In this document: one piece after another, positions 1 to 64,000 of the stretch
Layout of the letters: each line of letters begins with the position of its first letter
Numbering within the stretch: position 1 is the stretch's first letter
From: Microbacterium murale
GTDB lineage: Bacteria > Actinomycetota > Actinomycetes > Actinomycetales > Microbacteriaceae
Length of the DNA: 64,000 nt
Direction: 5' to 3'
Assembly (NCBI RefSeq): GCF_014635185.1
Contig: NZ_BMCM01000005.1
Location: 186,001-250,000 of the forward strand
Translations under genes and position numbers: made by a program
The notes under the pieces: generated by a model
The model's input: the letters and a program-made list of their open reading frames with translations, nothing else
The model's database searches: none
Told to the model about the DNA's origin: nothing

Positions 1-586
1 GGTCATCGCATCGATCATTCCCGGTGTGGCGCTCTTCCGCGGTCTTGCACCGCACAGCACTCCTGAGGACCCCACAGCCGGTGACCCCGTCGTGCTGCTG
101 AAGCAGACCATGTGGGCAGAGGGACAGCGTCTCGTGCGCGACCCTGACGGCACGCCGATCCGCGCGGCAGACGTCACCCTCGGCTCCGCCTTCCATGTGA
201 TCCCTGAGGATCTCGCGGAGCTGAGCCACCACGACGGCTACCTCGAGGAGAAGGCCAAGGCGATCGTGCTGATGATGCGCCTCCGCCCCGAGCAGCTCAT
301 CGAAGCGGAAGACCGCAAGGACTGGTCGTACGACGGCATCGTCGCGTACTCCAAGGTCTGCACGCACGTCGGCTGCCCCGTCGCCCTGTACGAGCAGCAG
401 ACGCACCACCTGCTGTGCCCGTGCCACCAGTCGCAGTTCGACGTGACCGACCACGCGAAGGTCATCTTCGGCCCGGCCGCCCGTCCACTGCCTCAGCTGC
501 CGATCACCGTCGACGATGAGGGCTACCTCGTCGCACGCAGCGATTTCACCGAGCCTGTCGGCCCGAGCTTCTGGGAGCGCCATTGA
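1..586 (+). CDS. qcrA: Rieske iron-sulfur subunit of the cytochrome bc1 complex, 5'-truncated
   Basis: The reading frame is open from base 2, so the gene begins before the window; only about 195 residues are visible. The first residues are hydrophobic and look like the end of a membrane helix. The 2Fe-2S ligands are present as CTHVGC and, about 14 residues on, CPCH, the standard Rieske pair of Cys-His motifs. In actinobacteria QcrA passes electrons from menaquinol, via the QcrB quinone site, to the dihaem cytochrome QcrC in the bcc-aa3 supercomplex. The stop overlaps the qcrB start, as expected for a qcrCAB operon. The missing 5' part should carry the extra membrane helices typical of actinobacterial QcrA. 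Confidence 0.96.
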   Translation, partial: VIASIIPGVALFRGLAPHSTPEDPTAGDPVVLLKQTMWAEGQRLVRDPDGTPIRAADVTLGSAFHVIPEDLAELSHHDGYLEEKAKAIVLMMRLRPEQLIEAEDRKDWSYDGIVAYSKVCTHVGCPVALYEQQTHHLLCPCHQSQFDVTDHAKVIFGPAARPLPQLPITVDDEGYLVARSDFTEPVGPSFWERH

Positions 587-2433
587 GTACCGCAACGCTG
601 TCCAAAGAGGACAAGGACACCAAGGCGCCCCTCGGCGGCCGATTCGTCGGTGGAGCGGCGAACTACATCGACGAGCGCACCAGCCTCTCGGGCTTCGTCA
701 AGGAGCTCGGTCGCAAGATCTTCCCCGACCACTGGTCGTTCATGCTCGGCGAGATCGCGCTGTGGAGCTTCGTCGTCGTCTTCATCTCCGGCTCGTTCCT
801 GACGTTCTTCTTCCAGGCGTCGATGGTCGAGACGCACTACACCGGCGCCTACGCCCCCATGCGCGGCATCGAGATGTCCGCGGCACTCGAATCGACGCTG
901 CACATCTCGTTCGACCTGCGCGGTGGTCTGCTGGTCCGCCAGATCCACCACTGGGCAGCTCTCGTGTTCGTCGCCGGCATCGGCATCCACATGCTGCGCA
1001 TCTTCTTCACCGGCGCGTTCCGCAAGCCGCGTGAGCTGAACTGGGTCATCGGCTTCGTGCTGTTCATCCTGGCGCTGGCCGAGGGCTTCACCGGCTACTC
1101 GCTGCCTGACGACCTGCTCTCGGGCAACGGCCTGCGCATCATCGACGGCATGGTCAAGGGACTCCCCCTGATCGGCACGTGGACTTCGTTCCTGATCTTC
1201 GGTGGAGAGTTCCCCGGTACCGACATCGTCGGTCGCCTGTACTCGCTGCACATCCTGCTGCTTCCGATGCTGGTCATCGCCCTCATCGTCGTGCACCTGA
1301 TGCTGATGGTGATCAACAAGCACACCCAGTTCGCCGGCCCCGGTCGCACGAACGACAACGTCGTCGGCTACCCGATGATGCCGGTGTACATGTCGAAGAT
1401 GGGCGGCTACCTGTTCATCGTCTTCGGCTCGATCGTGCTGATAGCGACGTTCTTCCAGATCAACCCGATCTGGGCGTACGGACCATACGACCCGTCCCCG
1501 GTTTCGGCCGGTACCCAGCCGGACTGGTACATCGGATTCGCGGACGGCGCGCTGCGGCTCGCGCCATCGAACTGGGACCTCGTTTTCCTCGACCGCACCT
1601 GGTCGTTCGGAATCATCGTTCCCGTGCTCGTCCTCGGCCTGTTCATCGTCGCCGTCGCGATCTATCCCTTCCTCGAGGCGTGGATCACCGGAGACAAGCG
1701 TGAGCACCACATCGCGCAGCGTCCCCGCAACGCCGCCACGCGCACCGCGATCGGCGCCGCCGGCGTCATCTTCTACGCGGTCCTGTGGGCGGCAGCATCC
1801 TCCGACCTCATCGCGACGCACTTCATGCTCACGATGGAGGGCGTGATCCACACGCTTCAGGCGCTGCTGTTCCTCGGCCCGATCCTCGGTTACTTCATCA
1901 CCAAGCGCATCTGCATCGCGCTTCAGAAGAAGGACCGCGAGATCGTGCTGCACGGCTACGAGTCCGGTCGCATCGTCCGCCTTCCCGGCGGCGAGTACAT
2001 CGAGGTGCACCAGCCCGTCGACACCTACGACCGCTGGAAGCTCATCGACGTCGACGGCTACGAGCCTCTGGTGGTGCGCCCGAACGACAAGGGCCGCATC
2101 CCGTGGACCGAGAACCTGCGCTCCTCCATCTCGCGCTGGTTCTTCGAGGACCGTCTCGCGCCGCTCACACACGCCGAGGTCGCGGCCGCTGATGCGCACC
2201 AGCATCACGTCACGACTCACATGGACGAGACTGAGGCTGCGGAGATCCAGGGCGCTCACGAACGTGCCGGCGTCCCGGACGCACCGCTGAGTCCTCCCGT
2301 CGAGACGCACATCGACGAGACCGCCAACACGCCGAGCTCTGTGATCGCCACCGAACCGGTGAAGAAGCCCAAGAAGGGTTCTGCGAACGGCGAGGTCGAG
2401 ACGCCAGAGAAGAAGTCGGAGGACGGCGAGTAA
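583..2433 (+). CDS. qcrB: Cytochrome b subunit of the bc1 complex
   Basis: A 616-residue polytopic membrane protein. It starts with TTG overlapping the qcrA stop (TTGA), which implies translational coupling. Paired haem-b ligands are visible in the second helix (QIHHWAA and GIHMLR) and in the fourth (SLHILLLP and VVHLML). After eight or so hydrophobic segments there is a long charged cytoplasmic tail rich in His, Glu and Lys (about residues 500-616), longer than in proteobacterial cytochrome b and usual in actinobacteria. It forms the quinol oxidation and reduction sites of complex III. The function is secure; the tail's role is not evident from sequence. Confidence 0.97.
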   Translation: MSTATLSKEDKDTKAPLGGRFVGGAANYIDERTSLSGFVKELGRKIFPDHWSFMLGEIALWSFVVVFISGSFLTFFFQASMVETHYTGAYAPMRGIEMSAALESTLHISFDLRGGLLVRQIHHWAALVFVAGIGIHMLRIFFTGAFRKPRELNWVIGFVLFILALAEGFTGYSLPDDLLSGNGLRIIDGMVKGLPLIGTWTSFLIFGGEFPGTDIVGRLYSLHILLLPMLVIALIVVHLMLMVINKHTQFAGPGRTNDNVVGYPMMPVYMSKMGGYLFIVFGSIVLIATFFQINPIWAYGPYDPSPVSAGTQPDWYIGFADGALRLAPSNWDLVFLDRTWSFGIIVPVLVLGLFIVAVAIYPFLEAWITGDKREHHIAQRPRNAATRTAIGAAGVIFYAVLWAAASSDLIATHFMLTMEGVIHTLQALLFLGPILGYFITKRICIALQKKDREIVLHGYESGRIVRLPGGEYIEVHQPVDTYDRWKLIDVDGYEPLVVRPNDKGRIPWTENLRSSISRWFFEDRLAPLTHAEVAAADAHQHHVTTHMDETEAAEIQGAHERAGVPDAPLSPPVETHIDETANTPSSVIATEPVKKPKKGSANGEVETPEKKSEDGE

Positions 2434-2448
2434 CACCGCCGCTCCCCT

Positions 2449-2490
2449 GGCCCTGCCCGCCGCTCTTCGGAGCGCGGTCAGGGCCTTCTT
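2449..2490 (+). terminator. Rho-independent terminator of the qcr operon
   Basis: Just after the qcrB stop, GGCCCTG (2449-2455) pairs with CAGGGCC (2479-2485). An inner CGCTC/GAGCG stem closes on a TTCG tetraloop, and a T-rich tail (TTCTT) follows. The position ends the qcrCAB transcript before the rhodanese gene. Confidence 0.75.
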
Positions 2491-2584
2491 CGTTCCGGCG
2501 CACGGCTTCTTCCGGTACAGGGATGATGGCGGGAATCGGATGCTGTGCGACAGACACAACGCGATGCCTCTGCGGCGAGATCTC

Positions 2585-2596
2585 TAAGCTGGAGGC
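2585..2596 (+). promoter_or_regulatory. -10 box of a leaderless transcript for the rhodanese gene
   Basis: TAAGCT at 2585-2590 is followed by exactly six bases and then the ATG at 2597. With the usual -10 to start-site distance the transcript begins at or beside the start codon. A GGAGG lies only one base from the ATG, too close to work as a normal Shine-Dalgarno sequence. Confidence 0.5.
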
Positions 2597-3016
2597 ATGA
2601 TCGATCGCGCTGACCACTTCGCCGCCAAACTCGCATACGAGACGGACGCGAGCGACCTGTACGCACGCCAGAAGGCCGCTGATGGCGTCATGGTCATCGA
2701 TGTGCGCTCCGACGAGGCGTGGGCGCAGGGGCGCATCGCAGGCGCCGCGCACATGCACTACAGCGAGATCGCGACTCGTGCGCCCGTGGAGATTCCGGTC
2801 GGAACAGAGGTCGTCGTCTACTGCTGGAGCCCCGGATGCAACGCCGGCGCCAAGGGCGCGCTGGAGTTCGCGAAGCTCGGCTACACCGTTCGCGAACTGA
2901 TCGGCGGTTTCGAGTACTGGGTCCGCGAGGGATACCCGATCGAAGACGCCGACGGCGTGCATCGGCGCCCGGTCGATCCGCTCACGGGCGTCGCCCGAAT
3001 CCGCACGCGGGCCTGA
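2597..3016 (+). CDS. Rhodanese-like domain protein
   Basis: A 139-residue single-domain protein. It has the rhodanese core: VMVIDVRSDEAW early on, HMHYSEI, then the loop VVVYCWSPGCNAG, where the first Cys sits in the active-site position. It ends with a YTVRELIGGFEYW segment, the usual final helix and strand. Such proteins transfer sulfane sulfur or act as persulfide carriers; the physiological partner cannot be read here. It lies alone between the qcr terminator and a decayed region, with what looks like its own leaderless promoter. The loop carries an additional Cys (CWSPGC), a variation seen in some small rhodaneses. Confidence 0.88.
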   Translation: MIDRADHFAAKLAYETDASDLYARQKAADGVMVIDVRSDEAWAQGRIAGAAHMHYSEIATRAPVEIPVGTEVVVYCWSPGCNAGAKGALEFAKLGYTVRELIGGFEYWVREGYPIEDADGVHRRPVDPLTGVARIRTRA

Positions 3017-3089
3017 CTTATCCATAGGTCGCCCACGCGGCCCGACTGCACTCCCCTACCATCGAGCCGTCGCGGTCCGTGACGTCCCG

Positions 3090-3471
3090 ATGCGAAGGGG
3101 AACGAGCATACGAGCGCAGGTCCGCCTGACTGTGGCCATCACACTCGCCGCCGCGATGGAGTTATCGACGGGCTACGCGCCGCACGAGGACTGGACGACT
3201 CCGGTCGAGGCCGTGGAGCGTCGAAGCGCGACTGCTCAGCGCCCCGCTTCGCGCGGGAGACGTCGTGCTCGCCTACGTGGTCGGCTCGGAAGGCGCCGTG
3301 GAGATCGTCGCGTGGGACGCCGACGACGGACAGGAGTTGTGGCGACGGACGGCGCTGCCTGGCACAACACCACGCGGCGTCGCTCAAGTCGTCGCGGCCG
3401 GGCATGACCGCGACGAGACAGCTCTGATCACCACTCCGACGGGGCTGAGCGCCTACCGGCTCAGCAGATGA
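3090..3471 (+). pseudogene. Remnant of a PQQ-like beta-propeller membrane or exported protein
   Basis: No single intact frame spans the region. From ATG 3090 one frame encodes a basic start and a short hydrophobic stretch (RLTVAITLAAAM), like a membrane anchor, then loses coding character. From about 3220 another frame reads smoothly to the stop at 3471. It contains one clear propeller-blade repeat, with DADDGQELWRR followed by a strand ending in LSAYRL. The simplest reading is a gene that lost most of its propeller and acquired a frame change. A small intact 68-residue gene from GTG 3265 is the alternative. Confidence 0.4.
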
Positions 3472-3506
3472 TCGTCCTTGCAAGAGAATGATCGCCCCTG
3501 CAACGC

Positions 3507-3540
3507 TGAAGGCCCCTGGATCGAGATCCAGGGGCCTTCA
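3507..3540 (-). terminator. Perfect inverted repeat ending the cta operon
   Basis: Bases 3507-3522 and 3525-3540 are exact reverse complements (16 bp) separated by two bases, giving a hairpin with a tight loop around TCGAGA. It lies 13 bases past the ctaF stop on the minus strand. It is symmetric, so it could also stop any transcript arriving from the left. Confidence 0.8.
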
Positions 3541-3553
3541 GGACGACACGCGC

Positions 3554-3988
3554 TCAGCGAGCGAAGTGACCGCGGTAGTACTCGTACACCCAGCCGACGA
3601 TTGCGACGGCGAAGATGGCCACGCCGATCGGCAGCAGGAAGTGTCCGACGGCCATTCCGATCAGGAACACGGCAGCAGAAGCGGCCAGCACGATCGGCCA
3701 CCAGGACCAGGGGCTGAACTCGCCCAGCTCGGGGTCTCCGTCATCGATGTCGGCAGTCAGGATGTCTTCGGGCAGCTCGCCGCCCTGCGCCTTGTGCGTG
3801 CGTGCCAAGTACACCGCGATCATGGCGGACATGCAGGCGCCGAAGAGCAGCGCGACAGAACCGACCCACTCGACCTTGGCTGCACCGACCAGCTCGGGGT
3901 ACTCCAGGATGTGCCACACCGTGTACACGGCAGCGACCACGGAGAAGAAACCGGCGAGAATCCACCACAGGATGATGTTTGAACGCAT
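3554..3988 (-). CDS. ctaF: Cytochrome c oxidase subunit 4, actinobacterial type
   Basis: A 144-residue protein with four hydrophobic helices (about 5-25, 42-62, 98-118 and 118-137) and an acidic loop between helices two and three. This is the layout of actinobacterial CtaF, the small fourth subunit of the aa3 oxidase. It starts four bases downstream of the ctaD stop, and the preferred order ctaC-ctaD-ctaF supports the name. It is thought to stabilise the oxidase in the bcc-aa3 supercomplex; no catalytic residues are expected. It is the last gene of its operon, followed by a strong hairpin. Confidence 0.93.
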   Translation of the reverse strand: MRSNIILWWILAGFFSVVAAVYTVWHILEYPELVGAAKVEWVGSVALLFGACMSAMIAVYLARTHKAQGGELPEDILTADIDDGDPELGEFSPWSWWPIVLAASAAVFLIGMAVGHFLLPIGVAIFAVAIVGWVYEYYRGHFAR

Positions 3989-3991
3989 GGC

Positions 3992-5737
3992 TTACTTGGC
4001 CTCTCCGCTCGCACCGGCGACTGCGGGCTCCGGTGCGGCCACAGGGTGCTCCGCCGCTTCGGGGTGGTTCAGATCAAACGCGGGGCGCTCGCTGCGGATG
4101 CGCGGAATCGAGGTGAAGTTGTGTCGCGGCGGCGGGCAGCTGGTCGCCCACTCGAGCGATCCACCGTAGCCCCACGGGTCGTTGACCATGACCTTGGGCG
4201 CCTTGCGTGCCGTAATCCACACGTTCAGGAAGAACGGCAGCATCGAGGCGCCGAGGATGATCGCGCCGATCGTCGACACCTGGTTGCCCCAGGTCCAGCC
4301 GTCGGCCGCCGAGTAGTCAGCGTAGCGACGCACCATGCCGTCCACGCCGAGCCAGTGCTGGATGAGGAACGTCATGTGGAAGCCGACGAACAGCATCCAG
4401 AAGTGCACGTAGCCGAGGCGTTCATTCAGCATGCGCCCTGTCCACTTGGGCCACCAGAAGTAGAAGCCGGCGAACATCGCGAACACGACGGTACCGAAGA
4501 CGACGTAATGGAAGTGGGCGACGACGAAGTACGAGTCGCTGAGGTGGAAGTCCAGCGGCGGAGCCGCGAGGATCACGCCGGTCAGACCACCGAAGACGAA
4601 CGACACGAGGAAACCGAGCGCGAACACCATCGGCGTCTCGAAGGTCACCGACCCTCGCCAGAGCGTTCCGATCCAGTTGAAGATCTTCACACCGGTCGGC
4701 ACGGCGATGAGCATGGTCATCAACGCGAAGAACGGCAGCAGCACGGATCCGGTGACGTACATGTGGTGGGCCCACACAGCCACCGACAGAGCCGCGATCG
4801 CGATCGTCGCGTAGACAAGGGTCTTGTAGCCGAAGATCGGTTTACGGCTGAACACCGGGAAGACCTCAGAGACGATACCGAAGAACGGCAGCGCGATGAT
4901 GTACACCTCGGGGTGACCGAAGAACCAGAAAAGGTGCTGCCAGAGGAGCACACCGCCGTTCGCCGGATCGTAGATGTGCGCACCGAGGATGCGGTCGGCA
5001 GCTGCGGCGAAGATCGCTGCCGCGAGCACCGGGAACGCCATCAGGATAAGAAGGCTCGTGATCAACGTGTTCCAGCTGAAGATCGGCATACGCCACATCG
5101 TCATGCCGGGCGCACGCATCGTGATGATCGTGGTGATGAAGTTCACGGCTCCGAGGATGGTTCCGAAGCCGGACATGCCGAGCCCCACCATCCAGAGGTT
5201 TCCACCTGCACCAGGCGTGAACGTCGCACTCGCCAGAGGTTGATAGGCGAACCAGCCGAACGAGGCCGCACCCTGCGGGGTGAGGAAGCCGGCGACCGCG
5301 ATGATCGAGCCGAAGAGGAAGAGCCAGAACGCGAACGCGTTCAGACGGGGGAACGCCACATCGGGCGCGCCGAGCTGCAGCGGCAGCACCGCGTTCGCGA
5401 ACCCGGCGAACAGCGGCGTCGCGAACATGAGCAGCATGATCGTGCCGTGCATGGTGAACAGCTGGTTGTACTGCTCCTTGGTGGGAACGATCTGCATGCC
5501 AGGAGCGAACAGCTCAGCGCGGATGACGAGCGCCATCACTCCGCCGAGGAGGAAGAAGAGCACCGAGGCGATCAGGTACATGTACCCGATGGTCTTGTGG
5601 TCAGTGGACGTGATCCACTTGACGACGATGTTGCCCTTCTGCTCGACGCGCGAGGAGCTCATCAGAGCGGCCTGGCGTGCCGGAATGGCTGTGGGGCGAG
5701 CGCCAGCAGGCTGGCTCGGGGCCTCAGTAGTGGTCAT
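3992..5737 (-). CDS. ctaD: Cytochrome c oxidase subunit I, aa3 type
   Basis: Predicted product of 581 residues with twelve membrane helices. Metal-binding landmarks are in place: TMHGT (haem a ligand), WFFGHPEVY (CuB His and the cross-linked Tyr), a HH pair in VWAHHMYV, and VAHFHYV (haem a3 and haem a ligands). It reduces O2 to water and pumps protons. The ATG at 5737 was chosen because GGGAG lies just upstream and it is four bases beyond the ctaC stop. A longer frame exists but would run inside ctaC. The C-terminal 60 residues are a Pro/Ala/Glu-rich tail. Confidence 0.97.
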
Positions 5738-5741
5738 GAGG

Positions 5742-6656
5742 TTACTCTCCCTCTTCTTCAGAGTCCGTCTCGGACGTCGTACCTGTGGTGCCGGGGAGGT
5801 TGTTGAGACGGTCGTAGGCATCGGTGATGTCGCCCGTGTTCCCCTCCTCGCGAAGCGACTCGACGTATGCGTCGTACTCGTCCTGCTCGACGACCTTGAC
5901 GTTGAACAGCATCATCGAGTGGTACTCGCCACAGAGCTCAGCGCACTTGCCGGCGTATTCGCCGACGCGCGTCGGGATGAAGGACCAGGAGTTGTCCTTC
6001 CCGATGTACATGTCCTTCTTGTAGAGGAAGTCGATGATCCAGAACGAGTGGATGACGTCACGCGACTGAAGGCTGATGTGCACCTTCTGGTCAACCGGAA
6101 GCACCAGGGTCGGCAGCTTCTCGGTGTCGATGTTGCCTTCGGCGTCCGGCTGCGCCTGCACGCCCATGGTCCAGACGGCATCGGACAGATCGTCGTCTTC
6201 GCCGGCGTACATGAAGTCGAACGCCCACTGCTTGCCGATCGCGGTGATCTCGACGTCTGCGTCGTCGCCCCACTGCGTCTCGATCGAGGCCTGGTCCTTC
6301 ACCGTGAAGAAGAACATGCCCATGACGAGGATCAGCGGGATCACCGTGTAGAAGATCTCGATCGGCATGTTGTAGCGCATCTGCACCGGCAGGCCGGTCT
6401 GGCCCTTGCGGCGGCGGTACGCGACAGCGGCCCACCCCATGAGTGCCCAGGTGATCATGCCGACCGCGAGAAGGACGATCCAGGAGTTGACCCAGAGTCC
6501 TGCGACCCGGTCGGTCTGGTTCGTGGCGGCAGTGCCGTCTTCTACGAAGCCCGGGAGGAATCCGTGGAGTTCGGTGGGAGAGCATCCCGCCAGAGCCACG
6601 GCTGCCGCGATTCCCAGAGGAATGGCGGCCCAACGAAGGCGGCGTTTCGAGGGCAC
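5742..6656 (-). CDS. ctaC: Cytochrome c oxidase subunit II, CuA-bearing lipoprotein
   Basis: A 304-residue protein. The N-terminus has basic residues, a hydrophobic stretch and LAGC near residue 24, so it is probably a lipoprotein. Two membrane helices follow (about 55-77 and 105-125), then the cupredoxin domain. The CuA site is visible as HSFWI and [12 protein letters not shown]. It accepts electrons from the dihaem cytochrome QcrC and passes them to CtaD. The start is GTG with AAAGG seven bases upstream. The acidic, Ser/Thr/Glu-rich tail is unusual but poorly conserved in the family. First gene of ctaC-ctaD-ctaF. Confidence 0.96.
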
Positions 6657-6692
6657 GATGCACCTTTCAAGATGACGGACAAGGCACGTTCA

Positions 6693-6698
6693 AGTCTA
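6693..6698 (-). promoter_or_regulatory. Probable -10 box of the ctaCDF operon
   Basis: On the minus strand TAGACT occupies 6698-6693, predicting a start site near 6686 and a leader of about 30 bases before the ctaC GTG. The -10 matches the form seen elsewhere in the window. No good -35 is visible. Confidence 0.4.
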
Positions 6699-6752
6699 GG
6701 GCAACCTCACACCTGATTCATGCCAACCACGCAGGTCGGGCACGGCCGACTC

Positions 6753-7115
6753 TCAGTGGAAGCTGTCTCCGCAGGCGCAGCTTCCCGCTGCATTCGGGTT
6801 GTCGATGGTGAATCCCTGCTCGGAGATCGTGTCCTTGAAATCGATCGCCGCACCGTCGAGGTACGGGACGCTCATGTTGTCGACGATGACCTCGACACCG
6901 TCGAAATCAACGGTCTCGTCACCGTCGAGGTAGCGCTCGTCGAAGTAGAGCTGGTAGATCAGGCCGGAGCATCCGCCGGGCTGCACGGCGACACGCAGAC
7001 GCAGGTCGTCGCGCCCCTCCTGCTCGAGGAGGTTCTTCACCTTGGTCGCTGCCGCATCGGTCAGCGTGACGCCGTGTGCGGTCGAGGTCTCTGTGGTCAG
7101 TGTGGTGTCGCTCAT
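6753..7115 (-). CDS. erpA: Iron-sulfur cluster insertion protein, ErpA/HesB family
   Basis: A 120-residue A-type carrier. The three conserved cysteines are seen in PGGCSGL and the C-terminal GSCACGDSF, and the family core VTLTDAAATKVKNLL is near the N-terminus. It should hold a 2Fe-2S or 4Fe-4S cluster and hand it to apoproteins. The ATG at 7115 is preferred because AAGGAG lies six bases before it; an upstream GTG/ATG frame lacks this. Its position beside ctaC is usual in actinobacteria and fits cluster supply to respiratory enzymes. Confidence 0.94.
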   Translation of the reverse strand: MSDTTLTTETSTAHGVTLTDAAATKVKNLLEQEGRDDLRLRVAVQPGGCSGLIYQLYFDERYLDGDETVDFDGVEVIVDNMSVPYLDGAAIDFKDTISEQGFTIDNPNAAGSCACGDSFH

Positions 7116-7210
7116 GTCGCTCCTTGTGACAGGCCGCGCGTGCAGGCGGCGGTTCGTTCTGATTCTACCTTCGAGCACCCGGATGGGCGCTGATCAGGTC
7201 ATGAACGTGA

Positions 7211-8620
7211 TCAGCGGGTGATCTCGTTCATCCGGGTCAGCAGCAGCGCCTCGGTCGCGACGGCATGACGGAACGTGTCGAGGTGCAGCGACTCGTTGGG
7301 GCTGTGGGCACGTGCGTGCGGATCCTCCACTCCGGTGACGAGGATCTGCGCCGCAGGGAACTCCCGCACGAGGTCGGCGATGAACGGGATGGATCCTCCG
7401 ACCCCGAGATCGACCGGGTCGGCGCCGTAGCCGTCCGCCATCGCCTGACGCGCGAGGCTCACCGCCCACCCGCTGGTGTCGACGAGGAACCCGTCGCCGA
7501 GATCGACGTCCGAGAAGGTCAGCTCGGCGCCGAAGGGCACGTGGGCGCGCAGGTGCGCCTCGAGCGCCTCGTACGCGTCCTGACCCGACTGCCCCGGCGC
7601 GACGCGTGCGCTGATGACGACGGTCACCTCCGGAAGCAGCGTGTTGGATGCTGACGCCACACTGGTCGCATCGATACCGATGACGGTGATGGCGGGTTTG
7701 TTCCAGATCCGGCTCAGGACGGTGCCCCGCCCGATCGGCGAGGTGCCGGGAAGGAGCCCAGCCTCGTCCCGCAGCGTTTCCTCGGTGTAGTCGGGCGTCG
7801 GGGTGTCGGTCTCGGAGAGCCCATCGACGGCGACCGCCCCGTCTTCGTCCCAGAGTGTGGAGAGCAGACGGACCGTCGCCATCATGGCGTCGGGCACCGC
7901 TCCCCCGAACATGCCGGAGTGCGAGGCGTGATCGAGCGTGCGCACCTTCAGGGTGAAGCGTGCGTTCCCGCGCAGCGACACGGTGAGGCCGGGCGTCGTG
8001 GAGTCCCAGTTGCCGGAATCGGCGACCACGATCGCATCGGCACGAAGCGCTTCGGCGTTGTCGCTCAGGAACTGCGCGAACGAGCGCGAGCCGTATTCCT
8101 CCTCACCCTCGATGAACAACGAGACGCCGAGTTCGAGGTCGTCCCCGAGCACCTCGGCGACCGCACGCAGTGACGCGATGTGCGCCATGATGCCGGCCTT
8201 GTCATCGGCGGCGCCGCGGCCGTACAGCCGCCCGTCACGGACCGTCGGCTCGAATGGCGGCGTCTCCCACAGCTCGTCGGCGCCTGGAGGCTGCACGTCG
8301 TGGTGTGCGTAGAGCAGGATCGTCGGTTTGCCGTTGCGCGCGGCCCGCGTCGCGAGCACGGCGGGCTGACCGTGCTCGTCAGTGCCGGGGATCGCGGCAC
8401 GCAGCACCCTGACCTCGTCGAAGACGCCGGTGCCGGTCGCAAGCGATGCCACGCGCTCGGCGCTGCGCTCGAGCTGCGTCTGATCGAACGACGGCCAGGC
8501 GATGCCGGGGATCCGGACGAGGTCGCCAAGGTCGGACAGCGCGGAGGGGATACCGATGGCCACCGCTTCTGTGACTGCTGATTCGATCGCGGGGTCGACG
8601 TTCTGCGTCTGTGAAGTCAT
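7211..8620 (-). CDS. M20 family dipeptidase
   Basis: A 469-residue cytosolic metallopeptidase. Zinc-ligand motifs are readable: LLYAHHDVQPPG with the first metal His, GRGAADDKAG with the bridging Asp, and FIEGEEEYGS with the catalytic Glu followed by a ligand Glu. The lid/dimerisation domain follows (SLRGNARFTLKVRT onwards), and a final His is in VEDPHARAHSPNE. The family cleaves dipeptides or N-acyl amino acids; the substrate cannot be assigned. ATG 8620 is favoured because TAAGAT lies seven bases before it, implying a leaderless mRNA. Eight extra codons to GTG 8644 are possible. Confidence 0.9.
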   Translation of the reverse strand: MTSQTQNVDPAIESAVTEAVAIGIPSALSDLGDLVRIPGIAWPSFDQTQLERSAERVASLATGTGVFDEVRVLRAAIPGTDEHGQPAVLATRAARNGKPTILLYAHHDVQPPGADELWETPPFEPTVRDGRLYGRGAADDKAGIMAHIASLRAVAEVLGDDLELGVSLFIEGEEEYGSRSFAQFLSDNAEALRADAIVVADSGNWDSTTPGLTVSLRGNARFTLKVRTLDHASHSGMFGGAVPDAMMATVRLLSTLWDEDGAVAVDGLSETDTPTPDYTEETLRDEAGLLPGTSPIGRGTVLSRIWNKPAITVIGIDATSVASASNTLLPEVTVVISARVAPGQSGQDAYEALEAHLRAHVPFGAELTFSDVDLGDGFLVDTSGWAVSLARQAMADGYGADPVDLGVGGSIPFIADLVREFPAAQILVTGVEDPHARAHSPNESLHLDTFRHAVATEALLLTRMNEITR

Positions 8621-8666
8621 GCGAGTAATCTTAAGGCTGAACACCGATTTCTATCCGAGGAGCCTC

Positions 8667-9230
8667 GTGGCCACTTCCACCCCACCGACGAACGACGACG
8701 CGGCCGACACGCCCGTCGCCGGCAAGGGACGCCCGACGCCGAGCCGCGCCGAGCAGGAAGCCGCACGTCGACGACCGCTGGTGGCCGACACCAAGGAGGC
8801 CCGCGCCGCAGCGAAGCTGCAGATGCGGGAGCAGCGCGAGCGTGCGCAGGCCGGCATGGCCGCCGGTGAGGACAAGTACCTCCCGCCGCGCGACAAGGGC
8901 CCGCAGCGCCGTTGGGTGCGCGACTACGTCGACGCCGGCTGGCACCTCTCCGAATGGGTCATGGCACTGATGGTGGTCGTCATCCTGGTCTCGCTCATCC
9001 CCGACCCGACGTTCTCGTTCTTCGCGTTCATCGGCCTGTGGGCGTTCATCGTCATCGCCGTGATCGACATGGTGCTGCTCGGCATCCGCGTCAAGCGCAA
9101 GGTCGCCGCGAAGTTCGGCAAGGACCGCATGGAGAAGGGTCTCGGCTGGTACGCCGCGATGCGCGCGCTGCAGATGCGTTTCATGCGCCTTCCCAAGCCG
9201 CAGGTCAAGCGCGGCCAGTACCCCGCCTGA
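8667..9230 (+). CDS. DUF3043 family membrane protein
   Basis: A 187-residue protein. It begins with a charged soluble region containing GRPTPSRAEQEAARRRP, the recognisable DUF3043 signature, followed by a helical Arg/Lys/Glu-rich stretch. Two close transmembrane helices (about residues 98-136) and a basic C-terminal tail follow. The family is common in Microbacteriaceae and other actinobacteria and has no established function. The start is GTG with GAGGAG six bases upstream, and it is divergent from the dipeptidase. Its last 26 bases overlap the convergent end of pyrD. Confidence 0.9.
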   Translation: MATSTPPTNDDAADTPVAGKGRPTPSRAEQEAARRRPLVADTKEARAAAKLQMREQRERAQAGMAAGEDKYLPPRDKGPQRRWVRDYVDAGWHLSEWVMALMVVVILVSLIPDPTFSFFAFIGLWAFIVIAVIDMVLLGIRVKRKVAAKFGKDRMEKGLGWYAAMRALQMRFMRLPKPQVKRGQYPA

Positions 9231-10239
9231 GGCCCCTGCTGATCTGACGCGCCCAGAGCGGTCCTCGGTAGAGGAACGCCGTGTAGCCCTGCACGAGCGT
9301 CGCGCCGGCATCCAGTCGCTCCTGCACGTCTGTCGCCGTCTCCACTCCGCCGACCGAGATCACACAGAAATCGCTCGGAACGGCCGCGCGAACCACGTGC
9401 AGCACCTCCATCGACCGTGCGCGCAGCGGTGCGCCAGAGAGCCCGCCCGCACCGGCCGCCTCGACGATCGCAGCATCCGTCTTGAGGCCCTCGCGGCTGA
9501 TCGTGGTGTTATGCGCGATGATGCCGTCGAGCCCCTCGGCGACGGCGAGCTGCGCGATCGCCGAGATCTCGTCGTCTGGCAGATCCGGCGCGATCTTCAC
9601 CAGCAGGGGTGTCGCACCGGCGGCCGCCTTGACCGCGCGCAGCAGCGGTGCGAGCGTCTCGACCGCCTGGAGCCCGCGCAGCCCCGGCGTGTTCGGGGAG
9701 GACACGTTGACGGCCAGGTAATCGGCGAACGATGCGAGTCGCTTCGTGCTGGCGACGTAGTCGGAGGTCGCGTCCGCGACGTCGACGACGCGGCTCTTGC
9801 CGATGTTCACGCCGATGACGGTCTTCGGGCGGCGCCGACGGAGCTTCTCAAGGCGGCGTGACGCAGCATCCGCTCCGGCGTTGTTGAAGCCCATCCGGTT
9901 GATCACGGCGCGATCGGGCACCAGACGGAACAGGCGCGGCCGGGGGTTGCCGTCCTGCGCGATGGCCGTGATCGTCCCGATCTCGACGTGACCGAATCCG
10001 AGGGCGGCCAGCCCGCGCACACCGACGGCATTCTTGTCGAACCCGGCGGCGACGCCGAACGGCGAGTCGAAGGTGAGGCCGAGCGCCTGAACCTGCAGCT
10101 GCGGGTCTGGCGATGCGATCGCGCGCGTGATCCACGAGAACGGCGGAACACCGAGCACGCGGATCACCGCCATGGCGGCGTGGTGGGCGAACTCGGGGTC
10201 GAAGCGCGACAGGACGACGCGGAAGAGCAGCGGATACAT
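9205..10239 (-). CDS. pyrD: Dihydroorotate dehydrogenase (quinone), class 2
   Basis: A 344-residue protein. It carries the N-terminal helical segment of class 2 enzymes (YPLLFRVVLSRFDPEFAH) that docks on the membrane and takes quinone. The FMN barrel follows: GVAAGFDKNAVGV, VIGVNIGKS, the active-site VNVSSPNTPGLRG with the catalytic Ser of class 2, and HNTTISR. It oxidises dihydroorotate in pyrimidine synthesis. The ATG at 10239 gives the family's expected start and has GGCAGGG upstream. It is the last gene of a run with hisD and nrdR. Confidence 0.96.
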   Translation of the reverse strand: MYPLLFRVVLSRFDPEFAHHAAMAVIRVLGVPPFSWITRAIASPDPQLQVQALGLTFDSPFGVAAGFDKNAVGVRGLAALGFGHVEIGTITAIAQDGNPRPRLFRLVPDRAVINRMGFNNAGADAASRRLEKLRRRRPKTVIGVNIGKSRVVDVADATSDYVASTKRLASFADYLAVNVSSPNTPGLRGLQAVETLAPLLRAVKAAAGATPLLVKIAPDLPDDEISAIAQLAVAEGLDGIIAHNTTISREGLKTDAAIVEAAGAGGLSGAPLRARSMEVLHVVRAAVPSDFCVISVGGVETATDVQERLDAGATLVQGYTAFLYRGPLWARQISRGLRRGTGRA

Positions 10240-10249
10240 CCCTGCCAGA

Positions 10250-10726
10250 TTACCGGTCGACGGACTCCGGTTCGGACGGCGCGTGCTCGGCGCGGAGGTC
10301 GCTGATCGCGCTCTCGAAGTCCTCCAGCGAATCGAACGCCTGATAGACGCTCGCGAAGCGCAGGTATGCCACCTCGTCCAGATCGCGGAGGGGACCGAGG
10401 ATGGCGAGGCCGATCTCGTTGGCGTCGAGCTGCGAGACGCCGGTCTGGCGCACCGCCTCCTCCACACGCTGCGCGAGGATCGCGAAGTCGGCTTCGGTCA
10501 CCGGCCGCCCCTGACAGGCCTTGCGCACACCGGAAATGACCTTCTCCCGGCTGAACGGCTCCATGACCCCTGAGCGCTTGATCACGTTGAGGCTGGCCGT
10601 CTCGGTGGTGGTGAATCGTCCCCCGCACTCCGGACACTGGCGACGCCTGCGGATCGAGAGCCCGTCGTCGCTCGTTCGGGAGTCGATGACACGGGAATCC
10701 GGATGACGGCAGAAGGGGCAGTGCAT
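10250..10726 (-). CDS. nrdR: Transcriptional repressor NrdR
   Basis: A 158-residue regulator. An N-terminal zinc ribbon (CPFC and CPEC pairs in the first 35 residues) is followed by an ATP-cone domain ([19 protein letters not shown]). NrdR senses ATP/dATP and represses ribonucleotide reductase genes, which are not in this window. The start is four bases beyond the hisD stop, so the two are probably cotranscribed. The length and both motifs match the family, which leaves little doubt. Confidence 0.97.
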
Positions 10727-10730
10727 GGTG

Positions 10731-12053
10731 TTACAGCGTAGTCGCTCCCCCGGCCGCTCCCTGGAAGCGTGCCTCGATCGCCTCGCCGTGAGCGGGCAGC
10801 ACCTCGGCATTCGCGAGCGCGACGACGCCCGCGCGCACTGCGGCGAGGGCGGCGTGGTCGTACGAGATCACCTGCTGCGGACGCAGGAACGTGTACGCGC
10901 CGAGCCCCGGCGCATAGCGCGCCTGACCGCCCGTGGGCAGTACGTGGTTGCTGCCGGCCATGTAGTCGCCAAGACTCACCGGCGTCTGATCGCCGACGAA
11001 GACGGCACCGGCGCTGGTGAAGGCGGATGCCGCGGCCTCGGCATCTGACAGGTGCAGTTCGAGGTGCTCGGGGGCGTACGCGTTGCTGAAGGACGTCGCC
11101 ATCGCGCGGTCATCGACCAGGACGATCGCCGACTGCGGTCCGGCGAGTGAGACGCCGACGCGCTCGCTGTGTTTCGTGCCTGCGGCGATCTGCTCGACCT
11201 CGGCGGCGACGCGCTCCGCCAGCGCCGGGTCATCGGTCACGAGAACGGCAGAGGCCTGCTCGTCGTGCTCGGCCTGACTCACGAGGTCTGCGGCGATCAG
11301 GCGTGCATCGGCCACGGCGTCTGCGACGATCAGTATCTCGGTCGCGCCTGCCTCCGAGTCCGTGCCGACGACGCCGGCGACGGCGCGCTTCGCCGAGGCG
11401 ACATAGTTGTTACCTGGTCCTGAGACGACGTCGACGGGGTCGAGGCCGATCGCGGCCACTCCCCAGGCGAGGGCGCCGATCGCCCCGGCTCCGCCGATCG
11501 CATACACCTCTGAGATGCCGAGGAGGCCGGCGGCGGCGAGGATCGTCGGGTGCACCCGCCCGTCGGGCTGCGGCGGGGATGCGAGTGCGATGCTCGTGAC
11601 ACCCGCGACCTGGGCGGGGACGACGTTCATGACGACGCTCGATGCGAGCGGGGCCTTGCCGCCCGGAATGTAGACGCCCGCCCTGGTGACAGGCTGCCAG
11701 CGCTGGACGATCTGCGCGCCGGGGCCGATGGCCGTGGTCCGAGAAGCTGGCACCTGCGCCGCGGAGCCCTGGCGCACACGGAGGATCGCTTCCTCCAACG
11801 CCGCGCGCACGACGGGATCGACGGAAGCGAGCGCCTCGGCGATGTGCTCGGCCGGGACGCGGATCGCGTGGTCGGTGACCCTGTCGAACCGCTCGGCCTG
11901 TTCCCGCAGAGCATCCTCACCGCGTCCGCGGACGTCGTCGACGATCCGCGCCGCGGTCTCGAGCGCTTCGGCTCTGGCCTGGGCGGCCCTGGGCACAGCC
12001 GCGAGCATGGCTGCCGGCGAGAGCTTCTGCCCTCGCAGATCGATCGTTCGCAC
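10731..12053 (-). CDS. hisD: Histidinol dehydrogenase
   Basis: A 440-residue enzyme catalysing the last two steps of histidine synthesis (histidinol to histidine, NAD-dependent). Zinc-ligand motifs are visible in [10 protein letters not shown] and [14 protein letters not shown], and the [10 protein letters not shown] segment is typical. The start is GTG, one base after the stop of the upstream membrane-protein gene, so translation is likely coupled. No other his gene is in the window; hisD is followed here by nrdR and pyrD rather than hisC. Confidence 0.96.
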
Positions 12054-12054
12054 T

Positions 12055-13308
12055 TCAGCCCTTCGTGATGTCTGCGATGTCGTGCAGGTAGCCGATCCGG
12101 CCGTCGTCGTGTCGGATCACGAACGCTCCGCCCCGGTCTTCGATCACCAGCGCCCATGCGGTCGGACCGACGCGGAACAGCGGCTCACCGCGCTCATCCA
12201 CGACGTCGCGCTCGGTCGGGGCGAGCGCCCAGAACGGCTGCGAAGATGCGGGCTCGACTGTTTCCTCGACGGGTGCTTCCGTCGAGGTCGCCGCCGGAGC
12301 CGCGACCTCACGCGGTGCCGTCGCGTCGAGGTCTTCGATGACACCCGTCCGGTCATCGACCGGTGCGGGCTCGGCAACCTCTGAGCGAGTCGACTCGGAT
12401 TCTTCCGCAAGGTCTGCGGCGACGGCATCCTGCTCGTGGTCAGGGTTGAACTGCCGTCGCGACGTCCGCGCATAGGCGGGAAGGTAGTCGCTGTCGTCGG
12501 CGCCGACGGTGGTTCCGAGACCGATCTCGGCTCCGGCCCCCGGCGTGGCGCCGAGGTCGCGACTTGACGCGTGCGCCGTGGACGACACGCGGTCGCCCAG
12601 CCCGAGATCCGCGATCTCGTCGGTCGTGTGCTCACCGGACAGTTCGGGATCGGTGACCGGCGACTCCTGCGGCGCGGGAGCGGGCTTCTCGGGGCGCGGG
12701 CGGGCGATCACGGGGCGGACCGGGTTGGCGTTGCGGTGCGCGAGCGTGACCAGACGTCCGTGGAAGTCATCGCGCAGTCCGGGGATGAGCGGTGCGAAGA
12801 CCGTGATCACGACGAGTGCGAGCGCAGCGACGAACTGAACGATCGTGAGCCATGTCAACGCGAACTCGTCTGTGGCCGCCGAGACCGCGGCGAGGTCCCA
12901 GTTGACGGTCGCCCAGTAGAGAGCGCTGACCGAGAAAGCGACGGACGCGAACTGGTCGATCCCGAGCGAGCCGACCCTGCGAATGCCGTCCGGTGAGAAG
13001 CGGCGGAGAACGATCAGGAAGACGGCCGCGGTGGGCAGCCCCAGCGCGAGAACCCACTGGATTCCCTGTCCCCACAGCGAAGCGCCGCCGGCATGGGCGT
13101 ACACGGGGAAGAACGACGTCACGAACGCGACGAGCCATACGCCGACGATGAGCAGCTCCCGCAATGTGAACCCGAGGATGCCGGGTTGCGGTGCGACCTC
13201 ATCGTCGTAGAGCACACCGTCGTCTTCTGCCAACGGCGCCGCGTCGGCGAGACTCTCCGGGTCGCTGAACGGCTCCGGGTCGCCGGGAAGGGGGGATTCC
13301 GTGCTCAT
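12055..13308 (-). CDS. Membrane protein with acidic disordered tail, unknown function
   Basis: Predicted 417 residues. After an acidic N-terminus there are about four to five hydrophobic helices (about 55-190) with a Pro/Arg-rich cytoplasmic segment after them. A long Glu/Asp/Ala-rich linker follows, then a short conserved-looking C-terminal block that ends in WALVIEDRGGAFVIRHDDG. I do not recognise a named family. Between dnaE and hisD it is coupled to hisD by a one-base gap. ATG 13308 has GAAAGGA upstream. The C-terminal block might be a small beta-rich interaction module. Confidence 0.75.
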   Translation of the reverse strand: MSTESPLPGDPEPFSDPESLADAAPLAEDDGVLYDDEVAPQPGILGFTLRELLIVGVWLVAFVTSFFPVYAHAGGASLWGQGIQWVLALGLPTAAVFLIVLRRFSPDGIRRVGSLGIDQFASVAFSVSALYWATVNWDLAAVSAATDEFALTWLTIVQFVAALALVVITVFAPLIPGLRDDFHGRLVTLAHRNANPVRPVIARPRPEKPAPAPQESPVTDPELSGEHTTDEIADLGLGDRVSSTAHASSRDLGATPGAGAEIGLGTTVGADDSDYLPAYARTSRRQFNPDHEQDAVAADLAEESESTRSEVAEPAPVDDRTGVIEDLDATAPREVAAPAATSTEAPVEETVEPASSQPFWALAPTERDVVDERGEPLFRVGPTAWALVIEDRGGAFVIRHDDGRIGYLHDIADITKG

Positions 13309-13368
13309 GAAGCGTGGTCCTTTCAACGTGGCGCACTCGGGCTGATCGTGTGCGCCCAACGCGTCCCG

Positions 13369-13374
13369 ATACTA
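13369..13374 (-). promoter_or_regulatory. Probable -10 box for the membrane protein-hisD-nrdR-pyrD run
   Basis: TAGTAT reads on the minus strand at 13374-13369 inside the 106-base gap after dnaE. It would give a leader of roughly 50 bases. No obvious -35 accompanies it, so read-through from dnaE remains possible. Confidence 0.35.
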
Positions 13375-13414
13375 CCTGCTGCATCGGGGCGGCGCATGGT
13401 GCAGATCTGCCCAT

Positions 13415-16400
13415 TCAGCCCAGGCAGGCGGGGCCGAGAAGCGACTTCAGGTCACCGAACAGATCGGCGGAGACCTTCACCGGCATCGGCACTTCGAACA
13501 CCTTCGCCGTGGTTCCTCGATGCACCCTCAACAGCACCTCGGTCTCACCGTTATGGCGACGCAGCACCTCGGCGAGGTCGTTCATCACCCGTTCGGTCGC
13601 GCGCTGCTCTGCGAGCACCAGAGCGAGAGGCCCTGCGGTGTCGAACGACCCGACGTCGGGCGAGAACGCCGACTGCGCGTGCAGGTTGAGTCCGTCATCG
13701 CGACGCGACACCCGCCCGCGCACGGCGAGGATCGCATCCTGCTGCAGAGTGTGCTGGAACTCGGTGTAGGTCTTGCCCATGAACATCACGGTGACCTCGC
13801 CGTTGAAGTCCTCGACCGTGATCATGCCGTACGGATTGCCGCTGGCCTTCGCCACACGATGCTGCACGCTGGTCACGAGGCCCGCCACCGTGACCTGGTC
13901 GCCGTCCTGCAGGTCTTCCGACGCGAGCAGGTTGCTGATCGAGATCGAGGCGTGCTTCGCGAGCGGCACCTCGAGCCCGGCGAGCGGATGGTCGGACACG
14001 TACAGGCCGAGCATCTCGCGTTCGAAGGCGAGCTTGTCCTTCTTGACCCATTCCGGGCGACCTGGAACCTTCGCGGGAACGGTCTCTTCCACCGCATCGT
14101 ACAGACTGTCGAAATCGAATCCGATGGCGCCCTGCGCCTCGTTCCGCTTCTGACCGACGGCTGCTTCCACGGCATCCTCGTGGATCTCCATGAGCGCACG
14201 ACGGGTGTCGCCCATCGAGTCGAACGCGCCCGCCTTGATCAGCGATTCGACGGTCCGCTTGTTCGAGACGTGCAGCGGAACCTTCTTGAGGAAGTCGTGG
14301 AAGGAATCGAAGCTCTCCTTCTCGCGCGCCTGGACGATGCCGTCGACGACATTGCTGCCGACGTTGCGGACGGCGCCGAGGCCGAACCGGATGTCGTCGC
14401 CGACGGCCGCGAAGAAGTTGATCGACTCTCGGACGTCGGGCGGCAGCACCTGGATGCCCATGCGGCGGCACTCATTGAGGTAGATCGCCATCTTGTCCTT
14501 GGAGTCGCCGACGCTGGTGAGCAGCGCCGCCATGTACTCGGCCGGATAGTGCGCCTTGAGATAGGCGGTCCAGTATGAGACCACGCCGTACGCGGCGGAG
14601 TGCGCCTTGTTGAAGGCGTAGTCGGAGAACGGCAGCAGGATCTCCCAGATCGCGTTCACCGCGCCGTCCGAGTATCCGTTGGCATGCATACCCGACTGGA
14701 AGCCCTCGAACTGCTTGTCCAGCTCCGACTTCTTCTTCTTTCCCATCGCGCGGCGGAGGATGTCTGCCTGTCCGAGGGAGAATCCGGCGACCTTCTGCGC
14801 GATCGCCATCACCTGCTCCTGGTAGATGATGAGGCCGTACGACTCTTCGAGGATCTCGGCGAGTGACTCAGTGAACTCCGAATGGATCGGGGTGATCGGC
14901 TGCAGCCCGTTCTTGCGCAGCGCGTAGTTCGTGTGCGAGTTCGCGCCCATGGGACCCGGACGGTACAGCGCGATGAGCGCCGAGATGTCACCGAAGTTGT
15001 CGGGCTTCATCAGGCGCATCAGTGAGCGCATCGGACCGCCGTCGAGCTGGAACACACCGAGGGAGTCTCCGCGGGCGAGCAGATCGTAGGCGCCCTGATC
15101 GTCGAGCTCGAGATGCTCGAGATCGACCTCCTCGCCACGGTTGGTGCGGATGTTGTCGAGGGCGTCCGAGATGATCGTGAGGTTGCGCAACCCCAGGAAG
15201 TCCATCTTGATCAGGCCGAGGCTCTCGCACGACGGGTAGTCGAACTGCGTGACGATCTGGCCGTCCTGCTCACGGCGCATGATCGGCACGATGTCGAGCA
15301 GCGGCTCGCTCGACATGATCACGCCTGCGGCGTGCACGCCCCACTGGCGCTTCAGCCCTTCCAGCCCGACGGCGCGGTCGAAGACCGTCTTCGCCTCCGG
15401 GTCGGTCTCGATCAGAGTGCGGAACTCGCTGGCTTCCTTGAATCGCGGATGCTTCGCGTCGAACATGCCGTCCAGCGGCATGTCCTTTCCCATCACGGGC
15501 GGCGGCATCGCCTTGGTCAGGCGCTCCCCCATGCTGAACGGGAAACCGAGCACGCGCCCGGCATCCTTCAACGCCTGCTTGGACTTGATCGTGCCGTACG
15601 TGACGATCTGCGCGACGCGCTCCGAGCCGTACTTCTCGGTGACGTAGTCGATGACCTCGCCGCGACGACGATCATCGAAGTCGACGTCGAAGTCGGGCAT
15701 CGAGACGCGGTCTGGGTTGAGGAACCGCTCGAAGATGAGGCCGTGCTCGATCGGATCGAGGTCGGTGATCTTCATCGCGTAGGCGACCATGGATCCGGCA
15801 CCGGAACCACGGCCTGGTCCGACGCGGATGCCGTTGTCCTTGGCCCAGTTGATGAAGTCGGCGACCACGAGGAAGTAGCCGGGGAAACCCATCTGCAGGA
15901 TGATGCCGGTCTCGTACTCGGCGCGCTTGCGCACATTGTCGGGGATGCCGGACGGGTAGCGGTAGTGCAGCCCCGCCTCGACCTCTTTGATGAGCCAGCT
16001 GTCCTCGGTCTCGCCGTCCGGGACGGGGAAGCGCGGCATGTAGTTGGCGGACGTGTTGAAGTCGACCTGGCAGCGCTCGGCGATCAGCAGGGTGTTGTCG
16101 CACGCCTCAGGGTTGTCGCGGAAGAGCTGGCGCATCTCCTGCGCGGTCTTGATGTAGTACCCGTCGCCGTCGAACTTGAAACGGTTGGGGTCGTCCATGG
16201 TCGACCCGGACTGCACGCACAGCAGTGCAGCGTGGGCATCGGCCTCGTGCTGGTGCGTGTAGTGCGAGTCGTTCGTTCCGACCAGGGGGATGCCGAGATC
16301 TTTGGCCAGCCGCAGCAGGTCGGTCATGATCCGGCGCTCGATCGAGAGGCCATGATCCATGATCTCGGCGAAGTAGTTCTCCTTGCCGAAGATGTCCTGG

Positions 16401-16933
16401 AACTCGGCTGCGGCCGCGCGCGCGGCATCGTACTGTCCGAGGCGCAGGCGTGTCTGGATCTCGCCGGACGGGCACCCCGTCGTGGCGATGAGCCCCCTGC
16501 CGTACGTCTGCAGCAGCTCGCGGTCCATGCGGGGCTTGAAGTACTGGCCTTCGAGGCTGGACAGCGAGCTCAGTCGGAAGAGGTTGTGCATGCCCTCGGT
16601 GCTCTGGCTCCACATGGTCATGTGGGTGTACGCACCGGAGCCTGAGACGTCGTCGCGCTTCTGATCCGGAGACCCCCACGCCACGCGCGACTTGTCGCTG
16701 CGGTGCGTTCCAGGGGTGACGTAGGCCTCGAGGCCGATGATCGGTTTCACGCCAGCGTTGTTGGCCGCGTTGTAGAACTCGAAGGCCGCGAAGGTGTTGC
16801 CGTGATCGGTGACGGCGATGGCCGGCATACCGTAATCGGCAGCCGCCTGCGTCATCGAGTTGATCTTGGCAGCACCATCCAGCATCGAGTACTCGCTGTG
16901 CACGTGCAGGTGTACGAAGGAGTCGGATGCCAC
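13415..16933 (-). CDS. dnaE: DNA polymerase III alpha subunit, replicative DnaE1
   Basis: A 1172-residue polymerase. The N-terminal PHP domain starts at FVHLHVHSEYSMLDGA and retains its metal-binding His/Asp residues (TDHGN), so 3'-5' proofreading in cis is plausible as in other actinobacterial DnaE1. The polymerase catalytic aspartates are in MPDFDVDFDD; the finger region (KKKKSELDKQF) and a C-terminal OB fold follow. GTG 16933 is preferred: TAGACT lies seven bases upstream with no Shine-Dalgarno sequence, indicating a leaderless transcript. The 36-bp longer frame is not needed. Confidence 0.97.
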   Translation of the reverse strand: MASDSFVHLHVHSEYSMLDGAAKINSMTQAAADYGMPAIAVTDHGNTFAAFEFYNAANNAGVKPIIGLEAYVTPGTHRSDKSRVAWGSPDQKRDDVSGSGAYTHMTMWSQSTEGMHNLFRLSSLSSLEGQYFKPRMDRELLQTYGRGLIATTGCPSGEIQTRLRLGQYDAARAAAAEFQDIFGKENYFAEIMDHGLSIERRIMTDLLRLAKDLGIPLVGTNDSHYTHQHEADAHAALLCVQSGSTMDDPNRFKFDGDGYYIKTAQEMRQLFRDNPEACDNTLLIAERCQVDFNTSANYMPRFPVPDGETEDSWLIKEVEAGLHYRYPSGIPDNVRKRAEYETGIILQMGFPGYFLVVADFINWAKDNGIRVGPGRGSGAGSMVAYAMKITDLDPIEHGLIFERFLNPDRVSMPDFDVDFDDRRRGEVIDYVTEKYGSERVAQIVTYGTIKSKQALKDAGRVLGFPFSMGERLTKAMPPPVMGKDMPLDGMFDAKHPRFKEASEFRTLIETDPEAKTVFDRAVGLEGLKRQWGVHAAGVIMSSEPLLDIVPIMRREQDGQIVTQFDYPSCESLGLIKMDFLGLRNLTIISDALDNIRTNRGEEVDLEHLELDDQGAYDLLARGDSLGVFQLDGGPMRSLMRLMKPDNFGDISALIALYRPGPMGANSHTNYALRKNGLQPITPIHSEFTESLAEILEESYGLIIYQEQVMAIAQKVAGFSLGQADILRRAMGKKKKSELDKQFEGFQSGMHANGYSDGAVNAIWEILLPFSDYAFNKAHSAAYGVVSYWTAYLKAHYPAEYMAALLTSVGDSKDKMAIYLNECRRMGIQVLPPDVRESINFFAAVGDDIRFGLGAVRNVGSNVVDGIVQAREKESFDSFHDFLKKVPLHVSNKRTVESLIKAGAFDSMGDTRRALMEIHEDAVEAAVGQKRNEAQGAIGFDFDSLYDAVEETVPAKVPGRPEWVKKDKLAFEREMLGLYVSDHPLAGLEVPLAKHASISISNLLASEDLQDGDQVTVAGLVTSVQHRVAKASGNPYGMITVEDFNGEVTVMFMGKTYTEFQHTLQQDAILAVRGRVSRRDDGLNLHAQSAFSPDVGSFDTAGPLALVLAEQRATERVMNDLAEVLRRHNGETEVLLRVHRGTTAKVFEVPMPVKVSADLFGDLKSLLGPACLG

Positions 16934-16940
16934 GTGTTCG

Positions 16941-16946
16941 AGTCTA
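16941..16946 (-). promoter_or_regulatory. -10 box of a leaderless dnaE transcript
   Basis: TAGACT on the minus strand (16946-16941) is seven bases before the GTG start. The same hexamer precedes pknL and the PlsC-like gene at similar distances. Confidence 0.55.
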
Positions 16947-17006
16947 CGTCGGGGCGCCGACGTCGGCATTTTGATATGGCGTTCTCCGCTCCCGCTGCAC
17001 CATCGA

Positions 17007-17579
17007 TCACGTCAGGGCGAGCCGCATCAGAACGCGCGGGAATCCGTTCAGAACGGATGACGTCTCGGATGCCTGGACGAAGCCCGCCTTCTCGAACAGC
17101 GCCTTCGTCCCTACGTACGCCATCGTCAGGTCGACCTTCTCACCCCCGTTGTCGACGGGATACGCCTCGACGGCCGGGGCACCGCGCTCTCTGGCGTAGG
17201 AGACGGCACCGTCCACAAGGGCGTGCATGATCCCCTGCTTGCGGTACCCCGGTCGTACCCGGACGCACCACAGGGACCAGACGTCGAGATCGTCGACATG
17301 CGGGATCCGTCTGTTCGTCGCGAAACTCGTGTCGCGACGCGGATGCACCGCCGCCCATCCGACAGGCTCGTCATCGAGATAGGCGATGACGCCTGGGGCT
17401 GGGTCCTGTCGGCAGAGCTCCTTCACGCGATTCGCGCGCTCCGGCCCCTTCAGCTCGTTGTTCTCCTTCGAGCCCAGTCGGTAGCTCAGGCAGAAGCACA
17501 CGTTCGATGTCGGTTTCTTCGGGCCGACGATCGTCGCGACGTCGTCGAAGACCGTCGCCGGCCGCACCTCGATGCTCAT
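17007..17579 (-). CDS. GNAT family N-acetyltransferase
   Basis: A 190-residue single-domain protein. The fold is recognised from the central WSLWCVRVRPGYRKQGI, containing the acetyl-CoA pyrophosphate loop (RxxG form), followed by the helix LVDGAVSYARERGA and the final strand region ALFEKAGFVQASE. An early segment, CFCLSYRL, is seen in a subgroup of actinobacterial GNATs. The acceptor substrate cannot be assigned. It lies upstream of dnaE on the same strand, separated by a small hairpin near 16946-16963 that may end its transcript. Confidence 0.87.
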   Translation of the reverse strand: MSIEVRPATVFDDVATIVGPKKPTSNVCFCLSYRLGSKENNELKGPERANRVKELCRQDPAPGVIAYLDDEPVGWAAVHPRRDTSFATNRRIPHVDDLDVWSLWCVRVRPGYRKQGIMHALVDGAVSYARERGAPAVEAYPVDNGGEKVDLTMAYVGTKALFEKAGFVQASETSSVLNGFPRVLMRLALT

Positions 17580-17633
17580 GCCGACAGTGTGGCGGATGCC
17601 GCCGACATCCGCCACGGGCAGCGGCCGCCGGTG

Positions 17634-18356
17634 CTATTCGGCCGCGACGATCCGCTGGTCGGTGTTCGTGTAGTGGATCGAGTCCGCTGTGCTGCCGACG
17701 AGACCCATCGTCACGTCCAGCAGACCGGGAGCCACGTCATCCAGCGGCGGCGGCGTGTCCGTTCCGATCGTCAGCGGTGCTCCGCCCATCGAAGACGCCG
17801 ACACCGAGCCGAGATACACGGACACGTCGCCTGCGAGCTCCATGGTGTCGGCGTTCGTGACGAGCCCGTCGTGGTCCGGTGGGCGAACGGTCAGCGAGAA
17901 GCCGGTGATGGTGATGGAGTCCGCACTGATCTTGAGCGCGCGCACGGATCCGCCGTCCACTGTGGGGACGCTGACGATGCTGATCCCCTTCAGCCCGGTG
18001 AAGGACAGCCCGCCTGCGCGCATGGCCGCCGGCGTGCCGGTGAAGATCGGAGCCGCGTCATCGACTGGCGCAGGCACCGGCTCGGTCGATGCGGGCGGCG
18101 TCGCGGGATCCTCCGGGAGCACGGCATCCGGATCGACCGGATCCGGTGCCGACGGATCGGGGACGGCCGGATCGACCGGCGCCGTCGGATCGACAGGCGC
18201 TGCCGGCTCTGTCGGGGTCGGCTTCGGACACAGGAACGACATGAATGAGTCGCAGAACCCCGTGTGACGCGGCGAGGGCGCAGCACCCGCGACGAGCGGC
18301 GCGGCGACCGCGAGAGCGGCGAGCATTCCGACCACTCGCAGTCGGCGAGAGATCAC
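17634..18356 (-). CDS. Exported proline-rich protein of the DUF6230/DUF6114 module
   Basis: A 240-residue protein. A signal peptide (RRLRVVGMLAALAVAAPLV) is followed by a mature region with two cysteines flanking FMSF, then a Pro/Asp/Thr-rich spacer of about 60 residues and a C-terminal domain of about 130 residues with many short strands (SFTGLKGISIVSV, ADSITITGFSLTV). It starts with GTG overlapping the DUF6114 stop (GTGA) and has GGGGGAGAG upstream, so it is the coupled third gene of the operon. I do not recognise a named family. The strand pattern resembles the DUF6230 partner, and surface assembly of the two is an inference. Confidence 0.75.
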   Translation of the reverse strand: MISRRLRVVGMLAALAVAAPLVAGAAPSPRHTGFCDSFMSFLCPKPTPTEPAAPVDPTAPVDPAVPDPSAPDPVDPDAVLPEDPATPPASTEPVPAPVDDAAPIFTGTPAAMRAGGLSFTGLKGISIVSVPTVDGGSVRALKISADSITITGFSLTVRPPDHDGLVTNADTMELAGDVSVYLGSVSASSMGGAPLTIGTDTPPPLDDVAPGLLDVTMGLVGSTADSIHYTNTDQRIVAAE

Positions 18357-18862
18357 GCGCTCTCCCCCGATGCGGATTCCGCATTCTGCACGTCGTCCTC
18401 GCTCAGTCGCTGAGCCCTTTCCTTCGCTCGCGCTCGCGCATCCGGCGTCATCCACGCCACCACGAGCACTCCGCCGATGCACGCGAGGATCGTGCCGATC
18501 AGGAAGCCACCCAGATTGACGCCGATGATCGCATAGATCCCGACCGCGAGCGCGATCACTCCGTAGAAGATGTGGTGCGCCGGCATCACGATGGCCAGAA
18601 CTCCGAGAAGCACCAGCATCACGGGGATCACCGTGGCCTGCAGCCCCTCGATGCCCAGCTGCACGTGCAGGTGCCCGATGTCGAGCTGCCCGGAGAAGAA
18701 CATCTCGACGCCGGCGATCGCGATCAGAACACCGCCCACGAACGGACGCTCCTGCCGCCACACCCGGAAGCGTCGGCTCTTCGGCCGCGCGGCCGCACTC
18801 TTGCGTGTGCGCTCGGGCTCGTTGCCGCGGGTCTCGTCCTGTCGCTTCACGCTCAGAAGCAT
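18353..18862 (-). CDS. DUF6114 family membrane protein
   Basis: About 169 residues. A basic N-terminus leads into RRFRVWRQERPFVGGVL, the segment that marks DUF6114, followed by four hydrophobic helices to about residue 145 and a charged C-terminus. The family is found in actinobacteria beside DUF6230 genes; its biochemical role is unknown. The ATG at 18862 overlaps the DUF6230 stop by ten bases. A GTG at 18850 is also possible, and neither has a strong Shine-Dalgarno sequence. The order DUF6230-DUF6114 recurs in streptomycetes, which supports a shared function at the membrane. Confidence 0.85.
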   Translation of the reverse strand: MLLSVKRQDETRGNEPERTRKSAAARPKSRRFRVWRQERPFVGGVLIAIAGVEMFFSGQLDIGHLHVQLGIEGLQATVIPVMLVLLGVLAIVMPAHHIFYGVIALAVGIYAIIGVNLGGFLIGTILACIGGVLVVAWMTPDARARAKERAQRLSEDDVQNAESASGESA

Positions 18863-19449
18863 GCCTCGGATCCGTCCGTCAACTCAAGCGTCATGCCGGT
18901 CAAGGTGAACACCGAAGCCTGTGTGCTCCATGCCGTCTGCTGCAGATTGCTGATCGACACTGTGTCTGAGTCCTGGGCGAAGTCGCCCGCCGAGCCCTTG
19001 GCATCGGTGTTCACCGTCGAGGCATCCACACCGATGCGGATGTTGCCGAAGGTGGCGTCGCCCTTGAGACCCGTCATGCCGATCTGCAGATCGGAGGCAG
19101 ACGCGGGATTGCCGCCGCCACCGGCCTTGATCAGCACACCGACCGTACCGAGGGGAGTCTCGGTGATCACCGACTGGCACAGATCCGACAGCGTCGCGCT
19201 CTTGATGTTCGCGATGGCGACGGTGTGCTCGCCGCCTTCGGAATCGGTCGCGACGCCCGCGTACTGGGAGAACCCGGTGCCCTCGAGCTGACTGGCGCCG
19301 ATCTGGAACTGACTGCCAGACACGGCGAACGAGACCGGAACCGCTCCTTGCGCGACGCCGCCGAGCAGCAGCGCAGCGACGACTCCGACAGGAACCGCTG
19401 CGAGAGTGACGCGGCCGGCGTGGGACTTGGTGAGAGATGGGAACTTCAT
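18853..19449 (-). CDS. DUF6230 family exported or membrane-anchored protein
   Basis: A 198-residue protein. A short basic start and one hydrophobic segment (about 15-36) are followed by a small-residue-rich domain with the family start VSFAVSGSQFQIGASQLEGTG. The remainder alternates strands (GMTGLKGDATFGN, GVLIKAGGG). The function is unknown; the family occurs in Streptomyces and relatives next to DUF6114. A strong GGAGGATCG precedes the ATG. It is the first gene of a three-gene operon with a promoter overlapped by a palindromic operator, divergent from a TetR gene. Confidence 0.87.
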   Translation of the reverse strand: MKFPSLTKSHAGRVTLAAVPVGVVAALLLGGVAQGAVPVSFAVSGSQFQIGASQLEGTGFSQYAGVATDSEGGEHTVAIANIKSATLSDLCQSVITETPLGTVGVLIKAGGGGNPASASDLQIGMTGLKGDATFGNIRIGVDASTVNTDAKGSAGDFAQDSDTVSISNLQQTAWSTQASVFTLTGMTLELTDGSEACF

Positions 19450-19494
19450 CGATCCTCCAGATTCGGAGCCGTCACCTTCGACGACATCTGTTCG

Positions 19495-19522
19495 AGCATA
19501 ACCACCATTGACTCAGAGTCAA
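19495..19522 (-). promoter_or_regulatory. Promoter of the DUF6230 operon
   Basis: On the minus strand TTGACT (19522-19517) and TATGCT (19500-19495) are spaced by 16 bases, a good -35/-10 pair. The start site would lie near 19488, giving a leader of about 39 bases that includes the ribosome-binding site. Confidence 0.7.
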
Positions 19523-19523
19523 T
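19507..19523. promoter_or_regulatory. Perfect 17-bp palindrome, likely TetR operator
   Basis: ATTGACTCAGAGTCAAT is an exact palindrome around a central A. It covers the -35 box of the DUF6230 operon and lies 38 bases before the start of the divergent TetR gene. This placement is typical of a TetR operator that represses the divergent operon. Confidence 0.65.
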
Positions 19524-19561
19524 ACCGATCGCGCCGTATCACCGACGGATAGGCTGGCCCC

Positions 19562-20161
19562 ATGCCCGACGATCGCCGCAGCCGACTGACGCCAGACGAA
19601 CGCCGGGCTCAGCTGATCGCCCTCGGCGTGAACTTCCTCGCCGACCATCCGCTCGACGAACTCACGATCGATGAACTTGCACGTCGGGCCGGCGTGTCGC
19701 GTGCGCTGCTCTTCCACTACTTCGACACCCGCCAGGGCATGCATCGCGCCGTCGTGCTGACCGCGCGAGACGCCATGCTGCAGGCCACGGCGCCTCGACC
19801 CGAACTGCCCCCGCGAGAGCGCATCGAGGACACTCTGCTGCGATTCGCCGCTTTCGTGCGCGAGCATCGTGGAACATTCATCTCGCTCGTCCGCGGCATC
19901 GCCAGCGGTGATCAGACGGTGCGAGAGCTCGTCGACGAATCTCGCGAGATCAACGCCGAGCACCTCCATGACGCACTCTCCGAGCTCGGCATCCCCGACA
20001 CGCGAGCGCTCACGATCGCGCTGCGTGCCTGGGTGTCGTTCACGGAAGAGGTGCTCGTCACCCTCGCCACACAGGAGAGCGTGGACGACACCGAACTCGT
20101 CGTGTTCCTCAGCCGCACGCTCGACGCCGTGGTCGAGGCCGCTCGGGCGAGCACGCTCTGA
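19562..20161 (+). CDS. TetR/AcrR family regulator, probable repressor of the DUF6230 operon
   Basis: A 199-residue protein. The N-terminal helix-turn-helix is clear (DELTIDELARRAGVSRALLF then HYFDTRQGM). The C-terminal ligand domain is all-helical and too diverse to predict an effector. TAGGCT lies exactly six bases before the ATG, indicating a leaderless transcript. It is divergent from the DUF6230/DUF6114 operon, with a perfect palindrome between them, so local control of that operon is the most likely role. Autoregulation is possible but its own -10 lies about 27 bases from the palindrome edge. Confidence 0.88.
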   Translation: MPDDRRSRLTPDERRAQLIALGVNFLADHPLDELTIDELARRAGVSRALLFHYFDTRQGMHRAVVLTARDAMLQATAPRPELPPRERIEDTLLRFAAFVREHRGTFISLVRGIASGDQTVRELVDESREINAEHLHDALSELGIPDTRALTIALRAWVSFTEEVLVTLATQESVDDTELVVFLSRTLDAVVEAARASTL

Positions 20162-20195
20162 CCTGACTAAACCGGCCTGTCAGGACGATCCAGAA

Positions 20196-21116
20196 TCAGT
20201 CCCCGCGCAGAATATCCAGTGCGTGCACGAAATCGGCGGGGTACGGCGATTCGAACTGCACCCACTCCCCCGTCGCCGGGTGCGTGAACCCGAGCCGGTG
20301 CGCGTGCAGCCATTGCCGGGTGAGTCCCAGCCGTGCGGAGATCGTCGGGTCCGCCCCATAGAGAGGATCGCCGACGCACGGATGCCGGTGCGCGGCCATG
20401 TGCACGCGGATCTGATGCGTGCGCCCAGTCTCGAGATGAATCTCGAGCAACGAGGCCCCTGGAAACGCCTCGAGCGTCTCGTAGTGCGTGACCGAATCCT
20501 TGCCTGTCGGCGTGACGGCGAACTTCCACGAGTGATTCGGATGCCGCCCGATCGGTGCATCGATCGTCCCTGCGAGCGGGTCGGGATGCCCCTGCACGAC
20601 GGCATGGTAGACCTTCTCGACGGTTCGCTCCTTGAAGGCATGCTTCAGCGCCGTGTAGGCGGACTCGGTCTTCGCGACCACCATCAGGCCGCTCGTGCCG
20701 ACATCCAGACGATGAACTATGCCGGCGCGTTCCGCCGCGCCGCTGGTGGCGATCCGGAATCCGGCACCCGCGAGTGCTCCGAGCACAGTCGGACCGTCCC
20801 ACCCCTGTGACGGGTGAGCAGCGACGCCTGACGGCTTGTCCACCACGACGATGTCGTCATCGTCGTGGATGATCCCCAGATCGGGCACCACGACCGGAAC
20901 AATCTTCGGCTCCTCTTTGGGCTGCCAGTCCACGCTGAGCCACCCGCCGGCATGAAGCCGATCGGATTTCCCCAGCGTCACGCCGTCGAGGCTCACCCCA
21001 CCCGCTTCAGCGACCTCCGCAGCGAAAGTGCGCGAGAACCCGAGCATCTTCGCGAGTGCGGCATCGACGCGAGCGCCCTCGAGGCCGTCTGGCACCGGCA
21101 ACGACCGGGACTGCAT
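20196..21116 (-). CDS. RluA/RluD-type pseudouridine synthase
   Basis: A 306-residue enzyme. An N-terminal S4-like RNA-binding segment ([31 protein letters not shown]) precedes the catalytic domain with the [15 protein letters not shown] motif, whose Asp is the universal catalytic residue. [11 protein letters not shown] is also present. It isomerises uridine in rRNA or tRNA; RluD-like activity on 23S rRNA is likely but the target position cannot be proven here. It follows lspA by two bases, the usual actinobacterial lspA-rluD pairing. Confidence 0.93.
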
Positions 21117-21118
21117 CC

Positions 21119-21736
21119 TCAGTTGGCCTGTTCGGGCTCGGCGTCGATCGGTGCGGACGTCTTCGCGGCGTCGGCACCGACGTCTGAATCGGTCGCGTCC
21201 GCGTCAGCATCCGGTGCGACGTCGTCCTTCTCGCGCGTGCCGTCGAAACGCAGACCGAGCACGACGAGCAGCGCGACGGCGATCATGCCGCACACGATGA
21301 AGATGTCGGCGACGTTGAAGATCGCCGGCATCATCCACGGCATCGAGATCATGTCGACGACGTGTCCGACGGCGAAGCCGGGTTCGCGCAGCAGCCGGTC
21401 GGTGAGGTTGCCGAGCACGCCACCGAGGAGCAGACCGAGCACCACTGCCCACAGCCGTGAACGCAGGCCGAACGACTTCCAGATGATGATGCCGGCGACG
21501 ACGGTGAGCGCGATCGTGAAGATCCACGTCACTTCACTGCCGAGCGAGAACGCGGCACCAGAGTTACGGATGTAGTACAGCTGCAGGAACTCGCCGAGAA
21601 CCGGGACCACCTCGTGCAGAGGAAGGTTCTCGATCGTGAGGTGCTTCACAAACTGATCGGCGGCCAGCACCAGGGCCGCGAGAATCGCGACGATGATGCC
21701 GGCCGCCGACCGACTGAGTGGACGACGTCCTGGCAA
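21119..21736 (-). CDS. lspA: Signal peptidase II (lipoprotein signal peptidase)
   Basis: A 205-residue membrane protease. Four helices are visible, with catalytic Asp residues in GNLTDRLL and FNVADIFI; the conserved NSGAAFSL is also present. It removes lipoprotein signal peptides, for instance from CtaC-like substrates. The start is TTG, ten bases past the divIVA stop, with no clear Shine-Dalgarno sequence. The last 45 residues form an Asp/Ala-rich cytoplasmic tail that is much longer than in the classic enzyme and probably disordered. Confidence 0.95.
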
Positions 21737-21745
21737 AGGGACGAC

Positions 21746-22372
21746 CTAGAGCCCGATCGCGGAGACCGGGGTCGAGTCCGTCGATGCCGACTTCTCGTCG
21801 AGATCGCGGAGCTGACCCTCGATGTAGCCGCGCAGCTGAGTGCGGTAGTCGCGCTCGAAGTTGCGCAGTTCGGTGATGCGCGCTTCGAGAGTGTTGCGCT
21901 CGCGCTCGAGGCGGGCGGACTCTTCGCGTTCCTTCGCCTGAGCGTCGGCACGGATGCGGTCGACCTCGGTCTGCGCCTCCGAGATCAGCTGGCTCTTCTT
22001 GGCCTCGCCCTCGGCGACGTGCTCGTCGTGCAGGCGCTGGGCCAGCTCGATGATGCCCGCGGTAGCCGTGGTCGAACCCGCGGCGACTGCGGCGGTCTCC
22101 GGCACCTCGATGGCGGGAGCGGGGGTTGCAGCCACGGGGGCGGGAACCTCTTCGACGACAGCGGGAGCCTCTTCAGCTGCCGGAGCAGCCGGGGTCTCGC
22201 CGGACTCGTAGGCCGCGAGCTTCGTCTTCAGCTCTGCATTCTCTTCGAGGGCCTTGCGCCACTCGACGACGATCTCGTCGAGGAAGTCATCGACCTCGTC
22301 CGGGTCGAAGCCGTCCTTGAAACGGACGTGCTGGAACTGCTTGGTGACGACGTCATCCGGGGTCAGTGCCAT
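21746..22372 (-). CDS. divIVA: Polar growth coiled-coil protein DivIVA (Wag31)
   Basis: A 208-residue protein. The N-terminal membrane-binding domain (LTPDDVVTKQFQHVRFKDG then VDDFLDEIVVEW) is typical. It is followed by a Pro/Ala/Val-rich linker and a C-terminal coiled coil rich in Glu, Arg and Lys. In actinobacteria DivIVA marks cell poles and directs tip growth. ATG 22372 has GAGGAG upstream. A 164-base gap with a hairpin separates it from yggT, so it may have its own promoter. It heads divIVA-lspA-rluD. Confidence 0.95.
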   Translation of the reverse strand: MALTPDDVVTKQFQHVRFKDGFDPDEVDDFLDEIVVEWRKALEENAELKTKLAAYESGETPAAPAAEEAPAVVEEVPAPVAATPAPAIEVPETAAVAAGSTTATAGIIELAQRLHDEHVAEGEAKKSQLISEAQTEVDRIRADAQAKEREESARLERERNTLEARITELRNFERDYRTQLRGYIEGQLRDLDEKSASTDSTPVSAIGL

Positions 22373-22503
22373 TTTCTCGGCTCCTCTTTCGATGAGTTCT
22401 GTTGCCAGGGACTGAAGTGTGGCTCGGTATTGATCCGGCGCGTACCCGGGGCGCGCACCTCGAGCAAGCATAGTCCTCGCTCGCAGGTGATGCGATATGA
22501 GGG

Positions 22504-22521
22504 GTGGGCAGCGGTGCCCAC
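22504..22521 (-). terminator. Hairpin after yggT
   Basis: GTGGGCA (22504-22510) pairs with TGCCCAC (22515-22521) across a four-base loop, 16 bases past the yggT stop. There is no T tract. It plausibly separates the ftsZ-sepF-yggT transcript from divIVA. Confidence 0.45.
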
Positions 22522-22536
22522 GGTCGGGTGCACGAC

Positions 22537-22836
22537 TCAGATGAACGCGCGCACGATCGCCATCAGGATCAGGACGGCGAGCATGGTGAACGTGAAGCCG
22601 AAATCCAACGAGAGCGTCCCGATGCGCAGCGGAGGGATGAAGCGCCGGAACAGTCGGATCGGAGGGTCGGTGACCGTGTACACGAGTTCCGCTGCGATCA
22701 GACCGCCGCCCTTGGGGCGCCACTCACGATTGAACAGCGGAATGTAATCGAGGATCAGCCGTGCGAAGAGCACGAAGATGTAGATCAGCAGGACCAGGTG
22801 AATGATCGATGCGACCACCGAGACCAGTGCGGTCAC
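22537..22836 (-). CDS. YggT family membrane protein
   Basis: A 99-residue protein with two hydrophobic regions (about 5-27 and 74-98) joined by a loop that contains the family motif VTDPPIRLFRRFIPPL. The function is unknown, but it is routinely found between sepF and divIVA in actinobacteria and Gram-positives. The start is GTG, three bases after the sepF stop. Confidence 0.92.
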   Translation of the reverse strand: MTALVSVVASIIHLVLLIYIFVLFARLILDYIPLFNREWRPKGGGLIAAELVYTVTDPPIRLFRRFIPPLRIGTLSLDFGFTFTMLAVLILMAIVRAFI

Positions 22837-22839
22837 GGC

Positions 22840-23322
22840 TCAGGACTGATCGAAGCCCGCAGACTCCGGATCTGCGCTCGCGATACCACCATGACCCGAC
22901 ACCGCGATGTTCTCCGGCGACAGCAGGAACACCTTGCTGGTGACGCGCTCGATACGGCCGTACAGGCCGAGGGAGAGGCCACTGGCGAAGTCGATCAGAC
23001 GACGTGCATCGGCATCACTCATCTGCGACAGGTTGATGATGACCGGCACGCCCTCGCGGAAGTTCTCGGCGATCAGCTGCGCGTCCCGGTACTGCTTGGG
23101 GTGCACGGTGAGGATCTCGTTGACCGTGCCGGCTGCAGGCTGACGCACTGCCACCGGACGACGCAGCGGCGTCACCGGTGCTGGTGCGGCTTCTTCATGG
23201 TCGCGGTCGCGATCACGCTCACGATGTGCGCGAGCAGGCGCCGGGGCGAGCTGCTCTTCGTAGGCCTCTTCCTCATCGGCGAGTCCCAGGTACACCATGG
23301 TCTTCTTGAGCGGGTTTCCCAT
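22840..23322 (-). CDS. sepF: Cell division protein SepF
   Basis: A 160-residue protein. The short amphipathic N-terminus ([18 protein letters not shown]) binds membrane. A charged linker with Arg/Asp repeats follows, then the SepF core with [19 protein letters not shown] and [19 protein letters not shown]. SepF tethers FtsZ filaments to the membrane in bacteria that lack FtsA; no ftsA is present in this cluster. ATG 23322 has GGAGGACAC upstream. Confidence 0.95.
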
Positions 23323-23362
23323 CGTGTCCTCCGTGTTCGACGTGGGCTGATCTGTTTCGAGG

Positions 23363-24076
23363 TTAACCCCGGTCGGGCCGGGGTCCTGTGATTGCGGAGC
23401 CGATCCGCAGGTGTGTCGCACCTGCAGCGATCGCCTCGGCGAAGTCGCCGGTCATGCCGGCGGAGATCCATGTGGCACTCGCGTCGAGCGAGCGGATGCC
23501 GTCTGCGACGCCGTGCAGCCGCGCGAACGCGGACGCGGGTGCCTCATCGAGCGGGGCGACGCCCATGACGCCGCGCAACCGCAGAGACGGCAGGGTGAGG
23601 ATGTGCTCTGCGAGCCGCTGCGCCTCGTCGGGGGCGACACCGCCACGTCCGGGGTCGTCGGTCAGGTTGACCTGCACGAGCACGTCGAGGACGTCCTGTT
23701 GCGCGTCCCCAGCGACTCTGTGCAGTGAATCGGCGAGCTTGATGCGGTCGACCGAGTGCACGGCATCCGCGTTCCGCCGGATGGAGGCGGCCTTGTTCGT
23801 CTGCGCCTGCCCGATGAAGTGCCAGCGCAGGCCGTCGAGCGCCGGCGCATCCTGCGACGAGTCGGTCTCCAGCTCCGCTCTCTTCGCCTCGAGCTCCTGC
23901 TGACGGTTCTCGCCGACGTCACGCACACCGAGCGCATGCAGCTCACGCACGAGGGACGCCGGATGGAACTTCGTCACCACGATTCGGGTGATGTCCGCCG
24001 CATCCCGGCCTGCGGTGCGCGCGGCGTCCGCGATCTGCGAATCGATCGCGGACAGCCGCGCAGCGAGGTCGGACAA
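23363..24076 (-). CDS. PLP homeostasis protein, YggS family
   Basis: A 237-residue alanine-racemase-like barrel. The PLP-binding Lys is in IVVTKFHP, followed by the typical [19 protein letters not shown] and [11 protein letters not shown]; the phosphate-binding end is [10 protein letters not shown]. It binds PLP without known catalysis and balances B6 vitamers. The start is TTG, eight bases after the ftsZ stop, with no good Shine-Dalgarno sequence. Its location between ftsZ and sepF is normal. Confidence 0.93.
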
Positions 24077-24083
24077 GAGGGCC

Positions 24084-25238
24084 TTACTTCAGGAACTCGG
24101 GGATGTCGATGTCATCGTCGGCGAACGCCGGCTCCAGGCTCGTCGCCGCGATGCGCGGTGCGGGCTGCTGGGGGGCCTCGTTCTGCTTCTGCTCGGCGAC
24201 AGGGGCTTCCGAGTCATCCGAGAGCGACACCTCGGGCAGTGTCTCCGCCGCGGGGCGCGAGACCACCATCGGGTCGAGTCGCAGCGACGGCTCTCCGCCG
24301 TCGAAGCCGGCGGCGATGACCGTGACGCGCACCTCGTCGCCGAGGGTGTCGTCGATGACCGTACCGAAGATGATGTTCGCCTCGGGGTGCGCAGCCTCCT
24401 TGACGAGGTCGGCGGCGTCGTGGATCTCGAAGATGCCGAGGTTCGACCCGCCCTGGATCGACAGCAGCACACCGTGGGCGCCCTCGATCGACGCTTCGAG
24501 CAGCGGGGATTCGACCGCGAGTTCAGCAGCCTTGATCGCGCGGTCGGCGCCACGCGCCGAGCCGATGCCCATCAGCGCGGAGCCGGCGCCCTGCATGACC
24601 GACTTGACGTCGGCGAAGTCGAGGTTGATGAGACCCGGCGTGGTGATGAGGTCGGTGATGCCCTGCACACCGGCGAGGAGCACCTGATCGGCCGTGGCGA
24701 ACGCCTCGATCATCGAGATGCCACGGTCGCTGATCTCCAGCAGTCGGTCGTTCGGCACGACGATGAGGGTGTCGACCTCTTCCTTCAGCTTGGAGACGCC
24801 GGCCTCTGCCTGGCTCTGACGACGGCGGCCTTCGAACGAGAACGGCTTGGTGACGACACCGATGGTCAGTGCACCGATCGACTTCGCGATGCGCGCGACG
24901 ACCGGAGCACCACCGGTGCCGGTGCCGCCGCCCTCGCCTGCGGTGACGAAGACCATGTCGGCGCCTGTGAGGGCCTGTTCGATCTCCTCTGCGTGATCCT
25001 CGGCGGCACGACGACCGACCTCGGGATCGGCACCGGCGCCCAGACCACGGGTGAGCTCACGGCCCACGTCGAGCTTGACGTCGGCGTCGCTCATGAGCAG
25101 CGCCTGTGCGTCGGTGTTGACAGCGATGAACTCGACCCCGCGCAGGCCGAGATCGATCATGCGGTTCACGGCGTTGACGCCGCCACCGCCGACGCCGACG
25201 ACCTTGATCACGGCGAGGTAGTTCTGGTTCTGGCTCAT
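24084..25238 (-). CDS. ftsZ: Cell division tubulin homologue FtsZ
   Basis: A 384-residue GTPase. The glycine-rich loop [15 protein letters not shown], the early [17 protein letters not shown] and the T7 loop [11 protein letters not shown] are intact. A variable linker leads to the C-terminal peptide DIDIPEFLK, which would bind SepF. ATG 25238 has GGAGG nine bases upstream. A 188-base gap before it may contain its own promoter. Confidence 0.98.
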
Positions 25239-25426
25239 GGCCGGCCTCCGATGTGTTGAGCCTGGAAACGAATGTGAACCTTAAACCTCAACTAGAGGTG
25301 TAAAGTATTTCCCGGTATTGCGTTCTCTTGATCGAAGGTATGCGCCGTAGCGCCGCGCGCGCGCAACGACACGGGCGTGTCGCTGCTTTGGCGTGCAGAA
25401 CAGAGCGCAGGCGCGACGCGCGCGGC
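25239..25426 (-). promoter_or_regulatory. ftsQ-ftsZ intergenic region with AT-rich promoter and inverted repeat
   Basis: This is the most A/T-rich stretch in the cluster, around 25275-25320. ACCTC (25285-25289) and GAGGT (25295-25299) form a short inverted repeat within it. On the minus strand several candidate hexamers exist (TTTACA, TTGAGG, TAAGGT), but I cannot fix one pair. ftsZ promoters in the ftsQ-ftsZ gap are well known in actinobacteria, so a dedicated ftsZ promoter is likely. Confidence 0.5.
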
Positions 25427-26365
25427 TCAACCAGCGACGACGACGTCGGGAGAGGACACATCGATCTCGCGAGCGGCGGGGTTGGCCACCATCGTCGACG
25501 CCAGCACTCTGGCCTTGTACGCCGACTGATCCGCGCTCCCCCACACCACTGTGAGACCGCTTGCGAGGGTCAACGTCACGTCATCGAGCGTGGTGGCCGA
25601 GACATCGGTGACGACGGCGCGCACGTCGGCGGGCAGTGACCTCATGACGAGTCCGACCGACTCGAACGCATCGGATTCGATGCCGCCGTCGACGGCGATC
25701 ACCGGCTGTCCGTCGGGACGGTCCTCCGTCGTCGAGAGCGCCACCCCCGCGGCATCCACGAGAGTGAACCCGGCGCCCGATTCGATCACGCCGATCGGTG
25801 TGCGCTCCACGATCCTCACCACGAGATCATGGGGCGGCCTGGCCTCCAGCGCATACGTCTCGATCAGCGGGAAGGCGATGAGCGCCGCCTTGACATCGCT
25901 CTCGCTGACGAGAGCCAGCGGTGTGCCGAGTTGATCGCCAAGCGCCGCCTCGACGGCTGCGGCGTCCAGCGTCGACGCGCCGGCGACCGTGATCTTCTCG
26001 ACGGCGAACAGCGGACTGTATGCGGCGGCGACGCTGCTCCCGATCAGCAGCACCACGGCCCCCAGGGCGCAGAGCCAGATCAGTCGTCTGCGCCGCGAAC
26101 GCTGGGTGAAGCGGCGGATCTCCGCACGCAGTGCCTTGCGGCGGGCGCGCGCGGCGCGCCAGACATCGCCAGCGGTGAGTGCCTCCGACGACTCGGGCTG
26201 CTCATCCACGGCATCCGCTCGTGCGTCCCCTGAACGGGTGACCGACACGATCGGTCGTCCCGTGTCAGCCGGGTCGACCTCCTCGCGTCCGCGACGGGAG
26301 GAGCGTGCGGTTGCGGGCTTCGTCTCCTGCTCCGGCGGAGTCGGGAGCGGGGGCGGGCGACGCAT
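25427..26365 (-). CDS. ftsQ: Cell division protein FtsQ
   Basis: A 312-residue divisome protein. It has a long basic/acidic cytoplasmic N-terminus (about 94 residues), one transmembrane helix (about 95-115), then the POTRA domain beginning at AVEKITVAGA and the FtsQ beta domain (LIETYALEARPPHDLVVRI, GFTLVDAAGVAL). It scaffolds the FtsL/FtsB complex at the septum. Only three bases separate it from murC. Confidence 0.93.
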   Translation of the reverse strand: MRRPPPLPTPPEQETKPATARSSRRGREEVDPADTGRPIVSVTRSGDARADAVDEQPESSEALTAGDVWRAARARRKALRAEIRRFTQRSRRRRLIWLCALGAVVLLIGSSVAAAYSPLFAVEKITVAGASTLDAAAVEAALGDQLGTPLALVSESDVKAALIAFPLIETYALEARPPHDLVVRIVERTPIGVIESGAGFTLVDAAGVALSTTEDRPDGQPVIAVDGGIESDAFESVGLVMRSLPADVRAVVTDVSATTLDDVTLTLASGLTVVWGSADQSAYKARVLASTMVANPAAREIDVSSPDVVVAG

Positions 26366-26368
26366 CGA

Positions 26369-27769
26369 TCAGGCTCCGGTCGTCCGCCGCAGCGATTCGA
26401 GCACCTGCGGGATGATCAGATACACGTTTCCGCACCCGAGCGTGATGACGTAGTCGCCCTCGCGCGCCACGGTCGCCGTGTAGTCGGCGGCCTGCTGCCA
26501 GTCGATAACGTAGTGCACGTGCTCCTGGTCGCGGAATGCGTCGCTGACGAGCTCCCCGGTGACCCCGGGCACGGGGTCTTCCCGCGCGCCGTAGACATCG
26601 AGCATCACGGTGTGGTCGGCGTAGGTCTCGAGCACCTCTGCGAACTCGCGATACATGTGCTGAGTACGAGAATACGTGTGCGGCTGCTGAATGGCGATGA
26701 TCCGCCCGTCGCCGACGACGCTGCGTGCTGCCTCGAGCGCGGCCTTGACCTCGGTGGGGTGATGCGCGTAGTCGTCGAACACGCTCACACCGCGTTCGAC
26801 GCCGTGCAGCTCGAATCGGCGCACCGTTCCGGCGAAGCCCTCGACGGCGCGCACCGCGTCGGCGAGATCATGACCGAGCGTCAGGAGCACGGCGACGGCT
26901 CCCGCCGCGTTGATCACGTTGTGCTCGCCGGGCACCGCGAGCTGCATGCGCTCGCTGCGTCCGTCGTGTGTGATGGTCGCGGCCACTGGTCCCGCGGTGG
27001 AGATGTCGGTCAGGCGGACGTCGGCATCGGGCGCGACGCCGAAACTGATCACATTCCGATGCGAGAGCCCGGCCCTCACACGGAGCGCGCCCGGATCGTC
27101 ACTGGAGATCACGACCGCTTCGCTCGCACGGTCGGCGAAGCGGACGAATGCGTCGTGGAACGCGTCGTCCGACCCGTAATGGTCGAGGTGGTCGGGGTCG
27201 ACGTTCGTGATCAGGGCGATCGCGGTGTCGTAGAGCAGGAAGGTGCCGTCGGACTCATCGGCCTCGACGACGAAGAGGTCATCAGCGCCAGACGCGCTGG
27301 ATGTGCCCAGCTGCTCGATCACGCCGCCGTTGACGAAGTTCGGATCCGTGCCGAGCGCCTGCAGCGCGGTGACGATCATCCCGGTCGAGGTCGTCTTGCC
27401 GTGCGCGCCGGCGACCGATACCAACCGGCGGCCGCCGATGAGCCAGTGCAGCGCCTGCGAACGATGGATGACGTGCAGACCACGCTCTTTGGCTGTGACG
27501 AACTCGGGGTTCTCCGGCCAGATCGCACCGGTGTGCACGACCGTGTCGGCATCACCGAGGTGCGCAGCGTCGTGGCCGACGTGCACCGTGGCTCCGGCGG
27601 CGGCGAGCGAGCGCAGCGCGTCGCTGTCGGCCCGATCGGATCCGGACACCGTGATGCCGGCATCCAGGAACATCTTCGCGAGTCCGCTCATCCCGGACCC
27701 GCCGATCCCGATGAAGTGGGCGGCGGTGATGTTCTCCGGGATCGGGAGGGAGAGGTCAGGTCTGATCAT
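26369..27769 (-). CDS. murC: UDP-N-acetylmuramate--L-alanine ligase
   Basis: A 466-residue cytosolic ligase that adds L-Ala to UDP-MurNAc. The N-terminal nucleotide-binding loop is [13 protein letters not shown], the ATP loop [11 protein letters not shown], and the central [12 protein letters not shown] and [11 protein letters not shown] are Mur ligase hallmarks. It sits 12 bases downstream of murG. The usual murB and ddl are absent between murC and ftsQ, as often in actinobacteria. Confidence 0.97.
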
Positions 27770-27781
27770 GTCCTGTCCATC

Positions 27782-28861
27782 CTAATTCGCGGCCCTGAGC
27801 GCGCGGTCGATCATCGCGATGACGTTCTCGGTGCCGGTGCGCGTGCCGACGTGCTCTGCCGCGCGCGCCATCCGGTCGATGCGCTCACGATCCGCCAGCA
27901 GCGGCACGACGGTGTCGCGGACTGTGTCACCCGTGAAGCTGCCGTCCTCGAGCAGGATCGCGGCGCCCGCGGCGACCGCGGACGCGGCGTTCAGCCGCTG
28001 CTCTCCGTTTCCGACCGCGTACGGCACATACACAGCGGGGATGCCGAGAGCGCTGATCTCGCTCACAGTGGCTGAGCCGGCGCGGGAGACGATCAGATCG
28101 GCCAGGGCGAACGCCAGATCCATGCGGTCGATATACCGGCGCATGACGTAGCCGGGCGCTTCAGGGTCGACGAGATCGCTGCGCTCCCCCGTCACATGCA
28201 GCAACTGCCACCCCGCTGCGAGCACGTCGCGCCAGGAGCCGGCGAAGGCCTCGTTCAGGCGGAGCGCGCCGAGCGAGCCGCCGAACACTAGAAGCACGGG
28301 CTGTGCCGCATCCATTCCGAAATGATCCGCGGCTTCCGCGCGCGTCGCTGCACGGTCGAGGTCCACGATCTCGTGACGCAGCGGCATGCCGACCACCTCG
28401 CTGCGCTTCAGCGGGGTGCCTTCGAATGCGACGCCGATTCCCGCCGCCCAGCGCGCGCCGAGCACGTTCGCAAGTCCGGGCTTGGCATTGGCCTCGTGCA
28501 CGACGAACGGCACCTTCTCACGGCGGGCCGCGATGTACGCGGGCGCCGAGGCGTAGCCGCCGAAGCCCACGACGACCTCGGCACGGTGTTCGCGGATGTG
28601 CACGCGCACCTGAGCGATCGCCTTCCGGAACCGCGCGGGGAACGCTGCAGCCTGCCTGTTCGGACGACGCGGGAACGGCACCTTGTCGACGATCAGCAGT
28701 TCATAGCCGCGTTCCGGAACAAGTCGCGCCTCCAGACCCTCCTTCGTGCCGAGCACGAGCACGGTCGATTCCGGGTCACGCTCACGCAGCGAATCGGCGA
28801 CGGCAAGCAGCGGATTGACGTGGCCGGCGGTGCCGCCGCCGGCGAGGAGGTACGTGGTCAC
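27782..28861 (-). CDS. murG: Lipid II synthase, UDP-GlcNAc transferase MurG
   Basis: A 359-residue GT28 glycosyltransferase that adds GlcNAc to lipid I at the inner membrane face. Motifs: LAGGGTAGHVNPLLAVAD at the start, VVGFGGYASAPAYIAA, VFGGSLGALRLNEAF and SRAGSATVSEISALG. The GTG start overlaps the ftsW stop (GTGA), so translation is coupled. Confidence 0.97.
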   Translation of the reverse strand: MTTYLLAGGGTAGHVNPLLAVADSLRERDPESTVLVLGTKEGLEARLVPERGYELLIVDKVPFPRRPNRQAAAFPARFRKAIAQVRVHIREHRAEVVVGFGGYASAPAYIAARREKVPFVVHEANAKPGLANVLGARWAAGIGVAFEGTPLKRSEVVGMPLRHEIVDLDRAATRAEAADHFGMDAAQPVLLVFGGSLGALRLNEAFAGSWRDVLAAGWQLLHVTGERSDLVDPEAPGYVMRRYIDRMDLAFALADLIVSRAGSATVSEISALGIPAVYVPYAVGNGEQRLNAASAVAAGAAILLEDGSFTGDTVRDTVVPLLADRERIDRMARAAEHVGTRTGTENVIAMIDRALRAAN

Positions 28862-30051
28862 CTGGTGACTTTACCCCGCGAGGATGCGGGGATCGTGCGA
28901 GCGAACGCGAGCAGCACACCGCAGGCCAGCAGCACCGCGAGCAGCGCAGTGCCGCCCTGCGACATGAACGGGAGAGGCACGCCCATGACGGGGAAGATGC
29001 CGATCACGACGCCGATGTTGATGAGCGCCTGACCGAGCACCCAGACCGTGATGCCGCCCGCTGCGACGCGGATGAACGGGTCGGTCGTCTTGCGGATGAT
29101 GTGGAACGCGCCGACCGCGAAGAACGTGAACAGTCCGAGGACGACAAGGCACCCGATGAGTCCGAGTTCTTCTCCGACGATCGCGAAGATGAAGTCGTTC
29201 GCGGCCGCCGGAAGCCATCCGTACTTCTCCTGCGAGTTGCCGAGGCCGAGGCCGAAAATCCCCCCGTTCGCCATGCCCCAGACGGCATGGATCGACTGGT
29301 AGCAGTCGTTCTCGTAGTTGCTCATGTCGGTGCACACCGCGGTGATGCGTCGCATGCGGTCAGGGCTCAGGACAGCCAGCGCGATGACGCCGACGATGCC
29401 GAGCAGTACGGGGATGATGAACAGGCGCAGCTTGACGCCTGCGAAGAACAGGCAGCCCAGCAGGATGAGCACGAGCACCATCCCGGTGCCGAGGTCACGC
29501 CCCGCGAGAACCGTGCCGATCACGAGCACGGCGACCGGGATCACGGGGATGAAGACGTGTTGCCAGATGCCGAGCAGCGCACGTTTGCGCAGCAGCACGT
29601 ACGCGACCCACAGTGCGAGCGCGAATTTGAGGAACTCCGAGGGCTGCATCGAGAATCCGGCGATGCGGATCCAGTTCTGGTTGCCGTCGCTGTTCACGCC
29701 GATGCCGGGGATGAACACCAGCAGCTGCACCATGGTGGCGAGGATGAGCGCCGGCCAGGCCATCCGCTTGAGAAAACGGATCGGGAGGCGGCTGACCAGG
29801 AACATCAGCGGGATGCCGACGGCGGCGAACATGGCCTGCTTGATGGCCGTGTCCATGACGCCGGTCTCTGTCGCGCTCGTGGCCGAGATCACCATGATGA
29901 TCCCGAACACCGTCAGCAGGAGCGCCGTGGATGCGATGAGGAGGAACTCATTCGACGGCGGTGTGAAGATGCGCCCGAGGGAGACACGCGCCGCGAGTCC
30001 CCTGCTGGGCTGCCCCGCGTCAGTGCGCGGCGGGCGGGCCACCTGCGTCAT
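28858..30051 (-). CDS. ftsW: Septal peptidoglycan glycosyltransferase FtsW
   Basis: A SEDS-family protein of 397 residues with ten predicted helices. Recognisable segments are GVNSDGNQNWIRIAGFSMQPSE (residue block in the first third), FAGRDLG-like LAGRDLGTGM, and the late GVPLPFMSQGGTALL. It polymerises lipid II with FtsI. The start at 30051 was chosen because GGGGGAG lies six bases before it; it overlaps the murD end by 32 bases. A longer frame would lie within murD. Confidence 0.95.
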   Translation of the reverse strand: MTQVARPPRTDAGQPSRGLAARVSLGRIFTPPSNEFLLIASTALLLTVFGIIMVISATSATETGVMDTAIKQAMFAAVGIPLMFLVSRLPIRFLKRMAWPALILATMVQLLVFIPGIGVNSDGNQNWIRIAGFSMQPSEFLKFALALWVAYVLLRKRALLGIWQHVFIPVIPVAVLVIGTVLAGRDLGTGMVLVLILLGCLFFAGVKLRLFIIPVLLGIVGVIALAVLSPDRMRRITAVCTDMSNYENDCYQSIHAVWGMANGGIFGLGLGNSQEKYGWLPAAANDFIFAIVGEELGLIGCLVVLGLFTFFAVGAFHIIRKTTDPFIRVAAGGITVWVLGQALINIGVVIGIFPVMGVPLPFMSQGGTALLAVLLACGVLLAFARTIPASSRGKVTR

Positions 30052-31555
30052 CGGCGCTCCCCCGATCGATCCACTTGCGCACCGCGTCGGCGAAACGGTG
30101 TCCACGATCCCCGTAGCTCGTGAACTGGTCGAAGGACGCCGCGGCGGGAGCCAGTAGTACCGTTCCCCCGTCATCGGCGATCCCTGCGGCGAGTTCCACC
30201 ACACGGGTCATGACATCTTCAGTCTCGCCAGTGACCACCTCGATCACCGGCACCGCGGGCGCGTGTCGCGCGAATGCCGCGACGACCTCACCGCGCTCGA
30301 CGCCGATCACCAGTGCAGCGCCGGCGGTTCTGCCGGCATCCGCGACGAGCTCCGACAGGTCCACGCCCTTGAGATCGCCGCCGACGACCCAGATCGCGCC
30401 GGGGTATGCGCGCAGCGAAGAGGCCGCCGCGTGCGGGTTGGTCGCCTTGGAGTCGTCGACCCAGGTGATGCCGGCGTGCCGGGCGATGACCTGGATGCGA
30501 TGCTCGTCGAGGCGGAACGTCTGCAGGGCGCGCTTGATCGCCTCCGGAGCGGTGCCGAGTGAGCGAGCCAGCGCGCTGGCCGCCAGGATGTTCTGCACGA
30601 TGTGGGGGGCCGCCAGCCCCGCCTCGGCGAGGTCTTCGACGGTGGTGAGTTCGAGGGCGCTGTGAGCGCGGTCGTCGTGAAATGCGCGGTCGGCGAGGAT
30701 GCCGTCGACGACCCCGAGATCGCTCGGTCCTGGCACGCCGAGGTCGAATCCGATCGCCCTCGCCCCTTCGATGACTTCGGCGTCCTCGACCATGATGCGC
30801 GTCGCCTCATCGGCCTTGTTGTACACGCAGGCGACGCGGGTGTTCCGGTAGACGTGGGCCTTCGCGTCGCGGTAGGCCGCTGCGCTGCCGTGCCAGACGA
30901 GATGGTCGTCGGCGAGGTTCAGGCAGACGGATGCGTACGGCACGAGGGCGCCTGCACTGCTGCTCAGACCGATGTACCAGAGCTGGTGGCTGGAGAGCTC
31001 GACGACGAGCACGTCGAAGCCTGCCGGGTCGCGGACGGCATCCAGCACAGGGATGCCGATGTTGCCGCACGGAGCGGCCCGCAGGCCGCCCTCGACGAGC
31101 AGCGTCGCGGTGAGCTGGGTGGTCGTGGTCTTGCCGTTCGTGCCGGTGATCAGCACCCACTCGGCCGGGGTTCCGTCGGCGCGCACGACCTTGTCGCGTA
31201 CCCGCCAGGCGAGTTCGATGTCTCCCCACAGAGCGATCCCGGCATCCTGAGCCCAGCGGATGATCGGATGCGACGGCGAGAAGCCGGGAGAGGCGACGAT
31301 GACCTCGGGGTCGAAGTCACGCAGCGACTGCGGCACCTCGTCGAGTGCGCCGAGGTCGAGGCGCGCACCGATGACGGGAATGAGGCGCTCGTACTCCTCC
31401 GCGGCGGATTCCGAGAGCACGAGCACATCGGCGCCGAGCTCGGCGAGGGTGTCGGCTGCCGAGAAGCCCGTCACCGACAGGCCGAGCACCGCGACGCGAA
31501 GCCCTTTCCAGTCGGCGTGCCAGCTGGTCAGAGCGTCAAGACGAACGCTGCTCAT
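30020..31555 (-). CDS. murD: UDP-N-acetylmuramoylalanine--D-glutamate ligase
   Basis: A 511-residue Mur ligase. The N-terminal VAVLGLSVTGFSAADTL binds UDP-substrate, the ATP loop is LITGTNGKTTTTQL, and further motifs are VVELSSHQLWY and WVDDSKATNPHAA. It adds D-Glu to UDP-MurNAc-L-Ala. The ATG overlaps the mraY stop (ATGA). The C-terminus runs 32 bases into ftsW and ends in a Gly/Ala/Pro-rich tail. Confidence 0.97.
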   Translation of the reverse strand: MSSVRLDALTSWHADWKGLRVAVLGLSVTGFSAADTLAELGADVLVLSESAAEEYERLIPVIGARLDLGALDEVPQSLRDFDPEVIVASPGFSPSHPIIRWAQDAGIALWGDIELAWRVRDKVVRADGTPAEWVLITGTNGKTTTTQLTATLLVEGGLRAAPCGNIGIPVLDAVRDPAGFDVLVVELSSHQLWYIGLSSSAGALVPYASVCLNLADDHLVWHGSAAAYRDAKAHVYRNTRVACVYNKADEATRIMVEDAEVIEGARAIGFDLGVPGPSDLGVVDGILADRAFHDDRAHSALELTTVEDLAEAGLAAPHIVQNILAASALARSLGTAPEAIKRALQTFRLDEHRIQVIARHAGITWVDDSKATNPHAAASSLRAYPGAIWVVGGDLKGVDLSELVADAGRTAGAALVIGVERGEVVAAFARHAPAVPVIEVVTGETEDVMTRVVELAAGIADDGGTVLLAPAAASFDQFTSYGDRGHRFADAVRKWIDRGSADDAGGPPAAH

Positions 31556-32667
31556 CCGTCCACTCCGGTGAGCCACTCGACGTAGAACAGACCGACAGCG
31601 GAGACCGCGAGCAGACCCGCGATGATCCACAGACGCACGACGATCGTCATCTCCGACCAGCCGCGCATCTCCAGGTGGTGGTGGAACGGGCTCATCAGGA
31701 ACAGGCGCTTGCCGCGGGTGATCTTGAAGTACAGCCGCTGGAGGATGACGGATCCGGACGACAGCACGAACACGCCGGCGATCACGAAGAGCAGCAGTTC
31801 GGTGCGGGTGAGGATCGCCATCGCCGTGATGACGCCGCCGATCGCCATCGAGCCGACGTCACCCATGAACACCTTGGCCTTGGGCGCATTCCACCAGAGG
31901 AATCCGATGAGCCCGGCGGCGAACGATGCGGAGACGATCGCGAGGCTGAACGGATCTCGCACCTCATAGCAGGCGTCGAGGGTGCCGGGATCGACCCCTG
32001 CGCTCGCACAGGACTGCTTGAACTGCCAGAAGGCGATCAGGCTGTACGCGCCGACGACGAAGACTCCGGCACCGGATGCGAGCCCGTCGAGACCGTCGGT
32101 GAGGTTCACGCTGTTGGAGGTGGCGATGCCGATCACGGCGATCCAGATCAGATACGCGATCCAGCCGAGGATCAAACCGAAGCCGAACAGGTTGAGCCAG
32201 GTGATGTCGCGGAACAGCGAGACGTAGCCGCTTGCGGGCGTCTGGCCGAACTGGTTCCGGAAGTTCAGTGCGACGACCCCGAACGGGATCATCACGACGA
32301 GCTGGCCGATCACCTTGCGCCAGCCCGAGAGGCCGAGACTGCGCTGGGACTTCACCTTCATGTAATCGTCGATGAAGCCCACGGCTCCGAACCCGATCAT
32401 GAGCCAGAGGACGAGGAGCGCGGAAAGTGCGGGCTCGCTGCCACCAGCGTAGACGCCGACGAAGTAGCCGACGATCGTGCCCACGATGAAGATGAGACCG
32501 CCCATGGTCGGCGTGCCGCGTTTGGCGCTGTGGCTCGGATTCGCGATGTCTTCGGGGGTGCGGATCACCTGTCCCCAGCCCCACCGGCGGAACAGCCGGA
32601 GGAAGACGGGAGTCAGGAACAGAGTGAAGGCGAGCGAAATCGCAGCCGCCATGAGGAGTGATCTCAC
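31552..32667 (-). CDS. mraY: Phospho-MurNAc-pentapeptide transferase
   Basis: A 371-residue integral membrane enzyme that makes lipid I. Family signatures: GTPTMGGL, FIDDYMKVK, NLTDGLDGLA with the catalytic Asp residues, FMGDVGSMAIGG and the cytoplasmic HHHLEMRGW. The GTG start overlaps the murF stop (GTGA). Confidence 0.98.
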   Translation of the reverse strand: MRSLLMAAAISLAFTLFLTPVFLRLFRRWGWGQVIRTPEDIANPSHSAKRGTPTMGGLIFIVGTIVGYFVGVYAGGSEPALSALLVLWLMIGFGAVGFIDDYMKVKSQRSLGLSGWRKVIGQLVVMIPFGVVALNFRNQFGQTPASGYVSLFRDITWLNLFGFGLILGWIAYLIWIAVIGIATSNSVNLTDGLDGLASGAGVFVVGAYSLIAFWQFKQSCASAGVDPGTLDACYEVRDPFSLAIVSASFAAGLIGFLWWNAPKAKVFMGDVGSMAIGGVITAMAILTRTELLLFVIAGVFVLSSGSVILQRLYFKITRGKRLFLMSPFHHHLEMRGWSEMTIVVRLWIIAGLLAVSAVGLFYVEWLTGVDG

Positions 32668-34076
32668 GAGAACAATTCTCCCAGACGATCGCCGAGATGC
32701 CGAAGGCCCACGGAATTGGATGATTTCACGAGCACACGGTCTCCGTCGCGGAGCTCCGTGCGCAGGTATTCGTAGGCGGCATCCTGGTCGGGCAGGTGCA
32801 CGGCTTCGCTGTCCCAGGACCCCTCGCCGACGACGGAGAGGTAGAGGCGACGCGCCTCAGGACCGACGACGACGATGCGCCGAATGTTCAGGCGCACCGC
32901 GAGCAGTCCGATCCTGTCGTGCTCCTCCCCTGCGCTCTCGCCGAGTTCGCTCATCGCTCCGAGCACGGCGACGGTGCGCTCGTCAGGACCGGTGATCTGG
33001 GCGAGTGTGCGCAGGGCGGCGGCCATGGAATCGGGGCTGGCGTTGTAGGCATCGTTGATGATGCGCACACGGTCGTTGCCGAGCGGCTGCATGCGCCAGC
33101 GCTCCGCGACCTGAACGGTCTCGACCCTGGCGATCGCATCGGCGAGGGGTACCCCGAGAACGCCCGCGGCGGCGATCGCAGCGAGGGCGTTGGTGATGTG
33201 GTGCGCGCCGAGCACCTTCAGGTGCAGCGGCAGACTCGCCTCGGCCGTGGTGATCACCGCTCTGGTGCCGTCGGCGGCGACCTGCACGTCACTCGCGCGC
33301 ACGTCGGCCGAGCCGTCCTGCCCGAAGCCGACGATGTTCATCTCGTGCGCCGTGGCCGCATCGCGCATGGCGGCGACTCGGGAGTCGTCGATGTTCAGCA
33401 CGGCAGTGCCGCCGGGGCGCGAGGCTGCGATGAGTTCGGCCTTGGCCTTGGCCGTCTCCTCGATGCCGCCGAAACCGCCGGCGTGCGCCATGCCGACCAT
33501 GAGGACGACGGCGATGTCAGGCTCGACGAGACCCGCGAGGTGGGCGATGCTGCCCGGGCCTGCGGCGCCGAACTCGCTGACGAGGTAGCGGGTGCTGTCC
33601 GTGACGCGGAGCATCGTGACCGGGGCGCCGACCTCGTTGTTGTACGAGTTGATCGGAGCGATCGTCTCGCCTTCATCCTCGAGGATGCGGGCGAGCAGGT
33701 TCTTGGTGGTCGTCTTGCCGTTCGATCCGGTGATGCCGACGATCTTCAGCTGCCCTTCGGCGCGCACGCGCGCGACGACAGCGCGTGCGAGGTCGGCGAG
33801 AGCGGCGACGGCATCCGCCACGACCACCTGCGACACCGGGGCGTCCACGATGTGCTCGACGATCGCCACCGACGCTCCGCCAGTCACCGCTGCCGCGACG
33901 AATCGGTGCCCGTCGGTCTCCGCTCCGGGCTTGGCGACGAAGACGCCGCCCGCGGTCATGTTCCTCGAGTCGGTGTCGACGACACCGGACACAACGGTCT
34001 CCGAAGTGTCGGGGTCTACGAGACGCAAGTCGCCACCGGTGATTGCGGCGATCTCGGCAAGCGTCAGGGCGATCAT
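32664..34076 (-). CDS. murF: UDP-MurNAc-tripeptide--D-alanyl-D-alanine ligase
   Basis: A 470-residue cytosolic ligase adding D-Ala-D-Ala. The ATP loop is GITGSNGKTTTKNL; NSYNNEVGAPVTML and INDAYNASPDSMAAAL are MurF hallmarks. ATG 34076 has GGAGA upstream. It follows ftsI by 28 bases. No murE gene lies in this cluster; in the window murE is not found, so meso-DAP or Lys addition must be encoded elsewhere. Confidence 0.96.
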   Translation of the reverse strand: MIALTLAEIAAITGGDLRLVDPDTSETVVSGVVDTDSRNMTAGGVFVAKPGAETDGHRFVAAAVTGGASVAIVEHIVDAPVSQVVVADAVAALADLARAVVARVRAEGQLKIVGITGSNGKTTTKNLLARILEDEGETIAPINSYNNEVGAPVTMLRVTDSTRYLVSEFGAAGPGSIAHLAGLVEPDIAVVLMVGMAHAGGFGGIEETAKAKAELIAASRPGGTAVLNIDDSRVAAMRDAATAHEMNIVGFGQDGSADVRASDVQVAADGTRAVITTAEASLPLHLKVLGAHHITNALAAIAAAGVLGVPLADAIARVETVQVAERWRMQPLGNDRVRIINDAYNASPDSMAAALRTLAQITGPDERTVAVLGAMSELGESAGEEHDRIGLLAVRLNIRRIVVVGPEARRLYLSVVGEGSWDSEAVHLPDQDAAYEYLRTELRDGDRVLVKSSNSVGLRHLGDRLGELFS

Positions 34077-34104
34077 GAAATCTCCATGCGCGGCTCAGTG
34101 CCGG

Positions 34105-35886
34105 CTATTTGAATTTGGGAAGCAGCTCGTCCATCGGGACGGTCGAGGGCGAGACACGGTAGGTCTTCAGCACCTGCGTCATCGCCTGCTGGAAGGCGGA
34201 TGCCGTGGCGGTGGACGATACAACCTTAGTCGGCTGGTCGAGAGTGACCACCACGACGTACTGCGGATCGTCCACAGGGGCGAAGCCGACCATGCTCGTG
34301 AAATACACGCCCTGCTTGTATCCGCCGCTGCCGTCCGGTACCTCACCGGTACCCGTCTTGATCGCGACGCGGTAGCCGGGAACGTCGACCATCTTGGAGA
34401 GACCGCCCTGCACGGCGACGTTCTCGAGCATCCTGGCCACTGTGTCGGCGGTCGATTCCGAGACGATCTGCTCGTGCTCGGGAGCATCGGGCTTCACGAC
34501 CTCGCCGTCCTCCTTGGTGCAGGACTCGATCAGCGACAGGTCGATCTTCTCGCCACCGTTCGCGATCGCCTGATAGGCGCCGGCGAGCTGGGGCGCGGTG
34601 ATGGTGAAGTGCTGCCCGAACGTCGTGGTGTACAGCGACTGGGCGTCCCACCCGGAGGCGGGGGGCAAGTCGCCGGGCTCCTCGCGGGGGAAGTCGATCG
34701 TCCGCTCTCCTACGCCGAACTTCTGCAGGTAGTCGAAGCGCACCTGCGGGTCGACCATGGTGCCGAACTTCGACAGGGTGACGTTGGACGAGTCGATGAG
34801 TCCGCCGGCGAGCGTGTAGTTCTCGGCGCCGTGCACGAACGCGTCGTTGATGACGGCCCCGTTGGGGAACGTCTCCCGGCTCGCCGCCGAGACGGTCGTG
34901 TTGAGGTCGGCCGCACCGGTGTCCAGCACGGTGGATGCCGTGATCGCCTTGAACGTCGACCCCGGCTCGAACGTGTGGGTGAACAGTCGCGTGCCCCAGT
35001 CGTTGGGCGATGAGGCATTGAGGTCGTTGGGGTCGAGCGACGGCCATTCCGCAGCAGCGCGGATCTTGCCCGTGTCGACCTCCACTACGGTCACTGTGCC
35101 GGACTGGGCGCCCATCCGCTGGGATTCCTCAGAGATCATCTGCGTCAGATACCACTGCAGGTCGCTGTTGATCGTCAGCTGCACCGATCCGCCGTTCTCC
35201 GCCGCGACCGTCCGATCACTGCCGGGGATGATGTTGCCGTCCTTGCCGCGAAGATATGTGCGCTCGCCGTTCACCGGCGAGAGGCACTGCTTCTCGAGCT
35301 GTTCCACGCCCGACTGGCCGACACCTGCGCTGTCGACGTAGCCGATCACGTTGCCGGCGACCGCGCCGTTCGGATACACGCGCGTCTCGCGCGGCAGCAT
35401 GTCGAGGTACACCAGGTCGAGATCGCGCAGCTCGAGGAACTTCTCGGTGCTGAGCCCCTTCTTCAGCGGCAGGTAGCGCGATGCAGGGTCGCTCTCGAGC
35501 GTGGCGGCGACACCGGCGCGCAGATCGTCTGCATCCTGCCCCGTGATCGCCGCGATCTTGTCGGCGGCGTCGCTCCAGGACGTCTTCGGCGGGTTCTCCT
35601 CATCGTCCTCGAGCTTCGCGATCAGCATCGGGTCCAGCTGCGCGTCGTAGACGGTGACACTGGATGCGAGCACCGTGCCGTTCGCGTCGACGATGGAGCC
35701 GCGATTGCCGGGCAGCGTCACGGTCGAGCCGAGCTGTCCGACATGCAGAGAGTCTTCGACGTGATCGTTCGCGCTGACGACCTGGATGTCTACGAGGCGT
35801 ACGACGAATGCCGAAAGCACCGCGAGGATGACCGCCAGGGCGACGACGGTGCGGCGCCGTGGGCCGCGGGTGGATCGTGTCGTCAT
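34105..35886 (-). CDS. ftsI: Septal transpeptidase FtsI (PBP3, PbpB)
   Basis: A 593-residue class B penicillin-binding protein. A short cytoplasmic start and one helix (about 12-35) are followed by the dimerisation domain with RGSIVDANGTVLA. The transpeptidase SxxK is EPGSTFK with the nucleophile at Ser310, the SxN motif is SSN and the KTG box is KTGTGE. It crosslinks septal peptidoglycan with FtsW. ATG 35886 has GGAGAGAG upstream. No PASTA domain is seen. Confidence 0.97.
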   Translation of the reverse strand: MTTRSTRGPRRRTVVALAVILAVLSAFVVRLVDIQVVSANDHVEDSLHVGQLGSTVTLPGNRGSIVDANGTVLASSVTVYDAQLDPMLIAKLEDDEENPPKTSWSDAADKIAAITGQDADDLRAGVAATLESDPASRYLPLKKGLSTEKFLELRDLDLVYLDMLPRETRVYPNGAVAGNVIGYVDSAGVGQSGVEQLEKQCLSPVNGERTYLRGKDGNIIPGSDRTVAAENGGSVQLTINSDLQWYLTQMISEESQRMGAQSGTVTVVEVDTGKIRAAAEWPSLDPNDLNASSPNDWGTRLFTHTFEPGSTFKAITASTVLDTGAADLNTTVSAASRETFPNGAVINDAFVHGAENYTLAGGLIDSSNVTLSKFGTMVDPQVRFDYLQKFGVGERTIDFPREEPGDLPPASGWDAQSLYTTTFGQHFTITAPQLAGAYQAIANGGEKIDLSLIESCTKEDGEVVKPDAPEHEQIVSESTADTVARMLENVAVQGGLSKMVDVPGYRVAIKTGTGEVPDGSGGYKQGVYFTSMVGFAPVDDPQYVVVVTLDQPTKVVSSTATASAFQQAMTQVLKTYRVSPSTVPMDELLPKFK

Positions 35887-35906
35887 GTCGCTCTCTCCGT
35901 CTGTGA

Positions 35907-36491
35907 TCAGCGGGTCGTGGGGCTCGGAAGTCCGTCGGTGATGGCTGGGGGAAGGTTCGCATCGACGGCGTCGGAGGTGGCGTCGGCCGAGGTCTCTGCG
36001 TCATCTGCCGCAGCCGCCGAGAGCGCCTTCTGGTTCAACAGCGCGTTGTGCACCGCGCCGTTCCCGTTCGGATCGATCGTCGACCTGCCGTCGGCGCCGG
36101 TGTTCGCACCGAGCACGGCCGAATCGCTCAAACGCAGGTAGGAGGCGGATCCGGCGACGACCATCCCCAGCTCGGAGGCCTTGGTCGCGAGCAGTTGAGG
36201 TGAGCTCGTCCCCGCGAGCTCATCCTGAAGCGCACTCGTCTGCAGGTCGAGTTCACGCTGCTGCGAGGTGAGGTCTGCGAGGGTGAAGGAGTCCTGGGTG
36301 ATCGCCAGCGACAGGCCGATCTGGGCGATCCCGATCGCCGCTGCCCCACCGAGCGCGATGAGCGCGTAGGCCAGCTTCGGCTTGGCACGCCGAGCGGGCG
36401 CCGTGACGGGCTTAAGCCGACGGGGCGTGCGCGGCGCGGGTGCGATCGGCTCGGGCAGCAGTGCTGCGGCTGTCGCCGCCTGACGGCTCAT
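35907..36491 (-). CDS. ftsL: FtsL-like septum protein
   Basis: A 194-residue bitopic protein. It has a basic Pro/Ala-rich N-terminus (about 38 residues), one hydrophobic helix (about 40-62) and then a short coiled coil ([20 protein letters not shown]). An Ala/Asp-rich tail of unknown role follows. Sequence conservation in FtsL is low, so the assignment rests on topology and on the position between rsmH and ftsI. It overlaps the rsmH stop (ATGA). Confidence 0.85.
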
Positions 36492-37426
36492 GCGGCCTCC
36501 CTGATCCGTTCGGCTGCACGCAGACGCACCGGAATGGCGCGCGGATTTCGTGCCTTCTCGTCTTCGCCCGCTATTTCTGCGCCCTTCGTGATGGTGCGAA
36601 AGCGCGGTGCATGTTGTGGCAATTCGACGGGAAGCCCCGCAGGGGCCGTGGAGGCGGATGCCGCCGCGAAGGCCTGCTTCACGAGGCGGTCCTCCAGCGA
36701 CTGGTAGCTCATGACGACGATGCGTCCGCCGACGGTCAATGCGTCCATCGCGGCGGGGATCGCGTCGGCGAGCACACTGAGTTCGGAGTTCACCTCGATG
36801 CGCAGCGCCTGGAACACCCGCTTGGCCGGGTGACCTGCGCGCTGTGCGGCGGCCGGAGTCGCCGCCTGCAGCAGGTCGACGAGGTCCTGCGACCGTACGA
36901 GCGGCTTCTCATCACGGGAGCGCACGATGAAACGGGCGTAGCGTGCAGCGAGCTTCTCCTCGCCGTAGCGCTCGAAGATGCGACGGAGGTTTCCTTCGCT
37001 GTACGTCGCGAGGACATCGGCGGCGGTCGTGCCCTTCGTCTGGTCCATGCGCATGTCCAGCGGAGCATCCTTCGAATACGCGAAGCCGCGCTCGGCCTCA
37101 TCGAGCTGCAGCGACGAAACGCCCAGATCCATGAGGATGCCGGAGGCGCCGTGTGCGTGGAGTCCGATCTCGTCGTAGACCGTGTGCACGAGCGTGACGC
37201 GATCGGCGAAGCGTTCGAGTCGCTGACCTGCGATGCGCAGCGCATCGGTGTCGCGGTCGAGCCCGATCAGACGGATGTTGCCGAAACGCTCGAGCAGGGC
37301 CTCGGAGTGCCCGCCCATGCCGAGCGTGGCGTCGACCAGCACTGCGCCGTCATGCTGCAGCGCAGGCGCGAGCAGCTCGACGCAGCGTTCGAGGAGGACC
37401 GGGGTGTGGATGTCGCGAAGATTCAT
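36488..37426 (-). CDS. rsmH: 16S rRNA (cytosine-1402-N4)-methyltransferase RsmH (MraW)
   Basis: A 312-residue SAM-dependent methyltransferase. Motifs: [13 protein letters not shown] at the start, [15 protein letters not shown] (SAM loop), GLDRDTDAL, and [14 protein letters not shown]. It methylates C1402 in the ribosomal P site. ATG 37426 matches the usual start; an in-frame upstream GTG adds 18 residues without obvious homology. It lies 100 bases past mraZ. Confidence 0.95.
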
Positions 37427-37526
37427 GATCGTTTCGGGTGACCTTCGACTCTGATCCCCCTCCGCTTCTCGACCCGGCACCGGGGAAGTGTGTCGGGGCG
37501 GGAGCGGCGGGGCATCACAGTCGAGG

Positions 37527-37958
37527 TCAGAACAGTCCCGGAATCACCTCCTGTTCGAGTTCTGAGTAGTTGTCCTCGCCGGCGGCGAGGTAGTCGTTCC
37601 AGGCCGCCGCATCCCAGATCTCGGCGTGCGCGCCGACGCCGGTGACGACGAGCTCCTTCTCGAGCCCCGCGTACTGACGGAGGTGCGCGGGGATCGTGAT
37701 GCGGTTCTGGCTGTCCGGCATCTCCGCGCTCGCCCCTGAAAGGAACATGCGCAGGAAGTCGCGTGCCTGCTTGTTGCTGAGCGGTGCTTGCCGGATCCGC
37801 TCGTGCATCGCCTCGAATTCGACCGTGCTGAACACGTACAGGCATCGTTCTTGACCGCGGGTGACGACGATGCCGCCACCGAGGTCCTCACGGAACTTCG
37901 CAGGCAGGATGACCCGACCTTTGTCGTCGAGCTTCGGTGAATGCGTTCCCAGCAACAT
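37527..37958 (-). CDS. mraZ: Transcriptional regulator MraZ
   Basis: A 143-residue protein with two AbrB-like double-psi barrels. The start [20 protein letters not shown] is characteristic, and the second repeat has [18 protein letters not shown]. MraZ oligomerises and represses the dcw operon by binding tandem boxes upstream. Three matching boxes are visible 42-67 bases before the start. GAGGGGG lies upstream of the ATG. Confidence 0.97.
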
Positions 37959-37999
37959 CGGCCATCACCCCCTCTGTGTCCGGCCAACTTCGAGGTGTC

Positions 38000-38025
38000 C
38001 CCCACTTTACTCCACTTTGCTCCAC
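38000..38025 (-). promoter_or_regulatory. Three tandem MraZ-type boxes before mraZ
   Basis: On the minus strand GTGGAG, GTGGAG and GTGGGG occur at 38025-38020, 38015-38010 and 38005-38000, each separated by four bases (period ten). This matches the known MraZ operator form (GTGGGN repeats with four-base spacers). TAAAGT (38009-38004) may be the -10 box, so MraZ binding would block the dcw promoter. Confidence 0.85.
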
Positions 38026-38120
38026 TTTCATATGAGCAAACCAGGACAGCATGGCAGATTCGGCGATATCGGGTCACGCCTCCCCCGGGATTCCGCGCCA
38101 GAATGCGGAACAGCGTGCAG

Positions 38121-38147
38121 TGGAGGAGCGTGGAGGGAAAGTGGAGG
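38121..38147 (+). promoter_or_regulatory. Second cluster of GTGGAG boxes, opposite strand
   Basis: GTGGAG appears on the plus strand at 38121-38126, 38131-38136 and 38142-38147 (periods ten and eleven), about 95 bases upstream of the operator before mraZ and in reverse orientation. It could be an auxiliary MraZ site or chance. No rightward gene begins nearby. Confidence 0.4.
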
Positions 38148-38195
38148 AGATCAACGCATCGAGGCGTTCAGAAGCCGCGCAATCCCCGTGGACGC

Positions 38196-38227
38196 AGAAA
38201 AGCCCGGATGCTCAATGCATCCGGGCT
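38196..38227 (-). terminator. Terminator of the DUF3040 gene
   Basis: AGCCCGGATGC (38201-38211) and GCATCCGGGCT (38217-38227) pair perfectly around a five-base loop. On the minus strand the stem is followed by a TTTTCTG tail. It is 17 bases past the DUF3040 stop, and isolates the MraZ promoter. Confidence 0.85.
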
Positions 38228-38243
38228 CTGGTGAGTGGAGAGG

Positions 38244-38636
38244 TCAGCGACCGTCTTGGCGACGATCCCAGCGGTCGTTCATCCGGTCCATGAAGGAGGC
38301 CGAAGTCTGCGGCGGCTTGGACGCCGCGCCGTTTCGGACCCGAGGCGTGCCGCCCACGCGGCGCACGGGAGTCGCCGCCAGGATGACGCCGGCGACCATC
38401 GCGGCGAATCCGATCACGCCGACGATGATGCTGGCGACAGCGCCGAGCTGGCCACCGAGTGCGACGCCCGCGACGAGCGCGCCGATTCCGACGAGAAGAA
38501 GAACGGCACCGTACACGAGATTGCGGTAGCTGAGCGTTCGATCGCCGGAGGGCGCGGTTACGATGTCTGCGTCGTTGTGCAGGAGATGGCGTTCCATCTC
38601 GTCGAGCAGACGCTGCTCCTGTTCAGACAGTGGCAT
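38244..38636 (-). CDS. DUF3040 family membrane protein
   Basis: A 130-residue protein. It has the family opening PLSEQEQRLLDEMERHLL, two hydrophobic helices (about 40-62 and 66-88), then a basic, disordered tail. The family sits upstream of mraZ across actinobacteria and its function is unknown. ATG 38636 has AAGGGGGG upstream, and a TAGAAT -10 box (38669-38664, minus strand) predicts a short leader. Its own terminator makes it monocistronic. Confidence 0.93.
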   Translation of the reverse strand: MPLSEQEQRLLDEMERHLLHNDADIVTAPSGDRTLSYRNLVYGAVLLLVGIGALVAGVALGGQLGAVASIIVGVIGFAAMVAGVILAATPVRRVGGTPRVRNGAASKPPQTSASFMDRMNDRWDRRQDGR

Positions 38637-38722
38637 GACGCCCCCCTTGGTTCAGTGTCTTTCATTCTACGCTCGCGGAACCGCCGAGGCTAGTTATCGG
38701 CTGAGAACCTAAGCTGATTATC

Positions 38723-39811
38723 GTGCCCTCCTCCACACCTGTCCAGGATGCCGTCTCCGACCGCCTGGATCTCTTCATGACCGCGCTCGGATCCGAGACG
38801 CAATCGTACGGACCGGATGCTGCGATGTTCATCGCATCCGCGGCAGCCACGCTGCGGGGCGGCAAGCGTCTGCGCGCACGGTTCTGCCACGCCGGATGGC
38901 GCTCCGTCGCGCGCTTCTCCGCACGCGACGCCGTCGAGACGGATGCACTGTGGGATCTCTGCGCCGCACTGGAGATCTTCCAATCGGCCGCGCTCGTGCA
39001 CGACGACCTGATCGACAACTCGGACACGCGACGGGGCGTTCCGGCAGCGCACCGTTCCCTCGAGCATCAGTACCGAGCGCTGTCGTGGTCTGGAGACGCC
39101 GAGCCGTTCGGACGCGCAGCCGCGATCCTTCTCGGCGATCTGCTCGTCGCCTGGAGCGATGATCTGCTCGAGCAGGCTCTGACCGGGCTCGCACAGGCGC
39201 CCCACGTGCGTCGGGAGTACGCCCGGATGCGTCGCGATGTCACCACGGGCCAGTTCCTCGACATCGCCGAGGAATCAGCCTGGCGGGTCAATCCCATCTC
39301 GGAGCACGCCGATCGCGCGCTGCGCGTGATCTCGCTGAAGTCGGCGCGGTACAGCATCGAGCAGCCGCTGCTGCTGGGCGCCCTGCTCGCCGGAGCCGAC
39401 GAGTCGCAGCAGAACGCGCTGCGCCGGTTCGGCCATCCGATCGGCATGGCGTTCCAGCTGCGCGACGATGTGCTCGGTGTGTTCGGCGATCAGTCGGTCA
39501 CCGGCAAACCGGCCGGAGACGATCTTCGTGAGGGCAAGCGCACCGTGCTGATCGCGTTCACGCGTGAGCAGCTGGATGCATCGGCCAGGCGACTGCTCGA
39601 TGAGCTGCTGGGCGATCCGACGCTCACCGCTGATCAGGTGTCGGCGCTTCAGGCCACGATCGCCCAATCCGGCGCACTGGCGCGGGTGGAGGAACTCATC
39701 GTCTCGTACGCGCAAGAGGCCGATCGCGCCCTCTCGGGTGCGCGACTGGACAACGCCGCCGTCGGCGAGCTGCGAGACCTCGCGCGCGCTGCGACCGTGC
39801 GTTCCGCCTGA
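38723..39811 (+). CDS. Polyprenyl diphosphate synthase (IdsA/GrcC type)
   Basis: A 362-residue trans-prenyltransferase. Both Asp-rich motifs are intact in modified form: HDDLIDNSDTRRG (first) and RDDVLGVFGD (second). GGKRLRARF is the IPP-binding segment. It probably extends isoprenoids to geranylgeranyl or longer chains; chain length cannot be judged. GTG 38723 is seven bases after TAAGCT, so the mRNA is likely leaderless. With the Rv2175c-like and PknL-like genes it mirrors idsA2-Rv2175c-pknL of M. tuberculosis. Confidence 0.92.
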   Translation: MPSSTPVQDAVSDRLDLFMTALGSETQSYGPDAAMFIASAAATLRGGKRLRARFCHAGWRSVARFSARDAVETDALWDLCAALEIFQSAALVHDDLIDNSDTRRGVPAAHRSLEHQYRALSWSGDAEPFGRAAAILLGDLLVAWSDDLLEQALTGLAQAPHVRREYARMRRDVTTGQFLDIAEESAWRVNPISEHADRALRVISLKSARYSIEQPLLLGALLAGADESQQNALRRFGHPIGMAFQLRDDVLGVFGDQSVTGKPAGDDLREGKRTVLIAFTREQLDASARRLLDELLGDPTLTADQVSALQATIAQSGALARVEELIVSYAQEADRALSGARLDNAAVGELRDLARAATVRSA

Positions 39812-39817
39812 AGCGGG

Positions 39818-40168
39818 TCAGGCGAGTGTGCGCGCGACGCGGCGCACGGCGCTCTTGTGACCGTCCAGAAGTGCGGCGATCGGCGTGCGACCGAGCTCGT
39901 CGTCCTCGCTGAACAGCCAGTCGATCACCTCGTCGTCGGTGAATCCGGCGTCGGTGAGGACGATGATCGTGCCGCGCAGGGAAGAGAGCGGATGCCCGTC
40001 GACGATGAACTGCGCCGGCACGCCGAAGACACCGTTCCGGTTCGATCCGACCAGGTACTGCTCGGAGATCATCCGACGCACGCGGCCGAGCGGCTCGTCG
40101 AGCCTCTCGACGAGATCGGGCATCGTCAGCCATTCGATGGCAGTGGGTTCGGGGGAAGTCTCAGACAC
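39818..40168 (-). CDS. Rv2175c-like DNA-binding protein
   Basis: A 116-residue winged-helix protein. The N-terminal helix-turn-helix is IEWLTMPDLVERLDEPLGRV and a GVFGVPAQFI strand follows; the C-terminal half (LSSLRGTIIVLTDAGFTDDE) matches the family. In M. tuberculosis Rv2175c binds DNA and is phosphorylated by the neighbouring kinase PknL. Here a LysM gene and then a PASTA kinase follow, so the same pairing is likely. The start is GTG, convergent with the polyprenyl synthase (six-base gap). Confidence 0.87.
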   Translation of the reverse strand: MSETSPEPTAIEWLTMPDLVERLDEPLGRVRRMISEQYLVGSNRNGVFGVPAQFIVDGHPLSSLRGTIIVLTDAGFTDDEVIDWLFSEDDELGRTPIAALLDGHKSAVRRVARTLA

Positions 40169-40298
40169 ATTTCGACTATCTCATCTTCAGCGCGGCACCG
40201 CATATCGACACTTCTTTCACACAGATCACTTCCGTCACTCTGGTTGACATCCATATACATACGTGTCAGCGTTTCAGGGTCAGCAAAGGGGGGAAACC

Positions 40299-41519
40299 TT
40301 GACAGCGAACACCCTGAGCCTTCGTGCCAGATATGTCCAGCTCGGCGTTCCAGCGGCCGTTCTGGGCGTGCTGGCGAGTGCGATGAGCGCCGCTCCAGCG
40401 AGCGCCGCAGCACCGATCGAGCAGAAGTCGGAGAATCGGCTCACGGCGTTGCCTCGCATCCTGCCCGCGACGACGAATCCCACCAGTTACACCGTTCAAG
40501 ACGGGGACACCGTCTTCTCGATCGCGCAGCGCTTCGGGCTGCGCACCGTCGACGTTCTCACCTGGAACGGACTCGGCTGGCGCTCTGTGATCTATCCGGG
40601 TCAGACCCTCATCGTTGCTGCGCCCGCTTCGACCCCGGCTCCTGCCGCGTCGGCTCCGGTGGCACCGGCCGCTCCGGCCGCCACAAGCACGCACGCCGTG
40701 GTCGCCGGCGACACGGTCTTCGCGATCGCCCAGAAGTACGGGACGACCGTCGACGCCGTCCTCGCGGCCAACGGCCTGAGCCCGGATTCGGTCATCTATC
40801 CGGGTCAGACCCTCGCGGTCTCCGGCACGGCAGCACCCGCCCCTGCCCCCGCGGCAGCTCCCGCAGCTTCCACGCCGGCCCCGGCGGCCGCCAGCGGCAC
40901 AGCACACACCGTGGTCGCCGGCGACACGATCTTCGCGATCGCGCAGAAGCACGGCACGTCCGTGGACGCGATCTACGCCGCGAACGGTCTGAGCGCTGCA
41001 TCGATCATCTATCCGGGACAGGCCATCGTCATCGCACCGCCCGCTCCCGCAGCGCCCGCTCCCGCAGTATCCGCTCCCGCAGCATCCGCTCCCGCGCCCG
41101 CCCAGACGGCTGTGCTCGACGCACCGCAGGCGGAGAACGCTGCCATGATCATCCGGATCGGACGCGAGCTCGGTGTCCCCGATCGCGGCATCGCGATCGC
41201 GCTGGCCACCTCGATGGTCGAATCCTGGCTGCGCAACCTCGACTGGGGTGACCGCGATTCGCTGGGTCTGTTCCAGCAGCGACCGAGCACCGGGTGGGGC
41301 ACGGTGGATCAGATCATGGACCGTGATCGCAGCATCCGCGTCTTCTACGGTGGCACGTCCGACCCGAACGGCACGACATCGCGAGGGCTCCTCGACGTCT
41401 CCGGCTGGGAAGGCATGGCGTTCAAGGATGCCGCGCAGGCCGTGCAGATCTCGGCGTACCCGGATCGTTACGCCCAGTGGGAGGCTCAGGCCTACCAGTG
41501 GATCGCCCTGTATGGCTGA
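40299..41519 (+). CDS. Exported LysM protein with a transglycosylase-like domain
   Basis: A 406-residue secreted protein. The signal peptide (to about residue 38, cleavage near ASA) precedes three LysM domains (about 63-107, 132-176 and 203-247; repeated GDTxFxIAQ and IYPGQ) joined by Ala/Pro linkers. The C-terminal domain (about 278-406) has SMVESWLRNLDWG with a candidate catalytic Glu308 and SLGLFQQRPSTGWG, a lysozyme-like fold in streptomycete proteins. The start is TTG with a strong AAGGGGGG seven bases upstream. It probably binds and trims peptidoglycan in the PASTA-kinase neighbourhood. Confidence 0.85.
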   Translation: MTANTLSLRARYVQLGVPAAVLGVLASAMSAAPASAAAPIEQKSENRLTALPRILPATTNPTSYTVQDGDTVFSIAQRFGLRTVDVLTWNGLGWRSVIYPGQTLIVAAPASTPAPAASAPVAPAAPAATSTHAVVAGDTVFAIAQKYGTTVDAVLAANGLSPDSVIYPGQTLAVSGTAAPAPAPAAAPAASTPAPAAASGTAHTVVAGDTIFAIAQKHGTSVDAIYAANGLSAASIIYPGQAIVIAPPAPAAPAPAVSAPAASAPAPAQTAVLDAPQAENAAMIIRIGRELGVPDRGIAIALATSMVESWLRNLDWGDRDSLGLFQQRPSTGWGTVDQIMDRDRSIRVFYGGTSDPNGTTSRGLLDVSGWEGMAFKDAAQAVQISAYPDRYAQWEAQAYQWIALYG

Positions 41520-41582
41520 TTCTCAGCCAATCCGGTCCCCGAAAGGGGTGAGCCGCTCCGCGGTCTGCCAGCCAGTTCTTCA

Positions 41583-41594
41583 TAGACTCTGTAC
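41583..41594 (+). promoter_or_regulatory. -10 box of a leaderless pknL transcript
   Basis: TAGACT (41583-41588) lies exactly six bases before the GTG start of the kinase. No Shine-Dalgarno sequence precedes the GTG. Confidence 0.55.
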
Positions 41595-43535
41595 GTGACG
41601 ACCAATCAGCAGGCTGATCCCCTCATCGGGCGGCTTGTCGACGGCCGCTACCGCGTGCGCGCTCGGATCGCGCGCGGCGGGATGGCGACCGTGTACGTCG
41701 CGACTGACCTTCGCCTGGAGCGCAGGATCGCTCTCAAGGTGATGCACGGGCACCTCAGCGATGACTCGGTGTTCCAGAGCCGATTCATCCAGGAGGCCCG
41801 AGCCGCTGCCCGCCTCGCCGATCCGCACGTCGTCAATGTGTTCGATCAGGGCCAGGACGGCGAGCTCGCCTACCTCGTGATGGAGTACCTGCCCGGCATC
41901 ACGCTGCGCGAGCTGATGCGCGAACAGCGCCGTCTCACGATCCCGCAGACGATCACGATCATGGATGCGATCCTCGCCGGCCTCGCAGCAGCCCACAAGG
42001 CCGGCATCGTGCACCGTGACGTGAAGCCCGAGAACGTGCTGCTCGCCGAGGACGGCCGTATCAAGATCGGCGACTTCGGGCTCGCCAGGGCGACGACGGC
42101 GAACACCGCCACCGGGCAGCAGCTGCTCGGCACCATCGCCTACCTCGCCCCAGAACTCGTCACCCGCGGCACCGCCGACGCTCGCAGCGACATCTACGCA
42201 CTCGGCATCATGCTCTACGAGATGCTCGTCGGCGAGCAGCCGTACAAGGGCGAGCAGCCGATGCAGATCGCCTTCCAGCACGCGACAGAGTCAGTGCCCC
42301 GACCGAGCGTGCGCAACCCAGGAGTCCCGGAACAGCTCGACGAGCTCGTGCTGTGGTCGACCGAGAAGTCCCCGGATGAGCGCCCGAACAACGCACAGGA
42401 GATGCTCGACCGCCTCCGCGAGATCGAACGCTCGCTCGGCGTCGCGCCCACGGCCGTCGCTGCGACGACCACGCCGATCCGTTCACAGAGCGATTCGGGC
42501 GATCTGACGAAGGTCATGCCGTCGACGATGGTGATCGAGGATGTCGCGGCCCCGGCGGCACAACCCGTCGACAACGCGACGCTGCTCAGGCGGCGCACGT
42601 CGAAACGCCGCGCCCGCGGCGCGTTCCTGCTGTCTCTCGTACTTCTGCTGGCCGTGGTCGCAGGAGGCGTCGGCTGGTGGTTCGGGTCAGGTCCTGGCTC
42701 ACTCATCGCGGTGCCGGCGGTCGCGGGAAAGAGCTATGACGAGGCGGCGGCGGCGCTGTCCGACGAGGGCTTTGTCCCTGTCGCCGCCGAGGAGAGTTCG
42801 GTCGATATCGACCCCGGTGTCGTCATCCGCACCGATCCCGCAGGCGGCGAGCGACTGGACAGCGGCACAGAGGTGAGCGTTTTCGTCTCCACAGGTCCGG
42901 CGCCGCGCGCGGTCGAGTCGTTGAACGGCAAGACCGCCGACGAAGCGCGCAGCTATCTGGCGGAACTCGGACTCACCGTCTCCGACGACGATCTCCTGTT
43001 GTACTCGCGCGCGGACGAAGGCGTCGTGATCAATGCGAGCGTTACCCCGCGTGCCGGTGGCGACGATGTCGCATGCGGAGAGGGATGCAACGTCTTCGAG
43101 GCCGACACCGCACATCTGATCGTCTCGCTGGGCGGTCTGCCCGACGTCGTGGGTATGACGGCCTCCGAGGCGTCGTCGGCCATGGGCGAGAAGGACATCA
43201 TGACGACCACCGTCGAGGAGTTCAGCAACGACGTCGAACAGGGACGCGTCATCAGCGTTCCCGAACGCGACGGTGGAGCCAACTGGCGCCCCGGCGACAC
43301 CATGACCCTCGTCGTCTCCAAGGGACCACAGCTGTTCGAAGTGCCTGACGTGACCGGTCAGAACCGCGACACCGCCGCGAAGACGCTACGCGATGCCGGA
43401 TTCGAACCCACATGGAACCCGCTGTGGACACCGTTCCCGAACGGGCTGACCGAGGTCACCGGCACCGATCCGGCCGCGGGAGCCATGCGCCGAGCGGGCA
43501 GCGAGGTCACACTCCTGATCCGCAGCGCCCTTTAG
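41595..43535 (+). CDS. pknL: Membrane Ser/Thr protein kinase with PASTA domains
   Basis: A 646-residue Hanks kinase. The P-loop is IARGGMATVYVA, the catalytic Lys is K48, and HRDVKPENV has catalytic Asp142; DFGLA and the APE-like APEL follow. A Thr/Ser-rich juxtamembrane linker and a single helix (about 343-363) separate the kinase from about four extracellular PASTA repeats, ending at residue 646. The second repeat carries a close Cys pair (494 and 498). The name pknL follows gene order; M. tuberculosis PknL itself lacks PASTA, so the domain architecture resembles PknB. It probably senses wall fragments. Confidence 0.9.
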   Translation: MTTNQQADPLIGRLVDGRYRVRARIARGGMATVYVATDLRLERRIALKVMHGHLSDDSVFQSRFIQEARAAARLADPHVVNVFDQGQDGELAYLVMEYLPGITLRELMREQRRLTIPQTITIMDAILAGLAAAHKAGIVHRDVKPENVLLAEDGRIKIGDFGLARATTANTATGQQLLGTIAYLAPELVTRGTADARSDIYALGIMLYEMLVGEQPYKGEQPMQIAFQHATESVPRPSVRNPGVPEQLDELVLWSTEKSPDERPNNAQEMLDRLREIERSLGVAPTAVAATTTPIRSQSDSGDLTKVMPSTMVIEDVAAPAAQPVDNATLLRRRTSKRRARGAFLLSLVLLLAVVAGGVGWWFGSGPGSLIAVPAVAGKSYDEAAAALSDEGFVPVAAEESSVDIDPGVVIRTDPAGGERLDSGTEVSVFVSTGPAPRAVESLNGKTADEARSYLAELGLTVSDDDLLLYSRADEGVVINASVTPRAGGDDVACGEGCNVFEADTAHLIVSLGGLPDVVGMTASEASSAMGEKDIMTTTVEEFSNDVEQGRVISVPERDGGANWRPGDTMTLVVSKGPQLFEVPDVTGQNRDTAAKTLRDAGFEPTWNPLWTPFPNGLTEVTGTDPAAGAMRRAGSEVTLLIRSAL

Positions 43536-43537
43536 CT

Positions 43538-43566
43538 ACGGCATCCGCTAGGCACGGCATCCGCTA
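43538..43566 (+). repeat. 13-bp direct repeat after pknL
   Basis: ACGGCATCCGCTA occurs at 43538-43550 and again at 43554-43566, with a three-base spacer. It begins two bases after the kinase stop and precedes a long palindrome. No function is evident. Confidence 0.8.
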
Positions 43567-43572
43567 CATGAA

Positions 43573-43610
43573 GTGACATCCGCGCCATCGATCGATGCCG
43601 CGGATGTCAC
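43573..43610. terminator. 38-bp near-perfect palindrome between convergent pknL and aroG
   Basis: GTGACATCCGCG (43573-43584) pairs with CGCGGATGTCAC (43599-43610). The 14-base interior is itself palindromic around CATCGATCGATG, leaving one C-C mismatch. It probably acts as a bidirectional terminator, though no U tract follows on either side. Confidence 0.65.
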
Positions 43611-43666
43611 GAAGTGGCGCGCAACCGCGAAGCGGCGCGCCAGCGTCGCCGAGTCAGGGCCAGGCC

Positions 43667-45007
43667 TCAGCGCTTCTCGAGCTCCTCGGCGACGAGGAAT
43701 GCGAGTTCCAGGCTCTGCATGTGGTTCAGTCGCGGGTCGCAGAGCGACTCGTAGCGCGTCGCCAGAGCGGCCTCGTCGATGTGCTCCGAGCCGCCGAGGC
43801 ACTCGGTGACGTCATCGCCGGTGAGCTCGACGTGGATGCCACCGGGGAACGTGCCGACTGCGCGGTGCGCTTCGAAGAAGCCGCGCACCTCGTCGACCAC
43901 ATCGTCGAAGCGACGCGTCTTGTATCCGGTCGGCGTGGTGATGCCGTTGCCGTGCATCGGATCCGTGACCCACAGCGGCTGGGCGCCCGATTCCCGAACG
44001 GCCTCGAGCAGCGGCGGCAGTGCGTCGCGGATCTTGCCAGCGCCCATGCGCGTGATGAAGGTGAGGCGTCCCGGCTCGCGGTTCGGGTCGAGCTTGTCGA
44101 TCAGCGCCAGCGCCGTCTCAGGCGTGGTGGTGGGACCGAGCTTCACGCCGATGGGGTTTCGGATCTTCGAGAAGTAGTCGACATGCGCACCGTCGAGATC
44201 ACGCGTGCGCTCCCCTATCCAGAGGAAGTGCGCCGAGGTGTTGTACGGCGTGTCCGTGCGCGAGTCGATCCGCGTCATCGGGCTCTCGTAGTCCATCAGC
44301 AGGCCCTCGTGGCCGGTGAAGAACTCGACGCGCTTGAGCTCGTCGAAGTCTGCCCCAGCGGCCTCCATGAACTTGATCGCACGGTCGATCTCGGATGCCA
44401 TGCGCTCGTACCGCTGGTTGGCGGGGTTCGATGCGAAGCCCTTGTTCCAGGAGTGCACCTCACGGAGGTCGGCGAAGCCACCCTGCGTGAACGCACGGAT
44501 CAGGTTCAGCGTGGACGCGGCCGTGTGATACCCCTGAAGCAGACGCCCGGGATCGGCCTGGCGGGAGCCTTCAGTGAAGTCGTAGCCATTGACGATGTCG
44601 CCGCGGTAGGCCGGCAGCGTGACGTCGCCGCGCGTCTCCGAGTCGCTCGAGCGAGGCTTCGCGAACTGCCCTGCCATGCGACCCATCTTGACGATCGGCA
44701 TCGACGCGCCGTACGTGAGCACGACGGCCATCTGCAGCACGGTCTTGATGCGGTTGCGGATCTGCTCCGCGGTCGCGCCGGCGAACGTCTCGGCGCAGTC
44801 ACCGCCCTGCAGCAGGAAAGCCTGACCGGATGCCGCGCGCGCGAGGCGATCGCGGAGGTTGTCGACCTCACCGGCGAACACCAGCGGCGGAAGCCCGGCG
44901 ATCTGTGCCGACACGTCAGCGACGCGATCCGCATCGGGCCAGGTCGGCTGTTGCTTGATGGGAAGTGTGCGCCAAGCGTCCAGGGCGGCGTCGAGCTGCT
45001 GAGGCAT
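43667..45007 (-). CDS. aroG: 3-deoxy-7-phosphoheptulonate synthase, class II
   Basis: A 446-residue DAHP synthase of the plant/mycobacterial type, first enzyme of the shikimate pathway. Key segments: FLLQGGDCAETF, MGRMAGQFAKPRSSD, GGFADLREVHSWN, FFTGHEGLLMDYE, VGTFPGGIHVELTG. TAAGCT lies exactly six bases before the ATG at 45007, so the mRNA may be leaderless. The gene corresponds to Rv2178c in the conserved pknL neighbourhood. Confidence 0.96.
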   Translation of the reverse strand: MPQQLDAALDAWRTLPIKQQPTWPDADRVADVSAQIAGLPPLVFAGEVDNLRDRLARAASGQAFLLQGGDCAETFAGATAEQIRNRIKTVLQMAVVLTYGASMPIVKMGRMAGQFAKPRSSDSETRGDVTLPAYRGDIVNGYDFTEGSRQADPGRLLQGYHTAASTLNLIRAFTQGGFADLREVHSWNKGFASNPANQRYERMASEIDRAIKFMEAAGADFDELKRVEFFTGHEGLLMDYESPMTRIDSRTDTPYNTSAHFLWIGERTRDLDGAHVDYFSKIRNPIGVKLGPTTTPETALALIDKLDPNREPGRLTFITRMGAGKIRDALPPLLEAVRESGAQPLWVTDPMHGNGITTPTGYKTRRFDDVVDEVRGFFEAHRAVGTFPGGIHVELTGDDVTECLGGSEHIDEAALATRYESLCDPRLNHMQSLELAFLVAEELEKR

Positions 45008-45075
45008 CTCCCCAGCTTACTGGCCGTGAGCGCGCCGCCTCGCCGTCAGAACCCCGCAGTCACGACCGCGGCCGG

Positions 45076-45762
45076 TCACGAACGCTGCGGCATCCGATCC
45101 CGCACCGAGGAGGCGTAGACGTCGTCGTATTGCTGCTCCCCCAGACGCTGCAGGGCGACCATGATCTCGTCCGTGACGGAGCGCAGGATGTAGCGGTCGT
45201 TCTCCATGCCCTCGTACCGGGAGAAGTCCAGCGGTTCGCCGATGACGATCCCCACGCGGACGATCCGTGGCACGGTGCGGCCGATGGGCATGGCGGTGTC
45301 GGTGTCGACCATGACCACGGGGATCACCGGAACCCTGGCCTCGAGCGCCATCCGCGCGATGCCGGTGCGCCCGCGATACAGCTTGCCGTCGGGACTGCGC
45401 GTTCCCTCGGGATAGATACCGAGAACGTCACCTCGTCCGAGCACCTGAAGACCCGTGTTCAGCGAGGCCTCTGAGGCCTTTCCGCCGGAGCGATCGATGG
45501 GGATCTGCCCGGTGGCCTTCATGAAGTACTTCGTCGCCCACCCCTTGAGACCGCGCCCGGTGAAGTAGTCGCTCTTCGCGAGGAACGACATCGGCCGATC
45601 GATCAGCAATGGGAGGAACACCGAGTCGGACACCGAAAGGTGATTGCTCGCCAGGATGGCGGCACCGTGCTTGGGCACGTTGCTGCGCCCCACGATCCAA
45701 GGACGGAAGATCGCCTTGACCACGGGGCCGATCACGACGTACTTCATCAGCCAGTAGAACAT
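45076..45762 (-). CDS. PlsC-type 1-acylglycerol-3-phosphate acyltransferase
   Basis: Predicted 228 residues. Motif I is NHLSVSD (His and Asp catalytic pair), motif III is YPEGTRS, and VPVIPVVMV is motif IV. It should acylate lysophosphatidate or a related lipid at the membrane. ATG 45762 is favoured because TAGACT lies eight bases before it; a GTG at 45792 would add ten residues that overlap the -10 box. It lies downstream of the aroG start on the same strand. Confidence 0.9.
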   Translation of the reverse strand: MFYWLMKYVVIGPVVKAIFRPWIVGRSNVPKHGAAILASNHLSVSDSVFLPLLIDRPMSFLAKSDYFTGRGLKGWATKYFMKATGQIPIDRSGGKASEASLNTGLQVLGRGDVLGIYPEGTRSPDGKLYRGRTGIARMALEARVPVIPVVMVDTDTAMPIGRTVPRIVRVGIVIGEPLDFSRYEGMENDRYILRSVTDEIMVALQRLGEQQYDDVYASSVRDRMPQRS

Positions 45763-45898
45763 CGTCACGAAGTCTATCCCCGGCCCTGCCACCGCCCGTC
45801 ATGACACCCACGAACCATTGCCGCGGGCCGCGCGACTGAGTGTCACTGAGTGCGTGACTGAATTCCAGAGTTGCCCGGGTCCGAGACCGGTTGTGCCC

Positions 45899-45904
45899 TA
45901 GACT
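45899..45904 (+). promoter_or_regulatory. -10 box of the acyl-CoA ligase gene
   Basis: TAGACT lies 40 bases before the GTG start, implying a leader of about 34 bases that contains AAGGAG. The plus-strand -10 matches the hexamer common in this window. Confidence 0.45.
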
Positions 45905-45944
45905 CAGGGGAAACCCGTGCCCGACCGGTACCGAAGGAGTTGCC

Positions 45945-47774
45945 GTGGTTCAATTCGAAGTTCCCGCGATCGTCCCTGCTGATCCAGACGCGAACGTCTC
46001 CGATCTGCTGGCCAAACGAGTCGAAGCCACTCCCGACAAGGCCTTGTTCTCGGTCCCGAACGGCGACGGATGGAACGACATCAGCGCCGCCGACTTCCAG
46101 ACGGCCGTGATCGCGCTGGCCAAGGGCCTCGTCGCCGCGGGCATCCAGCCCGGCGAGAAGGTCGGATTCCTCGCTCGCACCACGTACGAATGGACCCTGG
46201 TCGACTTCGCGCTCTTCTACGCCGGTGCGGTGATGGTGCCGATCTACGAGACCAGCTCGCCGTCGCAGATCCAGTGGATCCTCGAAGACTCCGGCGCCAC
46301 GGCGCTCATCGTGGAATCCGCCGACCACTTCGCGAAATTCGACGAGGTGCGCGGCGACCTTCCACTGATCCGCGATGTCTGGCAGCTGCACGTCGGCGCC
46401 ATCGATACGCTCACCGCCGCCGGCGTCGCCGTCGAGGACGCGGAGATCGAGCGCCGCCGCAACATCGCCGTGGGCTCCGACATCGCGACCCTCATCTACA
46501 CGTCCGGTTCGACCGGACGCCCCAAGGGCTGCGTCCTGACGCACAGCAACTTCGTCGAGCTGTGCCGCAACTCGGCCAAGGCCCTCAACGCCGTCGTGGA
46601 GACCCCAGGAGCGTCCACGCTCCTGTTCATCACCACTGCGCACATCTTCGCCCGATTCATCTCGCACCTCAACATCCACGCCGGGGTGCGCACCGGACAC
46701 CAGCCGGACACGAAGCAGCTGCTTCCGGCATTGGGTTCGTTCAAGCCGACCTTCCTCCTGGCGGTGCCGCGGGTGTTCGAGAAGGTCTACAACTCTGCGG
46801 AGCAGAAGGCTGAAGCCGGCGGGAAGGGCAAGATCTTCCGCGCCGCTGCGGCCGCGGCGATCGAGCACTCGCGCCTTCTCGAAGAGGGCAAGAAGATCCC
46901 GTTCGGGCTGAAGATCAAGTTCGCCCTGTTCGACAAGCTCGTCTACAGCAAGCTGCGGGCGGCCATGGGCGGCAACATCGTCTACGCCGTCTCCGGTTCC
47001 GCTCCGCTGGGGCCGCGCCTCGGTCACTTCTTCCACAGCCTCGGCGTCGTGATCCTGGAAGGCTACGGCCTCACTGAGACCACCGCCCCCGCGACCGTGA
47101 ACCTCGCCGACAAGTCGAAGATCGGCACAGTCGGTCCGGCCCTTCCCGGCGTCGGGGTCCGCCTCGCTGAGGACGGCGAGATCGAGGTCAAGGGCATCAA
47201 CGTCTTCAAGGAATACTGGAACAACCCCGAAGCGACGGCGGAATCCTTCCACGACGGCTGGTTCCGCACCGGCGACATCGGCAGCTTCGACTCGGAGGGC
47301 TTCCTCACGGTCACCGGCCGCAAGAAGGAGATCATCGTCACGGCCGGCGGCAAGAACGTCGCGCCGGCTGCGCTCGAGGATCCCATCCGCGCGAACCCGA
47401 TCGTCGGTCAGGTCGTGGTCGTCGGTGATCAGAAGCCGTTCATCTCCGCCCTGATCACGCTCGACCCCGAGATGCTTCCGACGTGGCTCGGCAACAACGG
47501 CCTCTCGGCCGGGATGTCACTCGCCGAGGCGTCGAAGAACGAAGCGGTGCGGGCCGAGATCCAGCGCGCCGTCGACGTCGCCAACGGCAACGTGTCCCGC
47601 GCGGAGTCGATCCGCAAGTTCACGATCCTCGACTCGGAGTGGACAGAGGACAGCGGCCACCTCACGCCGAAGATGTCGATCAAGCGCAACGTGATCATGA
47701 AGGATTTCGCAGCTGAGGTCGCGGCGATCTACGACGAGCCGGTCAACACGACCAACGTTCCGATCGGCGGCTGA
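45945..47774 (+). CDS. fadD: Long-chain fatty acid--CoA ligase
   Basis: A 609-residue ANL-superfamily enzyme. The P-loop is YTSGSTGRPKG, the adenylate motif is GYGLTETTAP, and DGWFRTGDIG with TGRKKEIIVTAGGKNVAP closes the core. This is the FadD15/FAA type found in actinobacteria. It activates fatty acids with ATP and CoA. GTG 45945 has AAGGAG five bases upstream. Fatty-acid activation next to a PlsC gene suggests a lipid role, but the two are divergent. Confidence 0.94.
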   Translation: MVQFEVPAIVPADPDANVSDLLAKRVEATPDKALFSVPNGDGWNDISAADFQTAVIALAKGLVAAGIQPGEKVGFLARTTYEWTLVDFALFYAGAVMVPIYETSSPSQIQWILEDSGATALIVESADHFAKFDEVRGDLPLIRDVWQLHVGAIDTLTAAGVAVEDAEIERRRNIAVGSDIATLIYTSGSTGRPKGCVLTHSNFVELCRNSAKALNAVVETPGASTLLFITTAHIFARFISHLNIHAGVRTGHQPDTKQLLPALGSFKPTFLLAVPRVFEKVYNSAEQKAEAGGKGKIFRAAAAAAIEHSRLLEEGKKIPFGLKIKFALFDKLVYSKLRAAMGGNIVYAVSGSAPLGPRLGHFFHSLGVVILEGYGLTETTAPATVNLADKSKIGTVGPALPGVGVRLAEDGEIEVKGINVFKEYWNNPEATAESFHDGWFRTGDIGSFDSEGFLTVTGRKKEIIVTAGGKNVAPAALEDPIRANPIVGQVVVVGDQKPFISALITLDPEMLPTWLGNNGLSAGMSLAEASKNEAVRAEIQRAVDVANGNVSRAESIRKFTILDSEWTEDSGHLTPKMSIKRNVIMKDFAAEVAAIYDEPVNTTNVPIGG

Positions 47775-47779
47775 GCTTA

Positions 47780-47859
47780 CCGAGACCCCGCCTTACCACC
47801 GAGACCCCGCCTTGCGTACGCCAGCAAGGCGGGGTCTCGGCGCGAAGATGGGGTCTCGG
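47780..47859. terminator. Nested inverted repeats between convergent fadD and def
   Basis: Two copies of CCGAGACCCCGCCTT (47780 and 47799) face GCAAGGCGGGGTCTCGG (47824-47840) and a partial copy GGGGTCTCGG (47850-47859). The inner 17-bp pair (47799-47815 with 47824-47840) is exact, with an eight-base loop. It can form alternative hairpins and probably terminates both genes. Confidence 0.75.
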
Positions 47860-47870
47860 CGGTGAAGGTG

Positions 47871-48362
47871 TTAAAACCAGTCGCTCTCGCGGACCTCGCG
47901 CATCGCGATCTTGCGGTCCTCCGGGGCGAGTCTGGTGAGGTACAGCTTGCCGTCGAGATGGTCGGTCTCGTGCTGCAGCGCCTGCGCGAGCAGGCCCTCG
48001 CCCTCGAGCGCCACCGGTTCGCCGTCGAGATCGATCCCTTCGACGCGCGCCCAGGGGTGGCGGAGGGCATCGTGCCAGAGCCCGGGAACCGAGAGGCAGC
48101 CTTCGCCGGTCGGCACCGCTTCGCCGCGTACCTCGGTCAGCACCGGGTTGAGCACGTAGCCGATGTCGCCGTCGATGTTGTAGCTGAAGGCCCGTGCCGC
48201 CACGCCGATCTGCGGGGCAGCCACGCCGGCCCTGCCGGGCAGCTCGACGGTTTCGATGAGGTCGGCGACGAGGGCTCGCACGCCATCATCGATCTCTCCG
48301 ATCGGCGCACACACGGTGCGCAGCACCGGGTCGCCGAAGATGCGGATCTCGCGAACCGCCAT
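47871..48362 (-). CDS. def: Peptide deformylase
   Basis: A 163-residue metallohydrolase that removes the formyl group from nascent proteins. The three motifs are intact: [15 protein letters not shown] (metal Cys) and QHETDHLDG (HExxH-type). The start shares a base with the stop of the upstream MinD-like gene (TGATG), so the two are translationally coupled. The sequence has no extra domain. Confidence 0.96.
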
Positions 48363-50350
48363 CAGGCCGCGCTCGCGCGAAGACCCTCGACGAGGGATGC
48401 TGCCAGCTCACGAGCCGCCTGGCGCGTCTCCGGCTGCAGGTTGGCGTACACGATGGCGCCTCCGCCGGCGATCTGCGAGTCGTACGGCATGCGCACCACG
48501 CTCTTCGCACGCGTGGCGAAGTGCGCCTCGAGTTCGTTCAGACGCACGAGCGGGCTGCCGGGCGTGGACTGGTTCAGGACGACGATCGATCGTCGCGCCA
48601 GCTCGGCATAGCCGTTCGTCTCGAGCCATGTCAGGGTCTCAGAGGCGAGACGCGCCTCGTCGACGCTGAGGCCGGAGACGATGATGAGCTGATCCGCCAG
48701 GTCGAGAGTCGCCCCCATGACGGAGTGCACGATGCCGGTGCCGGTGTCGGTCAGTACGAGCGAGTAATAGTGGGCCGCGACGTTCGCGACGTCGCGGTAG
48801 TCGTCGTCACTGAATGCCTCCGCGATGCGCGGATCAGCATCGGATGCGAGCACGTCCAGTCGTGTGGAGTCGCGCGCGACGATCGACGAGACATCGTGAT
48901 ATCCCTTGATCTCCTCGTGAACGCGCACGAGGTCGCGCACCGACTTGCTGTGCGTGCGTACGATGCGATCAGCCAGGGTGCCGCGATCGGGATTCGCATC
49001 CACGGCGATCACCCGGTCATCACGGGCATCCGCCAGTGCCATCCCGAGCAGCGCGGTGATCGTCGTCTTGCCGACACCGCCCTTGCGTGAGAGCACCGGC
49101 ACGAACCGCGCGCCGCCCGCGAGAGGTGCGGCGATACGCGAGGTGAGAGCCTTGCGCGCGCGGGCACGCTTGCCGTCGCCGATGTTGATGCGTCGACCGG
49201 ACGCCGCATACAGGAAGTGGCTCCACGCGCCCTCCGGCTCGGGCTTCGTCACCTGGTGAGGATCGAGCAGCCGGTCGGCCGTGAGCAGATCCGCCGACTC
49301 ACGCGTCGCCTGACCCAGCTGATCACCGAGCCGCTTCGAAGTCAGTGCGACCTCGGGTCGTGCTGCGGCCGGCCGCTGGGAAATCGCCGTCTCCGCGGGC
49401 TTCCTGGCCGGCTTCGGAGTCTCTTCGGGGTTCGTCACAGTTTCGCTCTTCGCTTTCTCTGCCGGCACGGATGCCGCGGACGCAGACGTCGCGGATGCAG
49501 CAGCGTCCTGCTTGAGCGCGGCGGCGATCCACGCAGCTGTCGCACTCTCGGCTCGTGGTGGCGTGGCCGCTCTGGCCGCCGGTGTCAGCGGGGGCTCAGG
49601 TGCCGGTGCAGGCTCAGCCGCCGGCGCGGGCTCGGATGCTGGGCGGGACCCAGTCTCCGGTGCGGATTCGGCCGCGGTCTTCGAATCGGCCGCGGGCGCG
49701 GAGGCTGCCGCCACCCGTGCAGATGGCTTCTTCTTCGTCTTGGGCTTAGTTTTCGACGCTGCTCGTGCGGGTGCAGCGGCGACGGAGGCGTCCACCGCCT
49801 CGTCAGCGGACGCCTGCGAGCGCTCACCCTGCTCTTCGGCGCCAGCTTCCTCGGCCTGCTCGCCGTCGTGAACCGACACGATCTCAGGAGCCGACTCGTT
49901 CTCGGGCGCAGGCTCCGTCTCGTTCTCGGGAGCCGTCTCGGATGCCGAATCCGTCTGCGCGGCGGCCTCCGTGACCGGATCCGGCTCGACGACGGCCTCC
50001 ACAATCACCTCGTCCGACTCGTCTGCCGGCGTCGGCTCCTCGTCGACGGCTCCGACATCCTCCGCCGGCAGTTCGATGACGATGCCGATCCTGTCCTCGT
50101 GGATGCGACCGATGTCGCTCGCGGCCACCGCGGCGGCCTCGACGGGCGGGTCGATGATGAGTTCCGAATGGATCTCACCGTCCAGCACCGCGTCGTCGAC
50201 GAGGTCGTCGTCCTCGTCCTGCGGAAGGGAGACGCTCACCTGAGCGGTCTGTCCGAGAATGCCGATGGCCGTCGTATCCAACGACGCGGCGTCGTCTAGT
50301 ACGCCGCGGGTTTCGTCCTCCGCGGAGTCGGATGAGTTCTTCGGTGTCAC
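48362..50350 (-). CDS. MinD/ParA-type ATPase with long disordered N-terminus, type VII secretion style
   Basis: A 662-residue protein. Residues 1-375 are Ala/Pro/Glu-rich, acidic early and basic around 210-220, with no obvious fold. From about 385 a conserved block ([17 protein letters not shown]) leads to the ATPase with deviant Walker [11 protein letters not shown] (residues 421-430) and [13 protein letters not shown]. This linker-ATPase arrangement resembles EspI/Rv3876-type proteins of type VII secretion loci. No EccC, EccD or WXG100 gene is in the window. GTG 50350 has GGAG upstream. It is coupled to def. Confidence 0.8.
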
Positions 50351-50365
50351 TGTGTCACTCCAAGC

Positions 50366-50390
50366 TTGTGCGAGCGTATCGCTCGCACAA
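50366..50390 (-). terminator. Hairpin between pyc and the MinD-like gene
   Basis: TTGTGCGAGCG (50366-50376) and CGCTCGCACAA (50380-50390) pair exactly around TAT. It starts two bases past the pyc stop on the minus strand. It lacks a T tract, so it may attenuate rather than fully terminate. Confidence 0.6.
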
Positions 50391-50392
50391 GA

Positions 50393-53300
50393 TTACTGGG
50401 CAGGACGTATGACGACCAAAAGGTCACCGGCATCCACCTGCTGGGTGGCGCCGATCGCGAGCCGATCGATGACGCCGTCCACGGGTGCGGTGATGGCCGC
50501 CTCCATCTTCATCGCCTCGATGGATGCCACCGGTTCACCGGCGTGCACGGTGGCGCCGACTTCGACCTTGAGCGAGACCACGCCGGAGAACGGCGCCGCC
50601 ACCTGGCCGGGTTTCGACGTATCGGCCTTCTCGACCTCGTGGGCGTCGACCGCGATCGAACGATCCCGCACGAACACCGGACGCAGCTGTCCGTTCAGCG
50701 TCGTCATGACGGTGCGCATGCCCCGCTCGTCGGCTTCGCCGATGGCCTCGAGCCCGACGTACAGCTGCACGCCGCGGTCGATCTCGACGAGGTGCTCCTG
50801 GCCCTGCACGAGCCCGTACAGGTAGTCGCTGGTGTCGAGCACGGACAGGTCTCCGAACAGCTCGCGACGCTGCGCGAACTCACGGGTCGGCGCCGGGAAC
50901 AGCAGCATGTTCAGCCGATCGCGCCGCTCCTGGCTGGTACCGGCCAGCGCCTTCTCGTCGTCGGCGGAGATCTCCGTGAGACCAGTGCGAACCTCACGCC
51001 CGGCGAGCACTTTCGTGCGGAAGGGCTCGGGCCATCCGCCTGGCAGTTCGCCCAGCTCTCCGGCCATGAATCCGACCACCGAGTCGGGGATGTCGTACTT
51101 CTCCGGGTTCGCCTCGAAGTCCGCCGGATCGGCGCGCACCGCCGCGAGGTGCAGGGCGAGGTCGCCGACGACCTTCGACGAGGGCGTCACCTTGGGAACG
51201 CGTCCGAGGATGCGGTCGGCTGCGGCGTACATGTCCTCGATGAGCTCGAAGTGCTCGGCGAGGCCCAGCGCCTTGGCCTGCTGGCGCAGGTTCGACAGCT
51301 GACCGCCTGGGATCTCGTGGTGGTACACGCGACCGGTGGGGCCGGGCAGCCCCGACTCGAACGGCGCGTACTGGTTGCGCACCGCCTCCCAATAGGGCTC
51401 GAGATCGGAGACGGCGTCCAGGTCGATCCCGCTGTCGCGGTCGGTGTGCACCAGCGCCGCGACGAGCGAAGACAGCGAGGGCTGGCTCGTCGTGCCGGAC
51501 AGCGGGGCGGATGCCGCGTCGACCGCGTCGACGCCGGCGTTGCTGGCCGCGAGCAGGGTGGCGAGCTGTCCGCCCGGTGTGTCGTGGGTATGCAGATGCA
51601 CCGGCAGGTCGAACCGCTCGCGCAGCGCCGTGACGAGCTTCGCCGCGGCAGCGGGACGCAGCAGTCCTGCCATGTCCTTGATGGCGAGCACATGCGCCCC
51701 GGCATCCACGATCTGCTCGGCGAGGCCGAGGTAGTAGTCCAGCGTGTACAGGTCTTCGGCCGGGTTCAGCAGATCTCCGGTGTAGCAGAGCGCGACCTCG
51801 GCGATCGAGGTACCGGTGGCGCGCACGGCATCGATGGCCGGACGCATCTGGGAGACGTCGTTGAGCGCGTCGAAGATGCGGAAGATGTCGACACCGCTGG
51901 CTGCGGCCTCGGCGACGAATGCCTCGGTGACCGCAGTCGGGTACGGCGTGTATCCGACGGTGTTGCGTCCGCGCAGCAGCATCTGGATGTTGATGTTCGG
52001 CAGAGCCGTACGCAGCTTGTCGAGTCGCTCCCACGGGTCCTCACCGAGGAAGCGGAGCGCGACGTCATATGTCGCGCCTCCCCAGGCCTCGACCGACAGC
52101 AGCCCTGGCGTGAGCCGCGCAAGATACGGGGCGGCCGCGACGAGATCGCGCGTGCGCACGCGGGTCGCGAGCAGCGACTGGTGCGCATCGCGGAACGTCG
52201 TGTCGGTGATCGCGAGCGCGCTCTGCTCGCGCAGGCTCTTCGCGAAGGCGTCCGGTCCGAGCTCGAGCAGACGTTGGCGAGAGCCGGGCACCGGCTCGGC
52301 GTTCAAGTCGATGCTCGGCAGCTTCGTCACGGGGTCTGCCACGCCCGGGTGGGCGCCGTTCGGCTTGTTGACCGTGACATCGACGAGCCAGTTCAGCAGT
52401 CTCGTGCCGCGGTCTTTCGAAGCGCGACCGCGCAGCAGCTCAGGACGCTCGTCGATGAACGACGTGCTGACATCGCCGGCGATGAAGTCCTCATCCTCGA
52501 GCAGCGCCTGGAGGAACGGGATGTTCGTGGAGACGCCGCGGATGCGGAACTCCGCCAGCGCGCGGCGCGCGCGACCGACAGCGGCTTCGAAGTCACGTCC
52601 GCGGCAGGTGAGCTTGGAGAGCATCGAATCGAAGTGGGGGCTGATCTGCGCGCCCTGGTGCACCGTGCCGCCATCGAGGCGGATGCCGGCCCCGCCGGGC
52701 GAGCGGTAGGTCGTGATCTTGCCCGTGTCTGGGCGGAAGCCCTGAGTGGGATCCTCAGTCGTGATGCGGCATTGCAGCGCTGCGCCGCGCAGGCGGATGT
52801 CGCCCTGCTGCAGGCCGAGCTCGGCGAGCGTCTCACCGGCGGCGATGCGCATCTGCGACTGAACGAGGTCGACATCGGTGACTTCCTCGGTCACCGTGTG
52901 CTCCACCTGGATGCGCGGGTTCATCTCGATGAAGACGACTTCACCGGTGCGCTCCCCCGCAGTCTCGAGCAGGAACTCCACGGTGCCGGCGTTCTCGTAG
53001 CCGATCGAACGGGCGAAGGCGATCGCGTAGCCGTGCAGAGCGGTGCGGATGCTGTCATCCAGGTTCGGCGCAGGGGCGATCTCCACGACCTTCTGATGAC
53101 GGCGCTGCACGGAGCAGTCCCGCTCGAACAGATGCACCGTCTCGCCGGTCTTGTCGGCGAGGATCTGGACCTCGATGTGGCGGGGTCGCACGACGGCCTG
53201 CTCGAGGAACATCCGGGCGTCGCCGAAGGCGCTCTCCGCCTCGCGCATCGCCTCGGAGAGCGCCGGGGCGAGGTCTCCCTTGGTCTCGACGCGGCGCATA

Positions 53301-53800
53301 CCGCGGCCGCCGCCGCCGGCGACGGCTTTGGCGAAGAGCGGGAAGCCGATGTCGTCGGCCTGGGCGAGGAGTTCGTCGACATCGGATGATGCCTCGGTGG
53401 ACTTCAGGACCGGAACACCGGCCTCGATCGCGTGATGCTTCGCCTCGACCTTGTTGCCCGCCATCTCGAGCACCTTCGAGGGCGGACCGATGAAGACGAT
53501 GCCGTTCTCTGCGGCGCGCTCCGCGAGATCAGGATTCTCGGACAGGAAGCCGTAACCGGGATAGATCGCGTCAGCGCCGGACTCGAGTGCGACACGGATG
53601 ATCTCGTCGACGTCGAGGTACGCACGCACTGGGTGGCCGCGCTCGCCGATCTCATAGGCCTCATCAGCCTTGAGCCGGTGCTGAGAGCCGCGGTCCTCAT
53701 ACGGGAACACCGCGACGGTGCGTGCCCCCACCTCGAACGCAGCTCTGAACGCGCGGATCGCGATCTCACCGCGGTTGGCCACAAGAATCTTCTGGAACAT
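50393..53800 (-). CDS. pyc: Pyruvate carboxylase
   Basis: A 1135-residue biotin enzyme that makes oxaloacetate. Domains in order: biotin carboxylase (starting FQKILVANRGEIAIRAF; ATP loop KAVAGGGGRGMR; EMNPRIQVEHTVTEE), carboxyltransferase (DTTFRDAHQSLLATR, metal-site HLHTHDTPGGQ), and the biotinyl domain with IEAMKMEAA near the C-terminus. Full length, so not a split form. ATG 53800 has AGAGG upstream. Replenishes the TCA cycle. Confidence 0.98.
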   Translation of the reverse strand: MFQKILVANRGEIAIRAFRAAFEVGARTVAVFPYEDRGSQHRLKADEAYEIGERGHPVRAYLDVDEIIRVALESGADAIYPGYGFLSENPDLAERAAENGIVFIGPPSKVLEMAGNKVEAKHHAIEAGVPVLKSTEASSDVDELLAQADDIGFPLFAKAVAGGGGRGMRRVETKGDLAPALSEAMREAESAFGDARMFLEQAVVRPRHIEVQILADKTGETVHLFERDCSVQRRHQKVVEIAPAPNLDDSIRTALHGYAIAFARSIGYENAGTVEFLLETAGERTGEVVFIEMNPRIQVEHTVTEEVTDVDLVQSQMRIAAGETLAELGLQQGDIRLRGAALQCRITTEDPTQGFRPDTGKITTYRSPGGAGIRLDGGTVHQGAQISPHFDSMLSKLTCRGRDFEAAVGRARRALAEFRIRGVSTNIPFLQALLEDEDFIAGDVSTSFIDERPELLRGRASKDRGTRLLNWLVDVTVNKPNGAHPGVADPVTKLPSIDLNAEPVPGSRQRLLELGPDAFAKSLREQSALAITDTTFRDAHQSLLATRVRTRDLVAAAPYLARLTPGLLSVEAWGGATYDVALRFLGEDPWERLDKLRTALPNINIQMLLRGRNTVGYTPYPTAVTEAFVAEAAASGVDIFRIFDALNDVSQMRPAIDAVRATGTSIAEVALCYTGDLLNPAEDLYTLDYYLGLAEQIVDAGAHVLAIKDMAGLLRPAAAAKLVTALRERFDLPVHLHTHDTPGGQLATLLAASNAGVDAVDAASAPLSGTTSQPSLSSLVAALVHTDRDSGIDLDAVSDLEPYWEAVRNQYAPFESGLPGPTGRVYHHEIPGGQLSNLRQQAKALGLAEHFELIEDMYAAADRILGRVPKVTPSSKVVGDLALHLAAVRADPADFEANPEKYDIPDSVVGFMAGELGELPGGWPEPFRTKVLAGREVRTGLTEISADDEKALAGTSQERRDRLNMLLFPAPTREFAQRRELFGDLSVLDTSDYLYGLVQGQEHLVEIDRGVQLYVGLEAIGEADERGMRTVMTTLNGQLRPVFVRDRSIAVDAHEVEKADTSKPGQVAAPFSGVVSLKVEVGATVHAGEPVASIEAMKMEAAITAPVDGVIDRLAIGATQQVDAGDLLVVIRPAQ

Positions 53801-53884
53801 GCACACCTCTGATGGCTCGTTGTACGCCGTATTCGACGTTCACGGGGCGGGGCTGAGTGTCTTCCAAGCCTAGGGGAAGGTAAC

Positions 53885-54706
53885 GTGGTGTCCGTGCACG
53901 TACTCAGCGTCAGCTCTCTCAAGGGAGGCGTCGGCAAGACGACCGTGACTCTCGGACTGGCCTCAGCGGCCTTCGCCCGAGGCGTCCGGACACTCGTCGT
54001 CGACCTCGACCCGCAATCCGACGTGTCCACCGGCATGGACATCCAGGTCGCCGGCCGACTCAACATCGCCGACGTCCTGGCGAACCCCAAGGAGAAGGTC
54101 GTCCGCCAGGCGATCACCTCCAGCGGCTGGGCGAAGGTGCACCCCGGCACGATCGACGTGCTCATCGGCAGCCCGTCCGCCATCAACTTCGACGGTCCGC
54201 ACCCGAGCGTGCGCGACGTCTGGAAGCTCGAAGAGGCGCTTGCCTCCGTCGAGAGCGACTACGACCTCGTCCTCGTGGACTGCGCGCCGTCGCTGAACGC
54301 GCTCACGCGCACAGCCTGGGCCGCCAGCGATCGTGTCATCGTCGTCACCGAACCCGGTCTGTTCTCGGTCGCCGCCGCCGACCGCGCTCTGCGCGCGATC
54401 GAGGAGATCCGTCGCGGCCTCTCCCCTCGTCTTCAGCCGCTCGGCATCGTCGTGAACCGCGTGCGCCCTCAGTCGATCGAGCACCAGTTCCGCATCAAGG
54501 AGCTGCGTGACATGTTCGGCCCGCTGGTGCTCTCGCCTCAGTTGCCCGAGCGCACATCGCTGCAGCAGGCCCAGGGTGCGGCCAAGCCGCTGCACATCTG
54601 GCCGGGAGACTCCGCTCAGGAGCTCGCCGCCGACTTCGACCTGCTGCTGGATCGGATCATCCGCACCGGCCGCGTGCCCGTCCCGGAGACCGGCGCTCAG
54701 GCCTGA
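53885..54706 (+). CDS. ParA family ATPase
   Basis: A 273-residue protein. The deviant Walker A is [10 protein letters not shown] and the second motif is VVDLDPQSDVSTG. The rest is a single Soj/ParA-like domain. No parB lies beside it; actinobacteria often carry this stand-alone ParA (Rv1708-like) near a MerR gene. The start is uncertain: GTG 53885, 53888 or 53894; GGGGAAGG supports the first two. The function may be cargo or chromosome positioning. Confidence 0.88.
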   Translation: MVSVHVLSVSSLKGGVGKTTVTLGLASAAFARGVRTLVVDLDPQSDVSTGMDIQVAGRLNIADVLANPKEKVVRQAITSSGWAKVHPGTIDVLIGSPSAINFDGPHPSVRDVWKLEEALASVESDYDLVLVDCAPSLNALTRTAWAASDRVIVVTEPGLFSVAAADRALRAIEEIRRGLSPRLQPLGIVVNRVRPQSIEHQFRIKELRDMFGPLVLSPQLPERTSLQQAQGAAKPLHIWPGDSAQELAADFDLLLDRIIRTGRVPVPETGAQA

Positions 54707-54718
54707 ACGAACGACACC

Positions 54719-54765
54719 GCATACGAAGAACGCGCCCGGCATCGCCGGGCGCGTTCTTCGTATGC
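54719..54765. terminator. Perfect 22-bp hairpin between parA and merR
   Basis: Bases 54719-54740 and 54744-54765 are exact reverse complements with a three-base loop. The outer stem is A/T-containing and the core is G/C-rich. It separates two convergent genes and should terminate both. Confidence 0.85.
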
Positions 54766-54771
54766 GAGGTA

Positions 54772-55317
54772 TCAGGCGGTGCGCTTGGTGCGACGCGCAC
54801 CGAGCTCGTCGACGGGGTCGGGAGCAGTGGGGTCGAACTCGACGAGCGTCGACTCGACCTCGCGCAGGACTTTGCCGACGGCGATGCCGAAGACGCCCTG
54901 TCCGCGGCTGACGAGGTCGATGACCTCGTCGTTCGATGTGCACAGGTAGACGGATGCACCGTCGCTCATGAGAGTGGTTCCGGCGAGATCGCGGATGCCG
55001 GCGGCACGCAGCTGCTCGACCGCGATGCGGATCTGCTGCAAGGAGATGCCGGTGTCGAGCAGACGCTTGACGAGCTTGAGCACGAGGATGTCGCGGAAGC
55101 CGTACATGCGCTGAGACCCTGAGCCGCTGGCGCCGCGAACGGTGGGCTCGACGAGTTCGGTGCGTGCCCAGTAGTCCAGTTGACGATAGGTGATGCCGGC
55201 TGCACGAGCGGCGACCGCACCGCGGTAGCCGACCTCGTCATCCATCGCAGGCAGACCGTCCGTGAAGAGGAGTTCCGTCACGAACTGCGGGTCGCCTGCA
55301 CGCTCATCCGCGTTCAT
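54772..55317 (-). CDS. MerR-family regulator, Rv1830-like
   Basis: A 181-residue protein. The MerR winged helix starts with VGYRGAVAARAAGITYRQLD, then YWARTELVEP and RMYGFRDILVLKLVKRLL. The C-terminus is a small non-metal domain. ATG 55317 has GGGAGGAA upstream. It lies 99 bases downstream of the ftsR-like gene, as Rv1830 lies near Rv1828. The target genes are not evident. Confidence 0.9.
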   Translation of the reverse strand: MNADERAGDPQFVTELLFTDGLPAMDDEVGYRGAVAARAAGITYRQLDYWARTELVEPTVRGASGSGSQRMYGFRDILVLKLVKRLLDTGISLQQIRIAVEQLRAAGIRDLAGTTLMSDGASVYLCTSNDEVIDLVSRGQGVFGIAVGKVLREVESTLVEFDPTAPDPVDELGARRTKRTA

Positions 55318-55416
55318 TTGAATTCCTCCCTGAAGCATTTGTCTCCACGCTAGAGCAGTGCCCCGGCACCGGCAATGACATCCGCCCATCGGCGAAGGTG
55401 TGTCGCAACCAGTTCG

Positions 55417-56106
55417 TTACGAAAGCACTCGGGTGAGCGCTTCCTTGACGAAGAGCGAACGCACTTCGTCGATCTTCGTGGCAAGTTCCGGAGCCATCTC
55501 ACGCGCTTTGCCACGTGACGTGGCATCCGTCCGTCGGAGCAGCGCAGACATCGCCGATTCGATCAGCGAGACCTCGCGCTCCGCACTCTGGCGCAGAGTG
55601 CGCAGGTGCCGCGGCTCGATTCCATGGCGATCCAGCGCGACGAGACCGCGCAGCAGCGTGACCGTCGTCTCCGGATAGCTCTCCGCCGCCACGATGATGC
55701 CGGTGCTGATGGCGTCGTTCAGGATCTGAGGCCCTGCGCCCGCCGCCGAGAGCAGTTCGTCGCGTCGGTAGCGCCGAGGCGCGGGAGCGATGGAGGGCGG
55801 CGGAGTGAACGCCGTCGCCACGTCGCCGTTGGCCTCTGCCTCATCCAGTTGCTCTCGGATGACGCTCAGGGGCAGGTAGTGGTCGCGCTGCAGCGTGAGA
55901 CCCAGCCGGAGGCGATCGATGTCCGCCTGCGAGAACTTGCGATAGCCCGACTCCGTGCGCGACGGGCTGACGATGCCCTGCACCTCGAGGAAGCGCAGCT
56001 TGCTGGAGGAGAGATCGGGGAACTCCGGCGTGAGTCTGGCGAGTACCTGACCGATACTCAGAAGACCCGCGGACGCAGAGCGATCGCGGGCGTGGAGTGC
56101 CGCCAT
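55417..56106 (-). CDS. ftsR: MerR-family cell-division regulator FtsR (Rv1828-like)
   Basis: A 229-residue protein. The DNA-binding N-terminus has SIGQVLARLTPEFPDLSSSK and LRFLEVQGIVSP..GYRKFS, the FtsR signature. A linker and helical C-terminal domain follow. In Corynebacterium FtsR activates ftsZ transcription. The start overlaps the garA stop (TGATG), so they are coupled. Confidence 0.88.
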   Translation of the reverse strand: MAALHARDRSASAGLLSIGQVLARLTPEFPDLSSSKLRFLEVQGIVSPSRTESGYRKFSQADIDRLRLGLTLQRDHYLPLSVIREQLDEAEANGDVATAFTPPPSIAPAPRRYRRDELLSAAGAGPQILNDAISTGIIVAAESYPETTVTLLRGLVALDRHGIEPRHLRTLRQSAEREVSLIESAMSALLRRTDATSRGKAREMAPELATKIDEVRSLFVKEALTRVLS

Positions 56107-56588
56107 CAGTCGTTCGCCGCGAGATCGGCGGTCGAGGCGAAGAAGTTCAGCCGGAACTTGCCGACTCGCAGTTCGTAGCCGTTCGCGAGCGGACTGCGGT
56201 CGACGCGCTCGCCGTTGACGTAAGTCCCGTTGAGGGAGCGCTGATCGATGATCTCGAAGTCGTTGCCGGATCGAGTGATCTCCGCGTGACGACGTGAGAC
56301 CGTGACGTCGTCGAAGAAGATGTCGGCCTCCGGATGCCGTCCGATCGTCGTGACGTCGGTGTCGAGGAGGTAGCGCGCCCCTGCCAGCGCACCCGAGCGG
56401 ACCAGCAGCAGCGCTGACCCGGCGGGAAGTGCGGCGATCGCGGCCTGCTCGACGTCGGTGAGCTCTGCGCCGAAGGGCACGAAGGACAGGTCGGAGTCGT
56501 GTCCGAATGTCTGTGTGGCGTCGTGCCTCTGCTCGCCGTCGCGGTGAATGGCGGCGTCGCCTGCCGATCGGCTGTCGTTATCTGTCAC
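56106..56588 (-). CDS. garA: FHA-domain regulator GarA (OdhI)
   Basis: A 160-residue protein. A flexible N-terminus with a Thr motif (DATQTFGHDS, Thr25 and Thr27) is followed by a FHA domain (about 80-150) containing GRHPEADI, SRRHAEI and NGTYVNG. In mycobacteria phosphorylation of this Thr by PknB or PknG releases control of 2-oxoglutarate metabolism. GTG 56588 has GGAGGG five bases upstream, and TAGTCT (56614-56609) may be its -10 box. Confidence 0.92.
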   Translation of the reverse strand: MTDNDSRSAGDAAIHRDGEQRHDATQTFGHDSDLSFVPFGAELTDVEQAAIAALPAGSALLLVRSGALAGARYLLDTDVTTIGRHPEADIFFDDVTVSRRHAEITRSGNDFEIIDQRSLNGTYVNGERVDRSPLANGYELRVGKFRLNFFASTADLAAND

Positions 56589-56676
56589 GGTGGCCCTCCT
56601 CGCTGTCCAGACTAACTGATCCGACGCCGCCGCCGGGAGGGTCTGTACGAGTCAGCGCCCGCACAACGAAGTTTCC

Positions 56677-56688
56677 TATGCTGAGAAT
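56677..56688 (+). promoter_or_regulatory. -10 box of a leaderless copC-like transcript
   Basis: TATGCT (56677-56682) is exactly six bases before the GTG start. Confidence 0.5.
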
Positions 56689-57336
56689 GTGCGCACCCTC
56701 ACAGTTCGACGTTCCTCTGCCCCGCTCGCGCTGGCGTCGACGCTTCTCGTCGCCTTCGTCCTGCTCTTCGCCTGGCCGCAGTCTGCAGCGGCCCACGATG
56801 CGCTCGTCGACTCGGACCCGGCCGCCGACTCGACCGTCGACACGCTCCCGCCCGAGCTCACCCTGACCTTCAGCGCCGCGTTGATCGGCGGCGAGGGATC
56901 GACAGAAGTCGTCGTGCTGGATGCCGACGGGAACAACGTCGCAGACGGCGAGCCCGAGCTCGACGGTGCGATGGTCGTCCAGCCACTCGCATCCGAGGCC
57001 GCCGCCGGCCAGTACCACGTGATCTGGAAGGTCGTCTCCAGCGACGGTCACCCGACCTCCGGAGAGTTCGGGTTCGCCGTGAGCAGCGGCACCGCAGGCG
57101 ACACGATTCCGAGCGCGGAGCCGACGACGGCTCCGGATGAATCATCCGCAGAGCCGACGGCGGCGCCCACGACAGCGGAGGATCCGGACATGTCCTCTGG
57201 ATTCTCGATCTCGGCGCCCTGGCTCATCGGAGGTGCTGTGGTGCTGCTGATCGCCGCGTTCATCATTTTCATGGCCGTGCGCAGCAGGCGCGGATCGGCC
57301 CCTCGTTCCGATTCCGATGAGTCCGCAGAGGGATAG
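56689..57336 (+). CDS. CopC-domain membrane-anchored protein
   Basis: A 215-residue protein. The signal peptide ends around AAAHDALVDSDP, so the mature chain begins with the copper-ligand His. A CopC/YcnJ-like domain follows, with TFSAALIGGEG and the distal VSSDGHPTSGEF. A Thr/Ala/Pro/Glu linker leads to a C-terminal helix (about 178-200) and basic tail. No CopD partner is beside it. GTG start after TATGCT. Confidence 0.88.
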   Translation: MRTLTVRRSSAPLALASTLLVAFVLLFAWPQSAAAHDALVDSDPAADSTVDTLPPELTLTFSAALIGGEGSTEVVVLDADGNNVADGEPELDGAMVVQPLASEAAAGQYHVIWKVVSSDGHPTSGEFGFAVSSGTAGDTIPSAEPTTAPDESSAEPTAAPTTAEDPDMSSGFSISAPWLIGGAVVLLIAAFIIFMAVRSRRGSAPRSDSDESAEG

Positions 57337-57345
57337 GCTTTAGGC
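57334..57345 (+). promoter_or_regulatory. -10 box of a leaderless lpd transcript
   Basis: TAGGCT (57334-57339) is exactly six bases before the ATG at 57346. It overlaps the end of the copC-like gene. Confidence 0.5.
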
Positions 57346-58743
57346 ATGCCACATTTCGACGTCGTCATCCTCGGCGCGGGCCCCGGCGGGTACGTCGCCG
57401 CAGTCCGCAGCGCACAGCTCGGTCTGAAGACCGCGGTCATCGAAGAGAAGTACTGGGGCGGTGTCTGCCTCAACGTCGGCTGCATCCCCTCCAAGGCTCT
57501 CCTGAAGAACGCGGAGCTCGCCCACACGCTGAACCACAAGGCCGAGTTCTTCGGCATCTCCGGTGAGTTCACCATCGACTTCGGCAAGGCGTTCGATCGC
57601 TCGCGCGAGGTCGCCAACGGCCGGGTCAAGGGCATCCACTTCCTCATGAAGAAGAACAAGGTGACCGAGTACGACGGCCGCGGCACCTTCACCGGCCCGA
57701 AGGCCATCTCGGTGGCCAAGACCGACGGCAGCACCGAAGAGGTCACCTTCGACAACGTCATCATCGCGACCGGTTCCAAGGTCCGTCTGCTGCCCGGCGT
57801 CGAGCTCAGCGAGAACGTCGTCACCTATGAGGAGCAGATCCTCAGCCGCGAACTTCCCGAGTCGATCGTCATCGTCGGCGCCGGCGCCATCGGCATGGAG
57901 TTCGCGTACGTGCTGACGAACTATGGCGTCAAGGTCACGATCATCGAGTTCCTCGACCGCGCACTCCCCAATGAGGATGCCGATGTGTCGAAGGAGATCA
58001 CGAAGCAGTACAAGAACTACGGCGTCGACATCCTCACCTCCACCAAGGTCGAGAAGGTCGTCGACAACGGATCGTCCGTCACGGTCACCTACACCGGCAA
58101 GGACGGCAACCAGGCCTCGATCGAAGCCGCCAAGGTGCTCATGTCGGTCGGCTTCGCTCCGAACGTCGAGGGCTTCGGCCTCGACAAGACCGGTGTGAAG
58201 CTCACCGAGCGCGGCGCCATCGACATCGATGACCACATGAAGACGAACGTCGACGGCATCTACGCGATCGGCGACGTCACCATGAAGCTGCAGCTCGCAC
58301 ACGTCGCCGAGGCACAGGGCGTCGTCGCGGCCGAGACCATCGGCGGAGCCGAGACGCAGACGCTGGGCGATTACCGCATGATGCCGCGCGCGACGTTCTG
58401 CTCGCCGCAGGTCGCCTCGTTCGGGCTCACCGAGCAGCAGGCCAAGGACGAGGGCCGCGAGATCAAGGTCTCGACGTTCCCGTTCATGGCCAACGGCAAG
58501 GCGCACGGACTCGGCGAGCCGGTTGGTTTCGTCAAGCTGATCGCGGATGCCGAGCACCTCGAGCTCATCGGCGCGCACATGATCGGGCCCGACGTCTCCG
58601 AGCTCCTCCCCGAGCTGACGCTCGCGCAGAAGTGGGACCTGACGGCTCTCGAGCTGGCGCGCAACGTGCACACGCACCCGACGCTGTCGGAGGCACTGCA
58701 GGAGGGCTTCCACGGCCTCGCGGGCCACATGATCAACTTCTGA
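57346..58743 (+). CDS. lpdA: Dihydrolipoyl dehydrogenase (E3)
   Basis: A 465-residue flavoprotein. The redox cysteines are in [13 protein letters not shown], and FAD binding is [30 protein letters not shown] is the NAD loop; the active-site His-Glu lies in [14 protein letters not shown]. It reoxidises lipoamide in pyruvate and oxoglutarate dehydrogenases. The neighbourhood with GarA, which regulates oxoglutarate dehydrogenase, is notable. Confidence 0.97.
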
Positions 58744-58747
58744 GTCG

Positions 58748-58784
58748 AGGGGACTCAATGCTGCGAAGCAGCGTTGAGTCCCCT
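58748..58784 (+). terminator. Terminator after lpdA
   Basis: Bases 58748-58764 pair with 58768-58784 (17 bp, one G-T) around GAA. It starts five bases past the lpdA stop. It may also serve glpD from the right. Confidence 0.8.
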
Positions 58785-58832
58785 TCGGCTCAAGATTGAG
58801 CGAGCCCGCCGAAGGCGCGCGAGTCGAAATCC

Positions 58833-60431
58833 CTACTGAGGTCGCAGAGCTGCGAGCGTCTCCGCGACGACTTCCGAGACGACTCCGGACGCGGCTGCCC
58901 GGTCCTCGGGGACCAACCCGATGCGGGTGCGGCGGTCGAGGACGTCGTCCGCATCGAGCGCCCCCTCCGCGCGCACGGCGAACATCACCTCTGCACGGAT
59001 GACGTCGATGCCCTCCGCCACACGTTCGGCGCCGCCGGAGCCACCGGCTGCGAGAACTGCTGCCGCCTCCGCGCCATAGCGCGAGCGAAGCGTGGCCGAT
59101 GAACGGCGCGAGGCGACGGGATCCGCGATCGGCACCGGCGAGCCGGCGGCTCCGACGAGCGGAAGACGATCGGTACGGCATCCGGGGTCGACGAGTCCCG
59201 CGTGCCGACAGGCGAGGTCGACGGCATCCTTCGCCATGGCGCGATACGTCGTCAGCTTGCCGCCGAGGATGCCGACGGTGCCGTTCGATGACACCTCGAC
59301 GCGATGGCGGCGGGAGATGTCGGCGGTCGAGTCCCCGGAACCGGACTCGACGAGTGGGCGCAGCCCGGCGAAGGAGCCGCGGACGTCGCTGCGACTCAAG
59401 GGGCGCTCCAGCGCCCGCGACAGCGTGGTCAGCAGGAAGTCGATCTCGTCACCGGTGGGAGACGGCACATCCGGAATCGAACCGGGGGCATCGACGTCGG
59501 TGAGGCCGACGATGACGCGTCCGAGCTGGGTGGGCAACGCGAACACGTAACGGCTGATCGATCCGGGGTGCGGCACGGCGAGTGCGGCCGTGGGATTGCC
59601 CAGCGCCGCCGCATCGAGGACGATGTGCGTTCCCCTGCTGGGTCGGAGGCGGATGTCGGGGTCGAGCTGACCGGCCCACACACCAGCGGCGTTCACGACG
59701 GCACGGGCGCGCACGCGTATCGAGCCGCCGCCGAGCCCGTCCTCCAATGTCGCACCGTCTGCGCCGACATCCTTCACGCGCGTGCGGGTGAGGATCGTCG
59801 CACCGTGAGCGGCCGCAGTCCGGGCGATCGCCGTGACGAGCCGCGCGTCGTCGACCAACTGACCGTCGGTGCTGACCATCCCGCCGCGCAGGCCCGTCCG
59901 ACTCACGGCGGGAAACATGGCGACGGCCTCCGCCACGGACGCTCGATGCGGACGAGGCAGAACGGCACCGGGCGTCCCTGCGATGCGGCGGAGGCCGTCG
60001 CCGAGCCAGAAGCCGATGCTCCCGATCGTGCGCTGTGTGAACGAGACGCCCTCCACGAAGGGAAGCAGCTGCGGCAGCGGGCGGATGAGATGCGGTGCGA
60101 TGCGCGTCATGAGCAGGTGGCGCTCGACCGCGCTCTCGCGGGCGACCGCCAGATCACCGGAGGCGAGGTATCGCAGTCCGCCGTGCACCAGCTTCGAGCT
60201 CCAGCGACTCGTCCCGAAGGCGAGATCGTGCGCCTCGGCGAGAACCACGGAGAGTCCGCGGCTCGCGGCATCCAGTGCCACCCCCGCACCGGTCACGCCA
60301 CCGCCGATCACCAGCAGGTCGACCTCACGCCCCTCTGCGAGCGTCTCCAGCTCACGCGTCCGTCTGGCCGCGTTGAGCATCGACGATGCTCTGATGCCGG
60401 TCGCTGCGGCCGCATTCGATCTGGACGTCAT
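58833..60431 (-). CDS. glpD: Glycerol-3-phosphate dehydrogenase, FAD-dependent
   Basis: A 532-residue flavoenzyme. The dinucleotide motif is DLLVIGGGVTGAGVALDA, and GTSRWSSKLVHGGLRYLA is the GlpD signature; further conserved segments include VNAAGVWAG and ILGGKLTTYRAMA. It oxidises glycerol-3-phosphate to DHAP. It overlaps the TetR gene (ATGA), so the two are coupled. The product DHAP would be on path to the neighbour's alkyl-DHAP-like enzyme if that assignment holds. Confidence 0.94.
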   Translation of the reverse strand: MTSRSNAAAATGIRASSMLNAARRTRELETLAEGREVDLLVIGGGVTGAGVALDAASRGLSVVLAEAHDLAFGTSRWSSKLVHGGLRYLASGDLAVARESAVERHLLMTRIAPHLIRPLPQLLPFVEGVSFTQRTIGSIGFWLGDGLRRIAGTPGAVLPRPHRASVAEAVAMFPAVSRTGLRGGMVSTDGQLVDDARLVTAIARTAAAHGATILTRTRVKDVGADGATLEDGLGGGSIRVRARAVVNAAGVWAGQLDPDIRLRPSRGTHIVLDAAALGNPTAALAVPHPGSISRYVFALPTQLGRVIVGLTDVDAPGSIPDVPSPTGDEIDFLLTTLSRALERPLSRSDVRGSFAGLRPLVESGSGDSTADISRRHRVEVSSNGTVGILGGKLTTYRAMAKDAVDLACRHAGLVDPGCRTDRLPLVGAAGSPVPIADPVASRRSSATLRSRYGAEAAAVLAAGGSGGAERVAEGIDVIRAEVMFAVRAEGALDADDVLDRRTRIGLVPEDRAAASGVVSEVVAETLAALRPQ

Positions 60432-61039
60432 GGCAGCAGGTACCCCTCCACGGCGCGAGTGAGCTCACGATGCCATTCCGATGCGCCGATCAGCGAGGAG
60501 ACAGCCTGGCGGGAGAGGACCGCGGACTGCACGATGAGCAGCAGCATGACCGACATGTCGCCCGCAGCGCCCTCTCGAACCGTGCCGCCGGCCTGTCCGC
60601 GTGCGATCGCGACTTCGAGCCAGCGCAGCATGGCACGCTGACTCGAGCCGATCCGCTCGAGGCTGTACTGCGTGAACACCTCCGGTTCCCGATCCAGCAG
60701 CCGCCCGAAGACACGATCGTCGCGGAAGAGTTCGGAGAAGCGCATCACTTCTGCGACGAGCTCGTGGCCGGTGCGCACATCGGGCGCCATCCTCGCGATG
60801 ATCGACACCGTCTGCCTGAGCAGCGCGGCGCGCACCACCTCATCGGTCCCCGGCCAGCGGCGGTAGATCGTCGGCCTGCTCACTCGCGCGTCGCGGGCGA
60901 GTTCCGCGATCGTGAATCCTCCGGTTCCGCGCGACGCGATGAGATCGGATGCGACGTCGAGCAGGCGCGCGTCGACCTCATCCCAGACGGGGAGTGCGGA
61001 TGCGCTCGATGACACCGTGAGTGCTTGACGATCTTCCAT
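60428..61039 (-). CDS. TetR-family regulator of the glpD/AGPS-like cluster
   Basis: A 203-residue protein. The helix-turn-helix is FTIAELARDARVSRPTIYRR, and the C-terminal ligand domain is helical. The start codon is 20 bases from the divergent flavoenzyme start, and a 21-bp near-palindrome lies in that gap. It probably represses both directions. The effector may be a lipid or alcohol, but this is inference. Confidence 0.9.
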   Translation of the reverse strand: MEDRQALTVSSSASALPVWDEVDARLLDVASDLIASRGTGGFTIAELARDARVSRPTIYRRWPGTDEVVRAALLRQTVSIIARMAPDVRTGHELVAEVMRFSELFRDDRVFGRLLDREPEVFTQYSLERIGSSQRAMLRWLEVAIARGQAGGTVREGAAGDMSVMLLLIVQSAVLSRQAVSSLIGASEWHRELTRAVEGYLLP

Positions 61040-61040
61040 G

Positions 61041-61061
61041 ATGTGTCACACTGTAACGCAT
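61041..61061. promoter_or_regulatory. 21-bp near-palindromic operator between divergent starts
   Basis: ATGTGTCACACTGTAACGCAT is palindromic around C61051 except for two symmetric position pairs. It fills the whole gap between the TetR start (61039) and the flavoenzyme start (61060), so a bound TetR would cover both start sites. TACAGT on the minus strand (61056-61051) may be a -10 box. Confidence 0.6.
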
Positions 61062-62688
61062 GACGACGGAGACTACACCGGCATCGACGACGAGCTGGAA
61101 CGGCTGGGGCGACCCTGGCTTGGCAAAGGACCTTCCCCTGGCCGTGCGCGCTCTGCTTCCCACGATCCTCGGGCGCATCCGCCGCCCGGAACCGCCCGTG
61201 GCGCTCTCCGACGTGATCGCGGCAGCGTCCTCGCTCACCGAGGAGGATCGCGCGGACCTCGTCGCGATCGTCGGTGCGGATGCCGTCCGCACGGATGACG
61301 GGAGCCGCATCCGGCATTCAGGGGGCCGGTCCACGCCCGACCTCCTGCGCCTTCGTGCTGCTCATCAGGCCGCCCCCGACGCAGTCGTCTCGCCACGCGA
61401 TCACGATGAGGTCGTCCGGGTGCTCGGTTTCGCGTCAGAGCACGACATCGCCGTCATCCCCTTCGGCGGCGGGACGAGCGTCGTCGGCGCTCTCGCGCCG
61501 CAACGCGGTGCGCACCGGACTGTCATATCCCTGGACGTGCGGCGCCTGAGCGGCCTGCTGCACTTCGACGAGGTCAGTGGCGAAGCCCGCTTCCTCGCGG
61601 GGACCACGGGGCCGGAGGCCGAGCGTCTGCTCACGGCACACGGGTTCGAACTCGGACATTTCCCGCAGAGCTTCCTCTACGCGACCCTCGGCGGCTTCGC
61701 CTCGGCCCGCTCCTCCGGCCAGAACTCCGCCGGCAACGGTCGCTTCGACGCGATGGTCACGGCGCTGCGCGTCGCGACGCCAACCGGCGAGGTCGTACTC
61801 GGCGGAGCGCCCGGATCCGCGGCCGGCCCCGATCTGATGCGCCTCTTCCTCGGAGCGGAGGGCACGCTCGGCGTCATCACCGAGTTGAGCGTGCGCGTGC
61901 ATCCGCTGCCCGAAGCGCGTCGATACGAAGGGTGGACGTTCCCCGATTTCGAGACCGGTGCCGATGCGCTCCGCCGCGTCGCGCAACTCGGCACAGGGCC
62001 GACCGTCATCCGACTCTCGGATGAGGCCGAGACGGGTATCGGGCTCGCGCAGCACGGACGCGTGGGCAAGGCGCTGGCGAAGGGATGCAGCGCGATCACC
62101 GTGTTCGAGGGCGATGCTGCGGTCGTCGCCGAGCGACAGGAGCTCACCGCACGGGTGCTCGCCGCGGCCGGCGGACGCTCGACCGGTCCGGCGCCCGCCG
62201 AGGAATGGGCTCGAGGGCGGTTCGGCGCCCCCTACCTGCGCGACGCGCTGCTCGATCATGGCGCCTTCTGCGAGACGCTGGAGACCGCGACGACCTGGGC
62301 CGATCTCCCCCGGCTGAAGACCGCCGTCACCGACGCCATCCGCTCCGGCTTCGCCGAGCAGAACTCGAAGTCACTGATCCTGTGCCACATCTCCCACATC
62401 TATCCCACGGGCGCCGCGCTGTACTTCACGATCATCGGCAACCTGCGCGGCGACGTACTCGAAGAATGGAGCCTGATCAAGGCGGGCGTGAACGACGCGA
62501 TCCTCGCCAACGGCGGCACGATCAGCCACCATCATGGCGTCGGGCGGGATCACGCGCCGTGGTTCGCACGTGAGGTCGGCGAGGGCGGCATCCGCATCCT
62601 GCGCGCGGTGAAGGACCAGCTCGACCCGTCAGGGATCATGAACCCCGGCGCACTGCTGCCTGCATCGGCTTCCGCCGAGAGGAGCTGA
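61060..62688 (+). CDS. FAD-binding oxidase resembling alkyl-DHAP synthase
   Basis: A 542-residue VAO/PCMH flavoenzyme. FAD-binding segments are AVIPFGGGTSVVGAL and FASARSSGQNSAGNGRFD. The C-terminal ISHHHGVGRDHAPWF carries the His cluster of alkyldihydroxyacetone-phosphate synthases. Rv3107c (AgpS) of M. tuberculosis is the closest recognised type. The enzyme would swap an acyl for an alkyl ether in DHAP. A related FAD-linked oxidase (D-lactate type) is the alternative. It starts an operon with a diacylglycerol kinase and a GMC enzyme. Confidence 0.88.
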   Translation: MTTETTPASTTSWNGWGDPGLAKDLPLAVRALLPTILGRIRRPEPPVALSDVIAAASSLTEEDRADLVAIVGADAVRTDDGSRIRHSGGRSTPDLLRLRAAHQAAPDAVVSPRDHDEVVRVLGFASEHDIAVIPFGGGTSVVGALAPQRGAHRTVISLDVRRLSGLLHFDEVSGEARFLAGTTGPEAERLLTAHGFELGHFPQSFLYATLGGFASARSSGQNSAGNGRFDAMVTALRVATPTGEVVLGGAPGSAAGPDLMRLFLGAEGTLGVITELSVRVHPLPEARRYEGWTFPDFETGADALRRVAQLGTGPTVIRLSDEAETGIGLAQHGRVGKALAKGCSAITVFEGDAAVVAERQELTARVLAAAGGRSTGPAPAEEWARGRFGAPYLRDALLDHGAFCETLETATTWADLPRLKTAVTDAIRSGFAEQNSKSLILCHISHIYPTGAALYFTIIGNLRGDVLEEWSLIKAGVNDAILANGGTISHHHGVGRDHAPWFAREVGEGGIRILRAVKDQLDPSGIMNPGALLPASASAERS

Positions 62689-62689
62689 C

Positions 62690-63634
62690 GTGCGGCACGT
62701 CTTCGTTCTCGCCAACCCCGAAGCGGGACGCGGAAAGGGCGCCAAGGCCCGCGATGCCGCGATCGCCCGACTAAGGGGCTTCGATCTCAATCTGTCGGTG
62801 CGTACCGGTTCGTCGATCGCCGAGACTCGACAGTTCGCGATCGAGGCGGTCGCAGCGCGGCCGGACGTTCTCGTCATCGTCGGCGGCGACGGCACACTCG
62901 CGATCGTGCTCGATGTGCTCGTCGGCTCCGGGATCCCCATCGTGCTGGTGCCGGCCGGCACAGGCAATGACCTCGCGCGCGCACTCGGCATCCCCTTCGG
63001 ATCGGCCGAGTCCGCAGCCGCAGCAGTCTCAGCCGCCGCGCATGGAGTGCCCAGAGCCCTCGACGTCGGAGAGGCGGTCTGCCCGGACGGCACCGCGCTG
63101 TTCCTCACCGTCGCCGCCCTCGGCTTCGACGCCAAGGTCAGCGAACGCACCAACACGCTCCGCTGGCCGCGCGGGCGTGCCCGCTACTACCTGGCGATGA
63201 TCATCGAGCTGATCCGCCTGAAACCCATGACGTTCACTCTGCGCGCCGACGGCATCGAGAGCCCGCTCTCGCACGGCACGCTGATCGCCGTCGGCAACAC
63301 CCGCAGTTACGGTGGCGGGATGCCCGTCTGTCCGCAGGCAGACCCGCACGACGGCGTGTTCGATGTCGTCCACATCGCGCCAGTGGGCAGGGCGAAGCTG
63401 ATCCGTCTCCTCCCGCGGCTGCTGCGCGGCACGCACGTGCAGCTGCCAGAGGTGACGACGCTGCGTGCCACCGAAATCGAAGTGGCCGCACCCGGACTCG
63501 TCGTGTATGCCGACGGCGAGCGCGTCGGCTCAGAGAGCGTACGCATCCGTACGCTTCCAGGAGCTCTGCAGATCCTGCTGCCCTCGATCGACGGCGATCA
63601 TGCGGACTTCGATATGAGAAGGGCGCATCGATGA
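62690..63634 (+). CDS. Diacylglycerol kinase-type lipid kinase
   Basis: A 314-residue DAGK/YegS enzyme. The nucleotide motif is IVGGDGTLAIVLDV and PAGTGNDLARALGIP; the beta-rich C-terminal domain has NTRSYGGGMPVCP and DGVFDVVHI. It phosphorylates diacylglycerol or a related lipid alcohol. GTG 62690 has GAGAGGAG upstream; it starts one base after the preceding stop. Coupled to the following GMC gene (ATGA). Confidence 0.93.
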   Translation: MRHVFVLANPEAGRGKGAKARDAAIARLRGFDLNLSVRTGSSIAETRQFAIEAVAARPDVLVIVGGDGTLAIVLDVLVGSGIPIVLVPAGTGNDLARALGIPFGSAESAAAAVSAAAHGVPRALDVGEAVCPDGTALFLTVAALGFDAKVSERTNTLRWPRGRARYYLAMIIELIRLKPMTFTLRADGIESPLSHGTLIAVGNTRSYGGGMPVCPQADPHDGVFDVVHIAPVGRAKLIRLLPRLLRGTHVQLPEVTTLRATEIEVAAPGLVVYADGERVGSESVRIRTLPGALQILLPSIDGDHADFDMRRAHR

Positions 63635-64000
63635 ACGGACGGTTCGATCACGACGTGGTAGTCATCGGCTCCGGTTTCGGGGGTTCGGTGGCGGCCCTGC
63701 GCTCGGTCGAGAAGGGGTATCGGGTGCACGTGTACGAAGCGGGGCGCCGCTTCGCCGACGACGACTTCGCGAAGACGTCGTGGGACGTCAGGCGCTATCT
63801 GTGGGCTCCCGCGCTCGGATGCTTCGGCGTGCAGCGCATCCACAAGCTGCCGCACGTCGTGATCCTCGCCGGGGCGGGCGTCGGCGGCGGATCGCTCAAC
63901 TACGCCAACACGCTCTACCGGCCTGGCGAGGAGTTCTTCGTCGATGGGCACTGGCCCGGCGGGTTCGATTGGGAGCAGGAACTCGATCCGCACTATGCGA
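63631..64000 (+). CDS. GMC-type oxidoreductase, 3'-truncated
   Basis: ATG 63631 overlaps the kinase stop; the frame is open to the window end (123 residues). The opening FDHDVVVIGSGFGGSVAAL is an FAD Rossmann loop, and GAGVGGGSLNYANTLYRP with LWAPALGCFGVQRIH is typical of the cholesterol-oxidase-like GMC group in actinobacteria. The substrate may be a sterol or another alcohol; the catalytic C-terminal His lies outside the window. Confidence 0.88.
   Translation, partial: MNGRFDHDVVVIGSGFGGSVAALRSVEKGYRVHVYEAGRRFADDDFAKTSWDVRRYLWAPALGCFGVQRIHKLPHVVILAGAGVGGGSLNYANTLYRPGEEFFVDGHWPGGFDWEQELDPHYA

Follow-up and report, generated by a model that had tools for sequence, protein, structure and literature searches.

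Cleavage or synthesis of ether lipids: a conserved GlpD/AGPS gene pair in Microbacterium murale and related actinobacteria

Does a bacterium that carries a gene resembling alkyl-DHAP synthase (AGPS) make ether lipids, or might it take them apart? The question is raised by a gene cluster at the end of a 64,000-nucleotide stretch of the Microbacterium murale genome (the window), where an AGPS-like flavoenzyme is encoded beside a GlpD paralogue, a TetR regulator, a diacylglycerol kinase (DAGK) and a GMC oxidoreductase. We found no function assigned to the cluster flavoenzyme in the open-licence literature searched. Our tentative answer, held at somewhat less than even confidence, is that the cluster acts on sn-1-substituted glycerol phosphates and more likely cleaves or salvages ether lipids than makes them.

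Gene content and conservation of the cluster

The genes form two divergent arms:

58833-60431, minus strand: glpD paralogue, 532 aa, with DAO and DAO_C domains
60428-61039, minus strand: tetR, 203 aa, TetR_N domain, probable local regulator
61025-61059, no strand: conserved element over both divergent starts, with the core TGTGTCACACTGTAACG at 61042-61058
61060-62688, plus strand: AGPS-like flavoenzyme, 542 aa, with FAD_binding_4 and FAD-oxidase_C domains
62690-63634, plus strand: DAGK, a YegS/DgkB-type lipid kinase, 314 aa, GTG start, with DAGK_cat and YegS_C domains
63631-64000, plus strand: GMC oxidoreductase, cholesterol-oxidase-like by domain search, 5' part only

The genes are as an earlier note on this DNA described them, with tight packing on both arms: 4-base overlaps join glpD to tetR and DAGK to the GMC gene, one base separates AGPS from DAGK, and the divergent tetR and AGPS starts are 20 bases apart. 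The GMC gene leaves the window and ends 1259 bases past it; its full copy (L007, 9631-11259) encodes 542 aa.

The earlier note had proposed a search for recurrence of this arrangement. GlpD-TetR-AGPS-DAGK, in identical order and strands, was found in 79 of 80 named loci from Microbacterium, Mycobacterium, Streptomyces and others; at the one exception, L112, TetR alone was not found. These loci are close relatives, being the best 80 of at least 570 confirmed AGPS matches. GlpD stands beside AGPS in 80/80 of them and in 20/20 loci hand-chosen to span the families of the class, although a GlpD of the cluster type without AGPS could be missed because all loci were found via AGPS. Across the class, 150 of 394 sampled genomes hold an AGPS match that scores like the loci with an adjoining GlpD. 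The arrangement is more than chance and is not peculiar to the M. murale genome, and what stays constant in it is GlpD and AGPS, encoded divergently.

The remaining two genes are less constant. DAGK matches TIGR00147 at 127.7 bits, above the cut-off of 118.65, and contains the GGDGT motif, while the best NCBIfam match of the GMC protein is cholesterol oxidase NF058674 (518.5 bits, under the 850 cut-off). Membership of the GMC gene in the cluster held for 25 of 27 Microbacteriaceae/Arthrobacter-type loci and for 0/53 others, some of these on short contigs, and GMC relatives occur without cluster-type AGPS in five family genomes. DAGK was not found at 10 of the 20 class loci examined, one of which (L198) stops at a contig edge. 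Neither gene can therefore be essential to the module; the GMC oxidase is a lineage-specific addition and DAGK is also an add-on to the constant pair. A comparison of 10 neighbouring proteins where DAGK is absent gave no third constant partner, none being recurrent save Thy1 at two loci, which is probably ordinary synteny.

At the Mycobacterium and Mycolicibacterium loci, AGPS is 54-59% identical to the window protein, order and strands are alike (L112 without a TetR match), and no GMC gene was found alongside. The gene list of PMC4564863 gives Rv2249c (glpD1), Rv2250c (regulator), Rv2251 (flavoprotein) and Rv2252 (diacylglycerol kinase) for M. tuberculosis/BCG, which agrees with the window cluster both in its four kinds of gene and in their order. 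The four BCG genes shift together, with values between +2.11 and +2.28 in a single table column of that source. Rv2251 is labelled simply 'flavoprotein' in this list, whereas its window counterpart is AGPS-like. As M. tuberculosis is outside the 80 loci, the likeness rests on the published gene list. Overexpression of glpD1 is described in PMC4866775 as leaving the persister level unaffected.

Identity of the flavoenzyme and of its GlpD partner

The flavoenzyme matches PF01565 (100.9 bits) and PF02913 (153 bits), which correspond to a VAO-type FAD domain and FAD-oxidase_C. Its top PDB matches are AGPS from Dictyostelium (296.7 bits) and guinea pig (243.1 bits), with D-lactate dehydrogenase (D-LDH) at 107.1 bits. 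The HHHGVGR motif on which the earlier note had relied is present, and alignment with AGPS active-site residues bore out the assignment. R318, R394 and Y455 correspond to R352, R447 and Y508 of Dictyostelium AGPS (chain numbering differs by 3), which are catalytically important (PMC3509576), and each is invariant in 105/105 cluster proteins. The window protein thus has its domains, both Arg, the Tyr and HHH in common with the eukaryotic enzymes (Dictyostelium 2uuu, guinea pig 4bby), and the N-terminal WNGWGD of the Dictyostelium enzyme is also found. The HHH motif, an AGPS feature, lies at H490-H492 in 105/105 cluster proteins, where D-LDH 8jdb has G-E-H. Position 203 is Gln in 105/105 cluster proteins but Asp in Dictyostelium and guinea-pig AGPS and in 14/14 proteins of a second bacterial type (FAR-type, below); this Asp of GHxPD, though present in eukaryotic and FAR-type AGPS, is not established as defining AGPS. 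In all, 19 positions are nearly fixed but different between cluster-type and FAR-type AGPS. The 105-protein counts and the first tree include L006, a divergent or mis-framed paralogue that the final tree leaves out. As to 8jdb, the 105-protein alignment sets Glu opposite R318 and leaves R394 and Y455 unmatched, but another alignment has Arg opposite R318.

Phylogenetic analysis placed cluster-type AGPS in its own clade (support 100/99), on the AGPS side of the tree apart from D-LDH (100/100) and sister to a grouping of FAR-type and eukaryotic AGPS (98/95). The competing grouping of eukaryotic with cluster-type AGPS gave an AU p of 0.038, a value to be read with that grouping's post hoc choice from a quick tree and the long guinea-pig branch in mind. 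By sequence, the flavoenzyme is a true AGPS relative and belongs to a dedicated subfamily, which this tree places as sister to eukaryotic AGPS. A D-lactate/glycolate oxidase identity, which the earlier note had named as refuting its reading, is rejected on PDB scores, residue alignment and tree.

In a quick tree, the cluster GlpD separates from 18 other GlpDs as a clade of its own (SH-aLRT 100) and, judged from such comparisons, is likewise a dedicated subfamily. E. coli GlpD residues R54, Y55, H233, R317, R332 and K354, presumably substrate-binding, are retained in 102/102 cluster GlpDs (or 101 with one unread) in an alignment from which three short rows of 105 had been removed. Ten positions are listed as setting the cluster GlpD apart; read from sequence, E57A, V64A and T270L (E. 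coli numbers) make the side chain smaller or more hydrophobic, and S43R and K230R do not. Against the NCBIfam GlpD cut-off of 360, the cluster GlpD scores 256.8 and the genome's other GlpD, also below, 287.6. Another GlpD was present in 12/12 genomes searched, so that the cluster copy may be dispensable for glycerol use. The earlier statement that this GlpD makes DHAP may be too simple because the protein is a dedicated paralogue.

A second AGPS type and the direction of the reaction

Other Microbacteriaceae carry a second AGPS type, accompanied by a fatty acyl-CoA reductase (FAR) in 39/39 family genomes (in 3 the match spans only the first two thirds). This FAR-type AGPS is 35-39% identical to the window protein. 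Its loci were searched by tblastn, since basic gene calling had overlooked genes in L023, and a GlpD neighbour was found in 0/14. Domain searches identified FAR-HAD, SDR, acyltransferase and a desaturase-like protein beside AGPS in L030, FAR and SDR in L029, and FAR in L039, so that the full FAR/SDR/acyltransferase set is seen in L030 only; the window cluster instead has GlpD, DAGK and GMC. Eukaryotic AGPS, too, has FAR and DHAP acyltransferase partners together with its Asp, whereas the window type combines Gln203 with a GlpD partner. Dimethyl acetals are reported from Subtercola and Agreia, and none from Frondihabitans (PMC5945732).

No FAR-type AGPS was found in the M. murale genome, nor any FAR match at 1e-40; 5/5 family genomes with cluster-type AGPS gave no FAR match at that threshold. 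This absence concerns the FAR family paired with the second AGPS type; PF07993 has five matches over the Pfam cut-off in M. murale, up to 62.5 bits, and family matches in 14/14 control genomes too. Among class genomes with cluster-type AGPS, 118/150 have no match to FAR and 32/150 have one, vs 44/244 of the rest (Fisher p 0.43). A strict rule that the two AGPS systems never share a genome fits the family (0/5 overlap) but fails in the class, where both occur in those 32 genomes.

The earlier note left synthesis and breakdown side by side; the evidence leans towards breakdown or salvage without deciding. Oxidative counterparts (alcohol oxidase, flavo-dehydrogenase, kinase) stand in the window cluster in place of the FAR/SDR/acyltransferase set, the constant partner GlpD is missing beside FAR-type AGPS, the cluster GlpD is a separate clade with some positions apparently smaller or more hydrophobic, and most class genomes with cluster-type AGPS have no FAR match. 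A quinone-linked GlpD favours oxidation. Arguing the other way are the coexistence of both AGPS systems, the lineage-limited GMC gene, relatives of which occur without that AGPS, the loci in which DAGK was not found, and the published role of Rv2252 (PMC3229680), a DAG kinase serving the synthesis of phospholipid, for which no ether lipid is required. The AGPS reaction may be reversible, but we found no demonstration in the literature of AGPS run in reverse.

We infer the substrates, the direction and the DAGK and GMC roles as follows. The dedicated GlpD would oxidize the C2 hydroxyl of an sn-1-substituted G3P (1-O-alkyl-G3P, perhaps 1-acyl-G3P) to a ketone at the level of DHAP, and its electrons would enter the respiratory chain. 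The flavoenzyme, of AGPS type, would then swap the C1 substituent via a flavin N5 adduct, mainly in the ether-cleaving direction, so that alkyl-DHAP and a fatty acid (or water) would give acyl-DHAP (or DHAP) and a fatty alcohol. At loci that have them, DAGK may supply the module with phosphorylated alkylglycerol or alkylacylglycerol, and the freed fatty alcohol may be oxidized by the GMC enzyme. The wider proposal, that Actinobacteria including mycobacteria possess a dedicated oxidative ether-cleaving pathway running from the kinase through the GlpD paralogue to a reversed AGPS subfamily, joined in certain lineages by an alcohol oxidase, is more doubtful still.

Ether-lipid synthesis we consider rather unlikely. 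GlpD would provide DHAP, or convert 1-acyl-G3P to acyl-DHAP in place of the missing DHAP acyltransferase, AGPS would add a fatty alcohol, and a general reductase with DAGK would route the product to phospholipid. Every AGPS residue tested as catalytic is retained, and FAR co-occurs in the 32 class genomes. However, a complete biosynthetic pathway, as contemplated earlier, was not recovered: the domains of the five genes include no acyl-DHAP acyltransferase or alkyl-DHAP reductase, M. murale lacks the FAR match, the fixed partner is an oxidizing enzyme, and in the tree eukaryotic AGPS is nearer kin to the FAR type. Mycobacteria carry the cluster, yet to our knowledge no glycerol ether lipids have been described from them. 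Myxococcus offers a precedent in MXAN_1676-1674 and the elb operons, where an AGPS homologue (MXAN_1676, a minor contributor to ether lipids) also belongs to an operon; according to PMC9131029, its partners are FAR/GNPAT-like and NAD-dependent proteins in contrast to the GlpD, TetR, DAGK and GMC of the window.

A changed reaction, in which the DHAP-like phosphate and flavin adduct are kept and a partner other than a fatty alcohol is joined or oxidized, seems improbable. The Asp-to-Gln replacement would be its mark, and the 19 near-fixed differences and separate clade are in keeping with it, but the residues reported as catalytically important are unchanged and we found no role for the Asp in the literature. 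Least probable is glycerolipid housekeeping, in which the recycling of glycerol phosphate and diacylglycerol falls to GlpD and DAGK and the AGPS-like protein is incidental, as the reported activity of Rv2252 might suggest, since the constant partner of the cluster GlpD in class loci, all found via AGPS, is AGPS, not DAGK.

If ether cleavage by the GlpD/AGPS pair is correct, soil and host-associated actinobacteria would have a possible route to ether-lipid use, and the pair would be the mirror image of the FAR-AGPS set in related bacteria. It would also give glycerol ethers a second enzyme able to open them, independent of pterin. Alkylglycerol monooxygenase (AGMO), which shares that outcome, is a pterin-dependent monooxygenase. 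Reviews name AGMO as the only known alkylglycerol-cleaving enzyme (PMC3617469, PMC7911779). If the pair instead makes ether lipids, the class, whose lipids are generally taken to be ester-linked, would have to be surveyed anew for its lipids. Either way, telling two AGPS types apart sharpens the caution, printed earlier for ElbD homologues (PMC11868695), that carrying a homologue does not prove that an organism has ether lipids.

The divergent start region

The earlier picture of two arms about one TetR gene is matched by a single conserved element at which, in comparison across loci, both arms begin. The element at 61025-61059 is a probable TetR operator with overlapping promoters, through which TetR would repress both arms. 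The core was searched in nine genomes at up to 3 mismatches, with the reversed core as control. Six genomes show 0-1 mismatch in the cluster copy, one shows 2 and two (G154 and G156) show 3; the other matches, 14 in total, have 2-3 mismatches each. A single operator site per genome is likely among close relatives only, G154 and G156 excepted. A wider TetR regulon was rejected, as off-cluster matches do not outnumber those of the reversed control in seven of the nine genomes; they exceed it in G142 (3 vs 0) and G151 (2 vs 0). One off-cluster match in G151, at C5:96286, has 2 mismatches.

A divergent gene cluster and its conservation

Gene calls and domain searches agree on a cluster in which glpD and genes for an alkyl-DHAP synthase (AGPS)-like flavoenzyme, a diacylglycerol kinase (DAGK) and a GMC oxidase are tightly packed around a TetR gene (4-base overlap, 1-base gap, 4-base overlap), confirming what the earlier note had described.

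58833-60431, minus strand: glpD
60428-61039, minus strand: tetR
61025-61059: conserved element over both divergent starts, from the comparison of loci, with core TGTGTCACACTGTAACG at 61042-61058
61060-62688, plus strand: AGPS-like flavoenzyme
62690-63634, plus strand: DAGK
from 63631, plus strand: start of the GMC oxidase, complete past the window edge

Past that edge of the window, the 3.9 Mb host genome carries UbiH-like monooxygenase, methyltransferase and type III polyketide synthase-like genes on the opposite strand, convergent with GMC (11307-14290, minus strand, in L007, the locus holding the complete GMC gene). These are probably a separate operon because they also lie near the cluster in another locus, L043.

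A genome scan gave at least 570 confirmed AGPS relatives, and the glpD-tetR/AGPS-DAGK arrangement, whose recurrence the earlier note had suggested checking, was found in the best 80 of these 570, where neighbourhoods were read: GlpD and DAGK were present in all 80 and TetR in 79, in the same order and on the same strands. GMC was detected in 25 of the 27 Microbacteriaceae or Arthrobacter-type loci among the 80, the exceptions being L043, without GMC, and L056, which ends too early. It was not found in the remaining 53, most of them from Mycobacterium or Mycolicibacterium alongside loci from Rhodococcus, Kitasatospora and Streptomyces; some of these 53 lie on short contigs. Among 394 Actinomycetes genomes, AGPS was matched at 1e-60 in 208, with a value below 1e-117 in 150; in 20 loci picked by hand from the 150 to span families, GlpD occurred in 20, TetR in 16, DAGK in 10 and GMC in 1 (locus L198 stops shortly past AGPS). 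The constant unit is thus GlpD plus AGPS. GMC relatives (50–69% identical) occur in five Microbacteriaceae genomes with no AGPS match (G010, G053, G074, G123, G137), so GMC is an independent partner. The window's AGPS type is uncommon in Microbacteriaceae (5/150 genomes) and patchy in the genus, where 4 of the 11 further members of the class sample carry it. One class locus without DAGK, L197, has an LCAT-like acyltransferase downstream of AGPS (10993-12336).

The known counterpart is Rv2249c-Rv2252 of M. tuberculosis and BCG, ordered in a table of PMC4564863 as Rv2249c (glpD1), Rv2250c (regulator), Rv2251 (flavoprotein) and Rv2252 (DAG kinase), the four BCG genes shifting together there (+2.11 to +2.28). 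PMC6689984 describes Rv2251 and Rv2252 as upregulated early in resuscitation, and PMC3229680 cites Rv2252 as a DAG kinase for phospholipid synthesis. No function for Rv2251 was found in the open-licence literature searched.

Two AGPS subfamilies

The best PDB matches of the flavoenzyme were Dictyostelium AGPS (296.7 bits) and guinea-pig AGPS (243.1 bits), followed by D-lactate dehydrogenase (107.1 bits). Dictyostelium R352, R447 and Y508, catalytically important according to the review PMC3509576, map with a chain offset of 3 to R318, R394 and Y455. In the alignment to characterised AGPS that the earlier note had suggested, each of the three, like the HHH motif, is kept in 105/105 cluster proteins and in 14/14 proteins of another AGPS type, found beside fatty acyl-CoA reductase (FAR). 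D-lactate dehydrogenase 8jdb has gaps opposite R394 and Y455, G-E-H in place of HHH, and Glu or Arg opposite R318 depending on the alignment. Position 203 is Gln in all 105 cluster proteins and Asp in the 14 FAR-type, Dictyostelium and guinea-pig proteins. A careful 30-row tree placed the cluster type in one clade (100/99) and FAR-type with eukaryotic AGPS in another (98/95); constraining eukaryotic and cluster types together was weakly rejected (AU p 0.038), a grouping chosen once a quick tree had been seen, and one involving long branches. Matches, residues, Gln203 and tree together identify the flavoenzyme, at sequence level, as a subfamily within the AGPS family, probably not orthologous to the characterised enzymes. 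The proposed alkyl-DHAP-synthase-like identity is therefore borne out; the ether-lipid or alkylglycerol interpretation as a whole is supported in part.

The family sample includes 39 further genomes with the FAR-type AGPS, which is ~37–40% identical to the window protein, and FAR is present in all 39. In G107, a 40th genome, FAR lies close to the end of a contig and AGPS gave no match; G027 has only a shorter AGPS type and no FAR. The set is illustrated by locus L030 (genome G076):

2952-10807: FAR-HAD, SDR, PF01553 acyltransferase, AGPS, desaturase-like gene, BLUF gene

Its AGPS groups with eukaryotic AGPS, and the 264-aa product of its desaturase-like gene only just clears the cut-off for fatty-acid desaturases (23 bits against 22.7). 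FAR-HAD, SDR, acyltransferase and AGPS are the probable ether-lipid gene set of other Microbacteriaceae, and may be linked to dimethyl acetals, plasmalogen markers that PMC5945732 reports in the aerobic Microbacteriaceae genus Subtercola and not in Frondihabitans. No GlpD lay near FAR-type AGPS in the 14 loci examined. FAR is present in 40/150 family and 76/394 class genomes, the latter comprising 32/150 with cluster-type AGPS versus 44/244 without (p 0.43). The two occur independently in the class sample, and hence are separate systems, not alternatives. A third AGPS-like type (~490 aa, first His of HHH changed) occurs in L035 and L036 (genomes G064, G093), with no GlpD found in the stretch examined.

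Substrates and direction

Another GlpD was present in 12/12 genomes searched, and in a quick tree cluster GlpDs formed one clade (SH-aLRT 100) apart from 18 other GlpDs. Cluster GlpDs conserve the substrate-binding residues of E. coli GlpD; ten positions distinguish them, including S43R, E57A, V64A, K230R and T270L, every one of these present in 99 or more of 102 proteins. The pattern fits an enzyme whose substrate is still a glycerol phosphate, though perhaps not the usual one.

In place of the acyltransferase and two reductases (one of them alcohol-forming) of the FAR-type set, the window cluster has a kinase and two oxidising enzymes, GlpD and an alcohol oxidase. This contrast tentatively favours breakdown or salvage of ether lipids. 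DAGK would yield alkyl-G3P, GlpD would convert this to alkyl-DHAP, AGPS exchange on alkyl-DHAP would release a fatty alcohol, and GMC would oxidise it; substrates and direction are what we infer from the genes observed. Ether-lipid synthesis is a serious rival, strengthened by the possibility that GlpD makes acyl-DHAP from 1-acyl-G3P. Breakdown of glycerol ethers by the cluster, if true, would be new, since the review PMC7911779 calls alkylglycerol monooxygenase the sole known alkylglycerol-cleaving enzyme.

Control region

ACTGTAACG lies upstream of AGPS in 74/105 loci, and ATG or GTG follows it by one base in 72 of 73 aligned loci (frame not confirmed per locus), a spacing that points to a leader of very few bases or none. 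When the core was searched in nine genomes (up to 3 mismatches, with a reversed control), the cluster copy was the best or tied match, and the 14 further matches, all with 2–3 mismatches, exceeded the control in G142 and G151 only. This pattern points to TetR as a local regulator, a reading that is clearest for the close relatives.
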